Shown one piece after another: positions 1-64,000 of a stretch of DNA of 64,000 nucleotides. Below the pieces are notes generated by a model, which had not been told where the DNA came from, did no database searches, and saw nothing but the letters and a program-made list of their open reading frames with translations. A program made the position numbers and the translations under genes. This DNA comes from Clostridiales bacterium (lineage in GTDB: Bacteria > Bacillota > Clostridia > Lachnospirales > WQUN01). Each line of letters opens with the position of its first letter. The stretch's first letter is position 1. The stretch is from contig JAISWZ010000143.1 in NCBI GenBank assembly GCA_031270945.1, positions 1-64,000 of the forward strand, read 5' to 3'.

Positions 1-3000
1 GGCTTGGCTGACCGTAATTGTTGTTGTGCCCGCGTTCTTAATCGTTATCTGACCAGCGCCGCTAATCTCGGCTACGCTTGTATCTGACGAGGTGAAAGTA
101 AAATCAGTTAGTCCGGAAGCGCTGTCTGGTGTTGCAGTTACGACAAAAGGCACATCGCCGTATGTTTTTGATGTAGTTCCGCCAACGGTAATGCCCGTGA
201 CAGTTACATTTTGAGGCGTCTTATCGGTGATGGTGAAAACGCCTGGCGTAAACGTCAGGTTGTAATTGGCGCTTAGCGCAAGCGTTCCCTGGTTTATGGG
301 ATAGGTGCCTACGGCGTCACCTGCGACTCTGGCAAGCGCTCCTGTAAAGATGTCTCCGCTTACCAATGTTCCTGTGAATGTATAGGTCAAATCCGGATCA
401 TCAGATCCAATCTTTTTGGTCTTGTTTTCTGCCGTTACCGCAATCGCAACCTTCGCGACAGACAATGTTGTTGAGGCGGTAAATGCGGCATAGTCAGCAT
501 TTCCAGCTTGGCTGACCGTAATCGTTGTTGTGCCCGCGCTTTTAATCGTTATCTGCCCAGAGTCGCTAATCTCGGCTACGTTTGTATCTGACGAGGCGAA
601 AGTAAAATCAGTTAGTCCGGAAGCGGTGTCAGGTGTTGCAGTTACGACAAAAGGCGCGTCGCCGTATGTTTTTGATGTAGTTCCGCCAACAGCAATGCCC
701 GTGACAGTTATGTTTTGGGGCGTCTTCTCAGTGATGGTGAAGACGCCTGGCGTAAACGTCAGGCTGTAGTTGGAGCTTAACGCAAGCGTTCCCTGGTTTA
801 TGGCATAGGTGTCTACGGCGTCACCTGCGACTCTGGCAAGCGCTCCTGTAAAGATGTCTCCGCTTACCAATGTTCCGGTGAATGTATAGGTCAAAACCGG
901 ATCAGAGGAGCCGATCTTTTTGGTCTTGTTTTCTGCCGTTACCGCAATCGCAACCTTTGCGACAGACAATGTTGTTGAGGCGGTAAATGCGGCATAGTCA
1001 GCATTTCCGGCTTGGCTGACCGTAATTGTTGTTGTGCCCGCGCTTTTAATCGTTATCTGACCAGTGTTGCTAATTTCGGCTACGTTTGTATCTGACGAGA
1101 CATAAGTGAAGGAATTAAGCCCAGAAGCGCTGTCTGGTGTTGCAGTTACGCCAAAAGGCGCGTCGCCGTATGTTTTTGAAGTAGTTCCGTCAACAGTAAT
1201 GCCCGTGACAGTTATGTTTTGGGGCGTCTTATCCGTGATGGTGAAAACGCCCGGCGTAAACGTCAGGTTGTAGTTGGCGCTTAGCGCAAGCGTTCCCTGG
1301 TTTATGGCATAGGTGTTTACGGCTTCCCCTGCGACTCTGGCAAGCGCTCCTGTAAAGCTGTCAGGGCTAAATAAAGATCCTGACGTTACAGTATGCGTTA
1401 AACCGGGGTCGGACTCACCGACTTTCTTGGCATTGTCATCTGCTTTAACCGCTATATTTGCTTTGCTTATTGTGAGTGTAGCAGTTGCGGATCCGACATT
1501 GGGTGAATCTGCCTCAACGGTGACGCTATACGTTCCCGCATCCGTAGGAACTTGTGCAGACCCGTTGTATTTAACGGTATAAGCCGCATTAGGAGTAGCG
1601 GACACAGTTACGCCTTGCGCCGTTCCGTTATATGTCTTGGAGATATCGCTAATGACAAAGCTAACAGGGACGAGAAGGGAAACATCTACAGATACTGCGT
1701 CGCTTGTGACAGCCACGGTTCCGGTTTCTGTATGATACCCGGTTTTGCTCACAGTATAGGGATAAGAAGCGCCATTGTTGACCCTAAGCGTTGCAAGACC
1801 ACTCGCGTCTGTTGTCAGCGTTTTTCCGTCTATTTCAACGGTCGCACCAGAAATGGGAGTTGAGCCATTCTTGACTGTGATGTTGACGCGGCTTCGAGCC
1901 ATTTCCTTTTCCAAATCGAAGAAATTTACGTTGTACGTTAAAGTTGTGGCCTCTCCTGCTGATGTCTTGATGCCAGAAAGATTGACTGTGAAAATTTCGC
2001 CGTCTTTAATTGCGCCAAGAGAGGTTAAATCGGGGCGGAAAATGATAGCTTTTCTCATGCCGTAACCGTCGTTGTCTACTGACAGATGCTGGGAATCATT
2101 AGCCGGATAATTGCCATCTCCAAGCGTGGGCGTAGATGAATTAAAAGTCCAAGTTTTGCCATCGCTCGCTCTCGTCAAGACAAGATTAATGGATTCGCGC
2201 GTTGGGACGCTGTACGCATCGCCAAGATTGATAGACCAGGGAGGCTCCGCTGTGGCATTTATGTTGTTCGATGCAGTGAAATACTGTATTGGGAAATCGC
2301 CAGAGCTTGGCCATGCTATGTATGTATCTGCGTCGCCGGCGCCTTCTGTGTCTAACGTATGCATGCTGATGCGAGGTAAGTTGGTTGCATATTTCGCATA
2401 GCCTATGCCATAATTTTTGCCGCCAGGCTTAAGCAGCCAACGTCTGTGACCGGCAACTGCGATATTGCTAGCGCCTGGATCTCTCACGAATCCTAGTATG
2501 GAAGCTGAGATGTTTGAAATGCCAGAATAAAGATTTGCTTGGTTGCATCCGATATATGCCAAGTCAAAAAAGTTTTGGGAAAAACCGCCTAGATCAGTTG
2601 GTCCATGAGTAAGTTGATTTGTTACTGCCAAGTATACGGCGGCGTGTTGCGAATAATTATTCAGTTCAGCTTTGAAATTTAGATTCTCATAGGAAAGCCC
2701 TGCTACGTATCTAACCATTTTAAAAGCGTTAAGTGCGTCAGCGACATCATCGGCATTTAACGTTCCTGCAGAATGTGGGCTTGTAAAGATTGGGTCTACA
2801 GCATAGCGTGTGACAATCGAAGAATCAAACCCCGAATGAGGCAACGCTTTAGCCATTGCCACAATGGAATCGAGGGTTCTGGTTCTGTCAATCGTTATAG
2901 CGGTGCTTGCCAGCGCCATTATGGAAACAGCTTGCTTTATTGGCGCCTCGCCCGTAGGTGATTCTTCAGCGAATATTTGGACGGAGGAAATGCTCAGCAC

Positions 3001-3054
3001 CATAACGGCAACTAGAAACGTTGATAACAGCCTCTTGATTTTGGTTTTGATCAT
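1..3054 (-). CDS. Surface protein, 3' part cut by left window edge: signal peptide, CAP/SCP-like domain, MBG-like repeats (paralog of 3786..8534)
   Basis: Open frame on minus strand starting at CAT 3052-3054 (MIKTKIKRLLSTFLV...), absent from ORF track because no stop lies in the window; near-identical start context and protein to the 8534 gene; GHRRWLLKPGG CAP motif; 504-bp internal repeats. Confidence 0.85.
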   Translation of the reverse strand, partial: MIKTKIKRLLSTFLVAVMVLSISSVQIFAEESPTGEAPIKQAVSIMALASTAITIDRTRTLDSIVAMAKALPHSGFDSSIVTRYAVDPIFTSPHSAGTLNADDVADALNAFKMVRYVAGLSYENLNFKAELNNYSQHAAVYLAVTNQLTHGPTDLGGFSQNFFDLAYIGCNQANLYSGISNISASILGFVRDPGASNIAVAGHRRWLLKPGGKNYGIGYAKYATNLPRISMHTLDTEGAGDADTYIAWPSSGDFPIQYFTASNNINATAEPPWSINLGDAYSVPTRESINLVLTRASDGKTWTFNSSTPTLGDGNYPANDSQHLSVDNDGYGMRKAIIFRPDLTSLGAIKDGEIFTVNLSGIKTSAGEATTLTYNVNFFDLEKEMARSRVNITVKNGSTPISGATVEIDGKTLTTDASGLATLRVNNGASYPYTVSKTGYHTETGTVAVTSDAVSVDVSLLVPVSFVISDISKTYNGTAQGVTVSATPNAAYTVKYNGSAQVPTDAGTYSVTVEADSPNVGSATATLTISKANIAVKADDNAKKVGESDPGLTHTVTSGSLFSPDSFTGALARVAGEAVNTYAINQGTLALSANYNLTFTPGVFTITDKTPQNITVTGITVDGTTSKTYGDAPFGVTATPDSASGLNSFTYVSSDTNVAEISNTGQITIKSAGTTTITVSQAGNADYAAFTASTTLSVAKVAIAVTAENKTKKIGSSDPVLTYTFTGTLVSGDIFTGALARVAGDAVDTYAINQGTLALSSNYSLTFTPGVFTITEKTPQNITVTGIAVGGTTSKTYGDAPFVVTATPDTASGLTDFTFASSDTNVAEISDSGQITIKSAGTTTITVSQAGNADYAAFTASTTLSVAKVAIAVTAENKTKKIGSDDPDLTYTFTGTLVSGDIFTGALARVAGDAVGTYPINQGTLALSANYNLTFTPGVFTITDKTPQNVTVTGITVGGTTSKTYGDVPFVVTATPDSASGLTDFTFTSSDTSVAEISGAGQITIKNAGTTTITVSQA

Positions 3055-3238
3055 GCTAACGGCTCCTTGATGATTGTATTTTGTTCTGCGCATGAAGATA
3101 AGGATTTGTGCTGACGAGCGCTTGTCAGCTGATTACCATCGCCCGTCTTTGAAGCTAGCCAGATCGGTCAAAAATGCGCGGCATGCTGGGATTGAGAAGT
3201 TTTATATCGACAAACCATCATTTCCTGAACAAGCGTTA

Positions 3239-3340
3239 AGAGCATATCCCAAAATTAATTTTATGGCGTAGCAAAAGTCACGCGTTAAAGCATCGCGATG
3301 ACTTTTGCTGCGCCACTGCAGGAATTTTGGGATATGCTCT
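3239..3340. repeat. 102-bp palindromic dispersed element, inner-stem type A
   Basis: AGAGCATATCCCAAAATT...GCAAAAGTCACGCGTTAAAGCATCGCGATGACTTTTGC...AATTTTGGGATATGCTCT. Confidence 0.95.
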
Positions 3341-3745
3341 AGGTTGATGCTAAAAATCTCTATATGGTAACATTTATCACCCTCAGTCTATGGGTATGCC
3401 CAAAATTGTTTTATTTCAATAAAAGTCACGCCGCGATGAATTTTGCTTTCTAGTGAATGGATGCTCAAGTCCCAGTGCATATTGTCGATTTTTTTAGATA
3501 TGCACTCAAAGCCAGTCGGGCCGTTCCCCGGACGGCGGCTAAATTGGGAGGAAAACAGAGTAATGCAGCATGCTTGCTCGAAATATGACGTAAGCTATAT
3601 TTTAACATATCGGATTTTCAAATGCAAACGCCACGGAGCGAATTCTAAAAATCAATGCGTTTTATGAACGAAATGATATTGCGAAAAGTTATTTGTTCTT
3701 GCGAACAAGCGCCTGGGGTTGCCCAGCCCGAGTTTTGGCACAACA

Positions 3746-3779
3746 AAAGCCCTGGCAGGATACCCCGCCAGGGCTTTTG
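3746..3779 (-). terminator. Intrinsic terminator downstream of the CAP/MBG/SLH gene
   Basis: AAAAGCCCTGGC-AGGATACCCC-GCCAGGGCTTTT hairpin directly after the stop at 3786. Confidence 0.75.
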
Positions 3780-3785
3780 GGTCTA

Positions 3786-6700
3786 TCAGTCTGAGATAAG
3801 CTCCAAGTAGCTGCGCATCATCGAAACAACCTCAGCTCTTGTGGCTTTGCTTTTTGGATCGAAATCATTGCGGCCTTTTCCGTTTAGGACTTCAGCGGCA
3901 TACATAACGCTTACCGCTTGTCTAGCCCATGGGCTGATTTGAGCGGCATCCACGAATGCGCCGCTGCGCTTGCTTGGAAGATCAGCCTTGGAAAAGTTGG
4001 TGTAGTTGTAAAGGATGACCGCCATCTGCTCGCGTGAGATCTCGTCATTTGGCCCGAACAAGCCATTGCCGTATCCGGCTACGATCCCGTTTGAGGCCGC
4101 CCAGTTTACAGCGTCGGCATACCAGGAGCCGCTGGCGGCGTCTGTGAATGATGAGCTTCCTGATTGCGGCTTACCGCTGTAATTCCATAAAATAGTAACC
4201 ATCATGCTTCTGGTCATCGTAGCCTGCGGGCTGAACGATGAGGCTGATGTTCCAGAAACCAGGCCCTTTTGCTGAGCGTATTTCACGGCTTCATAGAACC
4301 AGTCGCTTTGGCGGACATCAGTGAACGGATTTGTCCATGCAGTAGCTTGGCCTTCTGATATCTTAAAGGTTGAGCTGACTGTAGTTCCGTCCGAGAACCT
4401 AACTTCCACTGTGTGCTGTCCGACGGGCAGGGTGTTGAGATAGTCAGCCAAGAAAGTGACAATAGTGCCTGAAGTGCCGCTTTCGGCCTTATAGTGCGTG
4501 TTTCTTGTGAGCGCTGTGCCAGCGATGCGCACATCACGGAACAGCGAAAATCCCTTGTTTATGGCAAGCACAAGCGGCGCACCAGAACCTTTGGCGAAGC
4601 TGTTCCCACCGGTGAAAGAGCTGCTTGGCGTTGCGGGCGGGGTATAGCTTCCGCCTCCGCCAGATCCAGAGCCAGAGTTTCCGCCGCCGGAATCGCCGCT
4701 GGAACTCGAATACACAAACCTGGCTTCAAGTGTTCTGTCTGCTGTTGCAACAAAAGTATAAGTTGCCGCAGCTCCTGTTATTCTTGCTCCGCCCTCATAC
4801 CAGCCATTAAAGACGTAGCTGGCGTTAGGCGCAGCGGTTAATGTGACAGTCTCTCCAGCAGAGTAAGTTCCACCGCCAGACACAGTGCCGCCTTCGCCAG
4901 CGGTTGCTGTGATGACATAGGGAGCGGTAAATCTGGCTTCAAGAGTTCTGTCTGATGTTGCTGTAAACGAATAAGTTTCGCCAGCTCCGCTGATCTTCGC
5001 TCCGTTTTCATACCAGCCATCAAAGGTGTAGTTCTCGTTTGGCTCAGCGGTTAAAACGACGTTGGCATTCTTGTTGTAAGTGCCTTGGCCGCTTACGGTT
5101 CCGCCTATAGCGGTAGCGATAATCTCATATTTGGTTGACGACGGCACGGTAACAGTAATCGGTGCCGTGTCAGCTGTCGTTTGATCGCTTGTCTTTGTTA
5201 CTGTTAGGATGATCGCAACATCAGTGTCGCTATCAACAGGCAGGACGTTTCCATCCAAGTCTACCGTAGGATTGCTGGCAGATTTTATGCTGACAGTAAA
5301 GCCAGGAGGGACAATGGGCAGTTCGAGCTGTGTCGCGTCCTGCAACAAAGACGGCAACCCTGTTATGGAGTCGGCTACGTCTTGAGCGGTTAAAACAGCA
5401 ACGATGTCAGCTGTTGCATGTATTGTTGTTGAAGTCAGGTTGTAGTTGCCCTTGTCGCTGCCGCGAAGAACGATTCCGCTGATGGTGACGTTCTTGCCCG
5501 TTCCTATCGCGTCATCGTCAAACTCAGCCGTCAAAGCACTGAAATCAATGCTGACATCATCGCCTGGTACAACTCCGATGAAAGAATAGCCGAAGTTTTT
5601 AACTGTAGCGCTTGTATCTCCGGCTTGATACTCTTTGTTGTAAACTGACAGGGCGGAACCTGTGGTTGACAGGGCGGATCCTGAAATGGTGATATCTTTC
5701 TTTTCTACGTCAAGAACTCCGGCCAGATAGTTAAAGTCGTAATTGTTGGAAACGCCGCCCGAAACAACAAGCGCATGGTTTCCTGCGTTTATCTTGCCCG
5801 AAGTAGTCAGCGCTGCGCTCGGAGCGGTTGGCAAATCGCTTTCATCTTCGCCGTAAACAAAGCCTGAATACGTTATTGTCCATTCCGGCAAGGGATCGCC
5901 GTAGGTTATGGATTTATCGTCTGCTGTCACGTCAAGCGGCGTCTTGCTTACCGTTAGTTGTTGAGTCCATTCAAAAGCCGCGTAATCAGCGTCTCCAGGT
6001 TCGGATACAGTAATGTTCGCAACTCCGCTGCCCTTAATGGTTATTTGCCCAGCAGAGCTTATTTCGGCAACATCAGGGTTGCTCGAATTAAATGAAAAGT
6101 TGTTTAACTGGGCAGTTGGATCAGGCGTGACAGTCAATGAGAACGGGGCGTTGCCATACGCTTTGTCCGCAAGGCCTGTGACTGTTATATTTTGAGGGGT
6201 TTTTGCAATGATGGTGAAAACGCCCGGCGTAAACGTAAGGCTGTAGTTGGCGCTTAGCGCAAGCGTTCCTTGGTTTATGGCGTAGGTGTCTACGGCTTCC
6301 CCTGCGACTCTGGCAAGCGCTCCTGTAAAGCTGTCACTGCCTATCAGTGTTCCTGTCTTTGTGTAGGTCAAAACCGGATCATCAGATCCGATCTTTTTGG
6401 TCTTGTTTTCTGCCGTTACCGCAATCGCAACCTTCGCGACAAACAATGTTGTTGAAGCGGTAAATGGGGCGTATTCGTCATTTCCGGCTTGGCTGACCGT
6501 AATTGTTGTTGTGCCCGCGTTCTTAATCGTTATCTGCCCAGCGCTGCTAATTTCGGCTACGTTTGTATCGGACGAGGCATAAGTGAAGGAATTAAGCCCG
6601 GAAACGCTGTCAGGTGTTGCAGTTACGACAAAAGGTGCATCGCCGTATGTTTTTGATGTAGTTCCGCCAACAGTAATGCCTGTTACTGTTATATTTTGAG

Positions 6701-8534
6701 GCGTCTTATCAGTGATGGTGAAAACGCCTGGCGCAAACGTCAGGTTGTAGTTGGCGCTTAGCGCAAGCGTTCCCTGGTTGATGGCATAGGTGTCTACGGT
6801 TTCCCCTGCGACTCTTGCGATTGCTCCTGTAAAGCTGTCTGTGCCAAATAATGATCCAGAGGTTATTGCATGCGTTAAAACGGGGTCGGAATCACCGACA
6901 TTCTTGGTTTTGCTGTCTGCCCTAACCGTTACATTTGCTTTGCTAATTGTGAGGGTAGAAGCAGCGGTTCCGGAATTAGGAGAATTTGCCTCAACCGTGA
7001 CGCTATACGTTCCTGCATTCGTAGGAACTTGTGCAGCCCCGTTGTACTTAACGGTATAAGCCGCATCAGGAGTTGCGGATACAGTTACGCCTTGCGCCGT
7101 TCCGTTATATGTCTTGGAGGTATTGCCAATGGTAAAGCTAATTATGGCGGGAAGGGACACAACTGTAGAAACTGTGTTGCTTGTGACAGCAACGTTTCCA
7201 GTCGTCGCGCTATAACCAGCTTTGGTAACGGTATAGCTATATGAACGGTTGTTGTTGACCCTAAGCGTTGCAAGCCCGTTAGCGTCTGTTGTCAGAGTTT
7301 GTCCGTCGATTGCAACAGTCGCATCCGGAATGGGAGTTGAGCCATTCTTGACTGTGAGGTTGACTCTGCTCCGACTCATTTCCTTGTCTAAATCAAAGAA
7401 ATTTACGCTATATGTTAAAGTTGTGCTTGAGCCGCCAGATGTCTTGATTCCAGAAAGACTGACTGTAAAAACATCGCCATCCCTAATTGCGCCGATGGAG
7501 GTGATATCAGGACGGAAAATGATAGCCTTTCCCATGCCGTAATTATCGTTGTCCACGGATAAATGCATGGAATCATTTGCTGGGTAATCAGCTTCTCTAA
7601 TCTGAGGCGTTAATTTGTTGAAAGTCCAAGTTTTGCCGTCACGCGTTCTCTTCAAGACTATATTAATATCATTGCGTACTGGGGCGCTGTACGCATCGCC
7701 AAGATTGATAGACCAAGGCGGCTTTGCTGTGGAATTTACGTCGGTTGATGCAGTAAAATACTGTATTGGAAAATCGCCAGAACTTGGCCAGGCTACGTAT
7801 GTATCTGCAACCGGAGGGATTAGGGGCCCATCAAACACATGCATGTTGATGTGAGGGGAGCTGGTAGAAGATCTCGCATAGCCAATGCCATAATTCGCGC
7901 CGCCAGGCTTAAGCAGCCAACGTCTGTGACCGACACGTTCGATATTGCTAGCGCCTGAGTCTTCCGCAAATTTGATTATTGAGTTTGATATGTTTGAAAG
8001 ACCCCAAAAAATATTTGCTTCTCTGCATCCTTTGTATGCCAATGTGAAAAATTCGGCGCTCATATTGCTTGGCTTAACTGGGGTATGAGTAAATTGATCT
8101 GTTGCAGCCAGCAATACCGCGCCATGTTGCGCTACATTATTCAGTTCATCTGTAAAAGCTATGTTTTCATATGGAAGTCCAGCTACATATCTAAGCATTT
8201 TTAAAGTCTTAAGTGCGTCTGCGATATCACTGGCAACCAAGGATCCTGCAGCATAGGGAGCTGTGAAGCTTGGCTGAGCAACATATGACGTAACTTTCGA
8301 AGAATTGAACCCTGAATGAGTCAACTCTTTAGCTTTTGCCACAATGGAATCGATGTTTCTGCTTCTATCCATTGTTATAATGGTGCTTGCCGTCGCCGCT
8401 ATGGAGGCCGCTTGTATTGCTGGAGACTCGCCTGCAGTCGCTTCTTCAGCGAATACTTGGACGGAAGAAATGCTTAGCACCATAACGATCACAAGAAACG
8501 TTGACAACAGCATCTTGATTTTGGTTTTGATCAT
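3786..8534 (-). CDS. Large secreted surface protein: signal peptide, CAP/SCP-like domain, MBG-type repeats, InlB B-type repeats, three C-terminal SLH domains
   Basis: 1582-aa ORF; FTHTP...GHRRWLLKPGG; repeated KTPQNITVTG..YGDAPF MBG units; GGTVSGQGTYNKNANVVLTAEPNENYTFDGWYENG repeats; FTDV..SDWFYEAVKYAQQKGLVSG SLH motifs. Confidence 0.9.
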   Translation of the reverse strand: MIKTKIKMLLSTFLVIVMVLSISSVQVFAEEATAGESPAIQAASIAATASTIITMDRSRNIDSIVAKAKELTHSGFNSSKVTSYVAQPSFTAPYAAGSLVASDIADALKTLKMLRYVAGLPYENIAFTDELNNVAQHGAVLLAATDQFTHTPVKPSNMSAEFFTLAYKGCREANIFWGLSNISNSIIKFAEDSGASNIERVGHRRWLLKPGGANYGIGYARSSTSSPHINMHVFDGPLIPPVADTYVAWPSSGDFPIQYFTASTDVNSTAKPPWSINLGDAYSAPVRNDINIVLKRTRDGKTWTFNKLTPQIREADYPANDSMHLSVDNDNYGMGKAIIFRPDITSIGAIRDGDVFTVSLSGIKTSGGSSTTLTYSVNFFDLDKEMSRSRVNLTVKNGSTPIPDATVAIDGQTLTTDANGLATLRVNNNRSYSYTVTKAGYSATTGNVAVTSNTVSTVVSLPAIISFTIGNTSKTYNGTAQGVTVSATPDAAYTVKYNGAAQVPTNAGTYSVTVEANSPNSGTAASTLTISKANVTVRADSKTKNVGDSDPVLTHAITSGSLFGTDSFTGAIARVAGETVDTYAINQGTLALSANYNLTFAPGVFTITDKTPQNITVTGITVGGTTSKTYGDAPFVVTATPDSVSGLNSFTYASSDTNVAEISSAGQITIKNAGTTTITVSQAGNDEYAPFTASTTLFVAKVAIAVTAENKTKKIGSDDPVLTYTKTGTLIGSDSFTGALARVAGEAVDTYAINQGTLALSANYSLTFTPGVFTIIAKTPQNITVTGLADKAYGNAPFSLTVTPDPTAQLNNFSFNSSNPDVAEISSAGQITIKGSGVANITVSEPGDADYAAFEWTQQLTVSKTPLDVTADDKSITYGDPLPEWTITYSGFVYGEDESDLPTAPSAALTTSGKINAGNHALVVSGGVSNNYDFNYLAGVLDVEKKDITISGSALSTTGSALSVYNKEYQAGDTSATVKNFGYSFIGVVPGDDVSIDFSALTAEFDDDAIGTGKNVTISGIVLRGSDKGNYNLTSTTIHATADIVAVLTAQDVADSITGLPSLLQDATQLELPIVPPGFTVSIKSASNPTVDLDGNVLPVDSDTDVAIILTVTKTSDQTTADTAPITVTVPSSTKYEIIATAIGGTVSGQGTYNKNANVVLTAEPNENYTFDGWYENGAKISGAGETYSFTATSDRTLEARFTAPYVITATAGEGGTVSGGGTYSAGETVTLTAAPNASYVFNGWYEGGARITGAAATYTFVATADRTLEARFVYSSSSGDSGGGNSGSGSGGGGSYTPPATPSSSFTGGNSFAKGSGAPLVLAINKGFSLFRDVRIAGTALTRNTHYKAESGTSGTIVTFLADYLNTLPVGQHTVEVRFSDGTTVSSTFKISEGQATAWTNPFTDVRQSDWFYEAVKYAQQKGLVSGTSASSFSPQATMTRSMMVTILWNYSGKPQSGSSSFTDAASGSWYADAVNWAASNGIVAGYGNGLFGPNDEISREQMAVILYNYTNFSKADLPSKRSGAFVDAAQISPWARQAVSVMYAAEVLNGKGRNDFDPKSKATRAEVVSMMRSYLELISD

Positions 8535-9178
8535 GCTAACTGCTCCTCGATGTTTGTATTTTGTTCTGAACGTGAAGAAAAGGCTTTATGCTTGAAAGCA
8601 AAGACATCCATTGCACTTGTGAGCGAAAACATCAGGAAAAAGCATGTGTTGTTTTCGCTTGTGAGCATCCGTCTGCATAAGCGACTTCAAAGGTCTAGCT
8701 TGCGAGCAGCCTTCGGCAATAGCGAATAGCATAGTTCGTACCGCTCGACAACAAAAGGGGATATTCACTTAAAAATAATCAAACTTTAACACTTGAGGGC
8801 TGGGAAATTTCACTCGTGGGCAACCACAGGCCCTAGTGAAACCGCAGTTTTTTTCGTGTGCTGTCTCCAGCGCAGTCAATGCGGCTTCTTAGTCCAATGC
8901 TGGCTAGGCATTCGTCTAAACTGAAAACGCGCCGTGACTTGGACTAGTGAAGAGAATATCCGCAATTTACCGGAGTCTTAAACGGGCGCTGAACAGACAC
9001 AAAAATATCTATATTTTAACATTTATCACCCTCAGTCTATACGATGTTTTTGAAGCACTGGACGCAATTGGAGTGGCCAATTTGTGATAGGATTAGAGCA
9101 TGCTCTCGAGTGAAAACATTTGTAAATAAGACTTTTGTTTTCATTAGTGAGCGAGCAACGAGTCGCGCGAAAAGAGTA

Positions 9179-9280
9179 AGAGCATATCCCAAAATTCCGA
9201 AATGGCGCCGGAAAAATCCTGGCGAATGCTTCAACGCCGGATTTTTCCGGTGCCTCGGATATAATTTTGGGATATGCTCT
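9179..9280. repeat. 102-bp palindromic dispersed element, inner-stem type B
   Basis: Same outer arms; inner CCGGAAAAATCCTGGCGAATGCTTCAACGCCGGATTTTTCCGG. Confidence 0.95.
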
Positions 9281-9542
9281 AAATCCTATTTTCGCTAACA
9301 CGGCGTCGCATGCCTATCGGAAGCTATCATGGCCAAATTTATTCTAACACATCGGATTTTCGAATGCAATACCCTCAGATCAAATTCTAAAATATTGATG
9401 CGGCATATGTATGAAATGAATTTCTATATACCATAAACTGGAGATTGAACTTTAAGCCATTCTCAAAGATAAAAGCGGGGAACTTTCGAAAAAGCAGACA
9501 TAATAAGCCCCGGCAGGATACCCCGCAGGGCTTTTGGGTCTA

Positions 9543-10003
9543 TCAGTCTGAGACAAGCTCCAAGTAGCTGCGCATCACCGAAACAACCTCAGCTCTTGTA
9601 GCTTTGCTTTTTGGATCGAAATCATTGCGGCCTTTTCCGTTTAGGACTTCAGCGGCATACATAACGCTTACGGCTTGCCTAGCCCATGGGCTGATCTGAG
9701 TGGCGTCCACGAATGCGCTCCTGCGCTTGCTTGGAAAATTGGAAAATTGGAGAATTGGTGTAGTTGTAAAGGATGACCGCCATCTGCTCGCGAGAGATCT
9801 CGTCATTCGGCCCGAACAAGCCATTGCCGTATCCGGCTACGATCCCGTTTGAGGCCGCCCAGTTTACAGCGTCGGCATACCATGAGCCGCTGGCTCCAAG
9901 CGTGGGCGTAGATGAATTGAAAGCCCACGTTTTGTTATAGCGTTCTCTCGTCAAAACAAGATAATATTTTCAAGCACTGGAGTGTCGTATAAATTGCCAA
10001 TGC
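9543..10003 (-). pseudogene. Collapsed third paralog: CAP-domain fragment fused to SLH domains, with frameshifts
   Basis: C-terminal SLH matches 3786 gene; frame change at GGAAAATTGGAAAATTGGAGAATTGG (9739-9765); upstream ..KTWAFNSSTPTLG fused to ASGSWYADAVNWAASNG; further stop/frameshift near 9960. Confidence 0.8.
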
Positions 10004-10831
10004 ATAACAAGAAGGCCAAGCCCCTCAGCTTGACCTTTTTGTTATTTATTGCTCATTATATAGAAGCGAAACGATTTCGCCCTGCGCAAGGCTGTACAGA
10101 AGCGCTTTGTCTTGGCTTTTAGCTATGGCATGCATCCAGGTTTCTGATGCAAGGTCTAGAAAGGAAGAAATCCTGCTAGCCAAACGTCGCTCATAGCCGA
10201 AAGCGCTAGACCCCGGCCAAAACTGCGCCTTTCCTGGAGCTAGGTCCTCTAAACTGATAACTGCTTTTAAAGCCGCATCCAAGGCCACGCAATGTCGTTT
10301 TTGAGCCCTGAAGTGCCGGTTTTGACTCGACACAAAAAGACAATTTCTTCCCCCGTAAAGTTACTTGACACTTTGCTAGACACTTTCCAAAACGGTGCGT
10401 CTAATCATTGAAATCTCAAGGAAAATGGGACATATGGCTAAATTAGGAATCCAAATCTCCAGTTTACCAATTACCATTTATATCATATTTCGCGTGATTT
10501 CGACGCTTGCATCGCAAATTGGCCCTAAATAAGACCCTGCATCGCGACGATAAAATATTTGACCGAAACAAGTAGCGGTTATTCATGATAACAGTGGCTA
10601 TTAAGAGATTATTTATTGAGCAATCATCGCTATCCTATATAATAAGCGCGATATCATCCGCAATTGATTATGAATTTTACAGCAAATCGATAATGCCGCA
10701 CCGAAAAAGCTCCAAACAATAAAAGTCCTTGGCTTTATAGCCAAAGACGCATGATACCTTGAGATATCAAAAATTAAACAAAAAAATAACGCAGTTGAGT
10801 CTGCGAAAACTTTGGACTGGAGGTGTTTTTG

Positions 10832-11482
10832 ATGTTCTTTGGATTGAGAGCATTAGCAATCGGGTTTCTCGCGCTGACAGCGACAGTGTTAGCAGGAAAT
10901 ACTTACGCGTGGTTTACGCATGAGGCATCTGTAAGCATGGTGGAAGAGGAAGAAGGTTTTTGGTCTGGCATGCTGCCTATGGGAAATGTGGGATTTGAGC
11001 TGGAAGTGTCTCTTGAAAAAGCGCCTCCAACCAATCTTTATCCAGGCCAGAAAGGCGAGGCTATATACGCTTTGAAGAACAAAAGCAAGACTGATGTTGT
11101 CTTCAGAATAGAAGGGGATAGCCCTGACACGTCTTTTCTTTCATCAACAGAGAACACTGACGGATTCCTGGCTAGCATATATGAGGATGGAAAAGCGGAT
11201 CAAGCGCTTTTCACAGAGCGAGCCAATAATGGAAGTGTAGATTACTTTGGATATTTGGAGGCTGGAGAGTCAAAACTAATACGGATAAAGTTCACGGTTA
11301 CAGAAAATATGCCTGAGCTAAAGGGAACGGCGGAAAAGCTGAACATTTCCGTCGAGTCCTGCGAGGCTAACAAGTTAGGGGTTTACAGCTATTACGACCT
11401 GGACGAGACAGTTTTCGAAAGCAATGGGTTTTGGGACGCCTTGCTTCAACCTAAGACTGTTTCGCCAACCCCGATTCCGTAA
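10832..11482 (+). CDS. TasA/CalY-like secreted protein
   Basis: ORF track starts at GTG 10823; ATG 10832 has GGAGGT 8 nt upstream. N-terminal hydrophobic segment ending GNTYAWFTHEASVS, typical of SipW-processed TasA/camelysin-like proteins. Confidence 0.65.
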   Translation: MFFGLRALAIGFLALTATVLAGNTYAWFTHEASVSMVEEEEGFWSGMLPMGNVGFELEVSLEKAPPTNLYPGQKGEAIYALKNKSKTDVVFRIEGDSPDTSFLSSTENTDGFLASIYEDGKADQALFTERANNGSVDYFGYLEAGESKLIRIKFTVTENMPELKGTAEKLNISVESCEANKLGVYSYYDLDETVFESNGFWDALLQPKTVSPTPIP

Positions 11483-11636
11483 GCGGCATCAAACTATAAA
11501 CCTGCTCGACTGTTTTATCGACGGAATATTAGGCATTGTAAATGGCACATATTGGCTTTGAAAACTGACAAAGGGCGATTTATCGCCTTTTGTCAGACTT
11601 TTGGATAAACAGGATAACTGAGGGAAGGAGGGTGAA

Positions 11637-13736
11637 ATGAAAAAGGCAGCGTTAATAATGATCCTTGCGATTATCGCCATCTCAGCCGCCGCCGGGATCT
11701 CGCTTTCTTGGTTTTCGGGCAGGGCATCAGTTGAAGCCCAGAAAGCTTCAAGCTCAAAGCTGTCGGTTGATGTCAAGCGGCTTGAAGGAGATGAAGGAAT
11801 TCTCCTCTTCCCGTCCGGCTTTTTTGAAGAAAGTGGAACCCTTGCGGCATCTCAGATGAAGATGCTTGGATATAGGATCGAGAATAACTCAAGCACAGAC
11901 ATTATTGCCCAAGTGGGGCAGGCGGGCGTTCATCAGGGATCGTACGCCTTCAGGCTTTACAAAATGACTGATGACTGCTTCTTGAAGACAAAAAGCGGCG
12001 TGATAAACCTGAACCATGACCTGCTAGAAAAGATCAACTTCAACCCCTTTGATTTCAGGTCTTTTAGCGACAAGTACAAAGTCGATCTCCTGGTCTTTGA
12101 CAAAAAGCTGACAGAAGCTGAAAAAGCGGGCAAATATCCTACAGAGAGCGATGTTTACGCCACTACCCCAGACATAGGCTTGAGAATGGAGCCTATGCTT
12201 ATAACGAAGCTCATGGCGAAAGAGGTTTCGGGCCACGCTTCTAAAGGGTATAGCGCTGACTTCGCGAACTTCGGCGAGATAGCGGACGTCAAAAAGGGCG
12301 ATCACGTCCATAAAGGGGTCACCGGAAAGCTGGGAGTCTCAAACAGCCTGTACTTCTACCTGCCGCCTGAAAGCAGCGTAGCCATGGTATACCGCTTCAC
12401 AATAGCGGATGACGATTCGTCTTTGGCCTTGCTTGACAATACGTTCCAAAACAGCGTCGTGGTTCTGGACACGGTTCAGGCCAGCCCCAGAAATGACAGG
12501 GGCAATTTCGCGGTGGAAGATATCGTCGCATACGGGGTTGAGCCCGTTCAAGAGTCCTTCCGCGAAGCGTTTGGGCTTCTTGAAGACGAAAAGCTAGTGT
12601 CTGAAAGCTTTGGGCTGGGATGGACTGAATCAGCCTATGACCAGGTTTCTTTCACTGTTTCAAGAGAGCTTGAAGACGGGACAACCAGCTCGGATCCTCT
12701 TGTCATGAGCGCAGAGCCAAACCAGTATTATCTGGAGCCGGGATACGAGGATACAAAGACCATAAGCTTTACGATTGACAACAGCGACGATTACGAGATT
12801 TATATAGAAACAGACGGCTTGCTGGCAAAAAAAGAAGGAGACACAGTGACAGTGTCCAACTTCAAGCTGGCTTACAATGATGCGTCAGCTGCCGTAAAGG
12901 TTGTTGTAAAGGAAACGAACACTGTGCTGCTGGCTCTGAAAACAATAAAGAAGGACTATTTGCCAGAGCCCACGCCATCTCCGACAATGACGCCCTCGCC
13001 GTCTCCATCTCCGACGGCCACTCCGTCTCCAACAATCACTCCATCTCCAACGTCTGAGCCAAACCCGACAATCACGCCAACTCCATCGAATTCGCCGACT
13101 CCAACCAAGACACCTAAGCCAACCAAGACACCTAAGCCAACCAATACGCCAACGCCATCCAATACTCCTACCAAGACGCCAACCCCCACGCCTACACCTA
13201 TAAAGAAAAGCATCGTATACGCGGTAAAAGAAGGAGACATAGATTGCGACTTCTTGGGCGGAACTTTCCAAGACACCAGGTTCAAGCTCACAAGCAAAAG
13301 GGACTACAACCTTCTTATCTACGTTCCCATAGGAACCCTCTTTGAGAGCACGAATACAGCTATTCAGGACCTGATGCCGATGATGTACTACGAGTTCTTT
13401 GTTCCAGCCAGGTCTAGCCCTGTCGTGAGCCAGGAAGTGAGCATGGCGACGATCTGCATGAACGAAGCGAGAAAACAGCCTAGTGTTTATGACAAAGACA
13501 TTTTCAAGTTTACCCCCAAAGAGCTATTGGATCCAGACAAGAGGTTTATCATTGCGGACGTGCTAATAAAAGACTATCCTTATAAAGATTACTATCACTT
13601 TTTCTTCCAAAGCATAGCTTGGCACTTTACTGAAACCAATAGGCCGCTACCTGGGGCGCTAAATTATGTAGACGTAAAGGATCGCCCTGCGGCAATGGAA
13701 GCGATAAACAAGATCAAGGCGCGGATCAAGAAATGA
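11637..13736 (+). CDS. TasA/CalY-like secreted protein with Pro/Thr-rich stalk
   Basis: 699 aa; [19 protein letters not shown] signal segment; [26 protein letters not shown] region; GGAGGGTG RBS; paralog of the next gene. Confidence 0.65.
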
Positions 13737-13785
13737 TGCCCTTGGCAAACCCATCGGGCAAGCAACCAAGGAAAGGTGACTCAAA

Positions 13786-14643
13786 GTGAAAAAGCTGATA
13801 GTGGCGCTTTTCTGTGCCCTTGCCGCGCTAGCCCTTGGGATTTTCGGATCGTACTCCTGGTTTTCAAGCAGGGACGAGACAGAGCAAAGGACTATGAACG
13901 CTGGAAGGATGAAAGTTGACATCGCCCCCATCAATGGCAAAAATGAGATATACATCTTTCCTTCAGGCTTTGTGGATAAGGACGGCAATAAGGTGGAAAA
14001 AAGCGCCTTGGGCTACAAGATCACAAACAGCTCAACCATAGACGTGATTGTTCAGGCAAACCAAGCGGGCGTCAACACGGGAGCCGATGAATATTCTTTC
14101 GTTCTCTACAAGCTGGCGGAAGACTGCTTCAAGAGCTATGGCGATGCAACCAAGTACGTCGACTTTGGATACCTGAAGAGCATTGGCTTTGTGCCCTATG
14201 ACTTTCGCTCTTTCAGCGGAAGCTACCAGGCGGATCGCATTTCCTTCGACAGCAAGGTTTCCGGGGCCTTTTCCGCAAACCCTGACATAGGCCTTCTAAT
14301 GGAGCCCATTGTCGCTTCAAATGCCCCATATGTGGGAACATCGCAAAACCTGTACTTCCTTATGGCGCCTGGAGAGACTGTTGAAGTGAAGTACCAGTTT
14401 TCGCTTTCTGACAACTCTCTTTCTGGCAACCAGGACGCGTTTGAGTCATTTGGCAACGAGTACCAATATAGCGTTCTGGCTCTGGATACAGGAAGCGGAG
14501 GAAAAAAAGACGCAAGCGGCCAGTTTGAGATAAATGACTTGACGGCTGGCGCAATCGAGATAAAGCAGAGCGCTTTCAAATCAGTGTTTGGCCCGGATGA
14601 CGCGGCGCTTGTTTCGGATGCGTTCGGGCTGGGATGGAGCTAA
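13786..14643 (+). CDS. TasA/CalY-like secreted protein, shorter paralog of 11637..13736
   Basis: 285 aa; GIFGSYSWFSSRDETEQRTMNAGRMKVDI; shares IFPSGF, GYKI(T/E)NNSS.D.I.Q..QAG, DPIGL-type and AFGLGW motifs with upstream paralog. Confidence 0.65.
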   Translation: MKKLIVALFCALAALALGIFGSYSWFSSRDETEQRTMNAGRMKVDIAPINGKNEIYIFPSGFVDKDGNKVEKSALGYKITNSSTIDVIVQANQAGVNTGADEYSFVLYKLAEDCFKSYGDATKYVDFGYLKSIGFVPYDFRSFSGSYQADRISFDSKVSGAFSANPDIGLLMEPIVASNAPYVGTSQNLYFLMAPGETVEVKYQFSLSDNSLSGNQDAFESFGNEYQYSVLALDTGSGGKKDASGQFEINDLTAGAIEIKQSAFKSVFGPDDAALVSDAFGLGWS

Positions 14644-14655
14644 AAAAAGATCAAC

Positions 14656-14687
14656 AAAAGGCCGAGCGCTGTCGCTCGGCCTTTTTT
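14656..14687 (+). terminator. Intrinsic terminator
   Basis: AAAAGGCCGAGCG-CTGT-CGCTCGGCCTTTTTT. Confidence 0.9.
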
Positions 14688-14731
14688 ATGCGCCATTCGG
14701 CGCACTTGATTTTTTTCGCCCTTATGCGCCA

Positions 14732-15616
14732 TTATGCGCCATTTGGCGCTTTTTTCGCCTCTATAGCTTTCCCCAGCGCATTAGACAGCGTCACGAATTC
14801 CTCTAACGAGAGGGCCTCTCCTCTTACCTGGGCGCCTAGCCCCAGGGTTGTGAGAAGCGCTTCTATCTCGCTCTTGGGCAGAGTTGGATCTGCCGCTGAC
14901 AGGCAGTTGGCCAGGGTTTTTCTTCTGTGCCCAAACGCGGCTCTGGTCACTTGGAAGAGCAGATCCTCGCTGTCAATGCTGTAAGGGCAAGGCCTAAGCT
15001 TTAGTGTCACAATAGCCGAATCAACATTTGGACGGGGATGAAAGCAGTTGGATGGAACTATGGCGTCGATGGAAGGATCAGAGAAGTAGGAGACTGTGAC
15101 TGTCAGGGAGCCGTAGTCCTTGGTTCCAGGCTTTGCGCCAAGCCGGTACGCCACTTCCTTCTGGACCATGATGGTGATTGACTCTATGGGCAAGCGGCTT
15201 TCTAGGAGCATCATAATGATTGGAGTCGTGATGTAATAAGGAAGGTTGGCGACTGCCTTGCAGGTCTTCCAGCCCTTCTCTTCCATCAAGGCTCTTAGGT
15301 CGGTCTTGAGGATGTCCGCGCATATGATCTGGACATTTTCTACAGGCTTGAATGAGGTTTCGAGAAGCGAGGCCAGATCCCTGTCGATCTCTATCGCAAC
15401 CACGCTTCCGGCTTCCTGCGCCAGCTTCTCCGTCAAGCCTCCAAGCCCTGGGCCTATCTCTAAAACGTTGTCAGACTTTGAAAGGTTTGCGGCAGTTGCC
15501 GCCTTGTCTGCAACCCTGGCGTCCACCAGGAAATTTTGGCCAAACCGTTTCTTGGGCACGACGCCTTTTGCGCTCAAGAGCTCCGATACAACGGAGCGCG
15601 TTGCAATGCTGGCCAT
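14732..15616 (-). CDS. rsmA: 16S rRNA (adenine(1518)-N6/adenine(1519)-N6)-dimethyltransferase
   Basis: 294 aa; KKRFGQNFLVD, VLEIGPGLGGLTEKLA, NLPYYITTPIIM, HRRKTLAN motifs. Confidence 0.97.
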   Translation of the reverse strand: MASIATRSVVSELLSAKGVVPKKRFGQNFLVDARVADKAATAANLSKSDNVLEIGPGLGGLTEKLAQEAGSVVAIEIDRDLASLLETSFKPVENVQIICADILKTDLRALMEEKGWKTCKAVANLPYYITTPIIMMLLESRLPIESITIMVQKEVAYRLGAKPGTKDYGSLTVTVSYFSDPSIDAIVPSNCFHPRPNVDSAIVTLKLRPCPYSIDSEDLLFQVTRAAFGHRRKTLANCLSAADPTLPKSEIEALLTTLGLGAQVRGEALSLEEFVTLSNALGKAIEAKKAPNGA

Positions 15617-16729
15617 CTACTCGAAGTTTAGCGCGGAAGCGCTCTTCAGATCTACCTCGATAAAGTCTTCAGCTCCGTAGGTGACGTTAGCTGAGCTATA
15701 CTCGCCTCCATGCTCCAAAGGCTTCGCCTTGGCAGTGTCAAAGAAGTTGCCCAGGGTATCCGAGAGGGCTTTCAGGATGTCAAGCTCGTTGTCAAGGGCT
15801 GACAGATCTGATGAAAAGTCCATGTACACGCAATTCTCGCTTCTATCCACAACAAGCTTGTCCAAGGTGACCGATTCAGGGAGGCTCTGGGTTCCATCGG
15901 AGAACGGGGCATGGAACTCGGTGTTGAAAATGGCCGCCAGATCGGCGTTTGTAATGATCTGGACGCTTCTTTCCTCGGGTTCAGTGCCTGGCTTGTAGAA
16001 GCTGGTGTAAACGTCAAGCGCCGCCCCTTCAACCACTTCCATCAAGGAGTACTCGAGCACTGTCGCTTCAGCGTTGGTGTAAGTTGTCTTTACCAGTCCT
16101 ACTAGGGGAGCATAGTACTCTTTCTGGAGACGCCCGTCAACGTAGCTCGTTGAGACTTCCATGCAGTCGTAAGAGCCGACAGGGGTGTCTATCCTGGTGG
16201 ACATGCTGGTGATCTCAACGTCAGAGTATTCATCCGGCTTCCAGGTTTGGCCTACCTGCAGGGGCTCCTTCAGTATCACGAAGCTCATGTTAGGCTCCAC
16301 GTCCAGGAGATTCTCGAAAAAGTAGAAAACCGGCTCGCCATAGATAAGAGTCAGCGTCCCGTCCTTGTACTCGATTATCTCGGTCGATGACATCTTTGGC
16401 GCGGCTACCCTTCTCTGGATCCGCGACCCTTCCGTGTAGGTAACGAAGCACTCCTGGCGCAGATCGGCATGGGTTGGCGACTCATAAATGTAGCAGGTGT
16501 TGCTTTTGACCGCGAAATAGTCGGAGATGCTTGCGGTTGCGCTACTGTCAGGCGCTGGCGCGTCTGTCTGCTCGGCTTCATTGCCAGGCGCCTCGGAATT
16601 GGCGTCAGGCGTCGCCTGGGGATCTTTTGACTTGCCGCAGGCGGACAAAGAGAACGCTATTGCCAAGACCAGCGCTGCCGTAAAAAAGATTTTTTTAAGC
16701 AAGATTTTTCTCAAAAAGATTTTTTCCAA
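15617..16729 (-). CDS. GerMN-domain lipoprotein
   Basis: TTG start with AGGAG upstream; lipobox LSAC; C-terminal GerMN-like segment (VYTSFYKPG..., LPESVTLDKLVVDRSENCVYMDFSSDL); abuts rsmA start. Confidence 0.75.
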   Translation of the reverse strand: MEKIFLRKILLKKIFFTAALVLAIAFSLSACGKSKDPQATPDANSEAPGNEAEQTDAPAPDSSATASISDYFAVKSNTCYIYESPTHADLRQECFVTYTEGSRIQRRVAAPKMSSTEIIEYKDGTLTLIYGEPVFYFFENLLDVEPNMSFVILKEPLQVGQTWKPDEYSDVEITSMSTRIDTPVGSYDCMEVSTSYVDGRLQKEYYAPLVGLVKTTYTNAEATVLEYSLMEVVEGAALDVYTSFYKPGTEPEERSVQIITNADLAAIFNTEFHAPFSDGTQSLPESVTLDKLVVDRSENCVYMDFSSDLSALDNELDILKALSDTLGNFFDTAKAKPLEHGGEYSSANVTYGAEDFIEVDLKSASALNFE

Positions 16730-16936
16730 TAAGATTTCTCCTTTTACATGGCCAGGACTTCAAGAACCGCCCTAGCTCAAGGTTTCCCGCAAAAGCGCTT
16801 GCGGGCATGCAACGTTCGAAGGGCTTGCGCAAAGCCAAGCCGACCTGCCAAGGAGTATAGCATTTTTGGCCGGATATTTCAATCCCTTGAGGGGCGGCTG
16901 AAAATCTTGCTGCAAAGGTGAAACAAGTACCCGATT

Positions 16937-17140
16937 ATTGCCATGGATCTTGGTGTTATTGTCATTCGATAGAGTTGCCTGTTATTGCCATGGATCTTAT
17001 GTTTACGGTAAACCGAATCGTATCCTCAAATTGCCATGGATCTTATTGTTTATGTCAAAATGAACCATTATCCTCAAATTGCCATGGATCTTTTTGTTTA
17101 CGGTAAACCGAACCGTCATCCTCAAATTGCCATGGATCTT
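16937..17140. repeat. Five-copy about 47-bp tandem repeat centred on ATTGCCATGGATCTT
   Basis: Core at 16937, 16984, 17030, 17078, 17126 (spacings 47, 46, 48, 48); units include the GTTTACGGTAAAC dyad. Confidence 0.9.
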
Positions 17141-17585
17141 ATTGCTTCTCCAAGCCACGCGATCCTCTGGCAGAAGTTGCGCAAAACATCGAAAACAAGC
17201 GCTTTTCAGGCGAGAAACGAGCGCCTTTGGCAGATAGCCGTCTCAAGCGTCATATCTTGCGATTTTTTCGCCATTTTAAGAAAGCCGTGAAACCAACGTT
17301 TGCGGGTAATTCGCAACCATTTATAAAAAATTGGCACACCCCAAACTTATCCCGAAACTTCGCCAATCTTCGCTTTTGGGCGCTTGACGCTTTGGATTTG
17401 GTGCTGTATAGTTAAAGCATATCCCAAATTTAATTCCGTGGCGCATGATAGCGTTTGCCTAGGCGGGCAACGCGCTTGGGCGCCAGCCGATAGCCGCTTT
17501 TGGGATGCGCGCGTGACTTTCAAACAAAAAAGATTTCGCGGCAAGATCATAATTTTTAAAAAAATCCATCAGGAGGAAAATTCAA

Positions 17586-19019
17586 GTGGATGACTATTAC
17601 AGCTTGCTGGGCGTGAATCCTTCCGCCAGCGAAGCCGAGCTCAAAAGGGCTTATTACACCCTTATCAAGAAGCACAGCCCTGAAAAAGACCCCGCCATGT
17701 TCAAGAAGATCAGGGAGGCGTATACCTCGCTTGGCGATCCAGCCGTGCGAACCGAGCTTGATCGCATATACCAGGCGTCCCCGGAAGCAAGGAAGGGCAT
17801 ATTCGAGGCTTTTAAGCTTGCTGAAGACAGGGAGTTTGAGCAGGCGATCAAAGTCCTTAAATCCAGCAAGGCACAAGATGACCCGGTATTGATGAAGTGC
17901 CTTGGCGAGTTTTACATCAAGAACAAGAATACCCAGACCGCAATCAAGCATTTTGAGGGGCTTTGGGCAGAAAACCCCCAAGACAAGGAAACAGCGCTTC
18001 TCCTTGCGGACGCGTATGAAGCCAGGGGCTACAAGAAAAAGGCAAAAGACCAGTACAAGCTGGTGGTTGCCATGGATTCGGAAAACCCAAAGGCCTGGGT
18101 ATCCTACATGAAGGTGTGCGAAACCTCCGAGCGCGCAGCGATCTTCAAAGCGACAAAAAAGATCCCTGCTGAGGCCTTCAGGGAGTATCCGCACTATTAC
18201 TACACTTACCTGATGCAGAACCTCCAGCCCTATGAAGAGGGCAAGGTTGACGACTACGTGAAGGCATGCTTCAAGGCTTTCATAGCCCATGCAAACGCGT
18301 TCCCGGAGAAGAGCGTTGACGAGATTGAGGACATCCTCATGATCACCTCCAGGTACGGCGGGCTCTACGAGCTTAACATGGAAGCCGTCGAGAAGCTGGA
18401 GAGAAGAAGCCACGAGATGACCAGGTCCATATCAGCGGCCAAGCCCAGGATCAAGTTCAATGAGGCGAACCGCATGAAAGGCTACAGCAGGGCTATCATA
18501 AACCTCACCAGGCTGCTGCTGGTGGGCGTCGAGACAAACAATGACAAGCTCGCGAAGCAGGTATATGAGGCATACATTCTGGAGCACGAGACCGAGCTCA
18601 AAGAGAGCATCCTTGAGATGAAGGAGAAGTTCCCCTCGTATTACGCCCTGAACAGCCGATTTTACGACTACCTGTACATGAACCCGAAGACGCATCGCCA
18701 GCTGGTCATAAGGCTCACAAGGGAAGGCTACAACAACAAGCTGAAGTACCCCGAATTTTACAAGGATATTTCAGACCAGAAGCTTTTGAGCGAGAACCCC
18801 CTGCTTTCGCGGGGAACGTATGAGAAGCTCTACCTGGCCTACACCATGATACTTGACGGCAACAAGGATGAGAAGATTGAGCCTTACATGAAGAACTCAA
18901 TAGAGGAAAGGCTTTTGGAAAGCATGCAAATGGGCGACATGTTCGGCTACAGCGGCTTCTTCTTCGATGACATGGACGAAGATGAGGACGAGGACGTAAT
19001 GGATTACACGGATCTATAG
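17586..19019 (+). CDS. J-domain (DnaJ-like) protein with TPR-like body and acidic tail
   Basis: MDDYYSLLGVNPSASEAELKRAYYTLIKKHSPEKDPAMFKKIREAYTSLGD; AGGAGG RBS before GTG 17586. Confidence 0.85.
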   Translation: MDDYYSLLGVNPSASEAELKRAYYTLIKKHSPEKDPAMFKKIREAYTSLGDPAVRTELDRIYQASPEARKGIFEAFKLAEDREFEQAIKVLKSSKAQDDPVLMKCLGEFYIKNKNTQTAIKHFEGLWAENPQDKETALLLADAYEARGYKKKAKDQYKLVVAMDSENPKAWVSYMKVCETSERAAIFKATKKIPAEAFREYPHYYYTYLMQNLQPYEEGKVDDYVKACFKAFIAHANAFPEKSVDEIEDILMITSRYGGLYELNMEAVEKLERRSHEMTRSISAAKPRIKFNEANRMKGYSRAIINLTRLLLVGVETNNDKLAKQVYEAYILEHETELKESILEMKEKFPSYYALNSRFYDYLYMNPKTHRQLVIRLTREGYNNKLKYPEFYKDISDQKLLSENPLLSRGTYEKLYLAYTMILDGNKDEKIEPYMKNSIEERLLESMQMGDMFGYSGFFFDDMDEDEDEDVMDYTDL

Positions 19020-19035
19020 CGGCCGGAAATATGGC

Positions 19036-19071
19036 AAGCCCCCCAAAGGTGCGAGCACCTTTGGGGGGCTT
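19036..19071 (+). terminator. Strong hairpin after J-domain gene
   Basis: AAGCCCCCCAAAGGTGCGAGCACCTTTGGGGGGCTT. Confidence 0.7.
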
Positions 19072-19073
19072 GC

Positions 19074-19330
19074 TTGAATTCTCATAAATTTGCTGCAAAA
19101 CAGGGGGATGCCGATTCTGGCATCCCCTTTTTGACAATTTTAGTATTCATGCGCGAAGATCCAGCGCCAAATATAACTCTTGGAGCGCAAGCGCTGCCGG
19201 GGTCTTTGAATTCTCATAAATTTGCTGCAAATAGGGGGATGCCGATTCTGGCATCCCCTTTTTTGACAGAAAAACATTCATGCGCGAAGATCCAGCGCCA
19301 AATATCAGCTCTTGGAGCGCCTGCGCCTAA
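19074..19330. repeat. Two direct copies of a 132-bp unit, each with a terminator-like hairpin
   Basis: TTGAATTCTCATAAATTTGCTGCAAA..GGGGGATGCCGATTCTGGCATCCCCTTTTT..GCGCGAAGATCCAGCGCCAAATAT at 19074 and 19206. Confidence 0.9.
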
Positions 19331-19341
19331 GCCCTAAGTCC

Positions 19342-19710
19342 CTAAAACCTTTTGGTCTCCAGCAGCTCGACCTTATATCCGTCGGGATCTGAGACGAAAA
19401 ATATCTTGGATCCAGGGCCTATTTTTATAGACCCCTCTATCTCGCCGCCGGCCTTGAGGATGATCGCTTTGGCGTCCTCCACCTCGAAGCCAAGGGAGTA
19501 GCCCGCGTTGCGGCTTTCCGGAACCTGGCGGCCCTTTGATATGAGCTCCAGCTGGGGCTGCCCTTCTTCCCCTAGAAACGCCAGCTCGAAGCCGTTGGGG
19601 CTCTTGGCCCTGGAGACAAGGGGCACGCCTAGGACTCCATTGTAAAAGGCAAGGCTTCTTTCCAAGTCTGTAACCTCTATTGTCGCTAGCTTGAATACCA
19701 TGAAGACCAC
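19342..19710 (-). CDS. VOC-family (glyoxalase/bleomycin-resistance-like) protein
   Basis: FKLATIEVTDLERSLAFYNGVLGVPL..., IFFVSDPDGYKVELLE. Confidence 0.9.
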   Translation of the reverse strand: MVFMVFKLATIEVTDLERSLAFYNGVLGVPLVSRAKSPNGFELAFLGEEGQPQLELISKGRQVPESRNAGYSLGFEVEDAKAIILKAGGEIEGSIKIGPGSKIFFVSDPDGYKVELLETKRF

Positions 19711-20277
19711 TCCTGAGTTGTCAAAATTTACATAGATGAAGGCTGCTTTGCCCTGCTATGCTTGGTTATGGATCAAATAACCATAGAGTTGTTCGCGTTT
19801 GCGGCCGATATAAGTAATGCAGAATAAGCGCATATCCCAAGACGAGTATGGGCATGCCCCAAAATTGGTTCATGGCTTGGAAAGCCTGGGGGCTTGATTC
19901 TTAAGCCCGAGGCAGCAGACTTTGCCGCGCCGTTGAACCGTCCGTGCGGTTGGGGAAGCCCAGCGCGAAAGCGCATGGGGCATTCCCGGATCTGGATTTT
20001 TGGCTATGCCAGCGAGTGAAAAGATTTGCGTTTTTCACTCAAATGGGTAGATGATTGCGAGCGAAAAGTTTAAGAGATTTTTCTTATGTTTTCGCTCGCG
20101 GATATATGCGCTCGCAGGATATGCTCGCGAATGGAACAATGCTCGCGAGCCGCCGTCTTTGCGAGCGGAAAGCCTTTCGCTCGCAAAGACAAGCGGGTTC
20201 CGGCGCGTCCCGCAGGGATAGCGCCAGGGCCGGAAATTGGGGTTGCGGACGCGCCCCTACTGGAGGGGGCCTTGCCT

Positions 20278-23200
20278 ATGAAGAGACTGCACTCTTGCGT
20301 CGCGATTTTCACGGCAGTGGTAGTCGCGCTGAGCACACTAGGCGCATACGCCGTTGGCAGAGCAGACGATTCCTTTGAAGACGAGATTGATGTTAGCACA
20401 GGTGTGGGAGCGCTCGCAAATTACGCGTCGGATGGCGCGATAGAGATAAAAGTTTCGGGATACTACACGCTGACGCAAAGCGGCGCGACTGCGCTGCCTT
20501 TGATTGTCGACGCAAAGGGCCCAGTGACCATAACAGCGAAAGCGCTCACAATCAAGCCGAACGACAGGTCGGCGCTGACCGTCGTGGCGGGAACCGCCCT
20601 GACCCTCGACTCGGAGGGAACAAGCGAGTTCAACGGAAGCCTTACCGCAACAGCGGGCATATACGTTGAATATGGGGCGAGCATCAACATCCATAGCGGA
20701 ACTGTCAAGGCTGCGGGCGGCAACAAGTCAGCGGGCATTGGAGGGGATCCGGACAAGCCTGTTGGCACCATAACCCTTTCTGGAGGCCAGATCGCTTCTA
20801 CAGGCGGCAATGGCGGCGCCGCCATAGGAACAGGCACAGCTTCAGCGGGAACAGAAATCTTTGCCCAGCCAATAACCATTGAGGGCTCGGCTGTAGTAAC
20901 AGCGGTTGGAGGCTCTGGCGCTGCCGGCATAGGCACAGGGCTCACAAGCAACAAATCTTTTGTCAGCATGGAAAGCATATCGATCACAGGCAACACTTTC
21001 ATTAGCGCAGAGGGCGGCTACGGAGGCGCGGGCATAGGCCTGGGACGCACAGCCGCAGGCATTGCCGTCTTGGGCGGAATAGACATATCCGGAAGCGCCA
21101 TGATACCCGCAGCAAAAGGCGGCGGCTCTGGAAGCGCTGGCATAGGCGGCGGATTGGATGACAAGGTGCTTGGCTCCAGCAACAATTTCGTGGATTTCAT
21201 AACGATTTCTGATTCCGCGTTCGTCTCAGCGGAAGGCAGCCCATTGGGCGCTGGCATTGGGCCAGGCCTCAATGGAGGTGTTGGGGAAATCGGGATAATT
21301 GGCGGAAAGGTCATGGCCAAAGGCGGCAAGGGCGCGGCGGGCATAGGCTCAGCCGTTTCCACGGAGCTAATCACATCCACAAGCTACGTTGAAACCATAA
21401 GCATCGCATCCTCAATAGTGAACGCTCAAGCGACAGGCGGAGGCGCTGGGATTGGAGCTGGCGCTCCTGAAAAGGGCTCAAGCTGGGTTGATTACATACG
21501 GATTTATGATGGAGCCATAGTCACTGCCACAGGCATCGATCCTGACGATCCATATTCTTCCTCAGGCGCTGGCATAGGCACTGGGCTTCCGAACGGATCT
21601 GCGCCGTCGAAAGTGAACAAGCTCGTCATAGAGGGCGAATCTACTGAGATTGACGCCAAAGGATCGCCGGATATAGGCTCGCTTAGCGCCTTGGTGCCCA
21701 TGGTTGCAAAATCTGGCACAATCAAGGCTGCAACATTCAACGACGTTTCGATACTCCAAGCGCTTGACGGCGAAGAGGAATTTTACGCAGTCTTTTACTT
21801 TGATGGCCACAAAAAGCCAGCAGTGTCATATGGACCTTACGTCTACCCGAAATCAACGGTTGACAGTTCACCTGTCATTGAAAGCTTTGGACCGATGGAT
21901 GAGGGGTTTGGAGGATGGATGTATGCCCCGGACAAGCCCTCGCTTACCACGAACGTGCCAATTCCCTTGGAAGCCTTGGCCTCAAGGATTATTATTGACG
22001 AGTATGCCAGCGGTTCATTCCTGGGGCTGGAAGCGCAATTCGCCGGCCCGACAAGCTCTCCGACTCCCACTAGCACGCCTACGTCGACAATAACGCCGTC
22101 TCCTACGGAGACGCCGACAAACTCTCCGACGCCGTTGCCGACAAACACGCCGTCGCCAACGGACTCACCGACGCCGGTTCCGACAAATACGCCGTCACCG
22201 ACAAACTCTCCGACGCCGTTGCCGACAAATACGCCGTCACCGACAAACTCTCCGACGCCGTTGCCGACAAATACGCCGTCTCCGACGAACTCACCGACGC
22301 CGTTGCCGACAAATACTCCGTCACCAACGAACTCGCCGACGCCGTTGCCGACAAATACGCCGTCACCAACAAACTCGCCGACGCCGGTTCCGACAAACAC
22401 GCCGTCGCCGACTAATTCACCGACGCCGGTTCCAACAAACACTCCGTCACCAACAAATACGCCATCGCCAACGAACTCGCCGACGCCGGTTCCGACAAAC
22501 ACGCCGTCTCCGACGAACTCGCCGACGCCGTTGCCAACAAACACACCGTCTCCCACGACCTCGCCGACGCCGGTTCCAACAAACACTCCGTCGCCAACGA
22601 ACTCGCCGACGCCGGTGCCAACAAACTCTCCGTCTCCGACGAACTCTCCAACGCCATCGCCAACGAACTCTCCAACGCCGTCGCCAACGAACTCGCCGAC
22701 GCCATCTCCGACAAACTCACCGACGCCGTTGCCAACAAACACGCCGTCTCCGACGAACTCTCCGACGCCATCTCCAACGAACTCGCCGACGCCGCAACCG
22801 ACAAACACTCCGTCGCCGACGAATACGCCATCTCCGTCGCCGACGAACACGCCATTTCCGACAAACTCACCGACGCCGGATCCGACAAGCACTCCAGAGG
22901 TGACAATCGCTCCGGAGCCGACAAACACTCCGTCTCCAACGAACTCACCGACTAGGGCGCCGTCGCCGACAGAAATTCCTGTGGCGCCGCCGGATTATTA
23001 TCAACCGTATACTCCTTTTACGCCTGCGTACGTCACAACTGCCCCAGTGCCAGCAAAGGAGGTAAAGCTGCCGCTTCTCTTGAGCGCGTCGAGCCCGTTC
23101 CCATCTAACGACAACTTCACCACAGTATCTGAAGAAATAATTGTGAAGCCAGAAAAGGGAAAGCAAAGCACTTTGCTCACAGTGGACATAAAGCCTGAAA

Positions 23201-24672
23201 AGAACCCGTCTCAAAAGGCAGCGCAGATTGTGGCGGTGGTCATATACGAGGATGGAACTTACGACTTTATCAATTTTGCGATAAACGATGAAGGACAAGC
23301 GATCGTGCCCGCGAAGGCAGGGCAAAAGATACAGATTCTGCAAGTGAAGCCGGATGTGGAGCTTGACGATTTCATATTGTCTCCATCTACTGAGCCATTC
23401 GTAAAGTACCTGGTTGACGCGGAAAACGGAGATACTCAGGAATACGGGAATTACATCCCGGAGCCGTTTGGGCCGATTTCCGATAGCTGGGACGATGTTT
23501 TCAAGCTTGACTTGTCAAACCCGTATGATCCAGCGTACCCGAAGAAGCTCGATCAAAGAAACCAGCTATACATTACCCAGTCAAAGGGAAAAACCGGATT
23601 CTCCTGGGCAGTCAGCGCTTTGGCGGCTGTGGAGACATTCCTTGGAAAGACCACAGGCCAAGTGGTTGATCTTATTGGCATGGCAAACGGATTTACTGGC
23701 CAGTCAACAACAGTCTATGATCCGCTGAAAATTGGATCAGGAAACTTCTCCATGAGCATAGCTTACATGTCAGAGCTTGGCGGAGGGGACAAAACTGGCA
23801 TGAAGGCTGCAAAGATGGCAAACGTCAAGAATTATGACGCTCTTGCCTACAACATCTCAAGGCTGAAGAAATCCATTACAGACTACGGCAGCGTGGTTTC
23901 AGCCATATCTGACAGCATCAAAGCTTACAACCCCAAGACCTTCGCTTACTACACAAGCGACGGTTCTGTCTCTCCGAACAACATGGTTCAGATCATTGGC
24001 TGGGACAACGAGTTCGCCGCCGCCAATTTCAAGACGAAGCCTTCGATAAACGGCGCGTGGATTGCCAGGGACAGCAGGGGATCATCCTTTGGTGATAGCG
24101 GATATGTCTATATCAGCTACGCTGACATGACTTTGGCCCAGAACCTCTATGTCGTAACGGAAGCGTCTGTGCCGGATGAGACTGAAAAGCTTTACTCAAA
24201 CTCGTCAGCTCCCTCAGGAGCGGTTAACTTCAATTCAAAGGTCGCTTGGTCAGCCAACACCTTTGAGGTCGGCAAGAATGAGAAGCTGAGCTCAGTCGCT
24301 TTCTTCAACGCCAACGAAAACATGGACTACGAGATCTGGATAAACGACCTGGGCCAGATGAAGGCCAAGAAGCTTTTGAAGGTTGGCAAGGTTGAAAACT
24401 CCGGCTACGTCACAGTGGATCTGGATTACCCCGTATCTTTAAGATTGTCAAAGTTCACGCTGTTTGTCAAGATGACAACCAAAGATATAGCGCACGTTAC
24501 TATAGAGAACACAGCGACAAACATTTCAACTGCAGCTGGAAGCAAAAGCACCAAGCCCGGAAGCGCGGACGCCGTAGCTTTTGTTAGCCGCGACGGCAGC
24601 CATTGGGTAGATTTGGCTGAGAAGGTGCTTGACGCGAATCTTTGCGTTAGAGCTTGGACTATACCGAAGTAA
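20278..24672 (+). CDS. Secreted multidomain protein: AGIG-repeat N-terminal region, PT-rich stalk, papain-like (C1) domain with substituted catalytic residues, C-terminal lectin-like region
   Basis: ATG 20278 ([25 protein letters not shown]) preceded by GGAGGGGG and in frame with the longer listed ORF (20086); AGIG/AIGTG repeats; [14 protein letters not shown] repeats; [19 protein letters not shown] ... [11 protein letters not shown] ... [21 protein letters not shown]. Confidence 0.8.
22060..22965 (+). repeat. Intragenic tandem repeat coding for [14 protein letters not shown] (about 42 bp, 14 aa)
   Basis: Direct reading of repeated PT-rich DNA. Confidence 0.95.
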
Positions 24673-24675
24673 GAA

Positions 24676-24706
24676 GCCGGAGGGGCTTTGCCCCTCCGGT
24701 TTTTTG
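24676..24706 (+). terminator. Intrinsic terminator
   Basis: GCCGGAGGGGC-TTT-GCCCCTCCGGTTTTTT. Confidence 0.9.
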
Positions 24707-24750
24707 CTTCGGTAAAAGACGGAAGAAATGGCGCGGCCAGTCGAAACATT

Positions 24751-24785
24751 AGAGCATATCCCAAAATTATTTTATGGCGCGAGCA
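24751..24785. repeat. Palindromic dispersed element, left half only
   Basis: AGAGCATATCCCAAAATTATTTTATGGCGCGAGCA. Confidence 0.8.
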
Positions 24786-24790
24786 ATATA

Positions 24791-25966
24791 TTACCATGCG
24801 CATCCCCCTATCATGCCTTTTATCCACATATCCCCTAGAGAACGGGTCTTGTAATACAGCATAGATTCTTCTGATAATCTTTCTATAGTGGATCCACTAA
24901 TTCCCTTTTCGGCAACTAAAACATCTTCGGGTGTAGATGTTAAAGTATCAACCAGCTCAATGGAATGAGTTGTAATTATCAACTGAAACTTAGAAGAACA
25001 TTCTTTAAGGCATGTGCAGATCTTTGGCATCATACCGAAATGCATGCCAATTTCCGGCTCATCCATACATATAACGGGTGATGGATTTTTGTTGTATATT
25101 ATGCATAACAAGCATAAATAGCGTAAAAGCCCGTCAGATATTCTTGATGATTGGACTGGATGAAATAGGTCGTTTTCTTTGATGAATATTTTAGCCGTTC
25201 CTCTGTCAATACTTACATTGATATCCGTTATTTTGTTATAGAAATATTTTATTTTTTCCAGTATCATCGATTTAATTCCAAAGAAATCCAATCGATTCAA
25301 AACAAGCGGAAGATTAGTAAAATTTTCATCCACGTAGTCACCTGGCATGTCAGTGCGAGTGGCGCTGTGAACTGATGAATTAAGTCCAAACGACCAGTTT
25401 GTATATATGTTGAACTTCTCCACTTCTCTGGAAAGCGTGGCTATTGCAGGATAATGATATACATCTCTCTTAAGTGACAATATTGATTGTCTAGAAGTAG
25501 GTTTGCCATCAACCAATTCTAGCAGTTCTCCATTTTTTTCTCTTACAAAAGATGTCTCGTTGTTACGAATATAAAAAGGATATTCCATTCCATTTTTATC
25601 TAGACCATTAATTTTTTCTTCAAGTAACTTAAAGTTGTAATTATCAGAAGTAAAAGAAATCTCATATTCTATTTCAGGAAAATCATGTTTTGATATTTCA
25701 TCTTTGTTTTCCAAAATGAAATCCAATTCAGCAGGCTGCAAAGTGTTATGCCCTTTGTACAGCAAATCCGCAGCATCACCAGAACCGCATATTTTAGCAG
25801 GAAATTCGTACAGCGAGGTTGCAGATCTAAGAACATCAATTGCGCTGAGCAAATTGCTCTTGCCACTACTGCTGCTGCCAATTACAACGTTCATCGGTTG
25901 AAGATCAATGACAACCGGTTCTGGCCCAAAACTCAAAAAATTGCTTAGTGATATGCATTTGATCAT
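24791..25966 (-). CDS. AAA-family ATPase (RecF/OLD-like nucleotide-binding domain)
   Basis: FLSFGPEPVVIDLQPMNVVIGSSSSGKSNLLSAID Walker A; ICMDEPEIGMH Walker B; LIITTHSIELVDTL. Confidence 0.85.
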   Translation of the reverse strand: MIKCISLSNFLSFGPEPVVIDLQPMNVVIGSSSSGKSNLLSAIDVLRSATSLYEFPAKICGSGDAADLLYKGHNTLQPAELDFILENKDEISKHDFPEIEYEISFTSDNYNFKLLEEKINGLDKNGMEYPFYIRNNETSFVREKNGELLELVDGKPTSRQSILSLKRDVYHYPAIATLSREVEKFNIYTNWSFGLNSSVHSATRTDMPGDYVDENFTNLPLVLNRLDFFGIKSMILEKIKYFYNKITDINVSIDRGTAKIFIKENDLFHPVQSSRISDGLLRYLCLLCIIYNKNPSPVICMDEPEIGMHFGMMPKICTCLKECSSKFQLIITTHSIELVDTLTSTPEDVLVAEKGISGSTIERLSEESMLYYKTRSLGDMWIKGMIGGCAW

Positions 25967-26343
25967 TTTTTGCCTCTTTCCAACTTTAATACAAATCCTT
26001 ATAATTGAGCTTTGGTAACTTAAATTATGGCATCAAACAAGGTCTATAACATGGCATGAAAGAATTCATTCATGACATCATTCTATTGAACATGGAAATC
26101 ATGAACTGGGAGAGTTCTAGGAAACTATGAACTCTGACACCTACAGTGACCGCGCACCTTAGTCTAAGGCTATTCGCCTTATTATACAAATGCACAAAAA
26201 TAAACGTTAATTTATGGATGCAGTTGAAGCGCTTGGCTCATCTATACGGCCCGCAAAGTAAACAGCAGTTCTTCGTCTACACAAAGCCCCCTCTGCAGAA
26301 GCCTTAAGAACATTATAACAACCATCAGAACCTTTTACAAGCT

Positions 26344-26606
26344 ATCTGATGATTCCGCCGTAACAACTATCGACCAAGAGAATTCAAACGGCTTAATTAC
26401 AGGGTTTGTCTGAATGATGGACTTTTATCAAAGTCTTGATTTCATGGCCTTTAGGGAGTTATAACTGCAGAATCATCTGATGATTCCGCCGTAACAACTA
26501 TCGACCAAGAGAATTCAAACGGCTTAATTACAGGGTTTGTCTGAATGATGGACTTTTATCAAAGTCTTGATTTCATAGCCTTTAGGGAGTTCTTACCGCA
26601 GAATCA
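26344..26606. repeat. Two direct 131-bp non-coding repeats
   Basis: ATCTGATGATTCCGCCGTAACAACTATCGACC... at 26344 and 26475; near-identical until about 26600. Confidence 0.9.
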
Positions 26607-27010
26607 TCTGATTAAATTCTTAAGCCTGCAATCAGTCATGGCTCCTCAGCTAATTTTTAGCTCCATCGCCCGCTGTCGGGTGTGACGTTCGCTCGTTGCC
26701 CGCTGTACTGCGGTTGGCCTCCTCCCCAAGCCGTGCGAAGCCGTATTCCGAAACCGGCCCCGCTGGAGACATGACCATTATAGAATCTTGGATTTTATTT
26801 TAGACGTTATTAAATAGAAAGATATTACCCTAATCTAGGGAACTGTATGTATTAAGATTGCTATTATGATTTAAAAGGCCTTGAATTAAGACTCAAGGCC
26901 CTTCATTCAATTTATGTTAAGATGTAGATTGCATATTTAAAATAGAAATTTTGAATTTAAGGAACAATATTAAATGTTTCTGCATGATATCTAGGCGAGA
27001 TTTATTATGA

Positions 27011-28324
27011 CTAATCTAAATATTCGACAGTTTCAATATTTTTCAGGTAATCTGTAATCCCGAGCTTTTTGTAGATTTCTAAATGTTCTTCTTCCGGAAC
27101 TCCACTCATTCTGATATTAACAGCTTTACCTTTGAGCTTGTCTTCATGAAACAATGAAAACCTGCAATGCGTGAAAAGAATGTCTCTTAACGTTGCCCAA
27201 GAGCGCTTGTCACCATGCTTGCTTAAGGTGTTCAAAATTGCAATTACCAAGTGGTACGCCAGCAAAGTGACGAAAATGTGAGCTGAACTCCTTTCATTTG
27301 TTTGGTGAAAGACAAGGCCTTCACTGACTACATCGAAGGTTTCCCTCCCATTCTTGAATATGTCTTTGTAATTTTTAGTTTCATCCTCGCGCCTTACTAC
27401 GACATAATCAAATTTTTCGCATTGAAGCATCTCAATGATTGGCTCTGGCTGGTTGCCTGAATAAATGCAGCTGTAAACTGGGAATCCGTCATTTCTTACA
27501 GCTAAAGACAGCGACATCAAAGGGCAGTCAGTTCGCTTTTCTTTGGATTTGCCACGCTTGCCGCAGGTGTTTCTGAGAGCTCCGCCTTCGAAGTACGTAT
27601 TTGTGAGGTCGTAATGAAACACAACATTGTCACTCGGTGGAAACAATTTGTTTTCAATGCTATAGAGCTCATCTTCGATAGTTTTCTTTGCATTGTATAC
27701 CATGTCGCTTATGTTATAGAACTGATCTATTCCATATTGGCTAACATCAAAATCAGGGAACTCAAAAAGAGAGCTTCTATCCTGTGCCCAAGCATATGTT
27801 CTCCTTTCGCTCCCTGGATAGATCATTCTCCCAAATACCGCCGCGCGCGCCATTCCAATGTCTTTTTGCGTAAAATTCGCCTTTTTCAATATTGAGCTGA
27901 TTTGGAGCTTGTCCCATGCCCATTGGCAAACCAGTTCAGGCCCTAAAGTGCGTTTGTTCCTAACTTTTATTTCTCGCATGTCCACATTGCGCGGCGGCTT
28001 CTCTTTTGAATGAATGTTTGTCACTGTGACTTGCGGATAAACCTTGTTGCTTTTCATGCATTCTTTAGCGAGATCCATGATTGCGCTGCTGAATGCGCCA
28101 TCCATTACAATTTGCTTGTTGATCATCGACTCCAATAACAATGCGAGTTCAGGCCATTGCTTTCGTGGCAAGGCAAGCTTTCCGAGATTCATTACGGTGG
28201 TTTGCTTTGACAAGCCGTTTTCGCCTCTGCGTGTTTCTACCAGAGAGTGATGGACATATGTTTTCCCTGTGGATTTATCGACAGATACATGCAGCCTTAT
28301 ATAAACAGGTATCACCTCCAACAT
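27011..28324 (-). mobile_element. IS1634-like (IS4 superfamily) transposase with in-frame internal deletions, probably inactive
   Basis: 437 aa; FHYDLTNTYFEGG..., YSGNQPEP, FDYVVVRREDETKNYKDIF, HIFVTLLAYHL; the region expected to hold the second catalytic Asp and the Glu appears missing. Confidence 0.75.
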
Positions 28325-28338
28325 ATCATATCAACTTT

Positions 28339-28438
28339 GAGCATATCCCAAAATTATATCCTAGGCACCGGAAAAATCCGTCATTGAAGCATTCGCCAGG
28401 ATTTTTCCGGTGCCATTAGGAATTTTGGAATATGCTCT
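28339..28438. repeat. Palindromic dispersed element, type B inner stem
   Basis: GAGCATATCCCAAAATT...CACCGGAAAAATCC..GGATTTTTCCGGTG..AATTTTGGAATATGCTCT. Confidence 0.9.
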
Positions 28439-29139
28439 TATATGTGACTCTGACGCATAACCTCCCCTAGGCTCTAGAATCAAGCCTTGAATAAAGCCTT
28501 GTGTATCGATCAAAATTTGGGCTTTAGCCAGCGCTCTTGGTAGATGGTTGTTGCGACAGAATCATTTATATTATGCGGAGGCTAGATGATTTTTATCAAA
28601 AAATTGAGAATGGAATAAAACAGTCTTGGCGAGGGGATAAGTAGAAATTAATCGTCACTAAAATGATCCGGCGGCGGAAGCAAACGGAGCCTTCAGGCTG
28701 CGGAGCAAGCAAAAGGCAACCTCATGGAAGGGGCTCGATACGGGAAGCGAGGCCAGAATCCAAAGATATCGCATGGAGCACCCGGCTTGCTCCAATGACT
28801 TAGTATAATGAAATGGCATTCGTACACTAGGTGCAAATGATTTTCTCAAACAGGTATTGACAGCACATATTCCTTTGTGCTAGAATAAAATTGACAATTC
28901 ATCTCAAATGTGTTGATCTGATACTTAAACGGCTTAAGGCTTAGACATAGTCTTTGCTTTTATGCAAAGCCTAGAGATGGCTAACCGCCCAACTGGCCTT
29001 CAGGGAGTTGTTGCGGCAGAATCAGTATATTACAAGAGCATTGAAACATGGCACGTCAAAGAGCTTAATTTCCTGGGACGATTGGTCCGGGTGATCCGAG
29101 CAATGAGTTGCATGAAGCGGTTGCATAAGGAGATATTCT

Positions 29140-30282
29140 ATGCGTGATTTAACGGCATACCTAAATAATTGCGATAATAAGTTTCAAATTGCGCGAAATG
29201 GGTTTTACGTTGACAAGTCAAATTTGATAGCCTTTTTAAACTCAAGGATAGACACCGAAAAACGTTTTGTCTGTGTTTCAAGGCCTCGCGGGTTTGGCAA
29301 GACCATGGCGGCAGACATGCTTCAAGCCTACTATCAAATCGGAGCGCAAACGGAGACTCTCTTTTCCGATCTCAAGATAGCGTCGCACCCGTCTTTCAAT
29401 GAGCACTTCAATAAGCACAATGTAGTATTCATAAATGCATTGAATGCTTTGGTTGAAGTAGGCTACAATGCGAATAAAATGATTGAGCAACTAGAAACAG
29501 CCATTAGGAACGAAGTGGTTAAGCTAAATCCCGATTTGCCTTTGCCTGCGGATTACTCGGTGTACGAAGCGCTTCGAGCTGTGAAAGCTGCAACAAAAAC
29601 CGGATTTATCTTTATCATAGACGAATGGGATGGAATATTGCGCGATGACAGGCTCAATGAACAAGATCGCGCAGATTATTTAGAATTTTTAAGAGCGTTG
29701 CTTAAGGACAAAGAGTATGTAGCTTTAGCGTACATGACTGGGATCCTTCCAATCAAGAAAAACCGCAATCCGCTTAACATGTTCAGTGAATTCAGCATGC
29801 TCTTTCCGAGCAAAATGTCCGAATTTACAGGATTCACTGAACCGGAAGTGCAAATGGCATGCGAAGACCAAAATATGGATTTAGAAAAAATGAAGGAATG
29901 GTACGAAGGATATTGCCTGAATGGCGAGCGGGTTTTCTGCCCTTATTCTGTTTCGGAATCGATTTCCGCAAAAAAATATGCCAGCCACTGGCCAAAAACC
30001 GGGGCGTACCAAGAACTGGAAGACTATATATCCATGGACTTTGACGGGCTGAAAGATAAAATCAACAGCATGTATGCCGGGAACAAAGTGGCCGTCAATG
30101 CAAGCTCGTTTCAAAATGACATTTTTGATTTAAGGTCAGCTGACGAGGTTTTGACGCTGCTTGTTCATCTTGGCTATTTAGGCTTTGATGGCGAAACCAG
30201 CGAAGTCTTTATTCCTACAAAGGAAGTTAAGACGCAATTCGATTCTCTGCTTTCCGCTCCTGCATTGAACTTGAAAACCTAA
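29140..30282 (+). CDS. AAA-ATPase_like protein lacking the usual C-terminal PD-(D/E)XK nuclease-like domain
   Basis: FYVDKSNLIAFLNSRIDTEKRFVCVSRPRGFGKTMAADMLQAYY; FIFIIDEWDGILR; ends at SAPALNLKT. Confidence 0.8.
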   Translation: MRDLTAYLNNCDNKFQIARNGFYVDKSNLIAFLNSRIDTEKRFVCVSRPRGFGKTMAADMLQAYYQIGAQTETLFSDLKIASHPSFNEHFNKHNVVFINALNALVEVGYNANKMIEQLETAIRNEVVKLNPDLPLPADYSVYEALRAVKAATKTGFIFIIDEWDGILRDDRLNEQDRADYLEFLRALLKDKEYVALAYMTGILPIKKNRNPLNMFSEFSMLFPSKMSEFTGFTEPEVQMACEDQNMDLEKMKEWYEGYCLNGERVFCPYSVSESISAKKYASHWPKTGAYQELEDYISMDFDGLKDKINSMYAGNKVAVNASSFQNDIFDLRSADEVLTLLVHLGYLGFDGETSEVFIPTKEVKTQFDSLLSAPALNLKT

Positions 30283-30381
30283 ATCCTACGGCTTCTCGTT
30301 CTGAGTGAGTTCGAAAGCGACCCAATCATTTTCGCAATAGCTGGACGAGAGGGCGAGAGTCGTTAGAAATAAAAAATTAAT

Positions 30382-30412
30382 AAACGCGCACTCATCGGAG
30401 TGCGCGTTTTTT
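30382..30412 (+). terminator. Intrinsic terminator
   Basis: AAACGCGCACTC-ATCG-GAGTGCGCGTTTTTT. Confidence 0.85.
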
Positions 30413-30437
30413 GGGTTGGTTTGATTTATAAATATAA

Positions 30438-30538
30438 GAGCATATCCCAAAATTAATTTTATGGCTTGCAAAAGTCACGCGTTAAAGCATCGCGATGACT
30501 TTTGCTACGCCACTTGCGGAATTTTGGGATATGCACTA
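30438..30538. repeat. Palindromic dispersed element, type A inner stem
   Basis: AGAGCATATCCCAAAATTAATTTTATGGC..GCAAAAGTCACGCGTTAAAGCATCGCGATGACTTTTGC..AATTTTGGGATATGCACT. Confidence 0.95.
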
Positions 30539-30801
30539 AGAGCGCTGCTGGGTGAATGACACTCGCAAGACTTTACCGCCATTTCAGATAAGCTTTGGGA
30601 AATACCTTAAATAGGCATGGGAAATGGGGGAAAAGCATATCATCCAGCCATGTCGCGTTTTGCGCTATTTATGCTGATGAGCGGTATGTTTTAGAATTCT
30701 CGTATCGTTAGCGGAGGCCCGACTGGGTTTTGAGGCGGGCAACGATAAGAGTGATCATCGGCATCTTTTGCCTTTGCTCTCTCTAATCCGAGAGCAGCCT
30801 T

Positions 30802-32115
30802 CTACCCCTGCCTCACCGGAAACTCATCCTTTGTGTCAAGATATCTCTTGAACCAAAGCCCTGCCGCAATAATCCGCAGAACAAATATGATAGCAAATGT
30901 CATCTTAAGTCCTGACAGGTTGCCGCCCAGCCATTTGTAGAGCATGACTCCAAACATTGGCAAGCAAGCGTTTGACAGGGAGCTGAAGACGGTGAAGATG
31001 GAAATGCTCAAGGCTCTGTTCTTCTCGTCAAGTACCTGAAGCAGGCACTGGAAGACGTTAAGCGTTACAGTAGCGAAGCCAAGGCATGAAACGGTGTACA
31101 TGACCAGAAAAACGATCTTGCCTAGGGGCTGGGGAAGGCTAACCCCTACGATCATGGAAATCGGAGGGAAGGCAAGGCCAAGCACACCAAAGAGCATGGC
31201 GAAAATGACGCCCTTTCTCTCGTTGACGCGGCTCCAAAACCTTAGCGTAAGAAACTGCGCGAGCCCTGCCAAGACAGTGGCCAAGGCTAGCTGGAACTCG
31301 TTGAACCCTAAGTACTGGGTTTGGCCTATGTAGAAGAGAGTCCAATCCATGTGCCAGGTCATGTAGAAGAAGATAGTGACAGAGGCGAAATATATGAATC
31401 GCTTGTTTCGGAGCAGAGCAGCGCCGGCTTCCTTAAGCGCCTTCAGGCTCATGCCTTGAGGCTTTGGAGCGTTTTGAGGCTTAAGCCTTGAGAGCGCAAA
31501 TACCTGGACGAAAGTGAGAACGCCCACAAGAACAAAAAAAGTTTGGTGCGCCGCGATCTTGCCTTCATTTGTCCCTATGCTTGAGAGTATTGAGCCTGTA
31601 GCCAGGGGCGAGATGACAGAGATAAGCATGACTCCGAAAGTTCGCAAGGTCAAGGTCTTGTTTCTTTTCTCGATGGAAATCACGTCTGGAAACAGCGATT
31701 GCCAGGAGATGCTGTAAAGGGTTGTGGTTCCGGCGCTTGTTGCGAACAAGGCCAGGAACGCAATGAACTGGTTCTGGGCAAATCCAGTGGCCAGCCCTAT
31801 GGCCAGGTACAGGACGCCTGAGGCGCTTATTGTCCCTAAGACCATGCGCTTCTTGTTCTTCAAAGAATCCGCGATAACGCCGCCAGGCAGCAGTATCAGG
31901 ATATTCACCAGCTGAGGAATGGAGCTTAGCAATCCTAGCTGGTAATCGTTTGCTCCCAGACGATTTGCAAACAAGTTGTTATTGTTTGACAGAATTGTGG
32001 AAACAATAGAAAGTAGGATTCCTTCGATCACATAAATCTTGACCGGGGCGTCCAGGGTTGAGAAGGATCTGACAGATCTAAGGATCCTGGCTCTCAGCAA
32101 TGAAAATGATGGCAT
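30802..32115 (-). CDS. MFS transporter
   Basis: 437 aa with about 12 hydrophobic segments; GANDYQLGLLSSIPQLVNILILLPGGVIADSLKNKKRMVL. Confidence 0.85.
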   Translation of the reverse strand: MPSFSLLRARILRSVRSFSTLDAPVKIYVIEGILLSIVSTILSNNNNLFANRLGANDYQLGLLSSIPQLVNILILLPGGVIADSLKNKKRMVLGTISASGVLYLAIGLATGFAQNQFIAFLALFATSAGTTTLYSISWQSLFPDVISIEKRNKTLTLRTFGVMLISVISPLATGSILSSIGTNEGKIAAHQTFFVLVGVLTFVQVFALSRLKPQNAPKPQGMSLKALKEAGAALLRNKRFIYFASVTIFFYMTWHMDWTLFYIGQTQYLGFNEFQLALATVLAGLAQFLTLRFWSRVNERKGVIFAMLFGVLGLAFPPISMIVGVSLPQPLGKIVFLVMYTVSCLGFATVTLNVFQCLLQVLDEKNRALSISIFTVFSSLSNACLPMFGVMLYKWLGGNLSGLKMTFAIIFVLRIIAAGLWFKRYLDTKDEFPVRQG

Positions 32116-33306
32116 TGTGCTAACCTCTTTGAGCTATACTATCCCGCAAGCAAGGCTTGCGGGCTGGCAATGGGTAGGCCTTGCGGCCTTGGAACGCTTG
32201 CGGCGGCGCCTTTTGGCGCGCGGCGAAGCGCTGGGGCGACGGACTCAAAGCCTTTTGGCCCCAGGCAAAACAGCCTCGGGCCTAGCGCATTCAAGTTTGG
32301 CAACGGCGAGCTTGGGTTTGAAGATCGCAGCTTTCTGCTCCAAAGGTGTTTGGAACATCCAGCCGCACGGCTCAAGACTTACGCATATGAGCCTTGAAAT
32401 TTCAGGCTTTTGAGCGCCTTAAACCACGCTTTTTTGACCAGCCCAAGTCGATTTCTCCCAGCATACAAAGTATAAGCGAGTGCTAGATATTAATCAATAG
32501 GGCTCGCTTGGCAAAGTTTCAAATTTAAAAAGGCCAAAAAGACCCATCAAGAGCGAAGATTGGCTGTTTTGCGCTATGCTTGGGCTTGCGGCGCAAAAAC
32601 GGGTTTACGGGAACGCGCCCTTGGGGCGCTGGATTAAAATAGAGAAGTATTGGATAGAATTAAGGGAGCGAGTAATTCCAATATCTAGATCTTTAAAGTG
32701 GCTTTGAATGCAAAAAACTGGCAATACAAAGAATTTAAACGGGCGCCACTTGCGATTTGCCGACCCAGCGCCCTCAGCGCAGGCGCTGGCAGGCGCTGAC
32801 ACGTTATGCGGCGGCTGATTTGAATTTATAGGCCAAACTTTCGATTTTGCCAAAAACAGCGCAACTGGGCGCTTTTGAGGCCTTCTTGCCAAAAAAGGCT
32901 GCGGAACGCTGGCATGAAAGCCACAAATTTGTTTGAAACTGTACTTTGCCGACTTTACAAAAGGGATAAATATACTTATAATTAAATAGTAATAAATGCC
33001 TCTAAAAGTTTAGGCTAGGAGCGGGCGCAAAATCGGTGCGCCTTGCGGGATTGCAAAATTTGGGTTATGAAAAAAGGCTGACATGCAAAAGAACACGAAC
33101 TATTGAAATCGTAATAATGAAATTTTTTTGGCCTGGAAGAAAAAACTTTATAAAGGCGTCAGAAAAGTCCTCAAATGATTAGGCTGTGATCATAAAGGGC
33201 TTTTTAAAAAAAACGCAAAAAAATAAATATTTGATTTGCCTCTTGAACAAAGCAAAATTTTTGTTTGTCACGTATATATAAATAATAGCGACGTACATAC
33301 GTTCGA

Positions 33307-35334
33307 ATGGATGCGGGTGCTGCCATGAATGAATCCATATGCCTAGAAGGCACAATAGAGCGCGTTATCTTCAGGAAAGAGACTTTTAGCGTGTTTTACC
33401 TTGATAGGGGCGATGCAAGGCTGACATGCAAAGGGAAGTCCCAACAGGAAGTCAGGCCCGGGGACAGAGTCTGGGTCACAGGCAAGTATACGAGCAACAG
33501 TGAGCTTGCCATTGAAAGCTTGAGAAAAGAGAGTTTGGCGCTGGAAGCGTACCTGTCGCAAGCGGCGGGAATGGACAGGGTTTTAAGCCGCGCTGTCGCG
33601 GATCGCTTCGGGGACGAGGCGCTGCTGGTTTTGGCTGAGACGCCAGATCGTCTGGTGGGGATAGCGGGGATCACGCAACCTATGGCCGCGCGATTTTGCG
33701 AATCGCTTTTGCGATGCGAGGATGACGTCCAGACGGTGTTGAAACTTATGGAATACTCTCCCGATCTGGCCTTTTGCAGGCGGATCGCAAAGGCTTATGG
33801 GACAAACATCCTGAATTCCGTAAAGGCCAACCCCTTCAAGCTTGTAGACGAGCTTAAGATCGGGTTTGAGGCGGCGGACGCCATAGGCAAGAAAGCCAAC
33901 CGTGAAAGCGAGCTATACTTCACGAATCCAAGACGCCAGAAGTTTGGCATAAAGCAGATATTGGAAGACGAGGCATTGAGGGGAAACGCTTGCGTTCCTC
34001 AAAGAGAGCTTGCCATGTCCGCATGGGAGCTTTTGCAGGTGCCTGAAAACGCTGTAGACAAGACCTTATGCACCCTTGAGGCCGAAAAGGTTGTCAAGAT
34101 GGATCTGGTTGGAAACGAGAAATGCGTATACCTGGGAGAACTGTACAAGACAGAGGCAAGCGTAGCTGAGATGGTCGCAAAGCTCAAGGGCGAAACTTTT
34201 GAGGCAAGCGGGATTGCGATAATCATTGGATCTGACAAGGAAAGAGCGAAATGCATAAAGCGGATGCTGGAGAGCACCACAAGCATAGACGCCAGGATAG
34301 CTGCGCCCACGAGCCTGTTGGCCCAAAGGCTTTCCGATTTGACCGGAGCAAAGACTGAAACTTACTTTGAGCTTATGCAAGAGGAAAGGCCCATTGGAGG
34401 AGAGCAGTCTGCCCGAATGAGGGGAGAGGCCAACCCCCTTGAGGGGGGCTTGGTTGTGCTGGACAAATGCGAATCAATGGATCTGGAGACGTTTCACGGG
34501 GTTTTGCGGGCTTTGCCAAGCGGAGCGAAGCTTGTTCTGTCAGGAGATCTGAGCCGGATACCAGGCGAGGGGCCAGGCCGGGTATTCGAATCCCTGGTTG
34601 AAAGCAAGCTTGTCCCTGTCATGCGGCTGGAAGACAATCCGGATTGCCCGGCAAAGATAGAAAGCTATCTCATAGGCGCTACTGGGCCTGGAATAGTAGA
34701 TAACGTTATATCCTTGGCGAAGGACAGGCTTCCCAACTACAAGTTCAGCGGACCAATGGACATTCAAGTGCTTGCGCCCGCCAGGAAAGGACCTTGCGGA
34801 TCTGAGAGCCTAAACAAGGCCCTGCAGGATGCGATCAATCCTCCAAAGGCGGGAAAAGGCGAAATTTGCTGCGGGAGCGGGTTCTTCCGGGAAGGCGACA
34901 AAGTGGTTCAGACATCAAACAACTGGAGCGCCAAATGGCAATCGGGCTTTGGCGTTAGCAAGGGAGAAGTTGGGATCATTGTATCCATTGACGCAAATGC
35001 TGTAACAGTCGAGTTTGGCAACAAGGAAGTTGAGTACCCCCTTAGGTCTTTGTGCGAGATAGAGCTGGCATACGCCATGACTGTCCAAATGTCCATGGGC
35101 CGCCAATACCGGGCCGTAATACTTGCAATGCCGGAAACGGACGAGCCTGCGCTTGGAAAAGAGCTTTTGATCGAAACGCAATGCTGCGCCTCCGAAACTT
35201 TGGCGTTTGTTGGCAACAAGACGAGATTTCGCGAGCTAGATAAAAGAAGCTCAAAATTTGCCTGCAGGTCTGCCCTGGCCGACCGGCTCAAAGCGGCTGA
35301 CGCAAGGCTCAAAAAGAGGATGGCTTACGTATAG
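33307..35334 (+). CDS. RecD2-like protein with degenerate helicase motifs (predicted pseudo-helicase)
   Basis: N-terminal OB/HhH region like RecD2 (AYLSQAAGMDRVLSRAVADRFGDEAL, AYGTNILNSVKANPFKLVDELKIGFEAADAIGKK); APTSLLAQRLSDLTG; LVVLDKCESMD; LVLSGDLSRIPGEGPGRVF; no GKT/S Walker A. Confidence 0.75.
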   Translation: MDAGAAMNESICLEGTIERVIFRKETFSVFYLDRGDARLTCKGKSQQEVRPGDRVWVTGKYTSNSELAIESLRKESLALEAYLSQAAGMDRVLSRAVADRFGDEALLVLAETPDRLVGIAGITQPMAARFCESLLRCEDDVQTVLKLMEYSPDLAFCRRIAKAYGTNILNSVKANPFKLVDELKIGFEAADAIGKKANRESELYFTNPRRQKFGIKQILEDEALRGNACVPQRELAMSAWELLQVPENAVDKTLCTLEAEKVVKMDLVGNEKCVYLGELYKTEASVAEMVAKLKGETFEASGIAIIIGSDKERAKCIKRMLESTTSIDARIAAPTSLLAQRLSDLTGAKTETYFELMQEERPIGGEQSARMRGEANPLEGGLVVLDKCESMDLETFHGVLRALPSGAKLVLSGDLSRIPGEGPGRVFESLVESKLVPVMRLEDNPDCPAKIESYLIGATGPGIVDNVISLAKDRLPNYKFSGPMDIQVLAPARKGPCGSESLNKALQDAINPPKAGKGEICCGSGFFREGDKVVQTSNNWSAKWQSGFGVSKGEVGIIVSIDANAVTVEFGNKEVEYPLRSLCEIELAYAMTVQMSMGRQYRAVILAMPETDEPALGKELLIETQCCASETLAFVGNKTRFRELDKRSSKFACRSALADRLKAADARLKKRMAYV

Positions 35335-35637
35335 CAAACCTACGTTCGATCAAGAGCAAAGCGGCTTGCTTAATCCCTTAAATCCCTAGTCTCAGGCTCA
35401 AAATTGCAAGGCGGTTGGCTGTCTTAGCGCGTTAGGCGCGATACAGCGAAGGCCAGGGGATTTTGAAGGGCCTGGCTTGCTTGCAAAAGGCTAGAATCAT
35501 TTGGCCTGGCGGGTTTTGTCGGATTGCCAGCATAAATTTCTTCAAGCTCGCAAGCCTTGTCTCTAATGTTTGCAGATTGGCGCGTGTTGATATATAATAT
35601 AACCACCAAGGCGGTCTTTGCTTGCGAAGACCGCCTT

Positions 35638-35692
35638 AGTGCATATCCCAAAATTAATTCCAAGGCCATAACGGAATTTTGGGATATGCACT
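35638..35692. repeat. Palindromic dispersed element, 55-bp short form without the long inner stem
   Basis: AGTGCATATCCCAAAATTAATTCCAAGGCCATAACGGAATTTTGGGATATGCACT. Confidence 0.9.
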
Positions 35693-35975
35693 CAGTGCAT
35701 TCCCAAGACAAATTCCAAGGCCATTACGGAGTTTTGGGGCTTTTTGTGCGCCGTTAACGCGATTGAAGCATGCGCTGATTTTTTTGTAGCGGATTCAGGC
35801 GCACTTGAGTGAATTGAGTGAAAAAAGCGGTTCTTTTCACGCTGGCGCAAGACATATTCTTGAGAGAAGAGCCAGGCGCTTGGCCTGGCTAAAATATAAA
35901 TATAAAAATAAAAAAACCAAAAAACAAAAAACAAAAATGCAAGCACTTGCTGGCTTTTTGGGGGGAGGCGACGGC

Positions 35976-38906
35976 ATGGCGCAAGCAGAAAGCTATATCA
36001 GCAACAAAGCCAACAAGTACTTTATCGCCAACGGCGAGGAGCGCCTATCGCTGCTGGCAGCCATTCCTTCAGAACGGTACGCGGGCTTCTTGGATCTGAA
36101 GCTGAAGCTCAAGTCGGTTGAAGATCGGGTTTTGGAGACAATAGGGGCATGCCCGAAAAAGAGGCTTGACATGCAGCTGAAGCCCATTCTTGACGCGTTT
36201 GGACTGCCCTGGCTTTACAGCGAGATAAAAACTGTCAGGGACATAAAGTATGCCGTAAGCGAAAGAGACATCCGCTTCCTTCTGGGCATGGCGATAGCGG
36301 CGAGCATTGACTACGCCACGGCTTGGAAGGCTGGGTTCAAGATATTTGATCCTGTCTGGGCGGCTAGCCTGGAGTATTCGTTTTCAAAGTACATTTTTGC
36401 GGCTGACGTTGAGGAGCTCTTCGGAGAGCGCGTTACGCCTGGAAGCAGCTCGCGTTACCGGCTTGAGTCGGATCTTGGCGCCTACATCCATGAGGACATT
36501 GAGCTTGATGTCCGAAAGGCGGTAGGCCTTTGGTCTGAGATGGACGGCGGTGACGACTCGCCAGGGAGGCTGGCTGAAATATGCCAAAGAAACAAGGTTG
36601 AGCCTGGGATCCTGGCGTCCGCGTATTGCTCTTTGGCTGGCGGCGGGGTTGGCATGACGTTGACGTCACAGGCGCTGGCTATAGCGATTGAAGAGGCCAT
36701 GAGAAGCCAGGAACAGGATGAAAGCGATCCTGGCGAGGCTGAGAAGTTCAGGTTTCCAACTGAGCTTCCGGATGGGCTTGCGCCGTCAATGCCTCTTGAC
36801 GCGTTGGAGATGCCCCCGAAGTACCTGGCGGCGCTTAGCAAATCGGGGATAGAGACCCTAGGGGATCTAGCCAGTTACAGAACATTTGACATTCCGCAGA
36901 TAACAGGGCTTAAAGAATTGGGCGGCTTGGCTTACGCCAACATATGGCAGATAATCCCCCAGCTCAAGAAGCTGTTCAAGGAGGGGGTTGCCATGAAGGC
37001 ACCGTCCACAACTACTGTTTTGAAGAAGGTAGAGCCAAACCTTCCATATCAAGTTTCTCCGGTCACATCCATATACTCCTTGGGGCTTTCCTCGGCTTGC
37101 GCCAGGATTCTCAGGGACTGCGGCATACTGGACGCCTCCCAGCTCTCGCGCTTGAAGAAGGGGCACGTGAACACTCTCAAGAGCAGCGGGGTTGACGAGA
37201 ACGCCATTCTTCTTGCCGTAAAAACAGCCTCACAGCTTCGAAAGATTTTCGAGGAGCGGGAAACGGCGGAAAAGAAGGCCGCCCCCGCGCCAAAGCCTTG
37301 GGATCAGGCTGAGTTTGACGAGACGATGAAGCGGATACCCAAAAGAAGGCTTGTCCGCCCGGTAAGCGCTCTGGTGTTGGCAAAGCCGGGGCTAAGCGAT
37401 CCCAGCATTCCTGAAAGCACTCTCATAAAAGACTTGGGGGACTTGATTTCTGAAGACAAAGATCTGGAAACCCTGGACAAGATCAAAAGCGTGGCCCAAT
37501 TTGCCGCTTCAGATCTGAGAATGATCATATGCCGGAGGCTGGACTTGTTCTTCATGGGAGAAAGGTGCCTCCAGACTTTTCCCAAAGTCAAGGAATGGAT
37601 CATAAACGCGACTGACCTGCCTGTCAAGGGAAATGGTGCGCTTGAGCAGTTTCGGGCAAGGCTTGGGCTTGAGATTTCCAAGATAGCCATGGATCCGATT
37701 CCCTTGGTTTGCGCCGACGTTGGATCCCCATACTGGGCGACTGATGATGACGTGTCGCAGTTTTACAGCCCGGTCAAGGAAAACGCTTTATGGATGGCCA
37801 TTCTCCGCACTCCAGCCCTTTACTCCTCTCCCGCCATGGTCAGGGATACTGCCAGAAAGGGATTCATACAAAAAGACGCCGCCCCTGACATGGACAAGGC
37901 GGCTGCTGTGATAGACACTTTTCCTAGCTTGGGAAGCGAAAAGGACTTCGCGCAAAGAATAAAAAAGATCTCAGAGCGGGAGAATATAAGCCTCCTGGCT
38001 CTTAGCATAGAGTTTGAGCGAAGCTACAACAGGGGCGGAGCGGGCGCCTGCTTCAAGAAGTCGATAGGCACCCGGGAGTTCATGGAGTTGGCGTTTTCAA
38101 CCTTCATGCCCGCCAGGTTCCAGCGGCTTTCAAGAGCTGCGCTTGAGGAGTTTCGCCGCCACGTGGAAAGGCTCTCCCTTGGCGCTGTAGTAGCGCCCCT
38201 TGATGACGGAGCGCTGTCTAGATGCATCGAAGCCTTTTGCCTGGACTGCGGCGACGGAACGCTTTTGCAGTCCCAAGAGCTGGAACCCCTGGCTGACAGC
38301 GTTAACGCAGTCTGGAAAGAGATGCAAAGCGAAGCACTTGACTTCATCCTGGTCGAAACAGCTTTTGGCAAGTACGGAGACCGCATAGCCTTGCTAAACA
38401 ACCCAACCCTTTTTGCCGAAGCCATGAAGCACTGCGCTGGCGCCTGCGTTGCCGCCGGATCCTTCTCGTTCAAGCCCCAGTACCAGGTGGCGCAAGAACT
38501 CGAAGCCTTGTTCTGGGAATCCCTGGTTTTAAGCGAAGAAGAGATCCTGTCCCAGTTCCCTGGCATGACCCCTGGGGCTTTAAAGTTCTTTGTCAGGTTC
38601 CTGCCAGGCATCCAAGACGCCGGCAATAACTGGCTTGTGATGAAAAATGGGCTCCCAGGACTCAGCCACGGCCTGGCTGAAGAAATGAAAAAAGCCGCCA
38701 AGCGAGCCCCGATCTCCGCCGAAATGGTCTGGGAACACATGCTCCTTAGATGCCCAAGCTTCGCACTCGCAAAAGGCATAACCAGCATTGACCGCGCGAT
38801 TATAGCCTTCTGCGCCGTCGCCGGCGGATTCGAGCTAATAGGCTCAAAAGTGTCGCTAAAGCAAGGCCTCAATGACGAATCGATGGAAGTTCAGTTCGTT
38901 TTGTAA
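35976..38906 (+). CDS. Giant helix-hairpin-helix protein 1, with alpha-CTD-like units
   Basis: In frame with listed ORF 35805; ATG 35976 has GGGGGGAGG 7 nt upstream. Units such as MPLDALEMPPKYLAALSKSGIETLGDLASYRTFDIPQITGLKELG; N- and C-terminal regions align by eye with 39341..44350. Confidence 0.75.
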   Translation: MAQAESYISNKANKYFIANGEERLSLLAAIPSERYAGFLDLKLKLKSVEDRVLETIGACPKKRLDMQLKPILDAFGLPWLYSEIKTVRDIKYAVSERDIRFLLGMAIAASIDYATAWKAGFKIFDPVWAASLEYSFSKYIFAADVEELFGERVTPGSSSRYRLESDLGAYIHEDIELDVRKAVGLWSEMDGGDDSPGRLAEICQRNKVEPGILASAYCSLAGGGVGMTLTSQALAIAIEEAMRSQEQDESDPGEAEKFRFPTELPDGLAPSMPLDALEMPPKYLAALSKSGIETLGDLASYRTFDIPQITGLKELGGLAYANIWQIIPQLKKLFKEGVAMKAPSTTTVLKKVEPNLPYQVSPVTSIYSLGLSSACARILRDCGILDASQLSRLKKGHVNTLKSSGVDENAILLAVKTASQLRKIFEERETAEKKAAPAPKPWDQAEFDETMKRIPKRRLVRPVSALVLAKPGLSDPSIPESTLIKDLGDLISEDKDLETLDKIKSVAQFAASDLRMIICRRLDLFFMGERCLQTFPKVKEWIINATDLPVKGNGALEQFRARLGLEISKIAMDPIPLVCADVGSPYWATDDDVSQFYSPVKENALWMAILRTPALYSSPAMVRDTARKGFIQKDAAPDMDKAAAVIDTFPSLGSEKDFAQRIKKISERENISLLALSIEFERSYNRGGAGACFKKSIGTREFMELAFSTFMPARFQRLSRAALEEFRRHVERLSLGAVVAPLDDGALSRCIEAFCLDCGDGTLLQSQELEPLADSVNAVWKEMQSEALDFILVETAFGKYGDRIALLNNPTLFAEAMKHCAGACVAAGSFSFKPQYQVAQELEALFWESLVLSEEEILSQFPGMTPGALKFFVRFLPGIQDAGNNWLVMKNGLPGLSHGLAEEMKKAAKRAPISAEMVWEHMLLRCPSFALAKGITSIDRAIIAFCAVAGGFELIGSKVSLKQGLNDESMEVQFVL

Positions 38907-39340
38907 AAATCGACAAAACTTTGACGCTAAAAGTTAAAATGCGCGAAATTTTGGATTTTTGGGTTTGCGTAGGAAGGGAAAAAGATGTATACTGAAGAGG
39001 ATGAATTGTCTGCCATCGGGTGCATTTTGCCCGATGGCGGCAAGCATGAATTCAAGCCTCACTGCAGCGCAACAGGCTTCTTCTCTTTGCGTTCCAGTCT
39101 TTACGCCATTACCCTTACGCCGCGTAAGCCCATTGCCATGAAAAACACGCTTTTTTTCTTACAGGATGTTTTCTTGCAGAACGTCGTATTGCATATTTTC
39201 TGATAAAATAATCATACGCTTATGACCTTTCGCCGCATAAGCCATTGCCATGAAAAACACGCATTTTTATAAAAACGCCTAATCCAGGCGCCGATGGCGC
39301 CCCAAAACCCAAACCAACACCAACCCCGGGGAGGAGCAAC

Positions 39341-42300
39341 ATGTCGGAATTGGTTAACAGATCGAGGTTTTCACTAGAAAGCCCATTGTCAGAGCTGCCG
39401 GTTGCCTCCCGCTGGATGGGTGAGCTAAACTCCAGAGGAGCGTATTGCATTTGGCAGCTTCTGCTATTGGACAATGCGCAGTTTTCGGGCTTGGGGCTTT
39501 TGACAGCTGCCACAGCCAAGAGGCATGTGACAACGGAGCTTGAAAAGTCCAAAGCTCTCTCTCCCAGCAACTTGAAGCTTTTGTTTGACAGCATTCCGCC
39601 AGCCAGATTGGAGAGAGACGCGATAGCCTACCTGGGGCCGTTCGGAAGAAAGGCGCCAGCGCTTGAGGTAGTGCTTGTGAAAGACATGGCAAACGTCCTG
39701 AATTCGTGCGAGGACAAGACGGAGCTGGCGCTTTGCCTGCATCTTTTGGGATTGAACTATAAAAGCGCGTTGTTCAAGTCCAGCAAGCTTTTTGATCCAT
39801 ACGGCATACTTTCGGCTGAAATGGACAATGAGATCGTGCTTTTCCCGTGCGAGATGGAAGCGTACTATGGAATGGGATTCCTAAACTTGGCCAGGAACTC
39901 GAGAATAGGCAACTTTGAGTATCTGGCGCTTTACGACGCTTACTGCCGGAGAGCGGAAAGCCATGACTTCCTGGCCGCGAAAAACATAATCGCCAGATAC
40001 CCGACAAGCATGACCCATGCAAACGCGATATCAAGGCTTCAGAATGATTGCGAGGATCTTTCCCCAAGAGCCATGGCCGCTGTTTTCCTGAACTATTTTT
40101 CGCCTGTCGGAGACGGCTTTTCCAGGTACGGCGGAAACAGGGATCGAACCCTTGCGCCAACCTTAAGCTATGAGATCCAAAAAGGGCTGCACCCAAAGTC
40201 CAGGGCGCCTATTCTCCAAAGCGATGACACCCCTATAGCCTTGATGCAGTCAGTGGCGCCCCAGCCTGAGCTCCCGGTTTACCAGGAGCCGCCAAAGGGC
40301 AAGGGGCCGGTCTTTGCGGAGGAGCATGCGCCAAAAAAAGGCTCAATGGTTAAGTTCATGCTTCCAGCCAGCATATCCGAGTTCACCCTTGTCACAGAGC
40401 TTAAGCTTGCGACAAGCGTCCAAAGGGCGCTTTTGAGAAACGGGATCAAGACTGTAGAACAGCTGGCGAACATGGACGAAAAGGCAATAGCCTCGATCTT
40501 CTACCTGTATGAGGAAGACGAGATCGAATACACAAGGTCAGCCGTTGACATTGTCAGAAGAACCCTGCAAGCCAACGCGACCGAGTATATCAGCCTGAAG
40601 ATTTCCCTCTCGAACAACATCACCACGGACAAGCAGGCCGCAACTGTCCTTCCAAAGGCGCTTGCCGCAAGGCTTGCGAGCTATGGCATAACAAAGGTTT
40701 CGCAAATAGCGGATGACAACATATGCAGCTGGCTTCTGGACGCTGTGGCAAACAAGGACTCTGTTGCCGAAGCGCTGAACATGGAAAAGATAATCCGGCT
40801 TATCAGAAGCAGGATCCCTGGAATCACAGCTGCGTTCAAGCATAAGCTGGCAGACGAGAAGGCGGCCAGGACAGCCCCCCAGACTAGGCTGGAGCAGCAT
40901 GCCGAAACGATTCCAGAGCAGGATCCAAAGGGGCCATTGAATCCGTTAAAGCGGATGTTCCCGAACTTCGATATGAGCGTTTATTCGATTGTACAGAAAA
41001 ATACGCCCATGCCCTTCTTTGGGGTAAGCGTGGCTCACCAGAAAGCCTTCGCAAGGGCTGGAATCACTACAGCCGGAGAGCTGTCCCTCCTTACGAAAGA
41101 CCAGCTGTCTCTTCTAAAGGACTACCTGTTCCTGACAGACGCAGGGGTGGAAGCGCTTAGAAGAGCGTCAGCCGAGCTTTATACAAAATTTCAGCAGGAT
41201 CGCCTTGACGAGAAAGAGAATTCTTACATACCGAAAACGCCTGATTACGGCGCGGTGACGCATGACACCCTGATCTCCGCCCTTGGGCTTACTCTGTCGT
41301 GTGAGAAGGCGCTCACCGACGTTGGGGTTCATACAGCTTTCGATCTTGCGCAGCTCAAGGATTCTGCAATCCAAACCCTCAGGCTCTTCAGGAGAGGCGA
41401 CGAGATAGCGGAAGAGGCCAAGAAGGCTTCATCCTCCCTCCAGGAACTGTTTAACGCGTACAAAGCCTCGCTGAACAAGCCCGTTGCTGAGCCCGTCCAG
41501 CCCAAAGCCGCCCCGATCAAGCCGCCAGAAGAGCCGCCAAAACCTGCCAGAAAAACCGAAGAGATTGTCCCGCTCAAGAAGTTTACGAAAAAGCAGCCCG
41601 ACAAAACCTTTGATGCCCAGCCTGAAACCCATGTCTCAACTATCGGGCTCCAGATCAAGGACATCCTTCTCCTAAGGAATTGCGACGTTCGCACTGTTGC
41701 GGAGCTGGCCGCGATCAGCAAGAGCCAGATAGCCATTGTCAGGGCGAACAAGAGCGCCATTGAGGCGGATGACGTCCTGGACTGGAAGTACGTGGCAATG
41801 AACATCCTCCGGAAGAAGGAGCTTGGATATGAGCCCATTTCTCCGGACACAAAGCTTGAAAACATTCCCGGCCTAGGCTTCCCTCTTGCCGCGCTCGCGC
41901 AAATGGGCGTCACAACCGCCTTTGATCTCGCCTATTCTCCCAGGATGGAGAAGATTGCCACGTATGTTCTTTCCGTCAAGATCCGCAAGGAGATAGTTAG
42001 CGCCTCAGGGTCGATGCGCAACCTCCTGCAGGCCATGAGAGATGACGAGGAGAAAGCGGCAAAAAAGGCGAAAGAGCCAGATTTTACAGATAAGGTTTTG
42101 AGAGAGAAAGCGATTCAAGAGCAAGCGGCTGCAAAAGAGCGGGAGGCAAAAGAGCAAGCGGCAAAAGAGCAAGCCGAAAAAGAGCAAGCCGCCAAAGAAC
42201 TGGCCGCAAAAGCTCAAGCCGAAATAGAACAGGCCGCAAAAGACCAAGCGGCCAAAGACCAAGCAGCCAAACCCCGGGCCGAATCCATAGCCCAACCCAT

Positions 42301-44350
42301 AGTGAGGTCGCAAGCGTCCAAGATCGGCCCTCTTCAATTGCGAGCCTTGTCAAAGGCCAACCCGGATACCCCGATTGGGGAGCTGGGTTTCAGTTTGTAC
42401 TGCATGGCGACACTCAGAAGCAATGGCATAAAAACAGCGGAGCCGCTTGCCGCGATGTGGGACGGGCTTTTGCCGGTCTTCAACAAGTACTCGACATCCA
42501 TCAAGGATGAGATGAGCCGCGCGGCCAAGTACCTGCATGAAATGTTTGCAGATAAGGCTGTGAGTGACGCTTCTGCGGAAGTCAAGCCTATCGAAGTCGC
42601 TCCGGTGAAGCCTATCGAAGACGCACCAGCGAAGCCAGTTGAAGTCGCTCCAGAGAAGCCTATCGAAGTCGCGCAGACAAAGCCTGTCGAAACGCCGCCA
42701 GCTAAGCCCATCGAAGTGGCGCAGACAAAGCCTGTTGAAACGCCGCCAACCAAGCCTGTCGAGGTTGCACAAGCCAAGCCCATCGAAGTCGCGCCGCCCA
42801 AGCCCGCCGCCCCTGATCCCGAAGCCCTAGCCAAGGCTGAAGAAGTGCGCTTGATGGTAGAGCGCATGGAGTGCCCGGTTTCCCTGCTTCTAAAAACCCT
42901 GCGCATGACAACGCCATTCGCGGAGCTTGAAAACATGAAGATTCGTGAGCTCTCGACTGCAAGAAGCGCTTTGCAGCAAGAGGGGATGAAGCTGATCAAG
43001 CTTGCCGGAACGGACATAAGAGGGAAGCTTTTGGCCCAGATCGATGAGATGCTTGAGATAGAAGAGAAATTTTCCGCCAGAGCCCTTGAGGCTTCGATTG
43101 ACTGGATCAAGTCCGGCAACGAAATCAAGAGCTTCAGCTTCGTATACTCATTCTGCGACAGGATGAAAGTGAAGATAAAAAGGCTTGAGTTTGATCCCTT
43201 GCTTGCCGTGTGCTACCACTACGGAAAGACTGGCCTAATAACTTTCGAAGAGGTGAGGGACTACTTCAAGCCAGCCAAGCATGGAGACGCGTTCTTGGCT
43301 CTAGCCACAAGCGTCCAGCTAAGCGACGCCTTCAGCCTGAGCTATGACTCAGCCAGAAAGGTCTTCCTGGAAGAAGAGCTTTCGATTGTGCAAAGCCTCC
43401 CGTCTTTTATAGAAGACGAGAAAGCCGCCTTGGAAAATGCGGGGATAAAGGCTAAGCCCCAAGCGCTCCAAAACGCGTTCAAGCGGCTGTACAAGAAAGG
43501 CAAAGACGTGCTCTACAAGCTCAAAGCCAAGCCTGAAGAGCTGTGCGAATACGCCATAGGCAAATGGCCGGATGGCTGGCTGACCCTAGAAGACTTCGGA
43601 AAGTTCAGGATATTCGCTGAAGGATTGGTTTACAAGGACATCCTCCTTCCCTCAAGCGACCAAGCCCTTTGGGACATGCTTTCTCCCTACAGCATGATCC
43701 ACGAAGGAATGCTGGTGTTCAAAAACAGCATAAGATCAGCTGATCTCAAGAGGCTTTGCAATGAGATGAAAAGCTGGGGCAATTTTGTCCTGCTTGAAAA
43801 CGCCCAAAAGAAAGCCAAGAAAATGTTCGTGGGCCCCCTGGCTGAGTCCAAGGAAATGCTTGCCAAAGCCCTTGAAGAGCATGCAGGAGCGCAGGTGGTA
43901 GGCGGTTACATCTGCTTTGAGCCATTGGGAGCGCTGTCAAAAAGAGCGGAAGCCTTTGTGGCAAAAAAAGTGATCGCCACCGAAGAAGAGCTCATGCAAG
44001 AATTCAAGGAATTTCCCAGAGAAGTGCTTGACGGCGCCTTGACTGGCGCGGCTTTTGTCAAAAAGAACGGCTGCTTCGCCTCAGGTGATCTGGCAGGAAG
44101 CCTAGGCAACGAGATCGCCCGAAACATCAAGCAGCTAGCTTCGATAGCCCCAGTCAACAAGGAAGCGCTGGCTGAGCATCTGACACTTGCCTATCCCAAG
44201 TTTGCGCTGCAAAAAGGCCTCTCTGGCTGCGACAAGATAATGGCGGCTGTATGCTTCGCATTTGACGGGTTCAAGATAAATGGAGATTGCCTGGAGATAG
44301 AAGGGCTGGAAGAGCGCAGGAATGTGATGGCGGTCGCGTTTGATGATTAA
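39341..44350 (+). CDS. Giant helix-hairpin-helix protein 2, about eight alpha-CTD-like units plus charged and Pro-rich linkers
   Basis: GGGGAGGAG RBS; repeated [hydrophobic]-G(I/V)-T-..-L units (ALLRNGIKTVEQLANM, AFARAGITTAGELSLL, ALTDVGVHTAFDLAQL, LLRNCDVRTVAELAAI, ALAQMGVTTAFDLA, TLRSNGIKTAEPLAAM). Confidence 0.8.
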   Translation: MSELVNRSRFSLESPLSELPVASRWMGELNSRGAYCIWQLLLLDNAQFSGLGLLTAATAKRHVTTELEKSKALSPSNLKLLFDSIPPARLERDAIAYLGPFGRKAPALEVVLVKDMANVLNSCEDKTELALCLHLLGLNYKSALFKSSKLFDPYGILSAEMDNEIVLFPCEMEAYYGMGFLNLARNSRIGNFEYLALYDAYCRRAESHDFLAAKNIIARYPTSMTHANAISRLQNDCEDLSPRAMAAVFLNYFSPVGDGFSRYGGNRDRTLAPTLSYEIQKGLHPKSRAPILQSDDTPIALMQSVAPQPELPVYQEPPKGKGPVFAEEHAPKKGSMVKFMLPASISEFTLVTELKLATSVQRALLRNGIKTVEQLANMDEKAIASIFYLYEEDEIEYTRSAVDIVRRTLQANATEYISLKISLSNNITTDKQAATVLPKALAARLASYGITKVSQIADDNICSWLLDAVANKDSVAEALNMEKIIRLIRSRIPGITAAFKHKLADEKAARTAPQTRLEQHAETIPEQDPKGPLNPLKRMFPNFDMSVYSIVQKNTPMPFFGVSVAHQKAFARAGITTAGELSLLTKDQLSLLKDYLFLTDAGVEALRRASAELYTKFQQDRLDEKENSYIPKTPDYGAVTHDTLISALGLTLSCEKALTDVGVHTAFDLAQLKDSAIQTLRLFRRGDEIAEEAKKASSSLQELFNAYKASLNKPVAEPVQPKAAPIKPPEEPPKPARKTEEIVPLKKFTKKQPDKTFDAQPETHVSTIGLQIKDILLLRNCDVRTVAELAAISKSQIAIVRANKSAIEADDVLDWKYVAMNILRKKELGYEPISPDTKLENIPGLGFPLAALAQMGVTTAFDLAYSPRMEKIATYVLSVKIRKEIVSASGSMRNLLQAMRDDEEKAAKKAKEPDFTDKVLREKAIQEQAAAKEREAKEQAAKEQAEKEQAAKELAAKAQAEIEQAAKDQAAKDQAAKPRAESIAQPIVRSQASKIGPLQLRALSKANPDTPIGELGFSLYCMATLRSNGIKTAEPLAAMWDGLLPVFNKYSTSIKDEMSRAAKYLHEMFADKAVSDASAEVKPIEVAPVKPIEDAPAKPVEVAPEKPIEVAQTKPVETPPAKPIEVAQTKPVETPPTKPVEVAQAKPIEVAPPKPAAPDPEALAKAEEVRLMVERMECPVSLLLKTLRMTTPFAELENMKIRELSTARSALQQEGMKLIKLAGTDIRGKLLAQIDEMLEIEEKFSARALEASIDWIKSGNEIKSFSFVYSFCDRMKVKIKRLEFDPLLAVCYHYGKTGLITFEEVRDYFKPAKHGDAFLALATSVQLSDAFSLSYDSARKVFLEEELSIVQSLPSFIEDEKAALENAGIKAKPQALQNAFKRLYKKGKDVLYKLKAKPEELCEYAIGKWPDGWLTLEDFGKFRIFAEGLVYKDILLPSSDQALWDMLSPYSMIHEGMLVFKNSIRSADLKRLCNEMKSWGNFVLLENAQKKAKKMFVGPLAESKEMLAKALEEHAGAQVVGGYICFEPLGALSKRAEAFVAKKVIATEEELMQEFKEFPREVLDGALTGAAFVKKNGCFASGDLAGSLGNEIARNIKQLASIAPVNKEALAEHLTLAYPKFALQKGLSGCDKIMAAVCFAFDGFKINGDCLEIEGLEERRNVMAVAFDD

Positions 44351-44511
44351 AAGAATGCCTTAAGCGATTGAAGCAAGAAACTTGAATAAAACTTGAAACA
44401 AACGCTTGAAGCAAAAGAACAAAAGATTAAAACAAAATCTTGAAGCGTAAAACAAAAGACTAAAACAAGACAAAATCGAAATGCAAGCCCAAAAGCCAAG
44501 AAATAAAACAA

Positions 44512-44543
44512 GAAAAAGCTCTGCCGGAGGCAGAGCTTTTTCT
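44512..44543 (+). terminator. Intrinsic terminator after HhH protein 2
   Basis: AAAAAGCTCTGCC-GGA-GGCAGAGCTTTTTC. Confidence 0.85.
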
Positions 44544-44873
44544 TTTGATCTTTGATCTTTTGGTTTTGAACTTTTTGTTTTTGATCTTTTTGTTTTTGAT
44601 CTTTTTGGTTTTGATCTTGTTGTTTTTGATATTTTGGTTTTTTTGAATGCTCTTTTAAATATGATCTTTTAAATATGCTCTTTTTGATTTTTGCTTTTTT
44701 AGTTTTTTGCTCTTTCAAGCTTTTGATTTTTTCGAGTTTCTGATCTTTTAGATTTTTTAGTTTCTAAATTTTTTTAAGCTTGCAAATTTCATGCTGACTA
44801 AGTTTAATGATTTCTAAGCTTTTCTATTTTAATCTAAATCATTCTGTATTAGTCCATATTAAGCCAAAAACCC

Positions 44874-47498
44874 TTAAGCCGCTTCCGAAGTGCTTGCCTT
44901 CACAGGCTTTGACCCTTCAACAGCGCGTGAGATGATCTTTTCGATCTCCACGAATGGGATGATTGCAACAGCCAGAAGGGTAGCGTATGAGAACAGGTCG
45001 AATGGCAGGGCTTGAAGCTTGAAGACATCGTTCAAGCCTGGGATGTAGACAACGGAGAATGTCAGGAAGATGGTGAGGATCATGGCGCCAACCAGGTACT
45101 TGTTAAAGGATTTGACTGAGAAAATCGACTTGGCTCTTGACCTGAGGTTGACGGAGTGGAAGATCTCGCTCAAGGACAAGGTAGTGAATGCCATGGTCAT
45201 GCCCAAGGTTTCCGAGTGCTGGTGGCCAATGTAGTAGGAGGCCAAGGTGAAAAGGGCTATCGCGACACCTTGCAGACAGACGTCAAAACCCATCCTGCCG
45301 CTGAAAATGCCCTCTTTTGCGTCTCTTGGGGGCTTCTTCATGGAGTCTGACTCAGCGTCTTCCATTCCCAGAGCCATTGCCGGGAAAGTGTCGGTTACAA
45401 GGTTGATCCAAAGGATGTGTATAGGGGCGAAAATGGTGCTTCCAAATATTGTGGCAATAAATATGGATACCACTTCGCTCAGGTTTGAAGCCAGAAGAAA
45501 CTGAATGGCCTTCAGGATGTTTTCGTAGATCCTGCGGCCTTCTTCAACGGCGTAGACTATTGTGGCAAAGTTGTCATCCGCTAGAACCATGTCGGCTGTG
45601 TTCTTGGTGACATCTGTCCCTGTTATGCCCATGCCGACGCCGATGTCGGCGCTTTTCAGGGCTGGGGCGTCATTTACGCCGTCCCCGGTCATGGCAGTGA
45701 CCTTGCCGCGCTTTTTCCAAGCGCTGACTATCCTGACTTTGTGCTCAGGCTGAACCCTGGCGTAAACTGATATATTTTCTATGTCTTTTTCAAACTCGGA
45801 GTCTGACATCTTTGAAAGCTCTGATCCAGTCACAGCCTTTTGCCCTTCGGCGAGGACTCCCAGCTCCTTGGCAATGGCCATGGCGGTGTTCTTGTGGTCT
45901 CCTGTTATCATGACCACTTTCATGCCAGCGCTCTTGCACTCGTCAACTGCGGGCTTGACTTCCGGACGGACAGGATCTATCATTCCAGCCAACCCAACAA
46001 AGGTAAGCTTGGTTTCCAGGCTTTCAGGCGATTGGTCAGTCGGCAGGGCCTTGTAGGGCCTTGTGGCGGCCGCAAGCACACGAAGAGCCTTGTCTGCCAT
46101 GCCTTGGTTCGCGTTTGTGATCTCGGTCTTAAGGCTTGCCGTCAATGGAACAGGCTTGCCGTCTTTTATGGCCAGTTCGCAGCAAGCGAGAACCTCGTCA
46201 GTCGCGCCTTTTGTGTATTGGATGAAGGTTCCGTCTGGCTGGGAGTGGATTGTCGACATCATCTTCCTGACAGAATCAAACGGCGCCTCTCCAGCCCTGG
46301 GAGTAAGCTTCTCCTGCTCAGCCTTTGGCTTTGCCAGCTTCTCCGCGTACTTCACCAGCCCGATCTCCGTGGGCTCTCCTACATAATCCCCAGTCTCTCC
46401 GATCTCCGCGTCATTGCAAAGGAGCATGGCCATTGCCAGATCCTTCTCGCTTCCGTAGTGATCAGTGACTGTCATTTTGTTCTGGGTCAGGGTTCCTGTC
46501 TTGTCAGAGCAGATCACTTGGGCGCAACCCAAGGTCTCAACTGCTGTAAGCCTTCTTATTATGGAGTTGCGCTTGCTCATCTTTGTCACGCCTATAGAGA
46601 GCAGGACTGTCACAACAACAACCAGCCCTTCAGGTATGGCCGCGACAGCAAGGCTAACAGCGGAAAGCAAAAGCTCAAATATGTGCTCTCCTGTGAAGTC
46701 CCCTCCGCGAAATAGGCTGAAAACAAATATGAACGCGCAGATCCCAAGCACCAGAATGCTTAAGATCTTGCTCAATGACGCCAGCTTCACTTGAAGCGGG
46801 GTCTTGTCTTCGTCTGTCTGGGAAAGCATGTTGGCGATCTTTCCCATCTCTGTTTCCATTCCAGTGCCAATGAGAACGCCCGCTCCGCGTCCGTAGACCA
46901 CGTTTGTTCCCATGTATGCCATGTTGAAGCGCTCGCCAAGTGGAGTCTCGCCTGACTCAGCCACTATCGTCCCGCTTATCTTCTCAACCGCGACAGATTC
47001 GCCGGTTAGAGCCGCCTCTTCTATCTTCAGGCTTGCCGACTCTATTATCCTCATGTCAGCAGGAACAGAATCCCCTGCTTCCAAAAGAACTATGTCGCCT
47101 TTCACCAGGTCTTCAGTTTTGACGTGCGCCACCGCGCCGCCCCTGCGAACCTTCGCTGTCGGGGCCGACATCCGCTGCAGAGCCTCAATCGCCTTTTCAG
47201 CCTTGCTTTCCTGCACTACGCCCAATACCGCGTTTAGCAAGACAACAATGAGTATTATCACCATGTCCGCTATCTCGCCGGAAGCGCCTGATATGATTGC
47301 GGCGACAATCAGGACTGCCACCATAGGATCCTTCATTTGCTCAAAAAACTTGAGCGCCAAAGGCTTTTTCTTCCCCTGCTCAAGCCTGTTCTTGCCGTCG
47401 GCCTCAAGCCGCCTCGCCGCCTCATCGGGAGCTAGGCCGTCATTTGAACTGTTGTGGTACGCAAGCACCGTATCCGCTTGCTCAAAGTAATGCTCCAT
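44874..47498 (-). CDS. Calcium-translocating P-type ATPase
   Basis: ICSDKTGTLTQNKMTV, TGDGVNDAPALKSADIGVGMG, ALTGESVAVEK; start MEHYFEQADTVLAYH with GGGAGG upstream, inside the longer listed ORF. Confidence 0.95.
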   Translation of the reverse strand: MEHYFEQADTVLAYHNSSNDGLAPDEAARRLEADGKNRLEQGKKKPLALKFFEQMKDPMVAVLIVAAIISGASGEIADMVIILIVVLLNAVLGVVQESKAEKAIEALQRMSAPTAKVRRGGAVAHVKTEDLVKGDIVLLEAGDSVPADMRIIESASLKIEEAALTGESVAVEKISGTIVAESGETPLGERFNMAYMGTNVVYGRGAGVLIGTGMETEMGKIANMLSQTDEDKTPLQVKLASLSKILSILVLGICAFIFVFSLFRGGDFTGEHIFELLLSAVSLAVAAIPEGLVVVVTVLLSIGVTKMSKRNSIIRRLTAVETLGCAQVICSDKTGTLTQNKMTVTDHYGSEKDLAMAMLLCNDAEIGETGDYVGEPTEIGLVKYAEKLAKPKAEQEKLTPRAGEAPFDSVRKMMSTIHSQPDGTFIQYTKGATDEVLACCELAIKDGKPVPLTASLKTEITNANQGMADKALRVLAAATRPYKALPTDQSPESLETKLTFVGLAGMIDPVRPEVKPAVDECKSAGMKVVMITGDHKNTAMAIAKELGVLAEGQKAVTGSELSKMSDSEFEKDIENISVYARVQPEHKVRIVSAWKKRGKVTAMTGDGVNDAPALKSADIGVGMGITGTDVTKNTADMVLADDNFATIVYAVEEGRRIYENILKAIQFLLASNLSEVVSIFIATIFGSTIFAPIHILWINLVTDTFPAMALGMEDAESDSMKKPPRDAKEGIFSGRMGFDVCLQGVAIALFTLASYYIGHQHSETLGMTMAFTTLSLSEIFHSVNLRSRAKSIFSVKSFNKYLVGAMILTIFLTFSVVYIPGLNDVFKLQALPFDLFSYATLLAVAIIPFVEIEKIISRAVEGSKPVKASTSEAA

Positions 47499-48424
47499 TT
47501 TTTCCTCCCTTGCCAAAACGGCTGTGCCCTCTTGGCGGGCTTTCAACGGGCGAACCCGATGATTAAAATTTGTTGCTATAGATAATTCTTTGCTCTATAG
47601 CTGAAGAAAATACCTGTAATTCTAAGGATTGAGCAATGCTCGACGCTTTGCGCAAAGCGGCAAAGCGGGGCTTGAGTTTTGGGCTTTGATCATATGTGGG
47701 AATAAAAGCATATCCACTATTGCCGAAAAGTGATATCCGGGGACGAGGGTGTAAAACAAAACATATAAGGCTTATGTGCACAACTTGGCGCAAGCCCGAC
47801 ATGCGGCTCATCCCCCAGCTTTTCGCCAGGATGCGCTTTAAATACAGGTGGCGCTGCCTCCTAGGGCGGCACGCCTTTTGGTTATGCATATCCCCGCAGA
47901 ATCCAGGCTATGCACTAGGTCGGTTTCGGCCTATATCGTAATCATCTCCAATGCAGTGTATTCGCTTTGCGCTTGCCATATGCTCGCGAGAAAAGCTCGC
48001 AAATATAGCCTGGCAGGCGCGTCCAAGCGCTTGGCGTAATGCGAACTGCTTTTTGCAGCCGTTTCCAGCAGATTATATCAAAATGGCACAAGCGTGTCAA
48101 TGCCAGCGGGCCTGGTGACCAGGCCGAGCTTTGCCGCGCGCGAAGCCAAGCCAAAGATTTAAAGATCCTTGATTTATGTGGTTTTGACCGCTTTATCTAA
48201 ATTTTACACAAACTATACGCCCCAATGCTTACACTGGCGCCAGGAATGCTGTATATTGATTGTGCGAGGGGAACGAGAGAAGCGAAAAAGATCCAAAGCT
48301 TGGCAAGCCTGTTCCCAAGGCCCGCAAAGCCACTGGATTGCGGCTCTCGGTGCCCGGAGGGCGTTCCCTGAAGCAAGGAATTAGGGGCTTGTTTGGAGAA
48401 ATCCGCAAGCGCAAGTTTAACGGA

Positions 48425-48620
48425 AGATCAAAGGAAAGACCAAAAAGAAGGCTGGAAAAGCAAGACCAAAAAGGCTGGAAAAGAAAGACCTAAAAGAAGG
48501 CTGGAAGAGAAAGACCAAAAAGAAGGCTGTAAGAGAAAGACCAAAAAGAAGGCTGGAAGAGCAAGACCAAAAAGAAAGATCAAAAAGCAAGACCAAAAGC
48601 AAGACCCAAAGCATGGCCAA
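48425..48620. repeat. Tandem 26-bp repeat (AAAGACCAAAAAGAAGGCTGGAAGAG) upstream of pstS
   Basis: Regular units at 48484, 48510, 48536, 48562 with degenerate units on both sides. Confidence 0.9.
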
Positions 48621-48679
48621 ACAGAAAGCCAAGACAGAAAGAGCGTCTAACCAAGCAAAATCACTCAGGGGGGTTAATT

Positions 48680-49531
48680 ATGAAAAAGGCAATAGCAATA
48701 CTGGCAGCGCTGCTTATGGCGGCAAGTCTTGCAAGCTGCGCCAACACGCCTGCTGACGCAGCCCAGCCAGCGCTTTCGGGCACTGTCAAGACCGGAGGCT
48801 CAACGTCTGTTGAAAGCGTCATGACGGCGCTCATCTACCAGTTCCAAGAAAACAACAGGTCAGTTACAGTCAACTATGAAATGAACGGATCGGGAGACGG
48901 AATCAAAAACACGATATCCGGGCTTTACGAGATAGGCCACTCATCCAGGGAACTGAAGACGGATGGGTCTGAGAGCGGGCTTGACGCCGTTGCGTACGCC
49001 ATTGACGGCATAGCGATAATAGTCAACAAGGCTAACACAACACAGACTTTGACAAAGGATCAGGTAAAGGGCATCTACACCGGGGCTATCACAAGCTGGA
49101 GCGAGGTTGGCGGGCAAGACGCGCTGATCACAGTAGTAACAAGGGAAGAAGGATCTGGAACCAGGTCTGCGTTTGCTGAGATAATTGGGCTTGAGAAAAG
49201 CGGCGATGATTCAACCGCCATTGTCAGCTACGCCGCCGTCTCCGACAGCACTGGGGCGGTTCAGACCACAGTTTCCCAAAACCCGGACGCGATTGGCTAC
49301 ATCTCGTTTTCTGAGGTGGATGCGAACCAGGTAAACACGGTGCAGTACGAAGGGGTCACAGTTTCTTCTGACTCCCTGAAAGATGGCACCTACAAGCTTA
49401 AGCGCGAGTTTTACCTTGTCACAAAGCAGGGGGCAACCCTCACTCCAGCCGCCCAGGCGTTCAAGGATTATGTGCTGGGAACGGATGGGCAGAAGATAGT
49501 AGGAGAGAAGAAGCTTTTGCCGATTAAGTAA
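48680..49531 (+). CDS. pstS: Phosphate ABC transporter substrate-binding lipoprotein
   Basis: LASCAN lipobox; GGSTSVESVMTALIYQF; VVTREEGSGTRSAFAE; gene order. Confidence 0.95.
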   Translation: MKKAIAILAALLMAASLASCANTPADAAQPALSGTVKTGGSTSVESVMTALIYQFQENNRSVTVNYEMNGSGDGIKNTISGLYEIGHSSRELKTDGSESGLDAVAYAIDGIAIIVNKANTTQTLTKDQVKGIYTGAITSWSEVGGQDALITVVTREEGSGTRSAFAEIIGLEKSGDDSTAIVSYAAVSDSTGAVQTTVSQNPDAIGYISFSEVDANQVNTVQYEGVTVSSDSLKDGTYKLKREFYLVTKQGATLTPAAQAFKDYVLGTDGQKIVGEKKLLPIK

Positions 49532-49790
49532 TAAGGGTAGCGGTTTTCAAGATTTAGCCATTGGTAGTTGCTATTCTAGCAGCAAAACCAAGCTTTCGCG
49601 CTCTTTAAAAGTGATTGCTCACGCTCTTAAATATGGCATCGCACTTGTATTTTTCAAAAGCGTCACGCTCTTAAAAAATAGGCATCTCACGCAAACTCTT
49701 TAAAAACCGCAATCATTTTTCACTTATATCATTTCGGCTTTTCAAGGCAAGGCTGACCCTAAAATCAGCCTTGCCACAGGAGGGATTTTC

Positions 49791-50720
49791 TTGACAAGCT
49801 CTGCTGCCGCTGACGCGGCGAAGGAAGGATTCAGCATACGCCAGCGAAGGCGGAGCGGGCAGGCGCTTGAGGGCGCCATGCACTGCGTGTTCCTGGTTTG
49901 CGGGCTGTCAGCCGTCGCAAGCGTGGCGTTCATATGCATACACGTGGCAGTGTCAGGCTGGCCTATCATAGCCAAGTACGGGTTGGACTTCCTTTTGGGC
50001 CAGTCCTGGAACCCGGGGAACTCCCAGTTCGGGGTTCTTCCGATGATCACAGCCTCGGTGGCGGCTACTGCAGCCGCAATGGTTGTGGCTCTTCCGTCAG
50101 GGGTGCTGGCGGCTGTTTTCCTGGCGAAGATAGCGCCTGACAGGGTTTCTGCGGTATTGAGAACATTCGTTGATCTTTTGTCCGGCATACCTTCGGTTGT
50201 ATACGGGCTTCTTGGAGCGATACTTATCGTTCCCAAGATATTTAAGATCCAAAGCGCGGCTGGGCTTCCAGCCGGAGGGTCGCTTTTGGCGGCCGCTATC
50301 ATGCTTGCGATCATGATTCTTCCAACCATAATAAGCGTCTCAGAGACAGCTCTGCGGGCTGTTCCAAAGCAATATGAAGATGCGTCCCTTGCCCTTGGGG
50401 CGACCAAATTGCAGTGCGTGTTCAAGACTACGATACCTGCGGCCAAGAGCGGGATTACCGCCGGGATGGCCTTGGGTATAGGCAGGGCGGCTGGAGAAGC
50501 CATGGCTGTTATGATGGTCGCTGGAAACGCGGCGATCATGCCGTCTTTGCTAAAGCCTGCCAGGCTTTTGACAGCCTCGATTCCAATAGAGTGGGCCTAC
50601 TCAAGCGGGGTGCACAGGGAAGCGCTGTACGGGATAGGGCTTGTCCTTTTTGTCTTTATAATGGCGCTGAACATTACGGTTAGAAGGATCATGAAAAAGG
50701 GGGCTGGCCAGGGTGAGTAG
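49791..50720 (+). CDS. pstC: Phosphate ABC transporter permease PstC
   Basis: LLSGIPSVVYGLLGA, ETALRAVPKQYEDASLALGATK; AGGAGG before TTG 49791. Confidence 0.95.
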   Translation: MTSSAAADAAKEGFSIRQRRRSGQALEGAMHCVFLVCGLSAVASVAFICIHVAVSGWPIIAKYGLDFLLGQSWNPGNSQFGVLPMITASVAATAAAMVVALPSGVLAAVFLAKIAPDRVSAVLRTFVDLLSGIPSVVYGLLGAILIVPKIFKIQSAAGLPAGGSLLAAAIMLAIMILPTIISVSETALRAVPKQYEDASLALGATKLQCVFKTTIPAAKSGITAGMALGIGRAAGEAMAVMMVAGNAAIMPSLLKPARLLTASIPIEWAYSSGVHREALYGIGLVLFVFIMALNITVRRIMKKGAGQGE

Positions 50721-51588
50721 CGAAGCCATCTTCTCGGTGAAAGTCAAGAGAAAGAGGCCCCTTGAAACGCTGGGGTTTGGGCTGATAGCGGCTGTGGCCT
50801 TGGGGGTTGCCGCTCTGGTCGTCTACTTTGTCATATACATCCTGGCAAGGGGCATACCAGCTCTCAACATCAGGTTCCTGACTACAGCGGAAAACCCGAT
50901 CCTTGAGACGATAGGCATATTTCCTAGCATAGTCAACACGCTGTACATCATATTCTTCTCCCTTTTGATCTCGGTTCCAATAGGCGTCGGAGGGGCGGTT
51001 TACCTGAGCGAGTACGCCACGGATAGGCGGGTCGCTGACGCGATAGAGTTTGCGGCTGAAGTCCTTTCAGGAATACCGTCCATACTGTACGGCGTGTTCG
51101 GATATGTCTTCTTCTGCCTTGCGCTTGGAATGGGAGTTTCTTTGCTGTCAGGATCCCTGACGCTGTCCGTTATGGCCTTGCCTGTAATAATGCGCACGAC
51201 CCAAGAGGCGCTTCGCACTGTGCCAAAGGCGTACAGGGAAGGCGCGCTGGGCCTGGGGGCCGGGAAATGGAGAATAATTAGGACCATACTTCTCCCTTGC
51301 TCCCTTAAAGGGGTCTTGACTGGAATGATCCTGGCCACAGGAAGAATGGTGGGAGAAAGCGCGGCGCTTTTGCTCGTGGCTGGCGGAAGCGCAATGTACA
51401 TGCCAAGGGGAACCGTATTCAACCAGATGGCGGCGTCAGGATCAACGCTCTCGGTTGAGCTGTACCGCTACGCTTACTCCAGGGGGGACAACAGCACAGC
51501 TTTTGGCATTGCGGCAGTGCTCATAATCATATCAGGCGCCTTGAACCTGACAGTGCGCTTTATGGCAGGGAGGCTAGGCAAAGCATGA
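50713..51588 (+). CDS. pstA: Phosphate ABC transporter permease PstA
   Basis: [42 protein letters not shown]. Confidence 0.95.
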
Positions 51589-52340
51589 ACTCGAAGCTTT
51601 ACGCCAAAGACCTGCGCGTCTACTTTGGAACAGCCCAGGCGATAAAAGGGGTCTCCATGGAAGTGCCAAACAACCGCATAACAGCCCTCATAGGCCCCTC
51701 GGGGTGCGGGAAGTCAACTTTCCTCAAGGCGCTAAACCGCATGCATGACACAGTGCCAACTGCCAGGATAACAGGAGAGGTTGTGCTGGACGGAGAGGAC
51801 ATCTACAGCAAAGGCGTGGATGTGACAGCTCTAAGGAAAAAAGTGGGCATGATCTTCCAGAGCCCAAACCCGTTCCCCATGAGCGTATATGACAACATAG
51901 CCTATGGGCCCAGGATACACGGGACAAAGAAGAAGCAGGATCTTGACCTGATAGTGGAAAAGAGCCTGAAGGACGCCGCGATCTGGGACGAGGTGAAAGA
52001 CAGGCTGAAAAAGTCCGCCCTAGGCCTCTCAGGCGGCCAGCAGCAGAGGCTTTGCATAGCTCGCGCCTTGGCGGCGCAGCCGGAGGTTCTCCTAATGGAT
52101 GAGCCGACATCAGCCCTTGATCCAATTTCAACCTCGAAGATAGAAGAGCTGGCCATGCTCCTCAAAGAGCGCTATTCGATAGTGATAGTAACGCACAACA
52201 TGCAGCAGGCCGCCCGAATCTCTGACTATACCGCCTTTTTCCTCCTAGGGGAGCTAGTTGAGAGAGACGAGGCGGGAACCATTTTTTCAAGCCCAAGCGA
52301 CAAGCGGACAGAGGCGTATATCACAGGCAGGTTTGGCTGA
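51585..52340 (+). CDS. pstB: Phosphate ABC transporter ATP-binding protein PstB
   Basis: [53 protein letters not shown]. Confidence 0.97.
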
Positions 52341-52428
52341 TATAGCTTGAAAAGGTTTTGCTTTAGAGATATACTGAGAGCGCCAGCAAGGCGCACGCGC
52401 CTTGCTGGCGCCCCAATGAGGTGGGGCA

Positions 52429-53088
52429 ATGGGAAGAGCGAACTACGAGCATTCCCTCGAAGAGCTTCGCATGGAAATCGCGAAGATGGGGAGTCTTGCC
52501 GAGAAGGCGATTGAGGATTCAGTCAAGGCCTTCAAGACTGGCGACATGGATTTGTGCTGGGAGATCATTGGCAATGACAAGGCGGTGGACGATCTGGAGA
52601 AATCCATAGAGTCCAAGTGCCTTTGGCTTATCGCCAGGGAGCAGCCAGTCGCGTCGGATCTGAGAAAGATTACGACAGCCCTGAAAATGATCACGGACAT
52701 CGAAAGAATCGGAGACAACGCTTCGGACATAGCGGAGCTTACGCTTAGGATTTCAAGGAAAAACACCTTCTCTGACTCGGGGCACCTGCCCCGCATGGCT
52801 GCCGCCGCCGTATCCATGGTTCATGACGCGATTACCGCGTCAATATCAACAGACCTGGAGCTGGCTAGAGCCACGGAGAAAAGGGATGACGAGGTTGACG
52901 ACTACTTCAACCTGATAAAAAACGACCTGAGAAGAGTCTTCGCAGAAGACGGGGAAGGCCTTGACAACGCCATCGATCTGCTGCTTATTGCGAAATATCT
53001 GGAGAGGATAGCGGATCACGCCGTCAACATATGCGAATGGGTAGAGTTCTCCACAACTGGGGAGCATAAGCATGCGAAGATTTTTTAA
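52429..53088 (+). CDS. phoU: Phosphate signalling regulator PhoU
   Basis: ARE QPVASDLRKITTALKMITDIERIGDNASDIAE; LLIAKYLERIADHAVNICEW. Confidence 0.95.
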   Translation: MGRANYEHSLEELRMEIAKMGSLAEKAIEDSVKAFKTGDMDLCWEIIGNDKAVDDLEKSIESKCLWLIAREQPVASDLRKITTALKMITDIERIGDNASDIAELTLRISRKNTFSDSGHLPRMAAAAVSMVHDAITASISTDLELARATEKRDDEVDDYFNLIKNDLRRVFAEDGEGLDNAIDLLLIAKYLERIADHAVNICEWVEFSTTGEHKHAKIF

Positions 53089-53258
53089 AATAGATTTAAA
53101 CGCTTTGCAAAGATCACAGGGCCCCTCTAGCGCTTGCGCTGGAGGGGCTGATGTGATCTGATGTGATAGGCGCGAATAAAAAAAGGCCAGTGAGATAATG
53201 CTCGCGAGCGGAAGCAAAAGTCTTTTTCTTTGCTTCGCTCTCGATCATAGGAGGAACC

Positions 53259-53957
53259 GTGGGCAAATTAATATATGTTGTGGAAGATGACGAGGACATA
53301 CGCAAACTTTTGACCCTTGCGCTGGAGACTTTCACCTACGACACGGCAGCCTTTGAAACAGCCGAGGACGCGCTCAAGGCTGTGCGGGAGAAGGCGCCAG
53401 ACCTGCTGCTGCTTGACATCATGCTTCCAAAAATGAGCGGGCTGGAGGCTACCAAGCTTTTGCGAAAGTCTGGCGCGACCAAGAAGCTTCCCATTATACT
53501 TTTGACAGCCAGAGGATCTGAGGCTGACAGGGTTTGCGGACTTGACAGCGGGGCGGATGATTATATTGTGAAGCCTTTTAGCGTGATGGAGCTAGGCGCC
53601 AGGGTTAGATCCATTTTCAGAAGGCTGGAAGAGGATCAGCCCAAGCCTGAGCCAAGGATAGTTGAGATAGGCGACTTGCGCATCAACCATGACACCAGGG
53701 AAGTTGAGAAGAATGGAGAGCCGGTGCGGCTCACGTTCAAGGAGCACGAGCTCCTTTGCATCCTGGTCAGGGAGCGGGGAAGGATAGTCTCAAGGGAAGA
53801 GCTCCTGAACGAAGTATGGGGGAGCGGATTCATGGGCGAGTCAAGGACGATGGACATGCACATAAGGACTCTGAGGGCGAAGCTCCAGGATGACGCGGAG
53901 AACCCCAAATACATCAAGACGGTCAGAAGCGCCGGGTACCGCTTCATAGGCGAATGA
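53259..53957 (+). CDS. phoB: OmpR/PhoB-family response regulator
   Basis: Receiver DLLLLDIMLPKMSGLE; wHTH C-terminus RTMDMHIRTLRAKLQ...VRSAGYRF; GTG start after AGGAGG. Confidence 0.85.
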   Translation: MGKLIYVVEDDEDIRKLLTLALETFTYDTAAFETAEDALKAVREKAPDLLLLDIMLPKMSGLEATKLLRKSGATKKLPIILLTARGSEADRVCGLDSGADDYIVKPFSVMELGARVRSIFRRLEEDQPKPEPRIVEIGDLRINHDTREVEKNGEPVRLTFKEHELLCILVRERGRIVSREELLNEVWGSGFMGESRTMDMHIRTLRAKLQDDAENPKYIKTVRSAGYRFIGE

Positions 53958-55762
53958 AAACCGCGATAAAGCTTAGGCTTTACATTTTGGCCATATTGGC
54001 CGCCGCCGCATGCAGCATAGTCTCTTCCTGCGCTTCAGCGCTTTCAGCTAGAAGCCAAGCCAAGATTTGGCTTGGCAGGCTTACTTTGGCGGCGAGCAAT
54101 ATTTATAATAATAATAATAATAATAATAATAATTCAGAAATTAACAATATTTACAATAATAATTCAGACATTAATTTAAATCAAAAAAGCGCTTCCTGGA
54201 TCTCTGGCACCGTGGGCGGTGCCAGAGTCACTGTCATTGGAGAAGACGGGACAGTGCTGGATGACTCGGAAGCGGAAGCGGGATCCATGGAGAACCATTC
54301 CAGCAGGGGCGAGGTCAGAAACGCAAAGGTTGGAGAGGCTGTATTCGAGATAAGGAAGTCCAGCACATTGGGAAAAAACTACTTGTATTCTTCCGTAAAG
54401 CTTGAAGACGGAAAGATAATTAGGCTTGCGAACATTTATCCAGGATTTCTGGATTCAGCTTTGGGGCAATTTCCGGTGATTGCGCTGGCGCTGTCTGCCG
54501 CTTTGGCTCTGTCTTTTATAGTAGGAAGAAGATTTGCCTCAGACATGGCGAAGCCATTGGAGCAAGTGGTAAGAGCCTTGTCAGTCCAGGAGTTTGACCA
54601 GCTAGACGGGATAAAGTGCGAATGGGCTGAGATCGACAAGCTTTTGCAAAGCATGAAGCTTCTGCTTTCAGGGATAGCGGAGTCAAACCGGGCTCTGGCA
54701 AGCGAGAGGGAGAAGATAAACAGGATACTCTCAGACATGCCGGAAGGCTTGATTCTTTTGGATAGCAAGAGAAGGATGCTTCTTTGCAACAACAGCGCAA
54801 AGAGGCTATTTGGGTGCTCCAAGGATGTGGTAAACGACAGCGTCTGGATCCTGATAAGGGACGCGAAGGCTAACAGCGCGATAGATGAGGCGCTTGGAAG
54901 CGGGAAGGCTTCAAGCCTGGTGATAGGAAGCCCGGCGGGGCTGACTTTGAGAATTTCAGTTTCTCCTGTAGAAGCGGGAAAACTTTTGGAAGGCGAGACT
55001 TGCGCCGCTGTGATGATTGTGGACATGACGGCTGAAAGAAAGCTGGCGGAGCAAAAGCAGGACTTTTTCGCGAACGCGTCCCATGAGCTGAAGACGCCTA
55101 TCACTTCTATCATGGGATTCTCGGAGATGCTTGGAAGCGGGATACTGCAAAGGGAAGAGCAAAAGAACGATCTGGTGAAGAGAATAGAAAAAGAGGCAAA
55201 ACGAATGTCGGCCTTGATAGACGACATTCTTCAGATATCAAACCTGGAGTCAAGGACAGGGCCAATGGACAGGGACATCTTTGACTTTGCCTCTGTGATC
55301 AGGGAGTCCAGCGCATCCATAATACCTGTTGCTGGAGGGGATCCAGTATGGGCGACAATAGATCTGGATCACGTGCTGGTGGAGGCTAACCAAAGGCAGT
55401 TGCGGGATCTCTGCGACAACCTGATAGAAAACGCGGTAAAGTACAACGTCCCAGGGGGAAGCGTCAACATAAGCCTTAAGGCTGAAAACGGAATCGCTAT
55501 ATTAGCTGTGAAGGACACTGGCATAGGCATTCCCGAGGAAAGCCAGTCACGGGTATTTGAGCGGTTCTTCAGGGTGAACCCCGGAAAGAGCAAGCGCATA
55601 AACGGAACAGGGCTGGGGCTTTCTATTGTAAAGCACATCGTTAACCTATACGGAGGAGAGATCAGGCTGGAAAGCAAAGAGGGAGAGGGAACGCTGGTAG
55701 AGGTCAGGCTTCCGATTGTTTCGGGGGATGATGCGTTTGAAGCTGTAAAGACTGATGAGTAG
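53954..55762 (+). CDS. phoR: PhoR-like sensor histidine kinase with extracytoplasmic poly-Asn tract
   Basis: FFANASHELKTPITSIMGFSEML H-box; GTGLGLSIVKHIV; YNNNNNNNNNSEINNIYNNNSDINLN. Confidence 0.85.
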   Translation: MKTAIKLRLYILAILAAAACSIVSSCASALSARSQAKIWLGRLTLAASNIYNNNNNNNNNSEINNIYNNNSDINLNQKSASWISGTVGGARVTVIGEDGTVLDDSEAEAGSMENHSSRGEVRNAKVGEAVFEIRKSSTLGKNYLYSSVKLEDGKIIRLANIYPGFLDSALGQFPVIALALSAALALSFIVGRRFASDMAKPLEQVVRALSVQEFDQLDGIKCEWAEIDKLLQSMKLLLSGIAESNRALASEREKINRILSDMPEGLILLDSKRRMLLCNNSAKRLFGCSKDVVNDSVWILIRDAKANSAIDEALGSGKASSLVIGSPAGLTLRISVSPVEAGKLLEGETCAAVMIVDMTAERKLAEQKQDFFANASHELKTPITSIMGFSEMLGSGILQREEQKNDLVKRIEKEAKRMSALIDDILQISNLESRTGPMDRDIFDFASVIRESSASIIPVAGGDPVWATIDLDHVLVEANQRQLRDLCDNLIENAVKYNVPGGSVNISLKAENGIAILAVKDTGIGIPEESQSRVFERFFRVNPGKSKRINGTGLGLSIVKHIVNLYGGEIRLESKEGEGTLVEVRLPIVSGDDAFEAVKTDE

Positions 55763-55901
55763 GGGGAGTAGAAAGGCTGGAGGGCTGGATGCTATTATGG
55801 AAAAGAAAGCGCGGATTTGAATGATCGGCAGTATAAGAAGGCGGGATTGCTATTCACCTTGGATCTAGGTGGCTGCTGGAAGTTTTGCGATAAGCGATCT
55901 T

Positions 55902-56003
55902 AGAGCATATCCCAAAATTCCGAAATGGCAACGGAAAAATCCTGGCGAACGCTTCAACGCCGGATTTTTCCGCTGCCTCGGATATAATTTTGGGATATGC
56001 TCT
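55902..56003. repeat. Palindromic dispersed element, type B inner stem
   Basis: AGAGCATATCCCAAAATTCCGAAATGGCAACGGAAAAATCCTGGCGAACGCTTCAACGCCGGATTTTTCCGCTGCC..AATTTTGGGATATGCTCT. Confidence 0.95.
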
Positions 56004-56159
56004 TAAGATAAATGAGCAGTATTTCATAGAATGCTACTCATACAGAAATCATGATGACAAGCTATGCCAGCGAGTGAAAAGAACTGCGCTGTTCGCTCAA
56101 GCAGGTGGATGCTCACAAGCGAAAACGAAGACTGCATGGCTTTAATCGCTTGCAGGGAC

Positions 56160-56191
56160 AAGAAAGCGGAATCCTAGGATTCCGCTTTCTT
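56160..56191. terminator. Perfect 32-nt palindrome overlapping the 3' end of the GH2 gene, probable terminator
   Basis: AAGAAAGCGGAATCCTAGGATTCCGCTTTCTT. Confidence 0.6.
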
Positions 56192-58501
56192 GCCAATAAT
56201 GAATTCTGCTGGGAACAGGCCGTTGGCTTCGGCAACCACTTTGCCGCCTCCATCGTTCTTGGCCAGAACCTGCGCCAACCCGCAAAACGCTCTTCTGCAA
56301 CTGGATTTGTCCGGATCATGGCAAGCTGGATCGCCGTTTCCCGTGCCGATCAAGGATATGTGGCCCTCAGTTTTGAAGCGGATCAAAGGGTCTGCGTACG
56401 GAACGACTCTGCCAAGTCTATCCAAGACTTTCGCCGATAAGATGATGGTTTGGGTTTGGCCAAAACCGTCCAGGCTAGGGGACAGCTCCAGGCGGAAAGG
56501 CGCTTCGGTTGTGAAGACAAAGTGGCGGATCTCTTTCCCTTTGCGGCAGCCCGAAGCCATCAGCTCTCCGGGTTGGTAAATGACATCCGTCCAGGAAAGA
56601 TGCCCATTTGCGGGCATGCTTTTCCTGCCCAGGCTTTGGCCGTTCAAAAAAAGCTCAACTGTTTCGCAATTGCTGAAGCACATGACATCTATTGGCAAGC
56701 CCTCTTTGCCTGGCCAGTTCCAGTGGGGAAATATGTGAAGCACTGGCTCGTCTTGCCACCAGGATTTGTAGTAATAAAAATTGTCCTTCGGGAAGCCGCA
56801 GGAATCCAGGATTCCAAACTGAGATCCTACAGCGGGCCAAGAGAACGGCCCGGGCTCGCCTTTGTAGTCAAAGCCTGTCCAGACAAATATGCCGCTGGCA
56901 TAAGGGTCTTCAGCAACCCGCTTCCACTGCTCTTCGGAAGAAGGATCCAGCTTGCCTGCGTCTATTCCTGACAATTGGCACAGCTCGGGAATGGTTTCAT
57001 AGCAGCCCCTTGTTCTTCTGCTGGAGGACGCTTCTGTAACTATCGCGGGCTGATCTGGAGACAGTTTTCTGTAAGCGTCCCAATGCTCATGGCCATAGTT
57101 GAACCCCATGACATCCAAGGCTGTTGAGACTGGCAGGACTGAGGCTACGTCATCAAACATGTTTTGGCCGTTCCAGAAAACTATGGCAAGCGTGACTGGC
57201 CGGGATCCGTCAAGGCGGTTGGCTTCGGATTTCATGGCTTGCGCTATTTGGCGGCCATTGGGATGCTGCTGGACGAAAATTTCCTCGTTTCCAAGAGACC
57301 ACATGAATACGCAGGGGTGATTCCTATCCCGCTTCACCATGCGCCCAAGCTCTTCCATTGAACTTTCGGAGATTGAGAAAAGCCTGGTTTCGTCCAAGAC
57401 AAGCATGCCAAGCCTGTCGCATGCATCCAGAAGCTCTGGCGAGGGCGGGTTGTGGGAGCACCGGTACGCGTTGCAACCCATTTCTTGCAACTTTTTCAGG
57501 CGAAAGCAAATGACGTCTCTGTCTATCGCTATTCCTAAGCCTGAATGATCCTCATGGCAGCAAACGCCTTTTAACTTAACGCTTTTGCCGTTTAGGAAAA
57601 AGCCGCAATCCTTGTCAAAGCGGATGGTTCTGGCACCAAAGAAAATCTCTGTCTCGTCCAGGATAGCGCCTTCGGATTCGAGCTCGATGCGGATCTTGTA
57701 GAGGTGGGGATCTTCCAAAGACCACAGCCTGGCGTCTGGCAAAGGGATTTCCAGTTTGGTCTCGCAAAACGGGGAAGGCGCAATGCCAGCTTTTGCGCTG
57801 GCCCGCAGGATTCCATTTGCGTCAATGACGCTGGCAAACACAGATACCTCGCAAGGCGCTTTGCTTAAAACCCCAAAGCTTAGGGCTACGCAGCCATTCT
57901 CAAACCTGGCATATGCGCTGTCTGGCTCGATGAAAACCTGGCTTGCGAACGCGATCCAGACATTGCGGTAAATGCCGCCGCCTTCGTACCACCATCCCTC
58001 TCTGCCGCTTGCGTCAACTCTTATGCAGAGAACGTTTTTCGATGTGGGGTTCATGAAGTCCGTAATGTCAAAATGAAAGGAGGAGCTGCCGCTTTCGTGG
58101 CGCCCAACATGAAAATGGTTAAGATAGACATCGCAGTCTCGCTGGATACCGTCAAAGAAGAGAAAGGCGCGTTTTCCCTCGCAGTCCAAGGAAAACGTTT
58201 TGCGGTACCAGGCTGGGCCTCCTGAAAGGGAGCCTCCCGCAGCAAGCCGGTTGGCTATGTCATCCATCGCCGGGATGATGCCTTCAACACTGAAGCGCTG
58301 ATCAACGCGCTCAAACATGTTGCCTATAACGAAGTCATGCGGAATGTCTACGCTAGTCCAGCTTGAATCATCAAAATCCATGCTTGCCGCGCCGAAAGAG
58401 AAGGCGCCGCTTTTCGCTCCTCCCCAGCGGTCGGTGGTTTTTGAGGGCGGCAGGTCGTCTTTGCTGAACTTGAAGCCTGCGCCAAAAGGCATCTTTTCCA
58501 T
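56174..58501 (-). CDS. Glycoside hydrolase family 2 (beta-galactosidase-like)
   Basis: WTSVDIPHDFVIGN, FLNGKSVKLKGVCCHEDHSGLG, NHPCVFMWSLGNEE, PAIVTEASSSRRTRG. Confidence 0.92.
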   Translation of the reverse strand: MEKMPFGAGFKFSKDDLPPSKTTDRWGGAKSGAFSFGAASMDFDDSSWTSVDIPHDFVIGNMFERVDQRFSVEGIIPAMDDIANRLAAGGSLSGGPAWYRKTFSLDCEGKRAFLFFDGIQRDCDVYLNHFHVGRHESGSSSFHFDITDFMNPTSKNVLCIRVDASGREGWWYEGGGIYRNVWIAFASQVFIEPDSAYARFENGCVALSFGVLSKAPCEVSVFASVIDANGILRASAKAGIAPSPFCETKLEIPLPDARLWSLEDPHLYKIRIELESEGAILDETEIFFGARTIRFDKDCGFFLNGKSVKLKGVCCHEDHSGLGIAIDRDVICFRLKKLQEMGCNAYRCSHNPPSPELLDACDRLGMLVLDETRLFSISESSMEELGRMVKRDRNHPCVFMWSLGNEEIFVQQHPNGRQIAQAMKSEANRLDGSRPVTLAIVFWNGQNMFDDVASVLPVSTALDVMGFNYGHEHWDAYRKLSPDQPAIVTEASSSRRTRGCYETIPELCQLSGIDAGKLDPSSEEQWKRVAEDPYASGIFVWTGFDYKGEPGPFSWPAVGSQFGILDSCGFPKDNFYYYKSWWQDEPVLHIFPHWNWPGKEGLPIDVMCFSNCETVELFLNGQSLGRKSMPANGHLSWTDVIYQPGELMASGCRKGKEIRHFVFTTEAPFRLELSPSLDGFGQTQTIILSAKVLDRLGRVVPYADPLIRFKTEGHISLIGTGNGDPACHDPDKSSCRRAFCGLAQVLAKNDGGGKVVAEANGLFPAEFIIGKKAES

Positions 58502-58512
58502 TGCTTCCTCCT

Positions 58513-58587
58513 AGTGCATATCCCCAAAATTCCATAATAGGCCGGGGTAGCGTTTGCCCAAGGGCAAATCGCCATGGGATATGCTCT
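58513..58587. repeat. Palindromic dispersed element, divergent inner stem
   Basis: AGTGCATATCCCCAAAATTCC...AGCGTTTGCCCAAGGGCAAATCGCC..GGGATATGCTCT. Confidence 0.85.
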
Positions 58588-58603
58588 AATTGTGAGTTAT
58601 GCG

Positions 58604-60172
58604 CTAAGCCTGGCCTCTGGACATGAGCCTGTAGTCGCTGGGGGTGCAGCCCCTCAGCTTCTTGAAGGCTTTGAAGAAGTTGCCGGGGGACATATACCCG
58701 ACCTTCTCCGCAATCTCATTCACTGGAATATCGCTGTCGGCAAGCAGAGAAGAGGCTTGGCCTATCCGCGTTGCCGTCAGGTAGTCGTTGAATGTAACGC
58801 CGGTTTCGCTCTTGAACACTTGCCCCAGATAAACGGGGTTCATGTAGACCTCGCGGCTGATGCTTTTCAGGGTTACGTCCTCGCTGTATCGAGCATGAAC
58901 CAGTTCTTTGACCTTCGCTGAAACCTTGCTGGCTCGGCTTCGCCTAAGCTTTGCGATATATTCTGTCACCCCAAGGCAAATGCCGGTCATCCACTGCCTC
59001 ATGCTGGCCAGGGACTTTTTTTGCTTGAGCTCGTCCCAGGGATCCCTGCCCCCAAGCGCCTGGCGCGCGTTTCCTTCGAGCTTCGAGACAAGGCGGCTTG
59101 CCGAGACAATCCTTTCGATCACAATGCTTTGCGCCATGGCAAGAGAAACCTGCTTGGCGCGAAGAAAATCAAACAATTTGCCTATTTCCCCAGCGACCTC
59201 TTCAGGGAGGTTGTTTTCCATCGCTTGAGTCAGCTCTTGGCTGTTCAAGCTAAAAACTTCATTCCAGGATTCTTGCGGCATGTGAAAGTCATCCATCCCG
59301 ATTATTTTGCCTTCGCCAAGCATGAATCGGGCTTCTAGTGCCGATTCAGCCTCTTTCTTGAGCCCCTTGGCGAGGGAAATGCCTTCCGCCGCTTGGCTGA
59401 CGCCTATGGTGCAGATGAGAGATGAGCTTTTTTCTATAGCTGACTTGATCGCGCGGGCAGCTTCCGGAAAGGCGGAAGGATCGCAAGAAATATGCAGAAC
59501 AGTCCAGCCCCATAGCCCTCTTCGCAAAACAAAGCCATTTTCTCCAGCGGCTGCTATTGCCGCCTCTTCGGCCCGTTCCATCACAGCGCTTATCTCGTCT
59601 TCGTCAGTTCTCTCATCCAGCCCGTTCAACTCAGCGGCAAGGACTCCGAATCTCGACTTTGCCAAGTCGATTCCTAGGCTTTGGGCGAATTCTTCTATAA
59701 TAGGGGTGTTGGCGCCATCAAGCACGCTTTGGGCCCATTTGTCCCTTCTGGCCTTGTCCGCTTCCTGCTTCATAGCCTTCATGCCTTCGCTTGCGGCAAG
59801 CTTGTTTCTGGCCAACCCCAAGGCTTCAGCCAGCTCATCGGCATCTACAGGCTTAAGAAGATAGCTGATAACGCCCATCTGAAGAGCTTGCTTGGCATAA
59901 GAAAACTCGCTGTAGCCGCTAAGGATTATGAAGCACGCCTCAGGCAGGGGGGCTTTGAGCATTTTGATGAGCTCAAGGCCGCTAAAGGCTGGCATCCGTA
60001 TGTCGGCCAAAATCAAGTCTGGCTTGGTTTCCAAGGCAAGCGCCAATCCTTCTTCGCCGTCCTCGGCTTCGCCTTCCAGCACGAAGCCTTCAGCGCACCA
60101 GTCGACAAGGGACTTCAGCCTTTTTCTCACCAGCGGCTCATCATCCACCAAAATGGCTTTGAGCATTCGCAT
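58604..60172 (-). CDS. YesN-type response regulator, AraC-family output domain
   Basis: MLKAILVDDEPLVRKRLKSLVDW; DLILADIRMPAFSGLELI; C-terminal AraC HTH. Confidence 0.93.
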   Translation of the reverse strand: MRMLKAILVDDEPLVRKRLKSLVDWCAEGFVLEGEAEDGEEGLALALETKPDLILADIRMPAFSGLELIKMLKAPLPEACFIILSGYSEFSYAKQALQMGVISYLLKPVDADELAEALGLARNKLAASEGMKAMKQEADKARRDKWAQSVLDGANTPIIEEFAQSLGIDLAKSRFGVLAAELNGLDERTDEDEISAVMERAEEAAIAAAGENGFVLRRGLWGWTVLHISCDPSAFPEAARAIKSAIEKSSSLICTIGVSQAAEGISLAKGLKKEAESALEARFMLGEGKIIGMDDFHMPQESWNEVFSLNSQELTQAMENNLPEEVAGEIGKLFDFLRAKQVSLAMAQSIVIERIVSASRLVSKLEGNARQALGGRDPWDELKQKKSLASMRQWMTGICLGVTEYIAKLRRSRASKVSAKVKELVHARYSEDVTLKSISREVYMNPVYLGQVFKSETGVTFNDYLTATRIGQASSLLADSDIPVNEIAEKVGYMSPGNFFKAFKKLRGCTPSDYRLMSRGQA

Positions 60173-61955
60173 CGCCTCCGAGGGTTATACGGACTGTGAC
60201 ACCTTTTCCCAAGGCGCCATCGATCTCGAAGCTGCCCTTCGCTCCGTAGCAAAGCTTTATCCTGTCACTTACATTTTTGAGCCCGATATGGGCGCCTGTT
60301 GTGTTCATGGAGCTTGAGGCGAGATCGTGCTTTAGCTTCAAGAGTTCTTCCGCTCCTATCCCTGCTCCGTTGTCTTCAACTGTCATGGAAATCCCGCCGC
60401 TTTCGGTTTCTTGGATCACGATTGAGACAAAGCCTGGGCCGCGCTTCATGGAAATGCCGTGATGCACGGCGTTCTCAGCGATTGGCTGAAGGGTGAGCGG
60501 AGGGATCTTCCTGTCCATAAGGATTTCTGGGCATTCTATGGCCCAAGAGAGCTTGTCCATGAGACGGTACTTTTGAATGGCCAAATAGTCAGAAATGAAA
60601 CCAAGCTCTTCCCGCAGGCTTATAAAGTCTTCCTGCCTCCTTGTGATCCTTCTCAGGCTTCTGGCTAGCAGCGCCACAATCCTTGAAGCGCCTTCAGGAT
60701 CTTCTTTCATGGTTGCCAGCACCGCTTCAAGGGTGTTGAAGAGAAAATGCGGGCTTATTTGGTTTTGCAGGGCATAAAGCTCAGCTTCCCGCTTCTTTAG
60801 CTCAATGTCCTTTTGAGTTAGCTGAAGCTGGTAAACCTGCCCGACAAGCCTTTCAAGCTCTTTTACCATGGTGTTGAAACTTTCGCCCAAGCGGCTGATC
60901 TCGTCACGCTGCCTGAAATTTACGGAAACATCAAAGCGCCCTTCCTGCACTTTTCTCATTTTGTCCGCCAGTTGGGCAAGCCGGCTTCCAAGGCTGGCGC
61001 AAAGCAGGAAATCCATTAGGACAGACATAAGGCAAATGCCCGCCAGCACTGCGAAGTGAATGTTTTTTGTTTTGTTCGCCGCAGAAAGAATCTGCGCCTC
61101 CGGCACGGTTTTGGCAATCAGAAAGGATCCGAGATCCTTGTTGGCCATCTTGAACCGGGCTACGACAGACAGAAGCTTTTCGCCTGAATGGGTCGCTTCT
61201 GAGACAAAAACACCGTCCTTGTCCCAGTCGTTGGCCGGGATTCCCAATTCCGCTGCGCTGCGGCCTATGAGGCTTTCGTCAGTAGCCGAGAGCACGATCT
61301 GCTCAGGAGAGATAATGCAGACTACGTTCCCGTCTAGCTGCTCTTTGATGTAGTCCCGAAGCTTCGATTCCTTGAAGCTGATTTTGAGCAGTCCAATAAA
61401 GTAGTTGTTGAGTCTCAGGATTCTATACATGGAGACAATCTTTGCTCCGTTTTCAGATTCAGCTTTCCAAAAGAAGGAGTAAGGATTTTCCAAGGCTTGC
61501 TCATAGTGCTCCCACATCTTGGTTCCGGGGGTTAGATCCGCTATCTCATCCTCATTTTTAAGCATGTCCTGCTTTGAGGTATAGATCGTGATCTTTGTCA
61601 GCTCTGGCTTGACCCCTTTGTACAGGGTGATCCTGGGTTGAATGAGCTCGTAGAACCCCATGGCGCTATCCACTGGATTTGGGTAGGTGTTGGTGAAATA
61701 TTCCCAAATGCCTTTATCAAAGTAGATATCATCGCTAATGACTGTTATGGTGCTCAGAAACTCGCTGATGTTTTGACGAAGTTGGGCCATGTCAGCTTCT
61801 TCGGATCTCACGGCTTGATCCAGGAGCGACTTGCTGAACATTTCGATCTGGTAAAACCCGACAAGCGTATAGGGCAGGATGATGAGGAAAAAAGACGAGA
61901 CAAGGAGCTTGGCTCGCATTGAACTAAGTTTTGGGATTCCAAGCCTGATTCTCAT
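60141..61955 (-). CDS. YesM-type sensor histidine kinase
   Basis: HAMP-like linker; LQNQISPHFLFNTLEAVLATM; PLTLQPIAENAVHHGI. Confidence 0.93.
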   Translation of the reverse strand: MRIRLGIPKLSSMRAKLLVSSFFLIILPYTLVGFYQIEMFSKSLLDQAVRSEEADMAQLRQNISEFLSTITVISDDIYFDKGIWEYFTNTYPNPVDSAMGFYELIQPRITLYKGVKPELTKITIYTSKQDMLKNEDEIADLTPGTKMWEHYEQALENPYSFFWKAESENGAKIVSMYRILRLNNYFIGLLKISFKESKLRDYIKEQLDGNVVCIISPEQIVLSATDESLIGRSAAELGIPANDWDKDGVFVSEATHSGEKLLSVVARFKMANKDLGSFLIAKTVPEAQILSAANKTKNIHFAVLAGICLMSVLMDFLLCASLGSRLAQLADKMRKVQEGRFDVSVNFRQRDEISRLGESFNTMVKELERLVGQVYQLQLTQKDIELKKREAELYALQNQISPHFLFNTLEAVLATMKEDPEGASRIVALLARSLRRITRRQEDFISLREELGFISDYLAIQKYRLMDKLSWAIECPEILMDRKIPPLTLQPIAENAVHHGISMKRGPGFVSIVIQETESGGISMTVEDNGAGIGAEELLKLKHDLASSSMNTTGAHIGLKNVSDRIKLCYGAKGSFEIDGALGKGVTVRITLGGDANAQSHFGG

Positions 61956-62015
61956 GCTTATCTCTCCGTGATCTAAGTCAAGGGATTGGGCAAAAGCCCA
62001 ACCCCCAAATCTGCG

Positions 62016-63716
62016 CTATTTCCAAAGTTCCATGCGTGTTCTTATAAGATCAGTCATCGCTTTCTCATATTCTTCTATCTTGGAGTCGTTAAGGAGGCTG
62101 TTTATGAATTCCTGCCATTTTGCCTCAAACTCAGTCTCGCTTGCGGCCGAGACGATTGTGGGCACCAGCTGGTGGCGGATCTGGTCAGCCTTTGAAGCCG
62201 CGACTTGGCCAGGCGATCCCTGGGGTATGTTCAAGCTCCAAGTGTAGCCAAAGGGGTTGGGGTTGCCATCTACCTTAAAATTTTGGCCCCAGAACTTGAT
62301 TCCGAATTGATCCATAACTTTTCTTGTCCAGTCGTCAGAGTTAGGGTAAACGCTATCGGGGTTGAAAGGAACAGCGTAGTCTCCGTCATCAAGCTTTACA
62401 GCGCCGACTTGCTGGTTCCAGATGTACTGATAGCCTTCGCGCCACTTGAAGTCGGGATCCTTGTTGATCTCTTCGGCGATTTCAGGCTTCAAGGCTCTCT
62501 TTCCGTCAACTGTGTCGTAGTGGATGCCTTCAACGCCCCAGTTGAGCATGATTGAGCCTTCATCGCTGGCAACCCAGTCAAGGAACTTGATGGCGCGGAC
62601 TGGATCCTTGCAGTTAGGGGAAATGCCGACACCCCATGAGTATGATTCGCATGTGACCTGGCTTCTGTCAACAACGCCTTTTTCAATGACAATGGGAAGC
62701 CTCGCGTAGCAACGCTCTGGCATTCCAGCTTGGCGAAGGGACGCTTCCACATCGCCGATGTCCCAGGTGCCGTCTATCATGGCCAGAATCCTTCCGGTTG
62801 AGGCAAGGGATTTCATCTGCTCGTTTTTCATGATGAAGGAGTTGGGATCTATCATGTTTTCATTATACATCACATTGAGCCACTTTAGGTATTTTTTGAA
62901 GTAATCGGTGCGGTTGAAGAAGGTCACCTCGTAAGTTTCGGGATTCACGTTGGCATCTGAGTCGTCAAGGAAGCCATTGACCCAAAGCGCCGGATTGTTC
63001 ATGGTTATGTTGTAGCCCCAGGTGTCAAGCCACAAGCCCCAAGGCGTAAATGACTTTCCGTCCAGATCCGGCACGATTTCAAGGTAGCTCTTGAGCGCTG
63101 CCGAAACGTCATCAAGGGTTTCAAGCTTCGGGTACCCGAGCTTGTCAAGCACGTCGTACTGGATAAGGAGGCACTGGTTAGCGTCAATGATGTCCGCCGG
63201 CTTGTTGGCGGGGCCTGCGACGAAATGGATTTTGCCGTCTTGCTCGTATCGAAGCTTTTTCAAGGAATCGCCAAACTTCTCCTTTATGTTTGGCGCGTAT
63301 TGCTCAATCAATTCATCGAGCTCTATAAGCGCGCCGCCGTCTGTCCAGTCGTTGCCAACATTTGTGAGGAGATCCGGGAAATCTCCGCCAGCTATCATGA
63401 CGCTGCGTTTTTGGGATTGATCCATGCCGTTTAGCACTTCAATCTCAAGCGTCACCCCAGTTTTCTCTGTGATCTTCCGCGCGACTCGCCCAGTGAAGCC
63501 ATATTCTTTCTGCTGGGGATCATCGCTGAACATGGTAAAGGTTATTGGCTCATCAGAATTTGATTGAGGGGTTGCTGATGCCTCAATTTTGGGGCTGTCA
63601 GCCGTATTGGATATCTGCGGCGAAGCTGCGGCTTGGGGCTGGCCGCTTGACGCGCAGGACGTCAATGCTGCGAGCGCCAATAACATTGCGGTTATGGCCA
63701 ACATGCGCTTTTTCAT
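62016..63716 (-). CDS. Extracellular sugar ABC transporter substrate-binding lipoprotein (LplA type)
   Basis: MKKRMLAITAMLLALAALTSCASSGQ lipobox; PDLLTNVGNDWTDGGALIELDELIEQYAPNIKEKFGD; start within listed ORF. Confidence 0.9.
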   Translation of the reverse strand: MKKRMLAITAMLLALAALTSCASSGQPQAAASPQISNTADSPKIEASATPQSNSDEPITFTMFSDDPQQKEYGFTGRVARKITEKTGVTLEIEVLNGMDQSQKRSVMIAGGDFPDLLTNVGNDWTDGGALIELDELIEQYAPNIKEKFGDSLKKLRYEQDGKIHFVAGPANKPADIIDANQCLLIQYDVLDKLGYPKLETLDDVSAALKSYLEIVPDLDGKSFTPWGLWLDTWGYNITMNNPALWVNGFLDDSDANVNPETYEVTFFNRTDYFKKYLKWLNVMYNENMIDPNSFIMKNEQMKSLASTGRILAMIDGTWDIGDVEASLRQAGMPERCYARLPIVIEKGVVDRSQVTCESYSWGVGISPNCKDPVRAIKFLDWVASDEGSIMLNWGVEGIHYDTVDGKRALKPEIAEEINKDPDFKWREGYQYIWNQQVGAVKLDDGDYAVPFNPDSVYPNSDDWTRKVMDQFGIKFWGQNFKVDGNPNPFGYTWSLNIPQGSPGQVAASKADQIRHQLVPTIVSAASETEFEAKWQEFINSLLNDSKIEEYEKAMTDLIRTRMELWK

Positions 63717-63747
63717 TGATATTCCTCCATTCATATGGACGCGACTT

Positions 63748-63846
63748 AGTGCATATCCCAAAATTCCGAAATGGCGCCGGAAAAGGCATGCGATGCTTTA
63801 ACGCGTGGCTTTTCCAAGCCATAAAATTAATTTTGGAATATGCTCT
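63748..63846. repeat. Palindromic dispersed element, type B-like with changed inner stem
   Basis: AGTGCATATCCCAAAATTCCGAAATGGCGCCGGAAAAGGCATGCGATGCTTTAACGCGTGGCTTTTCC..AATTTTGGAATATGCTCT. Confidence 0.9.
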
Positions 63847-63891
63847 TTCAATTTTCCGAAAGCATATGCTCTAAATCAATTTTGGGAATAG

Positions 63892-64000
63892 CTAGCCCTT
63901 TACTGCGCCTATCATTACGCCCTTGATGAAATACTTCTGGATGAACGGGTAAACCAGCACTATAGGGATTGTTGAGATGATTGTTATTGCCATCCGTATT
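63892..64000 (-). CDS. Carbohydrate ABC transporter permease, C-terminal end only (runs off right edge)
   Basis: Minus-strand translation ..[35 protein letters not shown]. Confidence 0.85.

Follow-up and report, generated by a model that had tools for sequence, protein, structure and literature searches.

RecD2-like pseudo-helicase next to two strongly diverged members of a mainly clostridial alpha-CTD/winged-helix family linked to PbeA and BrxP genes

The DNA analysed here (the window) is a stretch of 64,000 nucleotides from a Clostridiales MAG (G000; 8.8 Mb, 76% complete). As the sequence-only reading had noticed, three large genes lie on the plus strand between an MFS gene and a gene for a P-type Ca-ATPase, both on the minus strand. 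P1 (33307-35334, +) encodes 675 amino acids, with the next ATG, at position 33325, as a possible alternative start. For P2 (35976-38906, +; 976 aa) we prefer the ATG 3' of GGGGGGAGG; the TTG at 35805, which is the start in the ORF table, was judged less likely. P3 (39341-44350, +; 1669 aa) has GGGGAGGAG 5' of its ATG, and the ribosome-binding sites of P2 and P3 are both good. The position-wise GC content of the three genes (0.56/0.40-0.43/0.60-0.64) is the same as that of the neighbouring genes, thus they appear to be normal genes. They are separated by gaps of 641 bp (P1-P2) and 434 bp (P2-P3). The first gap contains, at 35569-35641, a promoter-like site (35569-35598, 10/12) and a 15-bp hairpin (35604-35641), and downstream of P3, at 44510-44544, there is a hairpin resembling a bidirectional terminator; these features are consensus matches only. 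The promoter-like site and the hairpin between P1 and P2 suggest separate transcription, and together with the second hairpin and the length of the gaps they make it doubtful that the three genes form a single operon.

Some other genes of the window and of the genome deserve mention in their own right. An AAA_21 ATPase gene about 7 kb upstream of the trio (24791-25966, -), which shows no link to it, matches the PADLOC model HEC-01A (4e-107) and is a candidate defence ATPase; an AAA-ATPase-like protein (PF09820) is encoded at 29140-30282 (+). The 1582-aa product of the gene at 3786-8534 (-) carries MBG domains as well as three S-layer homology domains, and the codon-position GC of this gene differs from that of its neighbours. 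At the end of the 1528-aa protein encoded at 20086-24672 (+) are a papain-family protease and a lectin-like domain. On another contig of G000 (C368; L131, 976-10455) four co-directional genes (1088, 193, 934 and 925 aa) form a cluster that, from the sequence, resembles a DUF499/DUF1156/PLD-helicase defence system. The genome of the sister species G001, the only other member of the genus available for comparison, is 7.7 Mb long; other genomes of the same family have mostly 2-3 Mb.

P1 has the architecture of RecD2, an SF1B helicase (TIGR01448): the domain order OB, HHH_RecD2, SF1 core and SH3_13 is common to both, with the SF1 core degraded in P1. The TIGR01448 model gave 302 bits, under its cut-off of 500, and among the single domains OB_YrrC matched weakly, below its cut-off, AAA_19/AAA_30 partially, and HHH_RecD2 and SH3_13 were also detected. 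In an alignment with three intact RecD2 proteins of the genus as reference, P1 did not have intact Walker A, motif II, motif III or motif VI: GGPGTGKT of Walker A corresponds to GSDKERA, DESS of motif II to DKCES and GDADQ of motif III to GDLSR, and the sequences HKSQG and TRAK to QMSMG and CCAS. Unlike RecD2, P1 is thus without any ATPase/helicase motif, as had been read from the sequence at the outset, and it is about 100 aa shorter. In G001 an intact 779-aa RecD2 adjoins an ortholog of the same MFS gene (the two MFS proteins are 50% identical over 410 aa), which makes P1 most likely the syntenic ortholog of this RecD2. The two proteins are 37% identical; in the non-catalytic blocks of P1 the identity is 34-49%, and in three of these blocks 43-49%. 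A further intact RecD2 is encoded elsewhere in G000 (L022). With the motifs all lost and the non-catalytic blocks conserved, the pseudo-helicase reading of P1 is preferred over random decay. P1 is best explained as a second RecD2 copy, which kept the DNA-binding OB, HhH and SH3 parts and is not expected to hydrolyse ATP any more.

P2 and P3 are paralogs; over 420 amino acids at the C-terminus they are 24% identical (E 1e-24). They had been described as sharing both termini; this holds for the C-terminal region, whereas the likeness of the N-terminal regions is weakly supported by sequence. Both contain helix-hairpin-helix (HhH) units like those of the C-terminal domain of the RNA polymerase alpha subunit (alpha-CTD), two in P2 and at least six in P3. 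With PF03118 (cut-off 23.8 bits) P3 scored 42.1 bits and P2 17.7 bits, the latter below the cut-off. In a held-out test, in which every unit was scored by a model built without that unit, seven of the eight units scored above all 1000 shuffles. The exception was unit 1 of P2 (aa 264-328, 36765-36959, +), the weakest by sequence, whose 8.8 bits were reached by one of the 1000 shuffles and which also gave the PF03118 match of P2; unit 2 (aa 356-425, 37041-37250, +) scored 30.3 bits (0/1000 shuffles). In P3 the units lie, all on the plus strand, at aa 341-403 (40361-40549; the PF03118 match, 31.1 bits held-out), aa 547-618 (40979-41194; 22.2 bits), aa 636-705 (41246-41455; 44.7 bits), aa 755-826 (41603-41818; 18.8 bits), aa 833-900 (41837-42040; 16.8 bits) and aa 1003-1070 (42347-42550; 32.3 bits). 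PF03118 was the only RNA polymerase model that matched P2 or P3, and no alpha N-terminal domain precedes the CTD-like units, by which they differ from the alpha subunit itself; a separate rpoA-like ORF of 346 aa was found on contig C682 of G000. Searches of Pfam, NCBIfam, PHROGs and PADLOC found no catalytic domain in P2 or P3, which, together with the lost motifs of P1, agrees with the earlier view that none of the three proteins has a recognizable one.

The AlphaFold2 prediction for P2 as a single sequence was uninformative (pLDDT 37). With an alignment of 41-42 rows the region 262-976 was modelled with a mean pLDDT of 76; it must be noted that this alignment was built from the same homologs, thus the model partly reflects them. 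Among solved structures Foldseek matched the model to alpha-CTDs (rmsd 2.5; TM 0.71-0.72 when normalised to the target). The sequence-only reading was right on the alpha-CTD-like HhH arrays. The C-terminal part of P2 (37734-38858, +) is predicted to be an array of about six winged helices (pLDDT mostly 80-95), for which Foldseek found the winged-helix arrays of SelB and UFL1; a search of a viral structure library gave no match at E <= 0.001. The C-terminal region of P3 (aa 1254-1648, 43100-44284, +) is, by sequence and profile comparison, a homolog of this region of P2 as well as of the winged-helix region in the wider family described below.

Single-sequence searches with the window proteins found nothing outside G000 except one marginal match, and pattern scans of genome contigs and viral contigs with P2 and P3 only also found nothing. 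A profile of P2 and P3 found a homolog of 1429 aa in G001 (contig C265), a three-row profile found a second one of 1043 aa (C48), and with a four-row profile 16 of 392 genomes, G000 included, gave matches, the best E outside the genus being 2.7e-27, in other Clostridia. A weak match in G009 (E 0.003) was rejected as a relative: the matching frame, of 848 aa, overlaps a gene for a Tex-like S1-domain protein. The family built from these matches is mainly clostridial and combines an alpha-CTD, a sigma-70 region-4-like HTH and a winged-helix array; most of the proteins have, by Pfam, the alpha-CTD HhH and/or the Sigma70_r4 HTH, the latter with the pattern T-L-x-x-I-G ... T-R-E-R-V-R-Q-I-E, and align over the winged-helix region. 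Scanning named genomes yielded 56 loci, to which viral contigs added one; one locus without a callable gene was left out of the context table, which has 56 loci. The hosts include Lachnospiraceae, Clostridium, Desulfosporosinus and Sporomusa, as well as single Spirochaetaceae and Nitrospira MAGs. No plasmid matched P3 or three relatives from the family. The class-wide tally of the family profile A5, 375 of 392 genomes, represents the alpha-CTD background of rpoA (E 1e-7 to 1e-11), and only matches well below these values were taken as family.

When searched with a single model (hmmsearch), P2 matched the family weakly (E 2.5e-4, Z 100000) and P3 not convincingly (0.017), thus they are counted as members on the strength of profile-profile comparison, with the sister homologs serving as intermediates. 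With hhalign, P2 and P3 alone matched the family profile with 98.3% and E 1.4e-14 over 425 columns, and together with the sister homologs with 99.9% and 8e-33. A5, made without P2 and P3, in turn finds both G001 homologs (5e-31 and 2e-17). By winged-helix homology (E 1.4e-14) we classify P2 and P3 as highly diverged members of the family. The tree joins P2, P3 and the two G001 homologs in one clade (98/94), and the group around this clade also holds a Clostridiaceae pair (L071), the BREX-4-linked Sporomusa protein (L073) and a spirochaete MAG; the branches of P2 and P3 are long (1.8 changes per column), therefore this placement is provisional. The sigma-4 signature R-E-R-x-R-Q was present in 34 of the 47 scanned rows and in none of the four proteins of the genus clade. 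Two further members encoded by G000, on C379 (909 aa) and C573 (at least 801 aa), fall outside this clade, and the C379 protein has a variant of the signature.

In 22 of the 56 loci the nuclease-helicase PbeA is encoded directly downstream of the family gene (Dnd-Pbe), and in the longer loci of this kind the order is family gene, PbeA, then PbeC, PbeD, DndB, DndC and DndD; in G487 DndFGH lie upstream of the family gene. In five loci, Sporomusa acidovorans L073, L075, L076, L104 and the viral contig L127, the gene directly downstream is that of the PAPS reductase BrxP; three of them also have BrxC, and L073 has PglZ too (Type-4 BREX). The distance between the family gene and PbeA or BrxP is between -38 and +10 bp in 22 of the 27 pairs, and the two genes often overlap. 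The other 29 loci are solo genes or lie on short contigs; contig ends limit what the context table can show. One G000 member adjoins a DEAD/MZB helicase, and in G685 and G712 the neighbour is a GHKL-type ATPase, in G712 with a match to PADLOC PDC-M33A. The gene order in these two loci (L068 and L132) is family protein, GHKL-type ATPase and proteins of about 300 and 262 aa, which may represent another defence-like system with the family protein as a component. The solo genes of Clostridium (L097, L098, L099) and Desulfosporosinus (L114-L125) have recurring non-defence neighbours, which suggests vertical inheritance and another role. In L085, L092 and L094 an ORF of 75-76 aa between PbeA and PbeC occupies the place of PbeB. 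According to PMC6459918 and PMC10853773 the PbeB protein is small and for the most part disordered, and for this reason we rejected the idea that the family protein itself is PbeB (PMC10853773).

None of these defence contexts was found at P2 and P3. There are no PbeA, PbeC or Dnd genes among the genes of the window, and Pfam searches of 20 flanking proteins found no BrxP, BrxC or PglZ. A Pbe system in G000 was considered and rejected, with a PbeA query giving only a 28% partial match elsewhere; the MAG is 76% complete and may lack a locus of the Pbe or BREX kind.

The trio had been proposed to be a three-gene system, to be checked by genomic co-occurrence, and this was not supported. The two homologs in G001 are solo genes on separate contigs, with transport or housekeeping neighbours and away from the intact RecD2; no remnants of P2 or P3 were found behind this RecD2, and no convincing RecD2 gene adjoins any of the 56 relatives (the two similarities seen, of 58 and 35 bits, were weak and partial). 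Judged by one sister species and the wider family, the outcome is the one that the earlier reading had itself named as a refutation, and the trio is no conserved system. The idea that the three proteins form a functional complex, a pseudo-RecD2 platform with two HhH scaffolds acting on stalled forks or foreign DNA, draws on the adjacency of the genes on one strand, on the DNA-binding folds and lack of a recognisable catalytic domain in all three, and on the presence of a RecD2 ortholog and two family members in G001. The lack of linkage in G001, where RecD2 is intact, the absence of convincing RecD2 genes near the relatives and the gaps, hairpin and promoter-like site described above speak against such a complex, which we hold to be quite improbable. 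It is a real possibility, to which we give somewhat less than even odds, that the genes are chance neighbours in an inflated genome, P1 being a decaying RecD2 duplicate and P2 and P3 lineage-specific, drifting paralogs. The size of the genome (8.8 Mb, compared to mostly 2-3 Mb in the family), the second, intact RecD2 of G000, the dispersed homologs in G001 and the long branches all fit this explanation. However, none of the three reading frames is interrupted over its 675-1669 codons, their codon-position GC is normal, and the non-catalytic parts of P1 are conserved, which argues that the genes are not simply decaying.

It is useful to compare P2 and P3 with described proteins. PglW of BREX type 2 has an alpha-CTD-like domain followed by three winged helices (PMC12839542), a combination similar to that of P2 and P3, and the unit of P3 at aa 636-705 matched the PADLOC PglW model (4.5e-11). 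Unlike in PglW, no NERD nuclease, kinase or iSTAND domain was found in P2 and P3, and they have no BREX neighbours. The DUF4007 and BrxA proteins, with three HTHs, are likewise non-catalytic multi-HTH DNA-recognition subunits of phosphorothioate and BREX systems; the available part of the same article mentions no alpha-CTD or sigma-4 part for them, and the likeness to P2 and P3 is one of description only. Type-4 BREX has, in that part of the article, five known components and a new one, none resembling the family protein. The genes upstream of PbeA (22 loci, in Lachnospiraceae and others) have the winged-helix homology and the alpha-CTD HhH in common with P2 and P3, but most of their products retain the sigma-4 signature and they lie next to PbeA, neither of which applies to P2 and P3. 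The gene upstream of BrxP belongs to the same family, and the tree group with L073 includes P2 and P3, which are not BrxP-linked. We found no description of an alpha-CTD/sigma-4/winged-helix family in the open-access literature, thus the wider family appears to be undescribed. The earlier statement that no system of this composition is known has to be modified: the family occurs within known defence operons (Dnd-Pbe and Type-4 BREX), P2 and P3 themselves do not.

The reading we prefer, with a probability of roughly 0.6, is that P2 and P3 are diverged, non-catalytic DNA-binding sensors or scaffolds outside defence operons, either co-opted or drifting, beside the pseudo-helicase P1. They would be duplicated and strongly diverged members of a large DNA-binding family, whose PbeA- and BrxP-linked representatives are, judged by their operon position, most likely DNA-recognition or sensing subunits. 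In this genus P2 and P3 would have diverged outside the defence operons, with loss of the sigma-4 signature and, in P3, multiplication of the HhH units. Fold and family point to DNA binding, and the scaffold role suggested from the sequence is plausible on the same grounds: P2 and P3 are probably multivalent DNA- or nucleoprotein-binding scaffolds, in which the HhH units may contact the minor groove and the winged helices add avidity. The adjacency of P1 hints weakly at cooperation with P2 and P3. That the G001 homologs adjoin transport and other non-defence genes was counted against this best explanation.

It seems unlikely that P2 and P3 act on transcription, with the alpha-CTD-like and sigma-4-like domains mimicking the promoter contacts of RNA polymerase and thereby regulating or silencing promoters. 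Both DNA-binding modules that the family joins are familiar from RNA polymerase, and roughly one half of the 56 loci are not in recognised defence operons; however, P2 and P3 do not have the sigma-4 signature, and sigma-like HTH and alpha-CTD-like domains are described as DNA-binding parts of BREX proteins (PMC12839542). A bolder proposal, in our opinion highly doubtful, would see in the family an undescribed DNA-sensing subunit common to Dnd-Pbe and Type-4 BREX, and in P1-P2-P3 a nuclease-free module that coats or silences foreign or damaged DNA.

What is new in these results is a conserved, apparently undescribed gene that directly precedes PbeA in clostridial Dnd-Pbe operons and BrxP in Type-4 BREX loci, and whose product joins two RNA polymerase-type DNA-binding modules with a winged-helix array. 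If it is a shared non-catalytic subunit, the discrimination between self and invader in phosphorothioate-based systems would be testable by deletion of a single gene. P2 and P3 would then illustrate the extent to which a subunit of this kind may diverge away from these operons, beside a helicase which has lost its motor.
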